Positions 1 to 33,502 of a stretch of DNA of 33,502 nt are shown here, piece after piece. The first letter of the stretch is position 1, and each line of letters opens with the position of its first letter. Under the pieces are notes generated by a model. That model saw only the letters and a program-made list of their open reading frames with translations, had not been told where the DNA came from and did no database searches. The stretch is from Clostridiaceae bacterium (lineage in GTDB: Bacteria > Bacillota > Clostridia > DSM-8532): assembly GCA_012728095.1 (NCBI GenBank), contig JAAYFU010000010.1, forward strand, positions 1 to 33,502, read 5' to 3'. Position numbers and translations under genes: made by a program.

Positions 1-840
1 GATATTTCCGCCGTTTATATTTATGTACATACCAAGGCCACCATTGCCGCCGCCAATACCGGCGCCACCGTAGCTGCCGGTAGCGGTGATTCTTCCACAG
101 GAATCGCTGCATGTATGTTCGGTGTTAAATGTACCCTCCGGGGTTAACGCACCCACACAGGTAATAGTTAGCCAGTTTTCACCTTTTGTGCTTGAGTGAT
201 TTTTTTGCAGTCCGGCATAGTTGCTAGCGGTAGTTTTGAGTGTATTGGAACTGCCATCAGCTAAAATCAGGTTTACCTTTCCTGCACTATTAGCTATTTC
301 AAAAGGAGTACCGCTTGTTACATTAATATTCACACCGCTTAGCTTGATATTCACACCGCCAGGCACATAAACACGGACTATGATCCTTCTCGAAGTTGTT
401 GTTCCTGCAATGTTAATGACAGTGGAAGGATCGATATTATCAACTGTTATACTCGCGCCATATGTTACCTTCAATGTACCCTCGTTAGTACCATCTTCAA
501 TTGTAATATTACCCGCACTTATATCAAGAGTGGCAGGAAGAACAACGGGCTCTTCTGGAGCAGATTCTACCGTTACTGTAACGGTATATTTCTGTGTTGT
601 GCTATCCGCTGCTGTTACCGTATATTCCACGGGGTTTGTGAAGTTCTGTGGCACGTTTGTATTTGGAGATATGCTTGCGCCGGTATGAGTGATGGTAGGA
701 ACCAGCGAAGTCACATTAGTTCCGTATGGAACAGTCAGCGATATGGTTTTGCCGGCTTCATTTACTGTTCCAATGACATTTGGGGTCAATCCATTAAAGT
801 TAAAGGCTGTTATGGCCTTAGCAGGACTGGCTGCCACTCT
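1..840 (-). pseudogene. 3' part of a large cell-surface protein (DUF5018-like domain plus glycine-rich beta-helix repeats), 5' end lost
   Basis: The minus strand is open from base 840 to the left edge, about 280 codons in one frame, with a TAA at 843-841 just upstream and no convincing start. The only early candidate is a GTG at 837-835, with no ribosome binding site and no signal peptide after it. The first roughly 85 residues (AKAITAFNFNGLTP onward, then TVPYGTNVTSLVPTITHTGA and EYTVTAADSTTQKYTVTVTV) match the DUF5018-type repeat of Gram-positive surface proteins. The rest is threonine/asparagine-rich with a glycine motif (GGAGIGGGNGGLGMYINI) typical of large adhesins with right-handed beta-helices. 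The break falls at the domain boundary, so the gene probably lost its N-terminus by deletion or frameshift. The protein continues beyond the window. The plus-strand reading frames at 380-937 are shadows. Confidence 0.7.
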
Positions 841-946
841 TTATTTGCCTGAAGCCCATAAGATAGCCGGCAATCCGGTACTATGGCCTGTTCAGGGCTT
901 GATTGTAAAGCATTACAGAGTCATTGCATTATTATAAATTAAAGTA

Positions 947-975
947 TTCAAATAGATGTCGTTTTTGCGTAAAAT
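947..975 (+). promoter_or_regulatory. possible sigma-A promoter for the LytTR two-component operon
   Basis: TTCAAA (947-952), a 17-base spacer, then TAAAAT (970-975). It lies about 95 bases before the regulator start. The -35 box is weak, so this is tentative. Confidence 0.3.
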
Positions 976-1070
976 GTATGGATTTTTGTCGTGAAGTGTA
1001 AAAAGAGCTGGGAGAGAAATGGCATTTATGATAAACTAAAATGGGGTTTCCCCATAAAGGGAGCGAAAAA

Positions 1071-1793
1071 ATGAGAATTGCTATTTGTGACGATGATTCG
1101 CTGGAGCTTGCCCGAATCTCTTCCTATATAGATGCATACAGACGTGAAAGCAACGCATCTCTTGCGTACAGCTCCTTCCAAAGTGCTGCAGAGCTTATTT
1201 CTCATGTAAAAAGCGGGGCTTTCAGTCTTATACTTTTGGATATCATGATGCCCGGGATCAACGGCATGGAGGCAGCCCAGGAGATCAGGACTTTCGATAC
1301 AGGAGTTAAGATAATATTTCTTACCTCTTCGCCGGAGTATGCAGTGGAAAGCTATACGGTAAGAGCCTATGACTATATACTGAAACCTGTCTCCAAGGAC
1401 AAGCTTTTTTCAGTATTGGACGCGGTTATTGCTGATGAACGGATACCTCTGGAAGGTTTTACTGTCAAAACTCAGAAAGGTATGGTCCGTATCCTGTTCT
1501 CTAAACTTGCTTATGTGGAGATTATAAATAAAAAGCTGTATTTCCATATGGCTGACGGGAATTTTCAGGAGGTAAATTCATCTCTTGCGGCGTTTGAGGA
1601 AAAGCTTCTGGCCCGCCCGGAGTTTGTCAAAATACATCGTTCTTATATCGTTAACATGTATTATATTAGTATGCTTGGTTCTAAGGAGCTTGTAATCAGT
1701 AACGGAAAAACTTTGCCGATTTCACGCGCCCTTTACGGAAATGTTAAAGAAGCATATATGAAGCATTTGTTTCTGGAAAAAGGGGTGGAATGA
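1071..1793 (+). CDS. LytTR-family response regulator (AgrA/LytR-like)
   Basis: A 240-residue response regulator. The receiver domain (about 1-120) has the acidic pocket D7-D9, phosphoacceptor Asp57 in LILLDIMMPG and Lys105 in ILKP. A LytTR DNA-binding domain fills about 138-235, with the conserved segment KIHRSYIVN. An in-frame ATG exists at 1041, but 1071 is preferred because AAAGGGAG lies 7 bases upstream and the protein then begins directly with the receiver strand MRIAICDDD. It is followed after 3 bases by a GHKL histidine kinase, so the two form an AgrA/AgrC-type pair. Family knowledge says such pairs often sense peptides or envelope signals. Its target is not visible here; the neighbouring surface-protein remnant is a possible but unproven target. 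No LytTR repeat site was clear upstream. Confidence 0.9.
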   Translation: MRIAICDDDSLELARISSYIDAYRRESNASLAYSSFQSAAELISHVKSGAFSLILLDIMMPGINGMEAAQEIRTFDTGVKIIFLTSSPEYAVESYTVRAYDYILKPVSKDKLFSVLDAVIADERIPLEGFTVKTQKGMVRILFSKLAYVEIINKKLYFHMADGNFQEVNSSLAAFEEKLLARPEFVKIHRSYIVNMYYISMLGSKELVISNGKTLPISRALYGNVKEAYMKHLFLEKGVE

Positions 1794-1796
1794 CAT

Positions 1797-3086
1797 ATGC
1801 ATATTCAGGCCGTATTGATATGTACCACCATCCTTTTCGGCATTATAGCCCAGATGATGCTTTTGAATGTTAATATTAAAAACCTAAAAGATTCAGGACG
1901 TTTGTTGTTCGTTTTCGGTAACCTGCTTGTTTTGGCTGCCAACATCTATATTTCGTGTGCTGTTCCGATTGACTTGCATATGAAGCTTTATATACAGGTA
2001 ATCCATATACCTGTATTTTTAATATTCTGGTTTACCACAAGGATATCAGCAATAAAAATAGTTTTTACCCTGTTTACTGCAGTATTTATGATTTATCCGG
2101 CAAATCTGGTACTGACGATTCTTTCACATACTGTAAAACAGCTGCATTTGGCAGTATATTGTTCCATTTATATTACGGTTTGCATAATGATGCTTCTTGT
2201 AATAAATTATTATTTCAGGCCATATTTTCGTTATCTTATTGAAAATTACAGCAATAGCAGCTTTGTTAAACTTAGCCTTCTTCCGCTGGCATATTATATT
2301 GCCAATTACTGGCTGGGTTTATATAACTTTACCTCTATCAGGTCGCTAGAAGTAATCATAATGTGTGTTGTTTTCTTTATGATTACACTTATAGCTTATG
2401 TACTTATTTTTGATATAGCAAAAACCACCTATGAGAAAGAAACTCTGCAGGGAGCACAAATGGCATTGTCATTAATGCTTGAAAGCGCTAATCAGCAATT
2501 GTCCACTCTGCAGACTACACAAAAACAGGCTGCTGTATACCGCCATGACATGAGGCATCACCTTGCCCTGATCGATAGTTATCTTCACGACGGGGAAACT
2601 GAAAAGGCCAGAAATTATATCAGGCTTGTGGAGTACGATATCGAGGCCATTACCCCAAAACGCTATTGTGAGAACAATGCAGTAAATTTAATTCTTTCAT
2701 ACTTTGATATAAAAGCGAAAAACAATGGTGTGCAGTTCAGCGTGGATGCTCAATTACCTCAGGATATTCCCATATCGGACACAGAGCTGTGCGCGCTGCT
2801 TTCGAACGGACTGGAAAACGCGATAAAAGCCTCTTCAAAGGTTGCCGATGAGAATTTCAGAAAAGTGAAAATATACTGTCATATTCATAAGAATAATCTG
2901 CTTATTTATATAGAAAACAGCTTTTCAGGCGATGTTACAATGGAGAACGGTTTTCCGCATAGTATACAGGAAGGTCATGGATTTGGCACAAAGAGTATGG
3001 CCATGATTGCTGAGAAATATAACGGCTACTGTTCATTTGAGATAACAGGTGAGATATTCATGCTAAGAATCGTTATTCCGCTTTAA
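1797..3086 (+). CDS. membrane-bound GHKL sensor histidine kinase (AgrC-like)
   Basis: 429 residues. About six or seven hydrophobic segments fill residues 1-205, followed by a linker helix. The dimerisation/phosphoacceptor motif is YRHDMRHHLALID, with candidate His250. The GHKL ATPase domain follows, with the N box LLSNGLENAIKAS (about 335-346) and the G box GHGFGTKS (393-400). The start lies 3 bases after the regulator stop, with AGGGGTGG upstream, so the pair is co-transcribed. The architecture is that of AgrC/ComD/VirS-type kinases. The ligand cannot be told from sequence. No adjacent pheromone precursor (AgrD) or processing protease (AgrB) is present, so it is an orphan pair with respect to signal production. 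Confidence 0.88.
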   Translation: MHIQAVLICTTILFGIIAQMMLLNVNIKNLKDSGRLLFVFGNLLVLAANIYISCAVPIDLHMKLYIQVIHIPVFLIFWFTTRISAIKIVFTLFTAVFMIYPANLVLTILSHTVKQLHLAVYCSIYITVCIMMLLVINYYFRPYFRYLIENYSNSSFVKLSLLPLAYYIANYWLGLYNFTSIRSLEVIIMCVVFFMITLIAYVLIFDIAKTTYEKETLQGAQMALSLMLESANQQLSTLQTTQKQAAVYRHDMRHHLALIDSYLHDGETEKARNYIRLVEYDIEAITPKRYCENNAVNLILSYFDIKAKNNGVQFSVDAQLPQDIPISDTELCALLSNGLENAIKASSKVADENFRKVKIYCHIHKNNLLIYIENSFSGDVTMENGFPHSIQEGHGFGTKSMAMIAEKYNGYCSFEITGEIFMLRIVIPL

Positions 3087-3292
3087 TTCAATTCGTTTTA
3101 TTGTTTTGGCACAACCTTTATTTTTCAAGCTTCTTCGTAAATGTCCGGCATGTACTTTTTGCTTGTTTTAAGTATTACTTTATTATAAAATTATAATAAT
3201 AGACAAGGTTTTTTATATTACGACAAATGTTTACATTACTAATAACCTTGCAAGTTACTAAAGAAAAGAGTGTTTAAGCCGGGGGAGTTTAA
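3087..3292. other. intergenic region between the two-component system and flhA
   Basis: There is no gene and no clear terminator. It is AT-rich and holds a possible promoter (3159-3186), a short palindrome AATGT-TT-ACATT (3226-3237) and an inverted repeat CAAGGTT (3204-3210) / AACCTTG (3244-3250) that would lie in the flhA leader. Confidence 0.5.
3159..3186 (+). promoter_or_regulatory. possible sigma-A promoter of the flagellar/chemotaxis operon
   Basis: TTGCTT (3159-3164), 16 bases, then TATTAT (3181-3186). It lies about 105 bases before flhA, leaving a leader that contains a 7-bp hairpin. No better promoter was seen between the kinase stop and flhA. Confidence 0.35.
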
Positions 3293-5317
3293 ATGAACAA
3301 CAGAAATCTGATGGTTGCCGTTAGCATTGTTTTCATAGTACTCTTTATTATCGTGCCCATCCCTACTTTTCTGTTGGACGTTCTTTTGATAATCAATATC
3401 ACCTTGTCTCTGTTAATTCTGCTAAATACAATTTATTCCACTGATACGCTTTCCATGGCGGCATTTCCCACCATGCTGCTGTTTACTACTCTGTTTCGCC
3501 TTTCTCTTAACATAGTTGCCATACGTCTTATAATAGGCCAGGGCGAAGCCGGCAGGGTTATCGAAAGTTTCGGCAGATTTGTCGGCGGAGATAATTTGGT
3601 TGTGGGAGTCATTGTTTTCCTGGTTATCATGATTGTTCAATTCATGGTCATTACCAAGGGAGCAGAGCGTGTGTCGGAGGTTGCCGCACGCTTCACACTG
3701 GATGCAATGCCGGGTAAACAAATGGCCATTGATGCGGATTTGAATTCAGGCTTAATCAATGAGTCGGAGGCAAAAGAAAGGAGAAAAAGGATTCAGAGGG
3801 AAGCCGATTTCTACGGATCAATGGACGGTGCTACCAAGTTTGTTAAGAATGACGCTATTGCCGGTATTTTAATAGTATTTGTAAATCTCATCGGCGGTAT
3901 CGTCATGGGAATGATTTTTCTGGGAAAATCATTTGAAGAAGCCATAAAACTTTATGCTATCCTCACTATAGGAAATGGCCTTGTAAGCCAGATACCATCG
4001 CTCTTGGTAGCCGTCGCGACAGGCATAATAGTTACCAGGGCTGCCTCAGACGATGATCTCGGAAGCGATATAGTTAAACAGTTGTTTGACAGTCCCAAGG
4101 TTTTGTTTATAGGAGCTGGGGGCTGTATTTTATTAGTGCCGATTCTTAAACAATGGTCATTGATTTTGATAGCCGGCGCATTAATATACCTGGGTATTTA
4201 TCTGCAGAATCAGACAAAGGAGATTTCTAAGGCAGAAGAACTCAAAGTGGAGGAAAAGGAAGTCGAAGAAATCAGAAAACCGGAAAATGTAGTTTCATTG
4301 CTACAGGTTGATCCTATAGAACTGGAATTTGGTTATGCTATTATTCCCCTGGCTGATAAAAATCAAGGCGGCGATTTATTGGACAGGGTAGTTATGATAC
4401 GACGTCAGCTTGCGCTTGAGCTGGGTGTGGTTGTTCCGATTATACGCCTTAGAGATAATATACAATTATCGCCAAACCAATACATCATAAAGATTAAAGG
4501 CGTTGAGGTGGCAAGCGGGGAGCTGATGCTGGACCATTTCATGGCAATGAATCCGGGCACGGCAGAGGAAGAAATTCAAGGAATACCTACTGTTGAGCCG
4601 GCATTTGGCTTGCCGGCGCTGTGGATTCCCGAGTCCATGAGAGATAAGGCTGAAATGATGGGATATACGGTTGTTGACGCTCCTTCCATCGTAGCGACGC
4701 ATATGACGGAGGTAATAAGAAGACATATTCACGAACTGTTAAGCAGGCAGGATGTTCAGACTCTTGTTGACAATGTCAGAAGTTCATATCCTGCCATCGT
4801 GGAAGAACTTGTACCGAAGTTATTGTCTCTTGGAGAGATTCAGAAGGTACTGGCAAATCTCTTAAGAGAAGGAGTGTCAATCAGGGACATGGTCACTATC
4901 CTGGAAACCCTTGCAGATTTCGCCCCTGTAACAAGAGACCCGGATATGCTGACGGAATATGTGCGTCAAGCACTGGGCAGGGCTATTTCAAAGAGCTGTT
5001 TGAACAATTCTTCCAATGAAGTTATAACCTTGGATCCCAAGCTTGAACAATTGATTATTGATTCGGTTCAGAAGAATGAGGCAGGAACATATATAGCCAT
5101 CGATCCGGAAGTAAGCAATAAAATAGTGGCAAAGACGGCAAGTCTTGCCGAAAAAATGGCGCAATCAGGCAAACAGCCGATTATCCTTGCTTCACCGGTG
5201 ATCAGATTATATTTTAAACGCCTTACCGAACATGCCATACCCGGGCTTACCGTTTTGTCATATAACGAACTGGATCCCAGTATAGAGGTTAATGCAATTG
5301 GTATGGTCAGTATTTGA
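3293..5317 (+). CDS. flhA: flagellar type III export gate protein FlhA
   Basis: 674 residues, the usual FlhA length. The N-terminal half (about 1-310) has around eight membrane segments and carries the FHIPEP-family signature region RFTLDAMPGKQMAIDADL, where the conserved Asp residues couple proton flow to export. After a charged linker (about 305-330, rich in Glu and Lys) comes the cytoplasmic ring domain that docks export chaperone-substrate complexes. It acts in the inner membrane at the base of the flagellum. GGGGGAG lies 7 bases before the ATG. It opens the cluster and is followed 33 bases later by flhF. In many Firmicutes flhB directly precedes flhA; here a two-component system does, so the early flagellar genes must lie elsewhere. 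Confidence 0.97.
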   Translation: MNNRNLMVAVSIVFIVLFIIVPIPTFLLDVLLIINITLSLLILLNTIYSTDTLSMAAFPTMLLFTTLFRLSLNIVAIRLIIGQGEAGRVIESFGRFVGGDNLVVGVIVFLVIMIVQFMVITKGAERVSEVAARFTLDAMPGKQMAIDADLNSGLINESEAKERRKRIQREADFYGSMDGATKFVKNDAIAGILIVFVNLIGGIVMGMIFLGKSFEEAIKLYAILTIGNGLVSQIPSLLVAVATGIIVTRAASDDDLGSDIVKQLFDSPKVLFIGAGGCILLVPILKQWSLILIAGALIYLGIYLQNQTKEISKAEELKVEEKEVEEIRKPENVVSLLQVDPIELEFGYAIIPLADKNQGGDLLDRVVMIRRQLALELGVVVPIIRLRDNIQLSPNQYIIKIKGVEVASGELMLDHFMAMNPGTAEEEIQGIPTVEPAFGLPALWIPESMRDKAEMMGYTVVDAPSIVATHMTEVIRRHIHELLSRQDVQTLVDNVRSSYPAIVEELVPKLLSLGEIQKVLANLLREGVSIRDMVTILETLADFAPVTRDPDMLTEYVRQALGRAISKSCLNNSSNEVITLDPKLEQLIIDSVQKNEAGTYIAIDPEVSNKIVAKTASLAEKMAQSGKQPIILASPVIRLYFKRLTEHAIPGLTVLSYNELDPSIEVNAIGMVSI

Positions 5318-5344
5318 TAAATTATGACAGAAAGGGTCGGATAG
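5318..5344 (+). promoter_or_regulatory. possible SigD (sigma-28) promoter in the flhA-flhF gap
   Basis: TAAA (5318-5321), exactly 15 bases, then TCGGATAG (5337-5344). The known sigma-28 consensus is TAAA-N15-GCCGATAT; the -10 agrees at 5 of 8 positions including GATA. It would give SigD an internal entry point into its own operon. The match is imperfect. Confidence 0.3.
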
Positions 5345-5350
5345 TGTAGG

Positions 5351-6817
5351 ATGAAGATTCGCAGGTACACATGCAAGGATATGCAGGAGGCCTTGCTTAA
5401 AGTAAAGATAGACCTTGGCAGCGAAGCTGTGATCATGAGCAGCAAGAAAGTCAGACAAAAGGGTTTTCTGGGGTTGTTCAAAAAGCCGTTGATAGAAGTT
5501 GTGGCCGCGATCGATGATGAATATGTCAGACCTTCCAGATTAAATTATAATCAGCGGCCTGCGCCTGCTTACGATACTTATCGGCCTCAGCCTGCTCCGG
5601 AGAAATATGTGCCGGTACCTGAACCGGTACGCGAACAAATGGCTGCCAGAAACGACAGATTCATGGAAAGCACAGTTGAGAAAGCCGCAGTCCCATTAAC
5701 CGAAAACCCGGTACAAACCAGGGAGAATCAGAAAATCTCTGAGTTGGAAGATAAGGTTAAAAACTTGGAAAGCATGCTGAATAAAATTTATCAGGCTGTC
5801 CAGTCAAATAAAACGACAGAACCGGAGGAAGGGACTGTAGTTGCAACAATTCAAACTGAAAAGCATACGGCGGAAAAAGAAGACGAAAAGAAAGCAGTGG
5901 TAAAGGAAGCCGAAAAGCAGGCGGCAGCGAAGGAAGCTGAAAAGCAAGCAGCGGTAATGGAAGCAATTGAGGCAGAAGTTGAAGCGGAAGAGTTTTCAGA
6001 AGACGACGACAAAAATAATGCTGCAACAAAAGAAAAACCTCTTCTTGAGTTAAGAAACATTCTTTTTGAAAAGGACGTGGAACCTAAGCTGATCGAGAAA
6101 ATACTTGAAAAGATAACAGAACGCGGTGGCCATAAACTTGACAGAGATGAGGTATTCAATCTTGCTGCAAAGGTTCTGACAGCTTCATTGGGTGAACCTG
6201 AGCCTATAAAGCTTGTCGAGAAAAACAAGCCTCATGTTGCTATTTTTCTCGGACCTACCGGGGTGGGTAAAACCACGACCCTTGCAAAAATAGCGGCTGA
6301 TTTCACCTTCCGTGGAAAAAAAGTGGGTCTTATAACAGCCGACACATACAGGATAGCGGCAGTGGAGCAGCTAAAGACCTATGCTGAAATATTAAACCTG
6401 CAGGTAACGGTTGTTTATTCTCCCGGAGAAATAAAGGAAGCCATAGAGAGTCTTAAAGATAATGACCTGATCCTGATAGATACCGCCGGAAGAAGTCACA
6501 GGGACAAGCAACATTTTGATGAGCTTAAAACATTGGTAAGCGCGGCTGACGCGGATGAAAACTATCTGGTTATAAGCAGTAATACCAGCAGGTTTGCGGT
6601 TCGGGAAATCCTGGAGTACTACGCGTTTATTAAGAATTATAAGCTTCTTTTCACCAAGCTGGACGAATCTCCGGCTTCAGGGGTAATCATCAATGCCAGA
6701 TATTTTACCGGTAAACCGCTTTCATACACAACGGCAGGCCAAAGTGTTCCCGATGATTTGGATATAGCCAACGTGGATCAAATTGTAGCAAGTTTATTAC
6801 ATGAAAACAGCGACTAA
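5351..6817 (+). CDS. flhF: SRP-family GTPase FlhF, flagellar placement
   Basis: 488 residues. FlhF is an SRP/FtsY-class GTPase that recruits the first flagellar base components to the correct cell site. The B domain (about 1-60, MKIRRYTCKDMQEALLKVK) is followed by a long acidic, Ala/Glu/Lys-rich linker (about 60-230) that includes a tandem KEAEKQAA repeat at about 185-200. An N domain and then the G domain follow, with P-loop GPTGVGKTT (301-309), DTAGRSHRDKQ (G3) and TKLDE (G4). The linker makes it longer than B. subtilis FlhF. The ribosome binding site is weak (GTGTAGG close to the ATG), but the start agrees with the family N-terminus. FlhG, which activates its GTPase, is the next gene, 31 bases downstream. 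Confidence 0.96.
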   Translation: MKIRRYTCKDMQEALLKVKIDLGSEAVIMSSKKVRQKGFLGLFKKPLIEVVAAIDDEYVRPSRLNYNQRPAPAYDTYRPQPAPEKYVPVPEPVREQMAARNDRFMESTVEKAAVPLTENPVQTRENQKISELEDKVKNLESMLNKIYQAVQSNKTTEPEEGTVVATIQTEKHTAEKEDEKKAVVKEAEKQAAAKEAEKQAAVMEAIEAEVEAEEFSEDDDKNNAATKEKPLLELRNILFEKDVEPKLIEKILEKITERGGHKLDRDEVFNLAAKVLTASLGEPEPIKLVEKNKPHVAIFLGPTGVGKTTTLAKIAADFTFRGKKVGLITADTYRIAAVEQLKTYAEILNLQVTVVYSPGEIKEAIESLKDNDLILIDTAGRSHRDKQHFDELKTLVSAADADENYLVISSNTSRFAVREILEYYAFIKNYKLLFTKLDESPASGVIINARYFTGKPLSYTTAGQSVPDDLDIANVDQIVASLLHENSD

Positions 6818-6848
6818 GCAGCTGACTTAAAGGGAGGCTGAAAGGCGA

Positions 6849-7742
6849 ATGAACGACCAGGCAGAAATGCTTCGTAAAATAGTCAATATGAAAACAGGAA
6901 ATACAATAAGCGGTCTTCCGGCTGAAAACTCTGAAAAAAAAGCAAGAGTTTTAACTGTAACCAGCGGCAAGGGAGGAGTAGGTAAAACAAACATTACCGT
7001 CAATCTGGCATTGGCATTAAGCAGGATGGGCCTCAAGGTTGTAATCCTGGATGTTGATTTTGGATTGGCCAATATAGATGTGCTTTTAGGCATTGTGCCC
7101 AAATACACGCTGCTGGATCTTATACATGAAGAAAAGAATATTTTTGAAGTGCTTACGGACGGGCCTGACAATATCAAATTCCTTTCCGGAGGTTCTGGAG
7201 TTGAAGAACTTATACGGTTGGACAGAAAAAAACTAAGGAAATTTATAAACAGTATAGGCTTATTGGACAAGCTCTTTGATGTAATTATTATTGATACCGG
7301 AGCGGGCCTTTCGCAGAATGTTATGAGTTTTATTATGGCAGCCGATGAAGTGCTTTTGGTTACAACACCGGAGCCTACGGCAATTACTGATGCATATGCC
7401 CTGGTTAAGATGGTTTCGCGCCGGGACAGAAAGAAAAAAATAAACATCCTGGTCAATAAGGCCGAAAGCATCAGGGAAGCCAATGATATTGCAAACAAAC
7501 TCTGTGTTGTATCTGAAAAATTTTTATCTTTTAAATTATTAAAACTTGGGTATATATTATACGATGAAAATGTGACAAAAAGCGTCAAAATGCAAAAGCC
7601 TTTTAGCCTGGTTAATCCAAAGTGTCAGGCGGCAAAAAATATTACAGAAATAGCAGAAAAGTTATTTCTCGACAATCCGCATGACGAAATTGAAGGTGCA
7701 AAAGGTTTTATTTCGAAGCTTTTGTCTTTTTTTGGTGTATGA
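6849..7742 (+). CDS. flhG: MinD-like ATPase FlhG (YlxH), flagellar number control
   Basis: 297 residues. It is a MinD/ParA-type ATPase with deviant Walker A KGGVGKT (41-47), a Walker B region ending in IIDTGAG, and a C-terminal amphipathic helix (about 280-297, EGAKGFISKLLSFFGV) that should bind the membrane. The N-terminus carries DQAEMLR (3-9), the DQAxxLR motif known to stimulate FlhF GTPase activity, so the FlhF/FlhG pair should be functional. AGGGAGG lies upstream of the ATG. An overlapping frame that begins inside this gene at 7681 belongs to the next gene but starts too early. Confidence 0.95.
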   Translation: MNDQAEMLRKIVNMKTGNTISGLPAENSEKKARVLTVTSGKGGVGKTNITVNLALALSRMGLKVVILDVDFGLANIDVLLGIVPKYTLLDLIHEEKNIFEVLTDGPDNIKFLSGGSGVEELIRLDRKKLRKFINSIGLLDKLFDVIIIDTGAGLSQNVMSFIMAADEVLLVTTPEPTAITDAYALVKMVSRRDRKKKINILVNKAESIREANDIANKLCVVSEKFLSFKLLKLGYILYDENVTKSVKMQKPFSLVNPKCQAAKNITEIAEKLFLDNPHDEIEGAKGFISKLLSFFGV

Positions 7743-7833
7743 AAAAGAGAACTATGCTATAATAACCTCATGTAAAGTTAGTTTATATTGGAACTTGAGG
7801 ATTTGCAATTACGATTTTACGGGGTTTATTATT

Positions 7834-8511
7834 ATGGATACTGTTAAGCTTAATCTGGGGGACAAAATTAAACTACAGCTTTATGACGACATCGATGGGA
7901 CGCAATCCTCACAGGAATTGGCGAGTCAGTACGAAAACTTGCTGCCGGATGGTAGTATGGAAATACTGGCTCCTATAAAAGAAGGAAAAGTTCTTCCTGT
8001 GCATCGCGGCATTGAAATGGATGTTATGTTCGCACAAAACGGAAAAATGTATACATTTAAGGCAGAAACCATCGACCGCAGGGTTACGGGCAACTTATAT
8101 CTTTTGAGAATAAAACCTAAAACAAAAATAGTGCACCTTCAAAGAAGACTTTATTTTAGGCTTGAATGTGTTTTGGATGTAAAGAACCGTTTCTTTGAAA
8201 ATATAGAAGATAAAGACTTGATTGAATATAAAAAATCTATAACCAAAAACATCAGCGGCGGCGGGGTATGCTTACTGACAGACGACGAACCGAAAAAAGG
8301 ATGGTATTTCGACGGAATAATCGATATTGGCGGAGAAATCCATTTTAAGGGCAAGGTTGTTCGTGTTAATGAATTAGACAATGCAGGAAAATACCGTTTT
8401 GAGGTGGGGATTGAATTTGTCGATATAACTGAGCAGGAAAGAGAAAAGGTTATCAGTTTTATTTTTGATACCCAGAGGAAGAAGCTGAAAAAGGACTGGT
8501 TAACCACATGA
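7834..8511 (+). CDS. PilZ-domain c-di-GMP receptor, YcgR/DgrA-like flagellar brake
   Basis: 225 residues. The N-terminal YcgR-like domain (about 1-100) is followed by a PilZ domain with both c-di-GMP signatures: RxxxR in QRRLYFR (R105 and R109) and the N/D-x-S-x-x-G motif in NISGGG (139-144). The frame is open from 7681 inside flhG, but the ATG at 7834 is chosen because it gives the normal family N-terminus and avoids a 60-base overlap; GGGG lies about 9 bases upstream. The stop overlaps the cheB start by 4 bases (ATGA), so translation is coupled. Family knowledge and position indicate that c-di-GMP binding slows or stops flagellar rotation. Which motor part it contacts is not visible. Confidence 0.88.
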   Translation: MDTVKLNLGDKIKLQLYDDIDGTQSSQELASQYENLLPDGSMEILAPIKEGKVLPVHRGIEMDVMFAQNGKMYTFKAETIDRRVTGNLYLLRIKPKTKIVHLQRRLYFRLECVLDVKNRFFENIEDKDLIEYKKSITKNISGGGVCLLTDDEPKKGWYFDGIIDIGGEIHFKGKVVRVNELDNAGKYRFEVGIEFVDITEQEREKVISFIFDTQRKKLKKDWLTT

Positions 8512-9572
8512 GCGAAAAGATAAGAGTTTTGATTGTAGATGATTCTGCGCTGATGAGACGTATTCTGCAGAATATTATGTCGGAAGATCCCGAAATTGAA
8601 GTTATAGGAACGGCAAAAGATGGTATTGAGGCTTTAAAAAAAGCACAGGAACTTAAACCTGATGTTATCACGCTCGATATAGAGATGCCTTTGATGGATG
8701 GATTAAGCTGCCTTGAGAACTTGCTTAAGCAGGGGTTGTATGGCATTATTATGGTAAGCAGCATTACAAAAGAGAGAGCAAATGACACCATCCGGGCATT
8801 GGAGTTAGGCGCTTTTGATTTTGTAACAAAATCCGACAATATATTTGATATGTCTTCTATAGACAAACGAGATGAAATAATACAGAAAGTTAAACTTGCC
8901 TATAGAAGCTTGCGAAAAACAAATATATCCGACAGAACCGGCATAAGAGAGAAGTTTAAAACAGTTGAGAGCTCATCGCCCTCTTCTGACCTTAAATATA
9001 TAGTTGCCCTTGGCATTTCCACGGGAGGACCGAGAGCCCTTTCGGAAATTCTTCCCGAATTTCCTGCTGATTTACCGGCAGCAATAGTAATTGTTCAGCA
9101 TATGCCGCCGAGGTTTACAGCATCATTGGCTGCCAGGCTTAATGAAAACTGCAGGCTCATTGTCAAGGAAGCGGAGGATATGGAAGAACTGAAAGCCGGG
9201 TATGTTTATATAGCGCCCGGAGATTATCATTTAACCTTTGTAAGGGATGATGATAAGATTCGCAATAAACTTGTCAAATCACCGCCTATTGGAGGGTTAA
9301 GACCAAGTGTGGACATAATGATGAGCTCCCTGTCGGAAACAAGTTTTAAAAACATTATAGGCGTGATTATGACGGGTATGGGAAGTGACGGAGCCAAGGG
9401 ATTGGCAGATCTTAAAGAGAAAAATAATGCCTTTATTATTGCGCAGGATGAAAGTACAAGTATTGTATTTGGAATGCCCAGGGTGGCGATAGAAAAAGGA
9501 GTGGTTGATAAGACCGTTCCGTTGCATAATATACCGACATGCATAATGGATTTTATGGGGGTGCGCAGGTAA
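8508..9572 (+). CDS. cheB: chemotaxis protein-glutamate methylesterase/glutamine deamidase CheB
   Basis: 354 residues. The receiver domain (about 1-125) has D11/D12 and phosphoacceptor Asp57 (VITLDIEMP). After a linker the methylesterase domain carries the catalytic triad Ser171 (ISTGGP), His198 (VQHMPPRFT) and Asp294 (MTGMGSDGA). It removes methyl groups from chemoreceptor glutamates and deamidates glutamines, resetting receptors after CheA phosphorylates it. It overlaps the PilZ gene by 4 bases and its TAA shares one base with the cheA ATG, so the cluster is tightly coupled. The matching methyltransferase CheR is not in the window. Confidence 0.97.
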   Translation: MSEKIRVLIVDDSALMRRILQNIMSEDPEIEVIGTAKDGIEALKKAQELKPDVITLDIEMPLMDGLSCLENLLKQGLYGIIMVSSITKERANDTIRALELGAFDFVTKSDNIFDMSSIDKRDEIIQKVKLAYRSLRKTNISDRTGIREKFKTVESSSPSSDLKYIVALGISTGGPRALSEILPEFPADLPAAIVIVQHMPPRFTASLAARLNENCRLIVKEAEDMEELKAGYVYIAPGDYHLTFVRDDDKIRNKLVKSPPIGGLRPSVDIMMSSLSETSFKNIIGVIMTGMGSDGAKGLADLKEKNNAFIIAQDESTSIVFGMPRVAIEKGVVDKTVPLHNIPTCIMDFMGVRR

Positions 9573-11638
9573 TGGATATGAATCAATACCTCGATATATT
9601 TATTGAAGAGTCGCGGGAACATCTGCAACAATTAAATACATCGCTTTTGGAACTTGAAAAAGATAATAAAAATAAAGAAGTTCTAAATGAGGTATTTCGC
9701 GTTGCCCATACTCTAAAGGGTATGTCAGGAACTATGGGTTTTACAAAAATGCAAACTTTAACTCACAGAATGGAAGATGTTCTTGATGCCCTTAGAAATG
9801 ACAGATTTATTGCTGATTCAAACATGGTAGATGTTCTGTTTAGATGCCTGGACGCTTTGGAGACTTATGTGAATACCATTGCCACTACAGGCCAGGAGGG
9901 CGACGAAGCTTTTGAAGATGTAATAGACGCGCTACATAAAATCATGGAGAACAATGGATCCGAAAAGAAAGCCGAGGATAAAGCGTCGGGCTCATCGGCG
10001 CCGAAAGCTCAAAATACTGAACCTGCCGCCGCCAAATCAAAAATAGTCGAATTGAACCAGTATGATATTAATGTCATTAAAAAAGCTATTGAAGCCAATA
10101 AAAATGTATTTCAAATACATGTTGTCCTGGATAAAGGCTGCCTGTTAAAAGCAGCCAGGGCATTCATAGTATTTCAGATCCTGGAGAAAAATTCCGAAGT
10201 GATTAAATCCGTTCCGAAGGTAGAGGATATTGAAGATGAAAGGTTCGACTTTGACTTTACCGTTGTCATAATAACCGATAATACTGAGGAATTGTTTATA
10301 AAGGAGATTAATTCGGTTGCAGAAATTTCATCCGTGGAAGTAACGCCGATCGTTCTTGATGAGGCATCCGATAAAGAAGATAAAAAAGAGAGTAATAAAA
10401 ATACCGGTTCTCAAAAAACCGAAACAACTGCGGCCGCTGCCGCATCACCTCAGAGCAATGCCGAGCAGCACAAAAAATTCCAGAAGACTGGTAAGACGGT
10501 CAGAGTTGACATCGATCGCCTTGACATCCTTATGAATCTTGTAAGCGAGCTGATTATTATTAAAACCCGCCTTGAAGAATCCAGCACAAGTAAAGCAGGT
10601 ACGGACATTGAGTCAATAGAATATCTTGAGCGCATAACAACAAGTCTTCATGATGCCGTTATGAAAGTGCGCATGGTACCTGTAGAGACTGTATTTAACA
10701 GGTTCCCCAGGATGATTCGTGATATTTCAAGGGAACTGAATAAGGAAATTGAACTGCATATGTCAGGTGAGGATACTGAGCTTGACCGCACGGTAATTGA
10801 TGAGATCGGCGATCCTTTGATACATATTCTCAGGAATTCTGCCGATCATGGCATTGAAACTCATGAAGAAAGATTAAAAGCCAATAAACCAAGTGTCGGC
10901 AATATATATCTTCGTGCTTTCCAGGATGGCAATAATGTTGTAATAGAGGTTGAAGATGACGGTCAGGGTATTGATGTCGAAAAGGTAAGAAAGAAAATCA
11001 TCCAGAAAGGCCTGGAATCAGCTGAAATAGTTGAGTCTTTAACTGATAAGGAAGTAATCGAGTATTTGTTTAAGCCTAATTTCAGCACTGCCGATAAGGT
11101 TACGGACCTGTCGGGCAGAGGAGTTGGGCTGGATGTGGTAAAGACAAAGATTGAAGCCCTTGGAGGTATTGTTGAGGTAGAATCTGTAAGAGGCAAAGGT
11201 ACTACATTCACTATCCGGATACCTTTGACGCTTGCTATTATTCAAGCGCTGCTGGTCAGGATAGGAAGCGAGAAATATGCTATTCCTTTGGGCTCAATCC
11301 AGGAAATAGAAAATGTGAAGCCGAATGAGATACGTAAGGTCAGGAATCAGGAAGTTATTTTGCTCCGTAATATGGTAGTGCCGATTGTCCGGCTTGGAGA
11401 CATTTTGAGTGTGCCGGATGTTGAACCGGATGAAAATAAAAAATCAATTACCTGTGTAATTGCCAAAAAGGGAGAAAAACTTTCTGCTTTTATTGTGGAT
11501 TCATTGATAGGCCAGCAGGAAATAGTAATCAAGTCGCTTGGGACAGTGCTGTCAGGAGTAAAGTACATTGCGGGAGCGACCATTCTGGGAGATGGTAATG
11601 TCGCACTCATATTGGACGTAAATTCTCTCGCGCTTTAA
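9572..11638 (+). CDS. cheA: chemotaxis histidine kinase CheA
   Basis: 688 residues. P1 Hpt domain with phosphorylated His46 (FRVAHTLKGMSG). P2 CheY/CheB docking domain at about 163-262. P3 dimerisation helices at about 308-372. P4 ATPase with N box HILRNSADHG (about 418-427), G1 EDDGQGID (461-468) and G2 GRGVGLDVVK (515-524). P5 CheW-like domain from about 555 to the end. The P1-P2 and P2-P3 linkers are Ala/Lys/Ser-rich. The ATG at 9572 is chosen over an in-frame start at 9539 inside cheB because it overlaps the cheB stop (TAATG) and begins with the normal Hpt helix. With CheW it links receptors to the motor through CheY, which is not in the window. Confidence 0.97.
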   Translation: MDMNQYLDIFIEESREHLQQLNTSLLELEKDNKNKEVLNEVFRVAHTLKGMSGTMGFTKMQTLTHRMEDVLDALRNDRFIADSNMVDVLFRCLDALETYVNTIATTGQEGDEAFEDVIDALHKIMENNGSEKKAEDKASGSSAPKAQNTEPAAAKSKIVELNQYDINVIKKAIEANKNVFQIHVVLDKGCLLKAARAFIVFQILEKNSEVIKSVPKVEDIEDERFDFDFTVVIITDNTEELFIKEINSVAEISSVEVTPIVLDEASDKEDKKESNKNTGSQKTETTAAAAASPQSNAEQHKKFQKTGKTVRVDIDRLDILMNLVSELIIIKTRLEESSTSKAGTDIESIEYLERITTSLHDAVMKVRMVPVETVFNRFPRMIRDISRELNKEIELHMSGEDTELDRTVIDEIGDPLIHILRNSADHGIETHEERLKANKPSVGNIYLRAFQDGNNVVIEVEDDGQGIDVEKVRKKIIQKGLESAEIVESLTDKEVIEYLFKPNFSTADKVTDLSGRGVGLDVVKTKIEALGGIVEVESVRGKGTTFTIRIPLTLAIIQALLVRIGSEKYAIPLGSIQEIENVKPNEIRKVRNQEVILLRNMVVPIVRLGDILSVPDVEPDENKKSITCVIAKKGEKLSAFIVDSLIGQQEIVIKSLGTVLSGVKYIAGATILGDGNVALILDVNSLAL

Positions 11639-11665
11639 GCTATGGTGAAGACAGGGGGGCTTTCT

Positions 11666-12121
11666 ATGGAGAAAAAACTATTGGACAAAGAAGCTAAACA
11701 ATTTGTCGCGTTCAGAGTCGGAGATCAGGAATATGGTGCTGACATCCACAAGGTTTCCATTATAGAGAAAACACTCAATATCGCAAGAGTTCCCACAACA
11801 CCGAATTACATTAAAGGAGTTGTCAATCTCAGGGGCGAGATTGTTACTGTTATGAGCCTGAGACTGAAATTTGGTTTGCCCGAGATTGAAGAGGATGACG
11901 AAACAAGGACAATAATATTCAGATTTAATGATGTGGTTCTGGGTATTATCGTCGATTCGGTTGACGAAGTTGTAACACTTAGGGAAAGTGATATTGAAAG
12001 TGTTACCCAGATAACAAATGACAGAAGCCTGGATTATATTCTCGGTATCGCTAAAGTTGACGGAAGGCTTATAACTTTATTGAATATTGAAAAGCTCATA
12101 ACCGAGCTTCTTGAAAAATAA
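11666..12121 (+). CDS. cheW: chemotaxis coupling protein CheW
   Basis: 151 residues from the ATG at 11666, which has a strong AGGGGGGC 6-12 bases upstream; an earlier in-frame ATG at 11642 lacks one. A single CheW/SH3-like domain begins KQFVAFRVGDQEYGADIHKV and contains the family signature VPTTPNYIKGVVNLRGEIV. It bridges chemoreceptors and the CheA P5 domain. It lies 27 bases after cheA and 20 bases before cheC, inside the same transcription unit. Confidence 0.96.
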   Translation: MEKKLLDKEAKQFVAFRVGDQEYGADIHKVSIIEKTLNIARVPTTPNYIKGVVNLRGEIVTVMSLRLKFGLPEIEEDDETRTIIFRFNDVVLGIIVDSVDEVVTLRESDIESVTQITNDRSLDYILGIAKVDGRLITLLNIEKLITELLEK

Positions 12122-12141
12122 TTTGAGAGGGTATAAGTGAA

Positions 12142-12765
12142 ATGAAAAGCGAAATTGATATCAATAATATAAATAGTTTTCACCTTGACGTTCTGAAGGA
12201 AATAGGGAATATCGGCGCCGGCAATGCGGCAACGGCTCTTGCTAAGCTTCTGAACAAAAGAATAGACATGAAAGTGCCGCAAATCAGGGTCATGAAATTT
12301 TCAGATGTAAGCGATGTCCTTGGCGGAGCCGAATCGGAGGTTGTTGGCATTCTTCTGGGAGTAACAGGAGATATAACCGGAAACATCATGTTTGTTCTTG
12401 ACTTATTAAGCGCCAAACGCCTTGTTAATATTTTGTTCGGAAGGGATATAGATGCGGAAACCGAGTTTGGCAGCATGGAGACTTCGGCGTTGCAGGAAGT
12501 AGGGAATATCCTTGCAGGGGCGTATTTATCATCGCTGTCTAATCTGACTAATCTAAGAATTCTGTCGGATATTCCCGGAATAGCAATAGATATGGCCGGG
12601 GCAATCTTGAGCGTTCCTGCGGTTGAATTTGGTAAGAATTCTGACACGGTGTTATATATAGAGAATGAATTTACTTATGGAGAAAACAGTGTTGTCGGGG
12701 ATTTTTTCCTGGTACCTGATGAAGCTTCTTATATTCGTTTGTTGAATGCTTTAGGAGTAGCATAA
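12142..12765 (+). CDS. cheC: CheY-P phosphatase CheC
   Basis: 207 residues. Both active-site motifs of the CheC/CheX/FliY family are intact: E20 and N23 with P46 (LKEIGNIGAGNA ... KVPQ), and E119 and N122 with P145 (LQEVGNILAGAY ... DIPG). CheC removes phosphate from CheY and binds CheD, tuning CheD deamidase activity to CheY-P. GAGAGGG lies upstream of the ATG. The next gene is cheD after 2 bases, the usual partner arrangement in Firmicutes. Confidence 0.96.
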   Translation: MKSEIDINNINSFHLDVLKEIGNIGAGNAATALAKLLNKRIDMKVPQIRVMKFSDVSDVLGGAESEVVGILLGVTGDITGNIMFVLDLLSAKRLVNILFGRDIDAETEFGSMETSALQEVGNILAGAYLSSLSNLTNLRILSDIPGIAIDMAGAILSVPAVEFGKNSDTVLYIENEFTYGENSVVGDFFLVPDEASYIRLLNALGVA

Positions 12766-12767
12766 TA

Positions 12768-13253
12768 ATGACAGAAATAATAAGGGTTGGGATGGCAGAT
12801 TTGAAAGCAGCACGCCATCCGGCGATTTTAACTACGCTTGGACTTGGGTCGTGTGTAGGTATAACTTTATATGACCCCAAAACAAAAATTATAGGCATGG
12901 TACATATTATGCTGCCATGCTCGCAGATTGCGACAGCGATCACAAACAGGGCAAAGTTTGCCGACACTGGAATAGCGGATCTATTGGCGGAAATGATATC
13001 ACTTGGAGCTAACCGGAAAGAAATTGTGGCAAAGATTGCCGGAGGAGCACAGATGTTTAAATTCGCCGGCTCTCACGAGACATTAAACATCGGTACCAGA
13101 AACAGCGAAGCCACCAAGCAGGTTTTAAAAGAACTGGGGATTCCTATTCTGGCTGAAGATGTTGGGGGAACTCATGGCCGAACAATTGAAATCTCCTCGG
13201 AGGACGGGAGGCTTATGGTAAAGACGATTGGATATGGTATAAAATATATATAA
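12768..13253 (+). CDS. cheD: chemoreceptor glutamine deamidase CheD
   Basis: 161 residues, the normal length. The catalytic Cys29 (LGLGSCVGITLYD) and His46 (GMVHIMLP) are present. CheD deamidates receptor glutamines and is regulated by CheC. The ribosome binding site GGAG lies inside the end of cheC, so the two are translationally coupled. CheB, CheC and CheD together give the three-part adaptation machinery known from B. subtilis; the CheV part is not in this window. Confidence 0.96.
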   Translation: MTEIIRVGMADLKAARHPAILTTLGLGSCVGITLYDPKTKIIGMVHIMLPCSQIATAITNRAKFADTGIADLLAEMISLGANRKEIVAKIAGGAQMFKFAGSHETLNIGTRNSEATKQVLKELGIPILAEDVGGTHGRTIEISSEDGRLMVKTIGYGIKYI

Positions 13254-13345
13254 GTATAGCGAACGGCATGAGCTTAAATGATTTGTAACCCGTTGGAAAT
13301 AACTTATTTCAATAATGGGTGAGTAATTTAAATAAAGGGTGTCGT

Positions 13346-13753
13346 ATGGATTATATACGTAAATTGCCTCTTCTGATGGCTCTATCAAGCGGAATTATAA
13401 CAGGCTTGGCAGGATATGCCAGCCAGGTTGCGAATAAAGAGAACATGACCAACATGTTCATTGTGATGATTATATTTTACATAGTGGGGCTATTGATAAG
13501 AGGTACTCTTATAGACATTATCGAGACCAACAGGAAAAAGGAAGAAGAAAGAATACGCGAAGAGAAGCGGTTGGCACGGGAAAAAGAGAGAGAAGAAAGA
13601 GAAAGACAAAGAAAAGAGAAAAAAGCTGCGGGGAATGTATCAGGAAACATATTGAATCTTGCGGCGGACGAGGATTTAAAACAGGTAATCAATGATGAAG
13701 AATTTGAAGATCTTCCAATTGCTGATTATATAAGAAGTGAACTCAAAAAGTAG
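13346..13753 (+). CDS. small membrane protein of unknown function between cheD and sigD
   Basis: 135 residues from the ATG at 13346, which has AAAGGGTG 6 bases upstream (a GTG at 13319 is in frame but has no site). Two hydrophobic segments (about residues 5-25 and 33-53) are joined by a short loop. A very charged helix follows (about 57-93, many Arg, Glu and Lys), likely a coiled coil on the cytoplasmic side. The tail is acidic and ends in DLPIADYIRSELKK. I recognise no domain. Its place inside the fla/che operon, just before the flagellar sigma factor, suggests a motility role, but none is shown. A weak hairpin (13288-13320) precedes it. Confidence 0.75.
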   Translation: MDYIRKLPLLMALSSGIITGLAGYASQVANKENMTNMFIVMIIFYIVGLLIRGTLIDIIETNRKKEEERIREEKRLAREKEREERERQRKEKKAAGNVSGNILNLAADEDLKQVINDEEFEDLPIADYIRSELKK

Positions 13754-13767
13754 AGTATTTGATGTGA

Positions 13768-13789
13768 CCCTTAAATTACTTTTTAAGGG
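13768..13789 (+). promoter_or_regulatory. hairpin just upstream of the sigD ribosome binding site
   Basis: A perfect 8-bp inverted repeat, CCCTTAAA (13768-13775) and TTTAAGGG (13782-13789), with a 6-base loop. It ends 5 bases before GGAGGT of sigD. There is no T-run after it, so it is not a standard terminator. It may affect sigD translation or RNA processing. Confidence 0.45.
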
Positions 13790-13804
13790 AGCATGGAGGT
13801 AGAA

Positions 13805-14578
13805 ATGTCGGCATCTGTTATACAGAGGCAACAGGAGTTGTGGAAATTATACAGCGAGACAAAGGATCAGAGTATCAAGGAACAATTGATTATTGAATAC
13901 GCTGATTTGGTTAAATATGTAGCCGGACGTTTAAGTATATATTTCGGTTCCAATGTTGAGTATGATGATTTGGTTGGATACGGGGTTTTCGGGCTTATTG
14001 ATGCCATAGATAAGTTTGATTTATCCAAGAAAGTGAAATTTGAGACCTATGCATCCCTGAGAATAAGAGGAGCTATTATTGACGCGATCAGGGAGCAGGA
14101 CTGGGCTCCAAGATCTTTAAGAAAGAAATGCAAAGAGCTCGAAAGAACATACTATGAACTGGAAAATGAACTGGGGCACTCAGCATCGGATCAGGAGGTT
14201 GCCGACAGGCTGGGAATAACACTGGATGAATTCAATAAGCTATTACAGGAAGTAAATATATCCCAAATGATTTCCCTGGAGGACTACCTGGAGCAAAACC
14301 ATGAAACCGGTCTCGGCCCGTTTTCCATGCAACAGGAATCAGGTTTACCGGAACAGCGTTTGGAGATGATTGAACTTAAAGAAATCCTGGCAGATACAAT
14401 AGATAAGTTGCCTGAAAAGGAAAAAATGGTTGTAACACTATATTATTACGAGGAGTTGACCCTTAAGGAAATAAGCTTGATAATGAACGTATCTGAATCG
14501 AGAATATCACAACTGCATACAAAGGCAATAATGAGAATGCGTGCAAAGTTGGAAAGGCTGAAAAGCGCAATTCTGTAA
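13805..14578 (+). CDS. sigD: flagellar RNA polymerase sigma factor SigD (FliA/WhiG family, sigma-28)
   Basis: 257 residues from the ATG at 13805, with GGAGGT 5 bases upstream. An in-frame ATG at 13793 lies inside that ribosome binding site and is rejected. Region 2 (DDLVGYGVFGLIDAIDKFD; KFETYASLRIRGAIIDAIRE) matches the FliA/WhiG type, followed by region 3 (LGHSASDQEVADRLGI) and a region 4 helix-turn-helix (LTLKEISLIMNVSESRISQL). It directs late flagellar and chemotaxis genes. Position at the end of the fla/che genes is the same as in B. subtilis. No FlgM anti-sigma gene is in the window. Confidence 0.95.
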   Translation: MSASVIQRQQELWKLYSETKDQSIKEQLIIEYADLVKYVAGRLSIYFGSNVEYDDLVGYGVFGLIDAIDKFDLSKKVKFETYASLRIRGAIIDAIREQDWAPRSLRKKCKELERTYYELENELGHSASDQEVADRLGITLDEFNKLLQEVNISQMISLEDYLEQNHETGLGPFSMQQESGLPEQRLEMIELKEILADTIDKLPEKEKMVVTLYYYEELTLKEISLIMNVSESRISQLHTKAIMRMRAKLERLKSAIL

Positions 14579-14684
14579 CGTAGTTCAAACAACTCGGGAC
14601 CCGGTTCGGAATTTTAGATTTCGGTATTGGGTAAGGTATGTAGGCATTGGATTTTCGACAGCGTAGGATAGGAGGAGATAAGAA

Positions 14685-16295
14685 ATGCCGAGTGGTACTA
14701 CAAAAAATGAAAAAGGTTTTGAGTTAACCTATAAAAATGACGGTGTTTATCTCACGGTCTATAAGGCTGTGGATTTTTTTAATAAAGTAAGCGAAAGTGA
14801 AGTGCTTAATACAATCCGTAGAAAGAAAATAAAGAACTATTATGCAAATATAATTTCGGAAACAGTAAGAAAAAGCGAAGGAATACCCGTTAAAATTGCC
14901 GAAGCCCAGGAAGAAGAAAAGATAGATTCTACCGTTGATGTTATTGTATCTGATGATAAAATGGCCGCCTATGTTATCTTGACCCCTCCGGAAGCAGGCG
15001 GATCGCCGCCCACACAGGATGCAGTCGTCCAGGCTTTAAAATCCAAGGGCGTTGTCTGGGGATTGGATGAAAACAGAATTAAGGAGCTAGTTGAAAACCC
15101 GGTTTATAATGTCCAGATACAGGTTGCCGCAGGTGTTCCCCCTGTTAACGGGAAAAACGGTGAGGTTAGGTTTCTTTTTGATATAAATAAGGAAAGAAAA
15201 CCCACCATCATGGAAGATGGAACTGTTAATTATAAAGAGATGAACCTTGTAGAAAATGTCGTTAAAGGTCAGAAACTTGCAGAGTTGATTCCGCCTGTCC
15301 CGGGGAAAAACGGTAAAAATGTTGTCGGAACTGAACTGAAGGCAATTGACGGCAGGAGAGCTTTTATTCCAAGAGGGCGGAATGTAGTATTGAGCGATGA
15401 CGGCAATGAATTATATGCGGCTATTGATGGACAGTTGATGTATGTTGACGGTAAAATCAACGTTTTTCCCACATTTGAGGTTCCGGCCAATGTAGACAAC
15501 TCTACGGGTAATATTAAGTTTATAGGCAATGTTATAGTCAGGGGTAATGTCCTGTCGGGCTTTGAGATTGAGGCAGGGGGCAATATTGAAGTGGACGGCG
15601 TAGTTGAAGCCGCCATCCTGAAGGCCGGCGGAGACATTATAATAAGAAGAGGCATGCACGGCAACGGAAAAGGTGTTCTGATTGCCGGCAACGATATTGT
15701 TTCCAAGTATATCGAAAGTGCGACCGTTCAGGCTCAAAACGATATTAAATGCGAAGCTATCATGCACTGTGACGTAAAATGCGGAAACAAGCTGGAATTA
15801 AGCGGCAGAAAAGGTCTCTTGGTAGGTGGAATAGCAAGAGTAGGAAAGCTGGTTGAACTTAAATATCTGGGCAGCCAAATGTCCACTGTAACCGTTGTCG
15901 AAGTCGGAGTGGATCCCAATCTTAGGGAGCGGCTGAAATTCTTGAAAGGAGAAATTCCGATAATTGAGGAAAACCTGCTTAAAGCCAATCAGGCCATAGC
16001 ATTGCTGAACAAATTAAAACAAACCGGGGAGCTTTCCATGGAAAAGAGGGAGCTTCTTGCAAAGAGTACCCGAACCAGGTTTATTAATGAGAGTAAGCTT
16101 CAGGAATACAAAAAGGAAGTGGAAGAAATCGAAGAAAAACTGCAGCATGGGGCAAACGGACGAATACGTGTGCAGGGAAGTGTCTATCCGGGCGTAAGGG
16201 TTGCTATTGGAAAAAGTATGATGTATATTAAAGAAGAAGCTCATTATTGCACTTTATACAGCGATGGAGCCGATATTCGTATTGGGCCGTATTAA
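14685..16295 (+). CDS. FapA/DUF342 family protein
   Basis: 536 residues. An N-terminal domain (about 1-170) is followed by a polymer-like beta-helix region rich in Gly and Val with short repeats such as GNVIVRGNVLSGFEIEAGGN and GDIIIRRGMHGNG. A coiled coil lies at about 420-485 before the small end domain (SVYPGVRVAIGKSMMYI). This is the DUF342/FapA layout commonly found beside sigD in Clostridia. The family is linked to polar or flagellar assembly in some bacteria, but its biochemical role is unsettled. GGAGGAG lies 9 bases before the ATG. The 106 bases separating it from sigD hold no gene and no clear terminator. Confidence 0.88.
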   Translation: MPSGTTKNEKGFELTYKNDGVYLTVYKAVDFFNKVSESEVLNTIRRKKIKNYYANIISETVRKSEGIPVKIAEAQEEEKIDSTVDVIVSDDKMAAYVILTPPEAGGSPPTQDAVVQALKSKGVVWGLDENRIKELVENPVYNVQIQVAAGVPPVNGKNGEVRFLFDINKERKPTIMEDGTVNYKEMNLVENVVKGQKLAELIPPVPGKNGKNVVGTELKAIDGRRAFIPRGRNVVLSDDGNELYAAIDGQLMYVDGKINVFPTFEVPANVDNSTGNIKFIGNVIVRGNVLSGFEIEAGGNIEVDGVVEAAILKAGGDIIIRRGMHGNGKGVLIAGNDIVSKYIESATVQAQNDIKCEAIMHCDVKCGNKLELSGRKGLLVGGIARVGKLVELKYLGSQMSTVTVVEVGVDPNLRERLKFLKGEIPIIEENLLKANQAIALLNKLKQTGELSMEKRELLAKSTRTRFINESKLQEYKKEVEEIEEKLQHGANGRIRVQGSVYPGVRVAIGKSMMYIKEEAHYCTLYSDGADIRIGPY

Positions 16296-16364
16296 TAAAG
16301 GATTCTGTTGAAATTCCGGATTGGAAATGTTCTGATTCTCGTTATAAGAGGGAGGAGTACCCGG

Positions 16365-16682
16365 ATGTCAATCGGACCGGTGGATTACCAAATACTTATG
16401 CCGAAAGTAAATGAAACGGGGAAAATACAGAGCGAACTGCAGCAGAAAATGATAAATCAGGTTCAACAGCAGGTTGAAAATTCGGTTAAACAATCTGAAC
16501 GTGATATTAAAAGTGTGCATACGCAGAGTGAGGCCCAAAAAATAGTTATAACAGAGGATCAGAGACAAAGACAAAGCCAACAGTATAAAAACTACAAAAA
16601 GGCTGATGAAGAAAAAAAAGATAAAAAAGAAGATGAAAAACTATTGCCACAGGAGAGGCATACCATAGATATCCGTATATAA
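16365..16682 (+). CDS. small soluble coiled-coil protein of unknown function in the flagellar cluster
   Basis: 105 residues from the ATG at 16365, with AGAGGGAGGAG 7 bases upstream; a longer in-frame TTG start at 16308 has no site. The N-terminus MSIGPVDYQILMPKVNETGK is distinctive. The middle (about 25-60) is Gln-rich and helical, and the tail is Lys/Glu-rich, ending in HTIDIRI. No membrane segment or known domain is seen. Position between the DUF342 and SwrB-like genes suggests a conserved motility accessory, which is inference from context only. Confidence 0.7.
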   Translation: MSIGPVDYQILMPKVNETGKIQSELQQKMINQVQQQVENSVKQSERDIKSVHTQSEAQKIVITEDQRQRQSQQYKNYKKADEEKKDKKEDEKLLPQERHTIDIRI

Positions 16683-16747
16683 TAAGATTTTACTTGATGA
16701 AATTTATTCTGAATATACATAAGATAAAAGTCATGAGGTGTGAGATA

Positions 16748-17296
16748 ATGACTGTATTCTTTACTTGCATCATCTTTATCGGGATTGTACTTACCGTATT
16801 CTCTCTGATACTGATGCTTTATGAGAAAAAGCGGCTCCATGATTACAGAAGTGATCTTAAAGAAAAAAAAGATCAGCTTATCAGTGTTATCGAAGATGCC
16901 GAAGAACTCATAGAAGAAATGAACCGATTCTCTGATTATGCCGTAACCCGGATTGAAGAAAAAAATAATATTTTGATGGATACTATAGCTAAAGCTGATT
17001 TAATGATTCAAAAATTACAATCAACAGCTCATGATAAGGTATTGCCTTGTGAGCCGGAACCGGATAAATCCGGAGTCTATGACGAATGCTCAATTACGAA
17101 AATTCTTGAAGAAGACAAGCAAGATAATGAGAATAAAAACTCGGCTTACCAAATGAAAGGTAAAGTTCTTACCTTTGATGTAAAGCGCAGGGAGATTATC
17201 AAACTGGCCAGAGCCGGTTTGGAAAGCACGGAAATAGCCCGTATTTTAAATTGCGGAAAAGGAGAAATTGAGCTGATTGCCAGAATGGGAAGGTAG
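16748..17296 (+). CDS. SwrB-like membrane protein with coiled coil and C-terminal HTH (DUF6115-type)
   Basis: 182 residues from the ATG at 16748, with GAGGTG 7 bases upstream; in-frame starts at 16694 and 16733 lack a good site. One N-terminal membrane segment (about 2-25, FFTCIIFIGIVLTVFSLILML) is followed by a coiled coil (about 28-90). A low-complexity linker leads to a helix-turn-helix-like end (KLARAGLESTEIARILNCGKGEIELIARM). B. subtilis SwrB, which promotes flagellar export activation, also has an N-terminal membrane segment and lies downstream of sigD; homology here is inferred from layout and position. Confidence 0.75.
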   Translation: MTVFFTCIIFIGIVLTVFSLILMLYEKKRLHDYRSDLKEKKDQLISVIEDAEELIEEMNRFSDYAVTRIEEKNNILMDTIAKADLMIQKLQSTAHDKVLPCEPEPDKSGVYDECSITKILEEDKQDNENKNSAYQMKGKVLTFDVKRREIIKLARAGLESTEIARILNCGKGEIELIARMGR

Positions 17297-17299
17297 AAA

Positions 17300-17704
17300 G
17301 TGAAACTGATTGACGGTAAGAGTGTCCTGTTGGGGTTAGGTCTCGGAATTATGCTCACTTCACTGTTAGGTATAATTTTTTTTGCAGGGTATAAACCCCG
17401 GTTAAGCGATGCGGAAATAATAAGCCATGCACGCAGGCTGGGAATGGTTGACCGCTACGAATCCGGCGGTGATATAAGGCGAAAAGAAGACGGAAGCCTG
17501 GTTTTCACAATTCATGAGAATGAAAGTTTTACTGATGTCTCAAGAAAGCTTTATGAAGCCGGCATAATAGAAAGCTCCATAGAATTTGAAATAATGATAA
17601 AGAAAGAAAAACTTGAAAATTCCATTAAGCCCGGCGAATATAATATCAGTTTTAATGATGACACCAGGGAAATCATAGAAAAAATCACAGATGGTAAAGA
17701 ATAG
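17300..17704 (+). CDS. small membrane protein with MltG/YceG-like N-terminal domain, catalytic domain absent
   Basis: 134 residues from a GTG at 17300; GGGAAGG lies at the end of the preceding gene, so translation is coupled. A membrane segment at about 8-30 (VLLGLGLGIMLTSLLGIIFFAGY) precedes an extracellular domain that resembles the LysM-like part of MltG/YceG (FTIHENESFTDVSRKLYEAG; IKPGEYNISF). The lytic transglycosylase domain found in full MltG (about 340 residues) is missing, so no cell-wall cutting is expected. It is the last gene of the flagellar cluster. Confidence 0.75.
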   Translation: MKLIDGKSVLLGLGLGIMLTSLLGIIFFAGYKPRLSDAEIISHARRLGMVDRYESGGDIRRKEDGSLVFTIHENESFTDVSRKLYEAGIIESSIEFEIMIKKEKLENSIKPGEYNISFNDDTREIIEKITDGKE

Positions 17705-17719
17705 TATATTGATCAGGAT

Positions 17720-17761
17720 AACGGCTTATACATACTAGAAACGAATAATCAAACAGCCGTT
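17720..17761 (+). terminator. weak possible terminator after the flagellar cluster
   Basis: The inverted repeat AACGGCT (17720-17726) / AGCCGTT (17755-17761) has a 28-base loop and is followed by T-rich sequence (TTATATTTATATG, then a T7 run). The loop is long, so the call is weak. Confidence 0.35.
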
Positions 17762-17867
17762 TATATTTATATGTTTATTTTTTTCCTTTTTCGTAAAACT
17801 GTTTTCATTTTCTCTTATTATCTTTAATAGAATCAAATGTTATAATTGTTTATAACGGGAGCATCTT

Positions 17868-17948
17868 ATGCAAGACAGTATTACCGTTTGCAATAACCAT
17901 ATTCTGAATGGTGTTCGTATCCATCATCATGTTTCATATGACATTTAA
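17868..17948 (+). CDS. possible 26-residue leader-like ORF upstream of lpdA
   Basis: ATG at 17868 with CGGGAG 7-12 bases upstream and TAA at 17946-17948. The peptide is MQDSITVCNNHILNGVRIHH plus six residues. A TATAAT hexamer sits at 17841-17846 but has no good -35. It has three consecutive His codons. It may be a chance ORF. The rest of 17705-18004 holds no other gene. Confidence 0.2.
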   Translation: MQDSITVCNNHILNGVRIHHHVSYDI

Positions 17949-18004
17949 AATGCATCGGCGAAAACTTCTGTCCTGTTTGGAAGATAAGTAAGGAGGATCA
18001 ATAA

Positions 18005-19369
18005 ATGGTTTTTGACCTTATTGTAATAGGCGGAGGACCTGCTGGTTATTTAGCCGCTGAACGGGCCGGACAGGCCGGATTAAATGTGGTTTGTTTTGAA
18101 AAAAACAGCATTGGCGGCGTTTGCCTGAATGAAGGCTGTATACCCACCAAAACCATGCTTTACAGCGCGAAGCTGTTTGACGGAGCGATAAACGGAGAAA
18201 AATACGGTATTACATCGACGGGTATTTCTATAGATCACGGCAAGGTTCTGGCAAGAAAAAACAAGGTTGTTAAGATGCTTGCAAGCGGTGTAAAAGCTTC
18301 TTTGAAATCCAGTAATGTAACCCTGGTAGAAGCTGAAGCCATAATAACCGGAAAAAATGGTCAGTATTACTTGGTTACTGCCAACGGTACCGTCTATACA
18401 GGAAGGAGGATTCTCATTGCGACCGGTTCAAGCCCGATTGTTCCGCCTATCCCGGGTCTGGCCGAAGGAATGGCGTCGGGCTTTGTAATGACAAACAGAG
18501 AAGCCTTAAACATAGCTGAACCTCCGGGAAAACTTGTAGTAATCGGCGGTGGCGTTATAGGCCTTGAGATGGCCTCATATTATAAAAGCATAGGTACTGA
18601 TGTGACAGTCATAGAAATGCTTGACCACATTGGCGGTGAAAATGATATTGATCTGGTGAGGATTTTACAGAAAAACTACGAAAAAAAGGGCATTAAGTTT
18701 CATCTGAATTCCAAAGTCACGGAGATAGGCGAGAATGAAGTTATATTTGAAAAAGACGGCCAAATTCAAAGAATTCCGGCAGACAGGGTCTTGCTGTCAG
18801 TCGGACGCAGACCCAATATATCGGGCATAGGCCTGGAAAATATAAGTATCCTCATTGAAAAGGGAGCAGTTGTAACCGATGAAAGAATGCAAACCAACCA
18901 GCCGGAAGTATATGCGGCAGGAGATGTTAACGGAAAATCAATGTTTGCCCATACCGCATACAGGGAGGCTGAGGTTGCGGTAAACAACATGTTTGGCAAA
19001 ATAGATACCATGCGTTACAACGCAATTCCTTCGGTTATATATACCAATCCGGAACTGGCGTCTGTCGGCGAGACCGAAGCTACCGCCAGGGCAAAAGGAA
19101 TGGATATAGACACGGTAATGATTTCAATGCGCTACTCAGGCCGGTACCTGGCAGAAAACGAAGGGGGAGACGGTATAGCCAAGCTGGTTTTGGACAGAGA
19201 GAAAAAAAACATTATAGGAGCTCAGGTTCTGGCCAATTATTCCTCTGAGTTTATAGTGGCTTGCGGCACATTTATTGAACTTGGTCTGACCGCTGATGAG
19301 ATTAAAAAGATAGTATTTCCGCATCCTACCGTCAGTGAGATTATCAGGGAAGCCGTTTTTCATTTTTAA
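18005..19369 (+). CDS. lpdA: dihydrolipoyl dehydrogenase (E3)
   Basis: 454 residues. A flavoprotein disulfide reductase that reoxidises dihydrolipoyl groups with NAD+. FAD motif IVIGGGPAGYLAAERA at the N-terminus, redox-active Cys40/Cys45 in GGVCLNEGCIPTK, NAD motif VIGGGVIGLEMASYYKSIG, second FAD motif QPEVYAAGDV, and the catalytic pair His440/Glu445 (FPHPTVSEII) at the C-terminus. AAGGAGG is 7-13 bases upstream. No lipoyl domain is fused and no pyruvate dehydrogenase, branched-chain or glycine-cleavage gene is beside it, so its partner complex is unknown from this window. Confidence 0.94.
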   Translation: MVFDLIVIGGGPAGYLAAERAGQAGLNVVCFEKNSIGGVCLNEGCIPTKTMLYSAKLFDGAINGEKYGITSTGISIDHGKVLARKNKVVKMLASGVKASLKSSNVTLVEAEAIITGKNGQYYLVTANGTVYTGRRILIATGSSPIVPPIPGLAEGMASGFVMTNREALNIAEPPGKLVVIGGGVIGLEMASYYKSIGTDVTVIEMLDHIGGENDIDLVRILQKNYEKKGIKFHLNSKVTEIGENEVIFEKDGQIQRIPADRVLLSVGRRPNISGIGLENISILIEKGAVVTDERMQTNQPEVYAAGDVNGKSMFAHTAYREAEVAVNNMFGKIDTMRYNAIPSVIYTNPELASVGETEATARAKGMDIDTVMISMRYSGRYLAENEGGDGIAKLVLDREKKNIIGAQVLANYSSEFIVACGTFIELGLTADEIKKIVFPHPTVSEIIREAVFHF

Positions 19370-19463
19370 CCATCAGTCATACTCTGTCAAATAAATATGT
19401 AATTGCATTGGGAGATTAGTGCTTTATTACCTTTCAGAAACAGCGTATTATGAAAAGCAATAC

Positions 19464-19492
19464 TTGATTTTATGCAAACCCTGTGCTAATAT
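19464..19492 (+). promoter_or_regulatory. sigma-A promoter of tRNA-Leu
   Basis: TTGATT (19464-19469), 17 bases, TAATAT (19487-19492). The expected start is only a few bases before the tRNA. Confidence 0.6.
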
Positions 19493-19505
19493 AATAAAGC
19501 ACTGT

Positions 19506-19592
19506 GCCGAAGTGGCGGAATTGGCAGACGCACTTGACTCAAAATCAAGCGGTAGCAATACCGTGCCGGTTCGAGTCCGGCCTTCGGCACCA
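19506..19592 (+). tRNA. tRNA-Leu(CAA)
   Basis: 87 bases including encoded CCA. Acceptor GCCGAAG pairs with CTTCGGC. The anticodon stem CTTGA/TCAAG encloses loop CTCAAAA, giving anticodon CAA (reads UUG). A long variable arm and the T loop GGTTCGAGTCC are present, as expected for a class II leucine tRNA. Confidence 0.97.
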
Positions 19593-19593
19593 G

Positions 19594-19647
19594 GTTAACA
19601 AGGGCCGCAAGAATCGCCGACGCGATTTTTGGGGCTTATTTGTTAAC
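19594..19647 (+). terminator. terminator after tRNA-Leu
   Basis: Hairpin AATCGC/GCGATT (19612-19627, 4-base loop) followed by TTT. It is flanked by an outer inverted repeat GTTAACAA (19594-19601) / TTGTTAAC (19640-19647). Confidence 0.6.
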
Positions 19648-19916
19648 AACGGGAATTGAATGAGGACTTCCGTATTCTTTGCATTTCAACCGAAGGCGAT
19701 ACTTATCTTGTTGGTAATCGCCGAATCGTATGGGGTGGAGAACGTCCAGGTCTCTAGTTATCAAGCTTATTTATCATCCTTATTGGCCAATTCCATCCAG
19801 ACCCGTTTCCACGATTTCCTTGCCATAGGCAGTTACAGCAATTTTCTCGGCAGTCATCATCATGATAATATTTATCTTTTATCGAAAATAATATATCGAA
19901 ATACAATAAAAAATAA
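19648..19916. other. about 270 bases without a supported gene
   Basis: There is an 86-codon plus-strand frame (19660-19920) with low-complexity, uncertain content. Shorter open stretches exist in other frames on both strands (for example a plus frame from TTG 19656 reading LNEDFRILCISTEGDTYLVG). None matches a family I know, and the region may be gene remnants. Confidence 0.4.
19880..19903 (+). promoter_or_regulatory. direct repeat TATCGAAAATA / TATCGAAATA, possible operator
   Basis: Two near-identical copies begin at 19880 and 19894, 14 bases apart, just upstream of the -35 box of the DUF2975 promoter. The cassette encodes its own small HTH protein, a candidate ligand. Confidence 0.3.
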
Positions 19917-19945
19917 TTGACATTCAATAATAACCATGGTATATT
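19917..19945 (+). promoter_or_regulatory. sigma-A promoter of the DUF2975 cassette
   Basis: TTGACA (19917-19922), a 17-base spacer, TATATT (19940-19945). It is a near-consensus promoter that gives a leader of roughly 25 bases. Confidence 0.75.
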
Positions 19946-19977
19946 TTACCCATAGAAAATCACAGGAGGATTCTTCT

Positions 19978-20433
19978 ATGGATTGGAATAAGGATAAGAG
20001 TATTCTTTTATCTCAGGTTTGTGTTGTAATTTTTGCAACTTTGCTTGCAGCTGCCGATATTGGGGCCTATTGGCTGGTAACATGGTTTATGGAGGTTTCA
20101 CGTACTTTAAGTGGTTTGAAAGACGGTTATTTATTAATTGCCAGCCTGTATTCATGCAGTATTTTTGCCTGGATTTTGCTTGTGAACCTCTGGAGACTTT
20201 TAGGCAATATCCGGAGAGACAAGGTTTTTGATCCCACCAGCGTAAAATATCTGCGTATAACATCCTGGTGCTGTGCCGGAGCTTGTTTTATTTGTTTCTT
20301 AAGTACAATCTACTACATCCCGTTTATTCTAATCTCTGTCGCTGCCGGTTTTATGGCACTGATAGTTCGTATTGTCAAAAACGTTTTTGAGCAGGCCATA
20401 TCAATGAAAGTTGAGCTTGACCTGACAGTTTGA
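19978..20433 (+). CDS. DUF2975-like four-helix membrane protein
   Basis: 151 residues from the ATG at 19978, with AGGAGG 7-12 bases upstream; an in-frame ATG at 19936 overlaps the -10 box and is rejected. Four hydrophobic segments are visible at about 9-35, 45-70, 88-110 and 112-130, with the connecting motif NLWRLLGNIRRDKVFDPTSV resembling the DUF2975 family. Genes of this family are commonly paired with a tiny YozG-type regulator, as seen here in the next gene. Function is unknown. Confidence 0.8.
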   Translation: MDWNKDKSILLSQVCVVIFATLLAAADIGAYWLVTWFMEVSRTLSGLKDGYLLIASLYSCSIFAWILLVNLWRLLGNIRRDKVFDPTSVKYLRITSWCCAGACFICFLSTIYYIPFILISVAAGFMALIVRIVKNVFEQAISMKVELDLTV

Positions 20434-20444
20434 GGAGGAGTTGG

Positions 20445-20663
20445 ATGGGGATCATAGTTAATATTGATGTAATGATGGCCAAAAGAAAAATATCAGCCGG
20501 CGAGCTTGCGGAACGTATCGGGATAACGCCTGCCAATCTTTCAATACTAAAGAACAATAAAGCAAAAGCAATACGGTTTTCTACACTGTCAGCCCTGTGC
20601 CGTGAGCTTAAATGTCAGCCGGGAGATATTTTGGAATACAGAGAGGATAATGACTCTGAATAA
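20445..20663 (+). CDS. YozG-type Cro/C1 helix-turn-helix regulator
   Basis: 72 residues from the ATG at 20445, with AGGAGGAG just upstream; an earlier TTG at 20430 is inside that site. The whole protein is one HTH domain: KISAGELAERIGITPANLSI is the helix-turn-helix, followed by the family ending CRELKCQPGDILEY. It begins 11 bases after the DUF2975 gene and probably regulates this cassette. Confidence 0.88.
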   Translation: MGIIVNIDVMMAKRKISAGELAERIGITPANLSILKNNKAKAIRFSTLSALCRELKCQPGDILEYREDNDSE

Positions 20664-20704
20664 TTTCTAAAAGTATATTTTTGTATGACAGGGAGGATCA
20701 GAAT

Positions 20705-22009
20705 ATGGATTTCATGTCCGGTAACCCCAATAAAAGCCCGCAGCAAATCGAAGTTCCTCAGTTGTATGAAAAACCCTTTGAGCCTTCAAAAATTGAAAAA
20801 ATAGCAATGCTGTTAAGCTATCCCGTTGCTCTTCTTTATACATATATACTTTTGCCCTCTTACAGTGACGGAAGCCGATATGTAATAACAGCGGTTTTTA
20901 CAGCTCTGTTCTGTGCTTCGGTAGAATTGTTTTATCATAAACAGAAAGCGACGAGAGAAAGTTTTATATGGCTTGGAAGCATAGCGGTAATATTAGCTTC
21001 AATGCTATTAGGAAGAAATCAGGTTTGGGGGGATGGGCTTGCTATATTCTTCATACATTGTTATGCCGTCTATTGGCTGATGTCAAGGTCAGGAAGGCTT
21101 ATGGATAAAGTGAGCGGGCCATTTGCCCCTTTGGATATAATAAATGGTTATTTTGTATTTCCCTTTAAACATTTTTTCCTTAGAATCAAAGTATTATGGA
21201 TGACTGTAACTTCCGGAATGAAAAAAAGAGAAAACAGGGAATCAAAAATAGGCGCATGGGTCGCCGTTGCTGTGGGGATCGTTCTGTTCTGTATAGCCGG
21301 CAGTTTACTTGCTTCGGCTGACGAAACCTTTAACAGGATAATAGGAAATCTATTAAAGTACTTTGATATCAAATTATTCAGTGAAATTATAATAAGATTC
21401 ATTGTAAGCATTCCGGTGGGCGCATATCTTTATGGCCTGATAATCGGAACAGGCAGGGAAGATACTTCTGCTCTCAGAAAGAAAAAAGACTTGATTTTAC
21501 AAAGAATCAATCAACTCAGAAAAGTGCCTGTAAAGGTATGGACTTTTATAATGACCGGATTTTGCGCTATGTATCTGTTATTCTTTTTCATACAGGGCTC
21601 CTATTTATTCGGAGCGTTTACGCGAACTTTGCCAGAGGGATTTACTGTCGCGCAATATGCCAGACAGGGATTTTTTGAACTGTGCAAGATAATGGCATTG
21701 AATTTTCTTTTGCTGTGGATTGTGATAAAAAGCAGCAAAGAAGATATTCGCAATAATCGTATCGGTATGGTGATGTGTTCAATAATCCTTATTGAAAGCA
21801 TTCTGTTTTCTGTAACGGCTTTTTCCAAGCTGATACTGTACATTTCCTGTTTTGGTTTTACCCCCCGGAGGATTCAAAGCAGCTGGCTAGTATTCGTATT
21901 GTTTTGCGGAAGCGTTCTGGCGGTTTATTCCTTATGGACAAGAAAAAAGTCTTTCAGGATATGGGTCTTTATAAGCGGTATTTCGCTTGCCCTGACACAT
22001 TTGTACTAA
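20705..22009 (+). CDS. DUF4153/DUF4173 polytopic membrane protein
   Basis: 434 residues from the ATG at 20705, with GGGAGGA 7 bases upstream; the TTG at 20681 has no site. After a short soluble head (about 1-35), around ten to twelve membrane helices run to the C-terminus. The motif FTVAQYARQGFFELCKIMAL is characteristic of the DUF4173/DUF4153 family. It lies 41 bases after the HTH gene, so DUF2975, HTH and DUF4153 probably form one cassette. No enzymatic motif is visible and the role is unknown. Confidence 0.82.
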   Translation: MDFMSGNPNKSPQQIEVPQLYEKPFEPSKIEKIAMLLSYPVALLYTYILLPSYSDGSRYVITAVFTALFCASVELFYHKQKATRESFIWLGSIAVILASMLLGRNQVWGDGLAIFFIHCYAVYWLMSRSGRLMDKVSGPFAPLDIINGYFVFPFKHFFLRIKVLWMTVTSGMKKRENRESKIGAWVAVAVGIVLFCIAGSLLASADETFNRIIGNLLKYFDIKLFSEIIIRFIVSIPVGAYLYGLIIGTGREDTSALRKKKDLILQRINQLRKVPVKVWTFIMTGFCAMYLLFFFIQGSYLFGAFTRTLPEGFTVAQYARQGFFELCKIMALNFLLLWIVIKSSKEDIRNNRIGMVMCSIILIESILFSVTAFSKLILYISCFGFTPRRIQSSWLVFVLFCGSVLAVYSLWTRKKSFRIWVFISGISLALTHLY

Positions 22010-22100
22010 TACGACTTTATCTGATTTATAATATAAACCGGCGATCCTTACGGCATAGAAAAAAGCGGTGATATATGTTACTAATCATAAATTGTAATCA

Positions 22101-22147
22101 TATAATGAGCGGTATAATAATCTTCAATTATTATGCCGCTCATTATA
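22101..22147 (+). terminator. long inverted repeat, likely terminator of the DUF4153 cassette
   Basis: Arms 22101-22120 and 22128-22147 pair over 20 bp with one G-T pair, around the loop TCTTCAA. The stem is unusually long and the trailing sequence (TTCATTTTATAAT) is only moderately T-rich. Confidence 0.5.
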
Positions 22148-22268
22148 TTCATTTTATAATATAAGGCAATAACTTCCGCAGTCCTGTTTAATTATAAATT
22201 TATGTAGCATAATTACTAATAATCTTTTACGGGCTAATAAAAATTTGTGAATAAGTACTAAATTATTA

Positions 22269-22297
22269 TTGATTTTCGTAAAAGTGCATGTTAAAAT
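22269..22297 (+). promoter_or_regulatory. sigma-A promoter of the tct operon
   Basis: TTGATT (22269-22274), 17 bases, TAAAAT (22292-22297). The expected start, near 22304, falls directly before the palindrome at 22308. Confidence 0.65.
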
Positions 22298-22307
22298 GAA
22301 TTATATC

Positions 22308-22322
22308 GTATGTCAGACATAC
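22308..22322 (+). promoter_or_regulatory. palindromic operator, probably for the FadR-type regulator
   Basis: GTATGT-CAG-ACATAC is a perfect inverted repeat with a 3-base centre, placed about +4 to +18 of the predicted transcript. Its GTA/TAC outer bases resemble FadR-subfamily GntR sites. The cluster encodes such a regulator at 27780. A bound regulator there would block the promoter. Confidence 0.5.
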
Positions 22323-22428
22323 AACATACACAGTTCATGATACAGTGTATGGTCTCAACTTTGCCGACATCTTAGTCAAAAGGCATCAATCAAACTGAAT
22401 AATTTTTTATGTAATAAGGAGGAATACC

Positions 22429-23390
22429 ATGAAAAAGACTCTGGTACTTATTGTGGCAATTGTTCTTTGTTTCTCTTTCATGACAGCTTGTGGGAATAAG
22501 AGCGGAAAATACCCGACTCAATCTATTGAGCTGGTAATCCCCGCAAGTCCGGGTGGCGGGAGCGACATTATGGGTCGTCTTCTGGTGGAGATCATCCAAG
22601 AAAAAAACTGTGTCCTCAGCCTGTGGTCGCAGTGAATAAACCGGGCGGAGGCGGCAGCGCAGGGCAGGCATATGTCAACTCCAAGAAAGATCCCAACCAC
22701 ACGATTTTTACCATCAACGATGCTCACACTATTGCCGCAACAGTGTCTAATACAAGACCGGAAGGCAATTTCACTCCCATAGCCATGTTGGCTGCAGATC
22801 AGGTGTTGTTCGTAACCAGCAAGGATTCTGAATACCAAACGATGGATCAGGCTATTGAGGCCATAAAAGCTAATCCCAACGGTCTTTCAGTTGGTGTTGC
22901 AGACCAGTTGGACAAAATATGCGTGTATGATATCAATAATTCCTATGGGGTACAGTTCAAAGATGTATATTTTGACAGTGCAGGCGAAATTGCCACGGCA
23001 TTGATGGGCGGACATGTTAATTTCGGAATGTTTAATCCCAGTGAATGTGCCGCGCTGGTAGAATCAGGCGATTTGAAAGCTCTTGCAATATTCGCTACTG
23101 AAAGAAATCCGGCTCCTTTTGATGATGTTCCGACATTTACGGAAATGGGCCATGGTGATCTTGTATTCGCTATGACAAGAGGTATTTTAGGACCCGCAGG
23201 CATGAGCAGGGAAGCTCAGCTTTTCTGGAGCGATGTATTTAAGGTTGTATGTGAATCGGATGAATGGAAAGAATATCTTAATACCGGTGGTTTAACACCT
23301 TCATACATGGACTGCGATACATATGCCAAATATTATGAGGAAAATGAAAAAATGCTGATTGAAAAGGCTAAAGCACTTGGAGATATTTAA
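22429..23390 (+). pseudogene. tctC: tripartite tricarboxylate transporter substrate-binding lipoprotein TctC, frame broken at an A7 run
   Basis: Two frames together give one complete TctC of about 320 residues. Frame one (from the ATG at 22429, with AAGGAGG upstream) has a lipoprotein signal with Cys21 (SFMTAC) and the start of the binding domain (SIELVIPASPGGGSDIMGRL). It stops at 22633-22635. The rest (PQPVVAVNKPGGGGSAGQAY through the C-terminus at 23390) is one frame back. The frames meet at seven As (22601-22607). A single extra A, or a -1 ribosomal slip at A_AAA_AAC (22602-22608), restores the protein exactly. TctC captures a carboxylate outside the membrane for TctA/TctB. It may be a pseudogene, an assembly error or a slippage gene. 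Confidence 0.85.
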
Positions 23391-23399
23391 TGACAAACC

Positions 23400-23423
23400 G
23401 GGCGGCCTGAAACGCGGCCGCCC
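23400..23423 (+). promoter_or_regulatory. GC-rich intercistronic hairpin between tctC and tctB
   Basis: GGGCGGCC (23400-23407) pairs with GGCCGCCC (23416-23423) around an 8-base loop, 9 bases after the tctC stop. There is no T-run, so it more likely protects the tctC mRNA or limits read-through than terminates fully. Confidence 0.55.
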
Positions 23424-23440
23424 TCTTGTGAGGTGATGAC

Positions 23441-23989
23441 ATGATATCTGAAATCATTTTTGCCGGTTTTATTATTGTCATCTCTGTTATATGGATGATA
23501 ATAGGCATATTCCAGTTGGGTTTTTGGGATCCAAGTGCTGCGGCAGGCTCAGGTTTTATACCGACAGTTTTTGCCGCGATTACATTAGTTTCATCCATCT
23601 TGGTGATTATATCGAACCTTAAGCAGAAAAAAACTTCCAATAACAATAATAAGAAAGATGACATAGAAACTGAAGAAAATGCTGAAGGACAAGCGCTTCC
23701 GGAAGTTGCCGAGAATACAGCCGCTGGAAAAGAGGTTTCCAAAAATTCATGGAAGGAAAAACTCAAACCGATTATTCCTGTCGCATATTGTATTTTCGGT
23801 ATCTTCTGCCTGGAATTATTCGGCCTGGTAATTACAACATTTACTATCACGTTTGGTTGGTTATTGTTTGTAAGCCGTACCGAATGGAAGAAGAGTCTCA
23901 TGATATCTGCCATATTCACGCTTGTAATTTACATCATATTTGAACTGTGGCTCGAGGTTCCTTTCCCCGGCGACATAATAAGACTATAA
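23441..23989 (+). CDS. tctB: tripartite tricarboxylate transporter small membrane subunit TctB
   Basis: 182 residues, four predicted membrane helices (about 4-25, 38-60, 107-140 split into two, and 150-170), with the family end WLEVPFPGDI. A charged, Glu/Lys/Asn-rich insert at about 64-105 separates the helix pairs and makes it a little longer than common TctB proteins. GAGGTGAT precedes the ATG. It appears intact, unlike tctC and tctA on either side. Confidence 0.82.
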   Translation: MISEIIFAGFIIVISVIWMIIGIFQLGFWDPSAAAGSGFIPTVFAAITLVSSILVIISNLKQKKTSNNNNKKDDIETEENAEGQALPEVAENTAAGKEVSKNSWKEKLKPIIPVAYCIFGIFCLELFGLVITTFTITFGWLLFVSRTEWKKSLMISAIFTLVIYIIFELWLEVPFPGDIIRL

Positions 23990-24002
23990 GGAGGGGTATA
24001 TT

Positions 24003-25228
24003 GTGGCTGAAAACTTTCAGATGTTGATTCGTGGCTTAGGCGTCGCAATTTCGCCCATGAACCTCTTGGCCTGTATTGTAGGTGGTATCATGGGACTTAT
24101 TGTCGGAGCAGTTCCTGGGATTGGCGCTGTGGCTGGCTGCTCACTGTTGCTTCCCATTACATATAGCATGAATCCAACAGCCGCTATAATCATGCTTGCA
24201 GGCATCTACTACGGTAATATGTACGGAGGCGCTTACAGCGCAATCCTGTTAAATATTCCCGGTGACTCCCCTGCAGTAATAACCGCTTTGGAAGGACACC
24301 CCTTAGCAAAAAAAGGATTAGCGGGCAAAGCGCTCTATACTGCCAACTATGCGTCCTTTATCGGAGGAACGATCGGTATATTGTTCCTGACCGCAATAGG
24401 CGCTCCATTGGCCAGGATCGGATTAAAATTCGGGCCTGCTGAAACAGCATCTCTTATTTTTATGGCATTGACATCCATTGGCTGGCTATTGGGTGATAAT
24501 CCTGCAAAAGGGCTTATTGCTACCGGACTGGGCGTTATGATCAGCAATATTGGTATGGACGCATCTTCGGCGAATTTCAGATATACTTTTGGTTCAACTG
24601 ACCTGCTTAGCGGAATTGATTTCATACCCCTTGTTATAGGCATGTTCGGACTGAGCCAGGTTCTGTTGCTGATGAACGAAAACTCTGCGCAAGCTAAGGC
24701 GAATGCCTTTGCAGGAAAGTTAAAACTAAGAGAAAGCATGCTTAAGAAAAACCTGGTCCGCTCCTTTTCCAAAACGAGCCTGATTTCGTATGGGGATTGA
24801 TCGGTTCCATGTATATTGGAAACATAATATGCCTGTTAATAGGTATGGCTGCAATCCCTTTTATGGTTAAACTTTTAAGAATTCAAAACAATATTCTGGC
24901 GCCTATGATAATCGTTGTATGTATCGTGGGAGCGTATGCCAACAACAACAGTATGTTCGATGTAGTGGTGATGCTGGCTGCAGGAATACTGTCCTATTTC
25001 ATGCAGAAAAAGGGGATCGGCGTTACTCCTCTTATCCTGGCATATGTTTTGGCACCGCTCTTTGAAATGAAAGTACGCCAGGCCTTGGCAATCTCCAATG
25101 GCGATCTTACGACGTTCGTTACAAAACCCATATCTCTTTTCTTCCTGTTAATAGCTTTTACACTGCTAATAGCGCCTGTAATAGTAAAAACAGTAAAGAA
25201 AAAGACAGAAAAAAGGAGTTTAGCTTAG
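24003..25228 (+). pseudogene. tctA: tripartite tricarboxylate transporter large membrane subunit TctA, internal deletion and frameshift
   Basis: The first frame (GTG at 24003, AAGGAGGGG upstream) is normal TctA through about residue 255 (GLIVGAVPGIGAVAGCSLLL; YYGNMYGGAYSAILLNIPGD), then reads nonsense and stops at 24798-24800. The second frame resumes at about 24750 with KPGPLLFQNEPDFVWGLIGS and runs to 25228. TctA is normally about 500 residues; here only about 408 codons are present. The missing roughly 95-100 residues are the conserved second repeat expected between these points, including the family segment with PESANNA and LGIPGS motifs. This cannot be repaired by one base, so the gene is a true deletion derivative and probably cannot transport. 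Confidence 0.85.
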
Positions 25229-25229
25229 C

Positions 25230-26591
25230 ATGGACTATACATATTTATTTAAGAACAATGAAGGTAAGAAGTCCAAGATAGGTATAATCGGCGCGACAAG
25301 AGGATACGGATATACACTCCTTGCGCAAATACCAAAGGTGGAACATTTAACTCTGAGACTTATTTCTTCCCGTAATGCGGAACAATGTGTTGCCGTACTC
25401 AAGGAATTGGGATATGATGAAAACCTTATCATGGTATGTGAAAGCAAGTCAGAGATCATGAATGCGCCTGAGGAAGCGATTATTGTAACAACCGACTATC
25501 GGCTGACTGTTGAAAGTGATATCAATTCATTGGTTGAATGCACCGGTAATACCGCTGTCAGCTCAGATATCGCAATAGCGGCTATTAACAGGGGCATAAA
25601 TGTATATATGGTTTCCAAAGAGACAGACAGCATTTGCGGACCTTATCTCAACCAGCTGGCGGCTGAAAAAGGCGTGGTTTATTCACTTGTCAACGGCGAT
25701 CAGCCGAGAAATTTGATAGACCTGTATTCCTGGGCAAGGATTCTTGGTCTGGAAATCATTGCGGCAGGAAAATCCAGTGAATACGATTTCGTTTGGGATC
25801 CGGACTCAGGCAACCTTACATATCTTGGCAAAACCGAAAACATGCCGGATATGAAATCTTGCTGGAGATATGAAGGGCCGGGAACTCTGGATGCCCGCCG
25901 TAGATTGCTGGAGAATTATACCGAAGTTGTTTCCGCGGATCTTTGCGAAATGAACCTTGTTTCAAACATCACCGGGCTGGTTCCCGCTTCGCCCAGGTTA
26001 AATTATCCTATTGCGAAGGTAAGTGAATTAGCTGATATTTTCATTCCCGCAGAAGATGGAGGAATTTTGACCGGTCAGGGCGTAGTGGATGTCTTTTACA
26101 ATTTGCGCGCCCCGGATGAGGCAAGTTTTGCAGGAGGAGTATTCATAATCGTTAAATGCGAAAACGAAAAAGTATGGGAACTCTTGAAAGACAAAGGGCA
26201 TTTGGTAAGCCGCAACGGAAAATATGCCTGTATGTATCTGCCATATCACTATATGGGACTGGAAACACCTGTTTCTATAATACTGGGCGATTTCCTGGGT
26301 ATCGGGACCCATCCTGAATGTCGTCAGGTATCCGTGCTTACCGGCGTTGCAGAAAGAGACCTTCCCAAAGGAACCGTTCTGAAAGTCGAAGGACACCATC
26401 ATACCATTGATGGACTGATTCCGGAACTTCTGGTTTGTTCAGATCAAACTAAGAATGTTGTGCCATTTTACCTGCTGAATGGACTGGCTCTAACCCGTGA
26501 TGTGAAAGAAGGGGAAACGATCACCCTCGATACTGTCGATATTTCAAAATGTCGACCTTATAAATATTATGCTGAAAGTTTGAACATTTAA
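25230..26591 (+). CDS. homoserine-dehydrogenase-like NAD(P) oxidoreductase with C-terminal SAF domain (COG4091-like)
   Basis: 453 residues. An N-terminal Rossmann fold has the dinucleotide motif KIGIIGATRGYGYTLL (about 16-31), then VECTGNTAVSSDIAIAAINR and VYMVSKETDS, the pattern of the homoserine-dehydrogenase-like family. The C-terminus is SAF-like (ERDLPKGTVLKVEGHHHTID; LTRDVKEGETITLDTVDI). True homoserine dehydrogenase is not expected because threonine/lysine pathway genes are absent and the context is catabolic. The exact substrate is unknown; a hydroxy- or keto-sugar acid is the likeliest class. AAAAGGAG lies 11 bases upstream and the gene starts 1 base after tctA. Confidence 0.82.
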   Translation: MDYTYLFKNNEGKKSKIGIIGATRGYGYTLLAQIPKVEHLTLRLISSRNAEQCVAVLKELGYDENLIMVCESKSEIMNAPEEAIIVTTDYRLTVESDINSLVECTGNTAVSSDIAIAAINRGINVYMVSKETDSICGPYLNQLAAEKGVVYSLVNGDQPRNLIDLYSWARILGLEIIAAGKSSEYDFVWDPDSGNLTYLGKTENMPDMKSCWRYEGPGTLDARRRLLENYTEVVSADLCEMNLVSNITGLVPASPRLNYPIAKVSELADIFIPAEDGGILTGQGVVDVFYNLRAPDEASFAGGVFIIVKCENEKVWELLKDKGHLVSRNGKYACMYLPYHYMGLETPVSIILGDFLGIGTHPECRQVSVLTGVAERDLPKGTVLKVEGHHHTIDGLIPELLVCSDQTKNVVPFYLLNGLALTRDVKEGETITLDTVDISKCRPYKYYAESLNI

Positions 26592-26605
26592 GGAGGTTTG
26601 TATCT

Positions 26606-27649
26606 ATGAGTAGCTATTTTAAGAGAGTGATGGCTCAGACCCAGACCCATTTTTGGATAAACAATGTAACCCGACAGGAGGCAAAATTCGCTATTGAGCA
26701 GGGCGCTACAGGTTGTACCCAAAATCCGTCATACACTTACAAAATGCTGGTTCATCCTGAAGAAAAGGAGTATGCGATCAATATCCTTAAAGTAATATTA
26801 AAAGAGGAACCGGATGACACGAAAGCTCTTATCAAACTGCAAAGAGAGCTTGTAGGAGAGGTAGCGAAGCAATTCCTCCCCATGTATGAGGAAACCGGAG
26901 GAAAGTACGGATATATAAGCATTCAGGGGGATCCCTTTGACGAAAGCTATGAAACCATTATGGAACAAGCTCATTTTAATCGCGAAGCAGGCGAGAATAT
27001 TATGATCAAGATACCTGTAACCGAGGGGGGGCTAAAGGCTATTGAACAATGTATAGTCGAAGGGATTCCATTAAACTGCACCGAAGTGATGAGTGTCCAG
27101 CAGGCGATTGATGTCCTGGATGCTTATGACCGGGCGGCTGCAAAGACTAAAAAGGCGCCGGTAGTATACATATCCCATATTGCAGGAATTTTTGATCAAT
27201 ATATTGCCGGCATAGTAAAAGAGCAGAATATAGATATTTCCCCGGATTATATTTGGCTCGCAGGCAAAGCGGTGGCCCAGAAGATTCGTGAGTACATGGA
27301 TGTTCGCCAGACACCCGTGAAGCTTATTAACGGAGGAGCAAGAGGATTGCAGCACTTTACCGAATGGGTCGGAGGCGATGTTTCAAATACGATTAACTGG
27401 AAAGGAACTGCCGATCTGCTGCTGGAACAGAATCCTCCTGTTGTTAGCCGCTTTAACAATCCTATATCATCTGTGGTTCTGGATGAACTGGTCAATAAGA
27501 TTCCTGATTTCGAAAAGGCATATTTTACAGGCCGGTTAAAGCCGTCAGAATACGAGGAATACGGTCCTGTGGAACTGTTCCGTTCAAGTTTCTGTCGTGA
27601 TTGGAAGGGTGCTTTGAATATCATAGCGGATTTGAGGAAACAACTTTAA
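26606..27649 (+). CDS. transaldolase-family Schiff-base aldolase
   Basis: 347 residues. The fold-defining features of class I transaldolases are visible: GATGCTQNPS (33-42, the G-x-TxNPS element) and the Schiff-base lysine K135 in NIMIKIPVTEGG. The family active-site segments GYISIQGDP and HIAGIFDQYI follow. It is longer than the short TalC/fructose-6-phosphate aldolase group (about 220 residues). It should cleave or form a carbon-carbon bond in a keto sugar or sugar acid, probably acting on the product of the preceding oxidoreductase. AAGGAGG is 8-14 bases upstream. No kinase lies in the cluster. Confidence 0.82.
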   Translation: MSSYFKRVMAQTQTHFWINNVTRQEAKFAIEQGATGCTQNPSYTYKMLVHPEEKEYAINILKVILKEEPDDTKALIKLQRELVGEVAKQFLPMYEETGGKYGYISIQGDPFDESYETIMEQAHFNREAGENIMIKIPVTEGGLKAIEQCIVEGIPLNCTEVMSVQQAIDVLDAYDRAAAKTKKAPVVYISHIAGIFDQYIAGIVKEQNIDISPDYIWLAGKAVAQKIREYMDVRQTPVKLINGGARGLQHFTEWVGGDVSNTINWKGTADLLLEQNPPVVSRFNNPISSVVLDELVNKIPDFEKAYFTGRLKPSEYEEYGPVELFRSSFCRDWKGALNIIADLRKQL

Positions 27650-27663
27650 TATTTCCGTTATAA

Positions 27664-27696
27664 TTTCAAAAAGTGGCCGCCGGCCACTTTTTGAAA
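27664..27696 (+). terminator. intrinsic terminator after the transaldolase gene
   Basis: TTTCAAAAAGTGGCC (27664-27678) pairs with GGCCACTTTTTGAAA (27682-27696) around a 3-base loop. The T5 on the descending arm suits termination of the tct-oxidoreductase-transaldolase transcript; the symmetric A5 would serve the other direction. Confidence 0.8.
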
Positions 27697-27719
27697 AAAT
27701 TATTAATTTTTAATATAAT
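27691..27719 (+). promoter_or_regulatory. sigma-A promoter of gntR
   Basis: TTGAAA (27691-27696), 17 bases, TATAAT (27714-27719). The -35 box overlaps the end of the preceding terminator hairpin, making gntR and the isomerase a separate transcript. Confidence 0.65.
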
Positions 27720-27779
27720 AATCATAAAAACATACTACAGAAAAACTGGAAAAATATTCATCAGGGGTTATAGTAATAT

Positions 27780-28535
27780 ATGAGTAATAATATAAGCAAT
27801 AAGAAGAATATAGTGAGCAAGCTTAAGCTTGAACTGCGTCGCAACGCTGCTGATATACTTGCCGAGAGGTTTCGGGACCTCATTATACAGGGAGAAATTG
27901 AGGCAGGATATGTGTTTCCGAATGAGAATGATTTTTGCAAGGAACTCTGCGTGAGCCGGAGTACCCTGAGGGAAGCGTACAAAGCATTGGAAACAACAGG
28001 TTTTATCAGGCGCGTAAAAGGGCACGGCACAGTTGTCAATGATTTTTATGCTATCTCCAAATCCGCACCCTTTGAAGTCAGTGTAAAAATGTCCGGATTC
28101 GATGATTTGATAGAATTCCGGGAGATGATTGAATCAGAACTGGCCAAGTTAGCGGCGGAACGTGCGACTGAGAACAATATTGAAAAAATCAGAGAAGCCC
28201 TTTCCAAAATGAAGGAGAACTCTTCCGATATATCCAAGATTACCTATTATGACACAAAGTTTCATATGGAGATAGCATACGCTTCAAACAACAAACTTTT
28301 GATACATACAATGAAGAATGTTGAAGCCGCTTTTAGCGAAGGGGTGTATAATGCATTCCAGGTGGACACAGCCGCTAATATAGAACAGGCGATTATTTTC
28401 CACACAAATATTCTCAATGCCATAGAACGGCGCGATGCGGCAAAAGCACAGGAACTTATGCGTCTGCATATCAGAAGCGTGAAAAGCCGCCTGAGGATGA
28501 CCGCTGAACAGAATACCGGGACTATAAGGAGGTAA
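27780..28535 (+). CDS. GntR-family transcriptional regulator, FadR subfamily (FCD domain)
   Basis: 251 residues. The winged HTH spans about 20-88 (FPNENDFCKELCVSRSTLRE AYKALE region, then the wing GHGTVV). An all-helical FCD ligand domain (about 105-235) has the family Asp/His pattern for metal and acid binding (YYDTKFHMEIA; FHTNILNAI; LMRLHIRS). Such regulators usually respond to an organic acid from the pathway they control, and usually act as repressors. Likely target: the palindrome at 22308-22322. The ribosome binding site AGGGG is rather far (about 12 bases) from the ATG. The gene is followed 1 base later by the isomerase. Confidence 0.88.
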   Translation: MSNNISNKKNIVSKLKLELRRNAADILAERFRDLIIQGEIEAGYVFPNENDFCKELCVSRSTLREAYKALETTGFIRRVKGHGTVVNDFYAISKSAPFEVSVKMSGFDDLIEFREMIESELAKLAAERATENNIEKIREALSKMKENSSDISKITYYDTKFHMEIAYASNNKLLIHTMKNVEAAFSEGVYNAFQVDTAANIEQAIIFHTNILNAIERRDAAKAQELMRLHIRSVKSRLRMTAEQNTGTIRR

Positions 28536-28536
28536 T

Positions 28537-29364
28537 ATGAAATTTGCAGTTTCAATTACAACGCCGGAAGTACAGTTTAATGCCCCCATGGCCCTGCTTG
28601 AAGGATCCTTTGAAGAAAAGCTGAAAAAAGCGAAGGAATACGGTTATGAAGGAGTTGAGCTTGTAACCAATAATCCATCTGTTCTTAATTCAGAGGAACT
28701 TAAGGCAGCTCTTGCCTGTTATGGTCTTGAAACGGCTGCAATCTCCACCGGATGTATATTATCTACACGCGGTCTAACGCTGATTTCCCCTGATAAGGGA
28801 ATAAGGTCGGAATCAGTGAAACTTCTCGCTGATTTGATAGATTTTGCTGCGGAAATGAATACAAAAGTTTTAACCATAGGCAGTTTCAAGGGGACTGCGG
28901 CATTAGCGGGAAGTCTTAATGATGCTTTTAATTACCTGGACGAAGCGTTGTTCACTGTTGATTCCAAGGCAGGCACAAAAAGGGTAAAATTAGTTCTAGA
29001 ACCGTTGAACATAAAAGAATCGGATTTTTTGAACACAGCTCAGGAGACGATAGACTATATCGTAAGCAGAAAATTTACCAACGTGAGACTCCTTTTGGAT
29101 ACTTATCATGTTTTTTTGGCAGAAAAGAATCCTTTGGAGACATTCCGACTGACTGCGCCATATCTTGAGCATGTTCATCTTGCAGACAGTCAGCGGCTGC
29201 CTGTAGGTAAGGGAAGTATAGATTTTTATGGAGTAGAATCGGTGCTAAAGGAAATTGGATATAAAGGCTGGCAAAGCGCCGAGTTATCCCGTGGTTCATC
29301 TCCGGATCTTAACGCAAAAATCACAATTGAAAACATTAAAAATGCATTGACGAACCAAAACTGA
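28537..29364 (+). CDS. TIM-barrel sugar (phosphate) isomerase/epimerase, AP-endonuclease-2 fold
   Basis: 275 residues. A xylose-isomerase-like TIM barrel with a probable metal site E155 (LVLEPLN), D188 and H191 (LLLDTYH), H214 (HVHLAD) and E249 (QSAELSRG). Family members interconvert keto and aldo sugars, epimerise ketoses or isomerise hydroxypyruvate-type compounds. Exact substrate unknown. It shares a transcript with the GntR regulator (AAGGAGG upstream), so its level probably follows that of the pathway regulator. Confidence 0.85.
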   Translation: MKFAVSITTPEVQFNAPMALLEGSFEEKLKKAKEYGYEGVELVTNNPSVLNSEELKAALACYGLETAAISTGCILSTRGLTLISPDKGIRSESVKLLADLIDFAAEMNTKVLTIGSFKGTAALAGSLNDAFNYLDEALFTVDSKAGTKRVKLVLEPLNIKESDFLNTAQETIDYIVSRKFTNVRLLLDTYHVFLAEKNPLETFRLTAPYLEHVHLADSQRLPVGKGSIDFYGVESVLKEIGYKGWQSAELSRGSSPDLNAKITIENIKNALTNQN

Positions 29365-29381
29365 ATCACTTTCAAAAATAA

Positions 29382-29414
29382 TGAACCGTACGAGGAAAAT
29401 ATACGTACGGTTCA
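29382..29414 (-). terminator. convergent-gene terminator
   Basis: An 11-bp inverted repeat TGAACCGTACG (29382-29392) / CGTACGGTTCA (29404-29414) with an 11-base loop. Read on the minus strand it is followed by TTATTTTTG, so it suits the minus-strand gene best. Confidence 0.6.
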
Positions 29415-29453
29415 GTCCATTACTGATATCACAGTTTAAAGGATTTTGCGGTT

Positions 29454-30029
29454 CTAATACTTCTGGTTTATATAACTGTCAGTCAAAGATTTTCTTTTAT
29501 CATCTTTCAAAATGTTATTTGCCTTAAGAGCGTTTGCAATAACCTCGCTTTTTGTATGAAGTATCAGAAAATCATTGTCGGTCAACCCACCGGAAGTATG
29601 AAATGTGTCAATTTCAAGCAGAATATCGGGATCCTTGATTACAATCTCTATCAGTTTATTTTTTAGCTTATGGGACTTAACCCTTACATAGTAAGCTTCG
29701 GCTTTGAAATCGATAAGTCTCAACAAAGCCAAAGTTGCATTATCTTTTTTGTTATAATAATTCATAGACTCCGCCAGGTATGCCTGACGCTCTTTTTCAG
29801 TATTTTTAGGGTCGCGGGCAATCCATTGCCAATACTTGGCGCTGACATTGTAATAGTGATAATTATATACGGCTTTTTTTACATTGTCTATTTTTGTAAA
29901 AGGCTTGATGCCTAGACTTTCCATATATCTGTAATTATCTTCAATAAATTCGTTTTTTGTCAAATCGCCCATCTTGTACTGTATCAGCAAACTCTGCCTG
30001 TGTCTTAAAAACCGGTCAAATTTGTTCAT
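29454..30029 (-). CDS. DUF6648-like conserved protein of unknown function
   Basis: 191 residues from the ATG at 30029-30027, preceded on the minus strand by AGGCGGTG 7 bases away; the frame is open further upstream to 30194 but without a site. It reads MNKFDRFLRHRQSLLIQYK and is soluble, helical and Lys/Tyr-rich, with an N-terminal half (TKNEFIEDNYRYMESLGIKP; YNYHYYNVSAKYWQW) that I recall as the DUF6648 family of Clostridia. No enzymatic motif is visible. It is a single-gene unit between two terminators or promoters. Confidence 0.6.
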   Translation of the reverse strand: MNKFDRFLRHRQSLLIQYKMGDLTKNEFIEDNYRYMESLGIKPFTKIDNVKKAVYNYHYYNVSAKYWQWIARDPKNTEKERQAYLAESMNYYNKKDNATLALLRLIDFKAEAYYVRVKSHKLKNKLIEIVIKDPDILLEIDTFHTSGGLTDNDFLILHTKSEVIANALKANNILKDDKRKSLTDSYINQKY

Positions 30030-30052
30030 GAATAACACCGCCTGTATGACAC

Positions 30053-30081
30053 ATGATAAACAAATTTTAATGAAAAGTAAA
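30053..30081 (-). promoter_or_regulatory. sigma-A promoter of the DUF6648-like gene
   Basis: On the minus strand: TTTACT (30081-30076), 17 bases, TATCAT (30058-30053). A tandem 8-base repeat GGCCATGA x2 (30082-30097) abuts the -35 box. Confidence 0.5.
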
Positions 30082-30115
30082 GGCCATGAGGCCATGATAA
30101 TTGGTATGTATCTTG

Positions 30116-30145
30116 TTGACAGCTCAAAACCGGGTATGGTAATAT
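30116..30145 (+). promoter_or_regulatory. sigma-A promoter of the trpB gene
   Basis: TTGACA (30116-30121), 18 bases, TAATAT (30140-30145). It is divergent from the DUF6648 promoter. Confidence 0.65.
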
Positions 30146-30153
30146 GTATTAAA

Positions 30154-30198
30154 TTATATGGATGTTTTGCGCCGTGAGGGACGTAGAAATCCATATAA
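30154..30198 (+). promoter_or_regulatory. leader hairpin upstream of trpB
   Basis: A 10-bp perfect repeat TTATATGGAT (30154-30163) / ATCCATATAA (30189-30198) lies right after the predicted transcription start, with a 25-base loop. No T-run follows. No T-box or other known riboswitch element was recognised. Confidence 0.4.
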
Positions 30199-30252
30199 TG
30201 ATACCAGAGAAATGATTAGATGAGAAAAGGTGAGAAGAGAGGAGATTAGACA

Positions 30253-31617
30253 ATGAGTAAAAAAAATGTACCCTATCGTGTTTATTTGTCCGAAAAGGAG
30301 CTGCCCGAGAGTTGGTATAATATCCGGGCTGATCTGCCAGGTTTAAGCCCCTATTTAAATCCAAAGACAAAAGAACCCGTAGTGCCTGACGACATGAAGG
30401 CAATATTTCCTATGGCATTAATTGAGCAGGAAATGTCTGATGAGCGATTTATTGAGATTCCCGAACAAGTACGGGAGCTCTATCGGTCTTTCAGACCATC
30501 GCCCCTATGTCGTGCTTACAATCTGGAAAAGCTTTTGGATACCCCTGCCCGTATTTATTACAAATACGAGGGGAACAATCCGTCCGGAAGCCATAAGCTG
30601 AATACCGCGATTCCTCAGGCTTACTACAATTATAAAGCCGGAATCAAGCGTTTGGCTACCGAGACCGGAGCCGGACAATGGGGAACAGCTCTTTCGGTCG
30701 CCACTCAACTTTTTGGAATGGAATGCACCGTCTACATGGTTAAGGTAAGTGCCATGCAGAAGCCATACAGAAAACTTATTATGGAAACCTATGGCGCTAA
30801 TGTCTATGCAAGTCCGAGTAACCAGACTCAAACCGGCAGATCCGTCCTGGAAAAAGACCCTGAGAACATGGGAAGTCTTGGCCTTGCAATAAGTGAGGCC
30901 GTGGAAGACGCAGCCACACATGAAGATACTAATTATGCCCTTGGAAGTGTTTTAAATCATGTTTTGCTTCACCAGACAATCATAGGACTTGAAGCCAAAA
31001 AGCAGATGGAGAAGATTGATGAGTATCCCGATATGGTAATTGCCTGCTGCGGCGGCGGCAGTAATTTCGGTGGTATTGCGTTCCCGTTTTTACATGATAA
31101 GATCAGGTTAGGGAAAAATATTGAAATCTTGGCTGTTGAACCCGCGGCATGCCCCACTTTGACAAAAGGTAAATTCGCCTTCGACTATGGAGATGTGGCA
31201 CATCTCACCCCTATTATTAAGATGTATACTCTTGGCCATAACTTTATGCCTCCCGGGATACATGCAGGTGGCCTGCGTTACCATGGCGATTCCGCGTTGG
31301 TAAGCAAGGCTTACCATGACGGATTGATAGGCGCCCGTGCGGTTCATCAGACTGATGTTTTCAAAGCAGCAGTTCAGTTTGCCAGATCAGAGCTTATACT
31401 TCCGGCGCCAGAATCTGCACACGCGATAAAAGTTGCAATCGATGAGGCTTTGAAATGTAAAGAAACCGGCGAATCAAAGAGCATTTTATTCTGTTTGAGC
31501 GGACACGGCAATTTTGATCTCACTGCCTACGAGGAATACTTAAGCGGAAAACTTACAGATGTTGAATATCCTGATGAAATGCTGGAAAAAGGGTATGAAT
31601 CCCTGCCGACAGTTTAA
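30253..31617 (+). CDS. trpB: tryptophan synthase beta chain, TrpB2-type
   Basis: 454 residues, longer than ordinary TrpB (about 400) and with the extended N-terminus of the TrpB2 group. PLP lysine K115 lies in [11 protein letters not shown]; the substrate segment [10 protein letters not shown] and the phosphate-binding glycine loop [10 protein letters not shown] are present. It joins serine (or indole-derived precursors) to make tryptophan with PLP. No other trp gene is near, so it may salvage free indole rather than work with TrpA. GGAG lies 9 bases before the ATG. Confidence 0.9.
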
Positions 31618-31648
31618 TATTAACGCGTAGGTTATTGTAGTGTTTAAT

Positions 31649-31699
31649 AAAAAGGCGCTGTATCAAAAATGACGACCTGTTTTGAGACAGCGTCTTTTT
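31649..31699 (+). terminator. intrinsic terminator after trpB
   Basis: AAAAAGGCGCTGT (31649-31661) pairs with ACAGCGTCTTTTT (31687-31699) with one G-T pair. The stem can extend through TCAAAA/TTTTGA. Confidence 0.75.
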
Positions 31700-31751
31700 C
31701 ATGATAGTTTTGATTACACGACAAAGTATAAACTTTCAAAGAGACATTTAA

Positions 31752-32259
31752 TCAGTCTGCCTTATTAATCCATTCCAGTATAGGTACCAGGTTTTCTTCC
31801 TTTACAAGGGATCTGCTGTTTTTTATCATATCGATTGTTTCCAGTTCCTCGTCGGTTTTGAATTCTTTTTTTTCTAACTGCTTCAGCAGCGCTTTTGTAA
31901 ATATCTTCATCAAAAGTTTATAAATACCGGTTAACTTTTTTTCATCGTAACCACCTTGTAAATAAAAAGCTTTAGGGCCCGATATGTTATTCCTTCTCAC
32001 CATATCTCTTAACGCTTCTTCACCGGGCCGCCTCATGCCTACACCGCATACGGCTTTAACTTTAAACTCTTCAGCTGCTTTTTTGTAGCCCTTAATACTT
32101 GACGCACACAGCCACCCCATATAAATGATTTCATCCTGCTGACCGAGATGCTTTAAAGCGTCCTCATGTTCGTAAACAGGCAGTCCTGTTTTTTGTCCGA
32201 GTATTTCAGCATTTTTTTTTCGTATGGCCGGTTTTGGACTCAAATACAATAGCTTTCAT
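31752..32259 (-). pseudogene. flavodoxin-like protein, frame broken in an A9 run
   Basis: A start at 32259-32257 with GGAG 9 bases before it reads MKAIVFESKTGHTKK, then stops at once (TGC TGA) after nine As on the minus strand (32220-32212). With eight As the frame continues as NAEILGQKTGLPVYEHEDAL through 31752, giving a protein of about 169 residues. The FMN-phosphate loop SKTGHTK (S/T-x-T-G-x-T) lies in the first part, and a flavodoxin-like core (DEIIYMGWLCASSIKGYKKA) in the second. The shorter minus ORF from 32249 would lack the FMN loop. It may be an assembly error, a natural frameshift or a transcription-slippage gene. Confidence 0.75.
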
Positions 32260-32311
32260 AAATCATATCTCCGATTCATTTTGTAATCAGGCATGTGATA
32301 CCTGTAAATAA

Positions 32312-32340
32312 AAAATATTTGAATCTGCGCATAATGTCAA
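32312..32340 (-). promoter_or_regulatory. sigma-A promoter of the flavodoxin-like gene
   Basis: On the minus strand: TTGACA (32340-32335), 17 bases, TATTTT (32317-32312). It is back-to-back with the tRNA-Lys promoter. Confidence 0.6.
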
Positions 32341-32382
32341 TAAATACTATCCCGTATTTGGTTCATACTTAAGAAAAAGTTA

Positions 32383-32411
32383 TTGACTTAACCTGCGGAT
32401 TGCTTTATAAT
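32383..32411 (+). promoter_or_regulatory. sigma-A promoter of tRNA-Lys
   Basis: TTGACT (32383-32388), 17 bases, TATAAT (32406-32411), a near-consensus promoter about 76 bases before the mature tRNA. Confidence 0.75.
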
Positions 32412-32486
32412 GTCAAAGGTAGCAGGGCCTATACGGCTGTTTAAGCGGCTAAGCAAATACAATAAACTAAGAACTAATAAGTATAT

Positions 32487-32562
32487 GCACCATTAGCTCA
32501 GTTGGTAGAGCACCTGACTCTTAATCAGGGTGTCCTGGGTTCGAGTCCCCGATGGTGCACCA
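32487..32562 (+). tRNA. tRNA-Lys(CTT)
   Basis: 76 bases with encoded CCA. Acceptor GCACCAT pairs with ATGGTGC. Anticodon stem CCTGA/TCAGG with loop CTCTTAA gives anticodon CTT. D loop AGCTCAGTTGGTAGAGC and T loop GGTTCGAGTCC are normal. Confidence 0.98.
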
Positions 32563-32567
32563 GAGTC

Positions 32568-32597
32568 AACCGTGTAAGATTTCGTTACACGGTTTTT
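32568..32597 (+). terminator. terminator after tRNA-Lys
   Basis: AACCGTGTAA (32568-32577) pairs with TTACACGGTT (32585-32594) around a 7-base loop and ends in T5. Confidence 0.8.
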
Positions 32598-32626
32598 CGT
32601 TCAATAAAAGGTTTGAAGGATATAAA

Positions 32627-33082
32627 ATGGCAGAAGGTATAAAAACTATAGTACAAAACAGAAAAGCCAGGCATGACTATTTTATTGAAGAGACTATCGA
32701 AGCCGGAATTGAGCTTACCGGCACCGAGGTTAAATCCCTGCGGCTTGGGAAGGCTAACCTCCGGGATAGTTATGCCACCATTAAAGACGGTGAAGTTTTT
32801 GTTCACGGCCTTCATATCAGTCCTTATGACATGGGAAACAGATTTAATCATGATCCGTTGAGGGTAAAGAAGCTATTGCTTCATCGGTATGAGATTAATC
32901 GGCTGTCAGGTCTGATACAAAGGAAGGGTTTGACGCTGATACCGTTAAGTTTGTATTTTAAAAAAGGCAAAGTTAAAGTTGAGCTTGCCATAGCAAAAGG
33001 CAAAAAGCTGTATGATAAACGTGAGGATATAGCCAAAAAAGATGCAATGCGTGAAATCGACCGCAGGTTGAAGAATTATTAA
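32627..33082 (+). CDS. smpB: SsrA-binding protein SmpB
   Basis: 151 residues from the ATG at 32627 with GAAGGA 6 bases upstream; the frame extends back into the tRNA but that part is not coding. The OB-fold core carries the family motifs [26 protein letters not shown] (split here) and the C-terminal tail [20 protein letters not shown]. SmpB binds tmRNA and delivers it to stalled ribosomes. The tmRNA gene follows 68 bases later. Confidence 0.97.
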
Positions 33083-33117
33083 GGTAATAACATACAATGC
33101 ATAATTGTTGTTAATTG

Positions 33118-33126
33118 TGATACAAT
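33118..33126 (+). promoter_or_regulatory. extended -10 promoter of ssrA
   Basis: TG (33118-33119), one base, TACAAT (33121-33126). No good -35 is seen at 17 bases, which fits an extended -10 promoter. It ends 24 bases before the mature tmRNA. Confidence 0.5.
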
Positions 33127-33150
33127 TAAACTGTTAGCGGTTCCTTAATC

Positions 33151-33501
33151 GGGGGCGTTAAGGTTTCGACGGGATTGTTGAAGCTGGAGAAGCGGGTAGT
33201 GGATTCTCGTTGGCCACTTAAAAAAACGAGAGAACTAAAATAAACGCTAACGATAATTTAGCTTTAGCTGCTTAATTTAAGCAGCCGTCCTGCCCTGGAG
33301 GACCACGGCTGGGGATAGGGCGTCGACAGTGGTGAACGTGACACGGCAAAGCTTTGAGCCGTGCATGACAAATGAAGCTACTGAAGCTGCAAGCTTGTTC
33401 ATGGGCGTGCAGCGGAGGGAATGTTAAAACATGAACTGCACCCGGAGATGCTCTTGTGGATACGATTTCGGACGCGGGTTCGATTCCCGCCGCCTCCACC
33501 A
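33151..33501 (+). ncRNA. ssrA: transfer-messenger RNA (tmRNA, SsrA), one-piece
   Basis: 351 bases. The 5' end GGGGGCG pairs with the 3' end CGCCTCC before A-CCA (33498-33501), and the 3' tRNA-like T arm is GGGTTCGATTCCC. The start GGTTTCGACGGG is typical. The tag reading frame is GCT AAC GAT AAT TTA GCT TTA GCT GCT TAA at 33246-33275, encoding ANDNLALAA, a protease-directing ending of the ALAA class. It tags proteins from stalled ribosomes together with SmpB. The minus-strand ORF over it is spurious. Confidence 0.97.
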
Positions 33502-33502
33502 C

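Follow-up and report, generated by a model that had tools for sequence, protein, structure and literature searches.

A clostridial locus with a carboxylate transporter, a DXR-II-like oxidoreductase and a transaldolase-like enzyme: a candidate kinase-free route for four-carbon sugar acids

The window, i.e. the whole stretch of 33,502 nucleotides that was analysed, contains at positions 22269-29364 a gene set that places a tripartite tricarboxylate transporter beside an NAD(P) oxidoreductase, a transaldolase-like enzyme (TAL), a GntR regulator and a sugar isomerase-type TIM barrel. The question raised by this locus is which compound such a combination of proteins may serve, and by which chemistry.

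Composition, conservation and regulation of the locus

The original prediction had named these five kinds of protein, and the Pfam profile search confirms all of them, each well above its cut-off. The genes follow the order tctC-tctB-tctA-DRL-TAL, then a hairpin, then gntR and the IolO-like TIM barrel:

22308 to 22322, no strand: putative GntR operator GTATGTCAGACATAC, core TATGTCNGACATA, a perfect 7-bp inverted repeat
22429 to 23390, + strand: tctC, solute-binding protein, frameshifted (PF03401, 79.6 bits)
23441 to 23989, + strand: tctB, small membrane subunit (PF07331, 69.7 bits)
24003 to 25228, + strand: tctA, large membrane subunit, interrupted (PF01970)
25230 to 26591, + strand: DRL, NAD(P) oxidoreductase whose clade is sister to that of DXR-II (PF21135, 97.2 bits)
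26606 to 27649, + strand: TAL, transaldolase-like enzyme (PF00923, TAL_FSA, 89.8 bits)
27664 to 27696, no strand: hairpin with perfect 16-bp arms, a probable terminator
27780 to 28535, + strand: GntR/FCD regulator (PF00392 and PF07729, both above cut-off)
28537 to 29364, + strand: IolO-like xylose-isomerase-type TIM barrel (PF01261, AP_endonuc_2, 130.8 bits)

Since the hairpin stands between TAL and gntR, the locus is probably read as two transcripts.

The transporter genes are adjacent and each matches its Pfam family; TctCBA systems are carboxylate importers. The frames of the transporter are broken in this assembly. Direct reading of the sequence shows that tctC shifts frame in or close to the A7 run at 22601-22607; its unbroken part extends over 22623-23390. 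The tctA gene lies in two frames, which match PF01970 positions 1-232 and then 327-423, with Pfam positions ~233-326 missing; about 94 codons are absent and the frame changes near 24746-24800. No second TctA is found elsewhere in the whole genome.

The genes of the compared loci were located by tblastn and a codon-scored caller. The gene order of the window is found again in Lachnospiraceae UBA3863 (locus L011), and a near-identical set of IolO-like, TctCBA, DRL and TAL genes is present in rumen Spirochaetales. The gene set is more than chance, because this adjacency recurs in Lachnospiraceae and Spirochaetales; a co-occurrence restricted to this genome, which would have told against the original prediction, is ruled out.

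The regulator is of the FadR type, with both the GntR helix-turn-helix and the FCD domain matched. Its orthologs (51-84% identical) adjoin TAL at loci L010-L013. The operator core is common to three genomes. In the genome of the window, TATGTCNGACATA occurs as a single copy, upstream of tctC, and L011 has a copy with one mismatch at the same place. In two other Clostridia (L012 and L013) the core occurs twice and only upstream of TAL, where the sites adjoin the gene of the orthologous regulator. This conservation suggests that the GntR protein regulates the operon through the putative operator.

The oxidoreductase, the transaldolase-like enzyme and the TIM barrel

The DRL protein matches Brucella DXR-II/DRL (PDB 3upl/3upy) with E=2e-35. 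In the tree, a branch with 100/100 support separates the DRL clade from its sister, the DXR-II clade. All 20 members of the DRL clade have lost K193 and T229, which anchor the substrate in DXR-II, and none of the 20 keeps any of the substrate or dimer residues K193, T229 and R320. The genome also encodes a full DXR-I (508 bits). By these residues and the presence of DXR-I, a DXR-II role in isoprenoid synthesis was rejected. DRL occurs in 1 of the 222 sampled genera of the class.

A closer indication of the DRL product comes from the gene neighbours of its relatives. Proteobacterial relatives adjoin carboxylate transporters and bona fide OtnK (3-oxo-tetronate kinase) and OtnC (3-oxo-tetronate-4-phosphate decarboxylase). 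This combination is present at 8 of the 14 plasmid loci with DRL relatives, and PdxA at 6 of the 14; LtnD, DenD and OtnI are not listed in these plasmid loci, except in that of Agrobacterium (L044). For one OtnK and four OtnC proteins of DRL-relative loci, the scores exceed the NCBIfam equivalog cut-offs. The OtnK encoded at the Klebsiella locus reaches 545.6 with the 3-oxo-tetronate kinase model (cut-off 350), whereas it fails the model of OiaK, the 3-oxo-isoapionate kinase (123 vs 700), and an apionate pathway for the Otn-linked relatives was consequently rejected. A search for the Klebsiella DRL in E. coli genomes gave no match. Because its relatives adjoin OtnK and OtnC, we infer that the DRL product may be 3-oxo-tetronate. 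The original prediction, which had described the oxidoreductase as COG4091-like, had missed this tie to tetronate loci.

TAL scores 89.8 bits against a TAL_FSA cut-off of 27, and its predicted structure (pLDDT 91.9) is closest among solved structures to 7bbw (Z 35.6, rmsd 2.2, 313 aligned). The Schiff-base lysine is kept: K135, equivalent to K132 of E. coli TalB, is invariant in 12/12 aligned members and in 11/11 of a second alignment. In the same 12 relatives, TalB Asp17 is replaced by Asn (as also seen in the HMMER alignment to PDB transaldolases) and Glu96 by Gln, which is the FSA state at this place. R181I and S226G (TalB numbering) are likewise found in 12/12, the R181 position being less surely placed in the profile alignment; two phosphate ligands are gone and R228 is kept as Arg. 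In transaldolases, Asp17 deprotonates the C4 hydroxyl during aldol cleavage (PMC7092467) and R181 binds phosphate (PMC3962226). The original reading as an ordinary aldol-cleaving transaldolase is therefore not supported, since Asn replaces this general base in every aligned member.

TAL is the sole TAL_FSA protein of the genome. Among 222 genera sampled from the class it was found in only 4, and it gave no match in plasmids. Relatives at 43-54% identity adjoin split transketolases (L028-L030, L062-L064) and other genes; at L062-L064, a DUF1537 kinase and PdxA lie downstream in the same stretch.

The TIM barrel matches TM_0416 (PDB 2zvr, E=5.9e-27). It scores 181.2 bits with the IolO model NF041099, below the cut-off of 300, and only 54 bits with the 2-oxo-tetronate isomerase.

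Candidate routes

Tentatively, and with a chance somewhat short of even, the locus is read as an inducible operon that serves the use of a sugar acid with four carbons, of the erythronate or threonate type, in which TAL would take the place of OtnK and OtnC. TctCBA would, by family knowledge, import the tetronate, which the DRL-like NAD(P) enzyme may oxidise to 3-oxo-tetronate, as the OtnK/OtnC linkage of its relatives suggests. The IolO-like TIM barrel could act as a 2-oxo/3-oxo isomerase, if one is needed. TAL would then bind the C3 ketone of 3-oxo-tetronate as a Schiff base and release CO2, leaving the dihydroxyacetone enamine that is also made by transaldolase. This enamine could be released as free dihydroxyacetone or transferred to an aldehyde acceptor, and the kinase and the decarboxylase would both be replaced by one enzyme. 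The earlier outline of an imported hydroxy acid that is oxidised, possibly isomerised and processed unphosphorylated by Schiff-base chemistry is consistent with this route. The absence of a kinase, pointed out from the start, extends to the DUF1537 (OtnK) family, for which no PF07005 match is found in the whole genome.

In favour of the tetronate route may be counted the recurrence of the gene set, the DRL-OtnK/OtnC linkage, the missing DUF1537 kinase, the residue losses in DRL and TAL and the shared operator. On the other hand, the TAL family need not act on 3-oxo-tetronate, because its relatives adjoin split transketolases, or a DUF1537 kinase and PdxA. IolO, to which the TIM barrel comes closest, is a C6 epimerase, and the transporter is broken in the assembly.

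Gut Firmicutes have a known transaldolase route that needs no kinase, sulfo-TAL (PMC11489063, PMC9594981). In a carboxylate version of it, DRL and the IolO-like enzyme would form a 5-keto-aldonate of the fructuronate or tagaturonate type, from which TAL would transfer dihydroxyacetone to glyceraldehyde 3-phosphate; the products would be fructose 6-phosphate and tartronate semialdehyde, and a kinase would not be required. The nearness of the TIM barrel to IolO, a 5-keto-L-gluconate epimerase, would suit this scheme, as would the fold that TAL shares with BmSF-TAL (8bc3; Z 21.4, rmsd 2.2, 200 aligned). A gene resembling tartronate semialdehyde reductase (368 bits, below the cut-off of 397) adjoins TAL at L027, but it is convergent with TAL and outside its operon. 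The lack of the C4-OH base and of the phosphate ligands R181 and S226 in TAL makes aldol cleavage less likely, as it does a phosphorylated acceptor, and the DRL relatives are tied to C4 enzymes; the scheme is thus unlikely.

Quite improbable is a branched-chain route, where DRL would run DXR chemistry backwards as an oxidoisomerase of an apionate-like acid and TAL would decarboxylate or cleave the branched 3-oxo acid to erythrulose for transketolase. In its favour are the reductoisomerase activity of DXR-II relatives (PMC3847144), the known pairing of apionate oxidoisomerase with 3-oxoisoapionate kinase (PMC11747546) and the split transketolases that adjoin some TAL relatives; the locus, however, has no apiose genes, and the Klebsiella kinase passes the tetronate model, not the isoapionate one. 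Housekeeping functions, with DRL making MEP for isoprenoids and TAL serving as the pentose phosphate transaldolase, would agree with the family names and with TAL as the only TAL_FSA protein. They are nevertheless highly improbable given the full DXR-I, the DXR-II residues lost in DRL (K193, T229, H250, R320) and a TAL that lacks D17 and E96, is rare among genera and lies within a Tct operon; moreover, cellulolytic clostridia manage without transaldolase (PMC7029132).

Returning to the tetronate route, it is possible, though doubtful, that an enzyme with a transaldolase fold now acts on unphosphorylated beta-keto sugar acids as a Schiff-base decarboxylase or decarboxylating transferase, bypassing tetronate kinase and decarboxylase and fed by a DXR-II-like tetronate dehydrogenase or oxidoisomerase. 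We know of no Schiff-base decarboxylase with a transaldolase fold; the pairing would be new, if true, and likely a new catalytic role for this fold. The DXR-II-like clade left without a function in PMC3847144 would gain its first one. If this is confirmed, gut and rumen bacteria would have a kinase-free form of a known sugar-acid pathway, allowing these anaerobes to use plant-derived sugar acids without a dedicated kinase; L-threonate is a breakdown product of plant ascorbate (PMC12540250). Clostridial genes labelled 'transaldolase' may, as a caution, not serve the pentose phosphate pathway.

Comparison with known systems

The original prediction had not recognised the set as a described pathway, and the open-licence literature searched yielded no account of a pathway made up of these genes. 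Its parts resemble known enzymes to different degrees. DRL shares the fold family of Brucella DXR-II (3upl) over most of its length and keeps K191, but carries K193S, T229D, H250N and R320L. The uncharacterised DXR-II-like oxidoreductases DLO1 and DLO2 (PMC3847144) are related, also fall outside the DXR-II clade and have non-DXR-II residues at 121 and 229; compared by published residues alone, the Asp229 of DRL differs from the Leu/Ile/Val of DLO1 and the Pro/Ser/Ala of DLO2. TAL has the fold (Z 33.6-35.6) and the Schiff-base Lys of 350-residue-type transaldolases (Neisseria 3clm, Corynebacterium 3r5e), whereas its catalytic Asp and Glu are amidated and the phosphate Arg and Ser are gone. Among families, the TIM barrel matches IolO (TM_0416) best, yet it falls under the model cut-off (181 vs 300 bits).

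The sulfofructose transaldolase pathway is similar in that a transaldolase of the same fold is used on an acidic ketose and no kinase takes part; the locus differs by having no sulfoquinovose genes and by its oxidoreductase, transporter and active site. With the four-carbon acid sugar pathway LtnD/DenD-OtnI-OtnK-OtnC, which acts on L-threonate and D-erythronate, it shares a carboxylate transporter, a GntR or DeoR regulator and an oxidoreductase. The genome has no OtnK-family kinase and the locus no OtnC, LtnD or DenD; the locus encodes DRL and TAL instead.

Organization and recurrence of the locus

The original prediction placed five kinds of protein in one locus, and all the named parts are present, in a gene order established from 22.3 kb. 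The window spans the whole of contig C41; the draft genome to which it belongs comprises 2.22 Mb in 82 contigs and is 99.87% complete.

Elements of the locus, in order (window coordinates)
22308-22322: palindrome GTATGTCAGACATAC, first element of the locus, left of tctC
22429-23390: tctC, frameshifted
Between tctC and tctA: tctB
After tctB: tctA, interrupted
Between tctA and TAL: DRL_cat oxidoreductase (DRL), frame unbroken
Between DRL and the hairpin: transaldolase-like TAL_FSA protein (TAL), frame unbroken
27664-27696: hairpin with perfect 16-bp arms, between TAL and gntR
After the hairpin: GntR/FCD regulator, frame unbroken
After the regulator: xylose-isomerase-like TIM barrel (IolO-like), frame unbroken

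Both lesions are confined to the genes of the tripartite transporter (TctCBA), the enzyme and regulator genes being intact. The tctC frame is broken at or near an A7 run (22601-22607), and tctA lacks Pfam positions ~233-326 and changes frame at about 24746-24800; a whole-genome search detected no second TctA. Either the locus is starting to decay or the lesions are artefacts of assembly. Much of the window's left-hand part, at 3293-16295, is occupied by ordinary flagellar and chemotaxis genes (FlhA/FHIPEP, CheA-like, FapA). A DUF6648 protein (29454-30194, minus strand) separates the locus from a TrpB-like gene, a neighbour order also found in the closest relative (L010, genome G010).

The co-occurrence extends beyond the window, as neighbourhood comparison revealed in Lachnospiraceae and Spirochaetales. 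Searching the genomes of 84,980 species with TAL as query yielded eight loci. Lachnospiraceae UBA3863 (L011) has the same order, TctC-TctB-TctA-DRL-TAL-GntR-IolO, with an unbroken tctA unlike that of the window, and G010 retains DRL-TAL-GntR-IolO up to the contig end. The rumen Spirochaetales loci L014 and L016 contain an IolO-like gene, a sigma-54 regulator, TctCBA, DRL and TAL; L015 retains a TctA fragment, DRL and TAL, and L017 is rearranged (TAL, TctCBA, DRL). Since TAL was found in 4 and DRL in 1 of the 222 genera of a class-wide sample, this adjacency across two phyla is not due to chance. No published description of the gene set was found in the open-licence literature, and one may exist elsewhere.

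The window genome contains a single copy of the core TATGTCNGACATA, located upstream of tctC; chance alone would give 0.08 matches within the window when one mismatch is allowed. L011 has a one-mismatch copy upstream of tctC. Genomes G407 and G408 have exactly two copies each, separating TAL from a divergently oriented run of cupin, racemase and TRAP genes, and their GntR ortholog (55% identical to that of the window) adjoins TAL. The Spirochaetes loci lack the site, and no window-type GntR was seen beside their genes. This distribution, with the GntR orthologs, links the regulator, the transporter operon and TAL in one probable regulon via a putative operator, where GntR may act as a ligand-sensing repressor.

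The oxidoreductase and its tetronate-linked relatives

DRL matches Brucella DXR-II (PDB 3upl); in the tree, DRL and its proteobacterial relatives form a fully supported clade apart from DXR-II. The substrate-anchoring residues Lys193 and Thr229 of DXR-II (PMC3847144) are kept in the two closest relatives of the Brucella enzyme in the set, and are Ser or Gly and Asp, respectively, in all 20 clade members. The window genome carries a normal DXR-I. The TAL-linked DRLs nest with Otn-linked enzymes of Klebsiella and Comamonas (support 97/94), their exact sister being less well supported (94/91).

Fourteen plasmid loci of the clade were read, with incomplete gene tables. Eight contain an OtnK-family kinase (3-oxo-tetronate kinase) and a class II aldolase; PdxA occurs in six, five with TctCBA and without OtnK and one, Paracoccus TOH, with both. 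The one OtnK tested scored 545.6 (cut-off 350) and did not pass the 3-oxo-isoapionate kinase model; four aldolases scored 278-300 (cut-off 250) with the 3-oxo-tetronate 4-phosphate decarboxylase (OtnC) model. LtnD, DenD and OtnI are unlisted in these incompletely tabulated stretches except in Agrobacterium (L044), where OtnK and LtnD lie ~7 kb distant. Because OtnK and OtnC are linked to DRL without these genes being listed, we infer that DRL, alone or with an isomerase, turns the imported acid into 3-oxo-tetronate.

The Klebsiella pneumoniae conjugative plasmid pRHB39-C10_3 (L039:4820-10362) has a tetronate-type locus of OtnK, OtnC, DeoR, gluconate-type symporter and DRL, the last occupying the expected place of the dehydrogenase and isomerase genes. 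In two Paracoccus loci (L042:945-4847, L050:22-3799), PdxA, TctCBA and DRL are joined by an isomerase of the TIM-barrel type and a member of the dihydroxyacetone kinase family, suggesting a second branch via a C3 or C4 ketose.

Residues of the transaldolase-like enzyme

The AlphaFold model of TAL (pLDDT 91.9) best matches solved 350-residue transaldolases (Z 35.6, rmsd 2.2, 313 aligned). Alignment with E. coli TalB indicates that K132, N35, T156 and R228 are retained in 12/12 family members, whereas D17 is Asn, E96 Gln, R181 Ile and S226 Gly in all twelve. The D17 and E96 changes are also clear in HMMER alignments to PDB transaldolases; that of R181 is less certain, as the profile alignment does not agree at this position. 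FSA has Gln at the position of E96, and TalB variants E96Q and E96Q/F178Y have been solved (4rz5, 4rz6). The transaldolase aspartate takes a proton from the C4 hydroxyl during aldol cleavage (PMC7092467) and R181 binds phosphate (PMC3962226). Compared with TalB, TAL thus keeps the Schiff-base lysine and loses the C4-hydroxyl base and two phosphate ligands, a set that would fit decarboxylation of an unphosphorylated beta-keto acid.

A further transaldolase subfamily, ~30% identical, occurs in the window's own genus (L031:8116-9174, L032:1-1019) and keeps Asp17 and Arg181, with Glu96 replaced by Gln; one genome carries both copies, with ABC transporter genes nearby. In one genus, L062, L063 and L064 (~6-18 kb of each) hold an extended gene run that follows a pectate-lyase-like gene and comprises a TAL relative, two split transketolases, racemase-like and GH43-like genes and, further on, PdxA and a DUF1537 protein resembling D-threonate kinase.

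Proposed pathway and alternatives

No DUF1537 protein is encoded anywhere in the assembly, which excludes an OtnK of the usual kind at another site in it; replacement of OtnK and OtnC by TAL is the simplest reading. TAL would form a Schiff base with 3-oxo-tetronate and then release CO2, leaving a dihydroxyacetone enamine, exactly that of transaldolase; this decarboxylation is a proposal drawn from residues and gene context.

Neighbours of other TAL relatives are varied. Those 43-54% identical lie either beside split transketolases and genes resembling racemases (L028-L030, L062-L064) or, in L027, beside a reductase gene that converges with TAL. In two other Clostridia (L012, L013), closer relatives (70%) have TRAP and BKACE genes nearby. 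The substrates of the family may therefore include several keto acids. Given these neighbours and a TIM barrel closest to IolO, a C6 enzyme, though scoring under the IolO cut-off, two other routes were retained: an unlikely carboxylate version of the sulfo-TAL pathway, acting on C6 acids, and an apionate-like branched-acid route, less probable still. The chance that the transaldolase fold here carries out a truly new reaction is appreciable but below even.

The locus is a real, conserved and regulated catabolic unit, in part as originally predicted, but its DRL and TAL are both atypical in their families. The pathway type is judged to be a variant of four-carbon acid sugar catabolism, itself known, in which DRL is partnered by OtnK and OtnC in Proteobacteria and by TAL in Clostridia and Spirochaetes.
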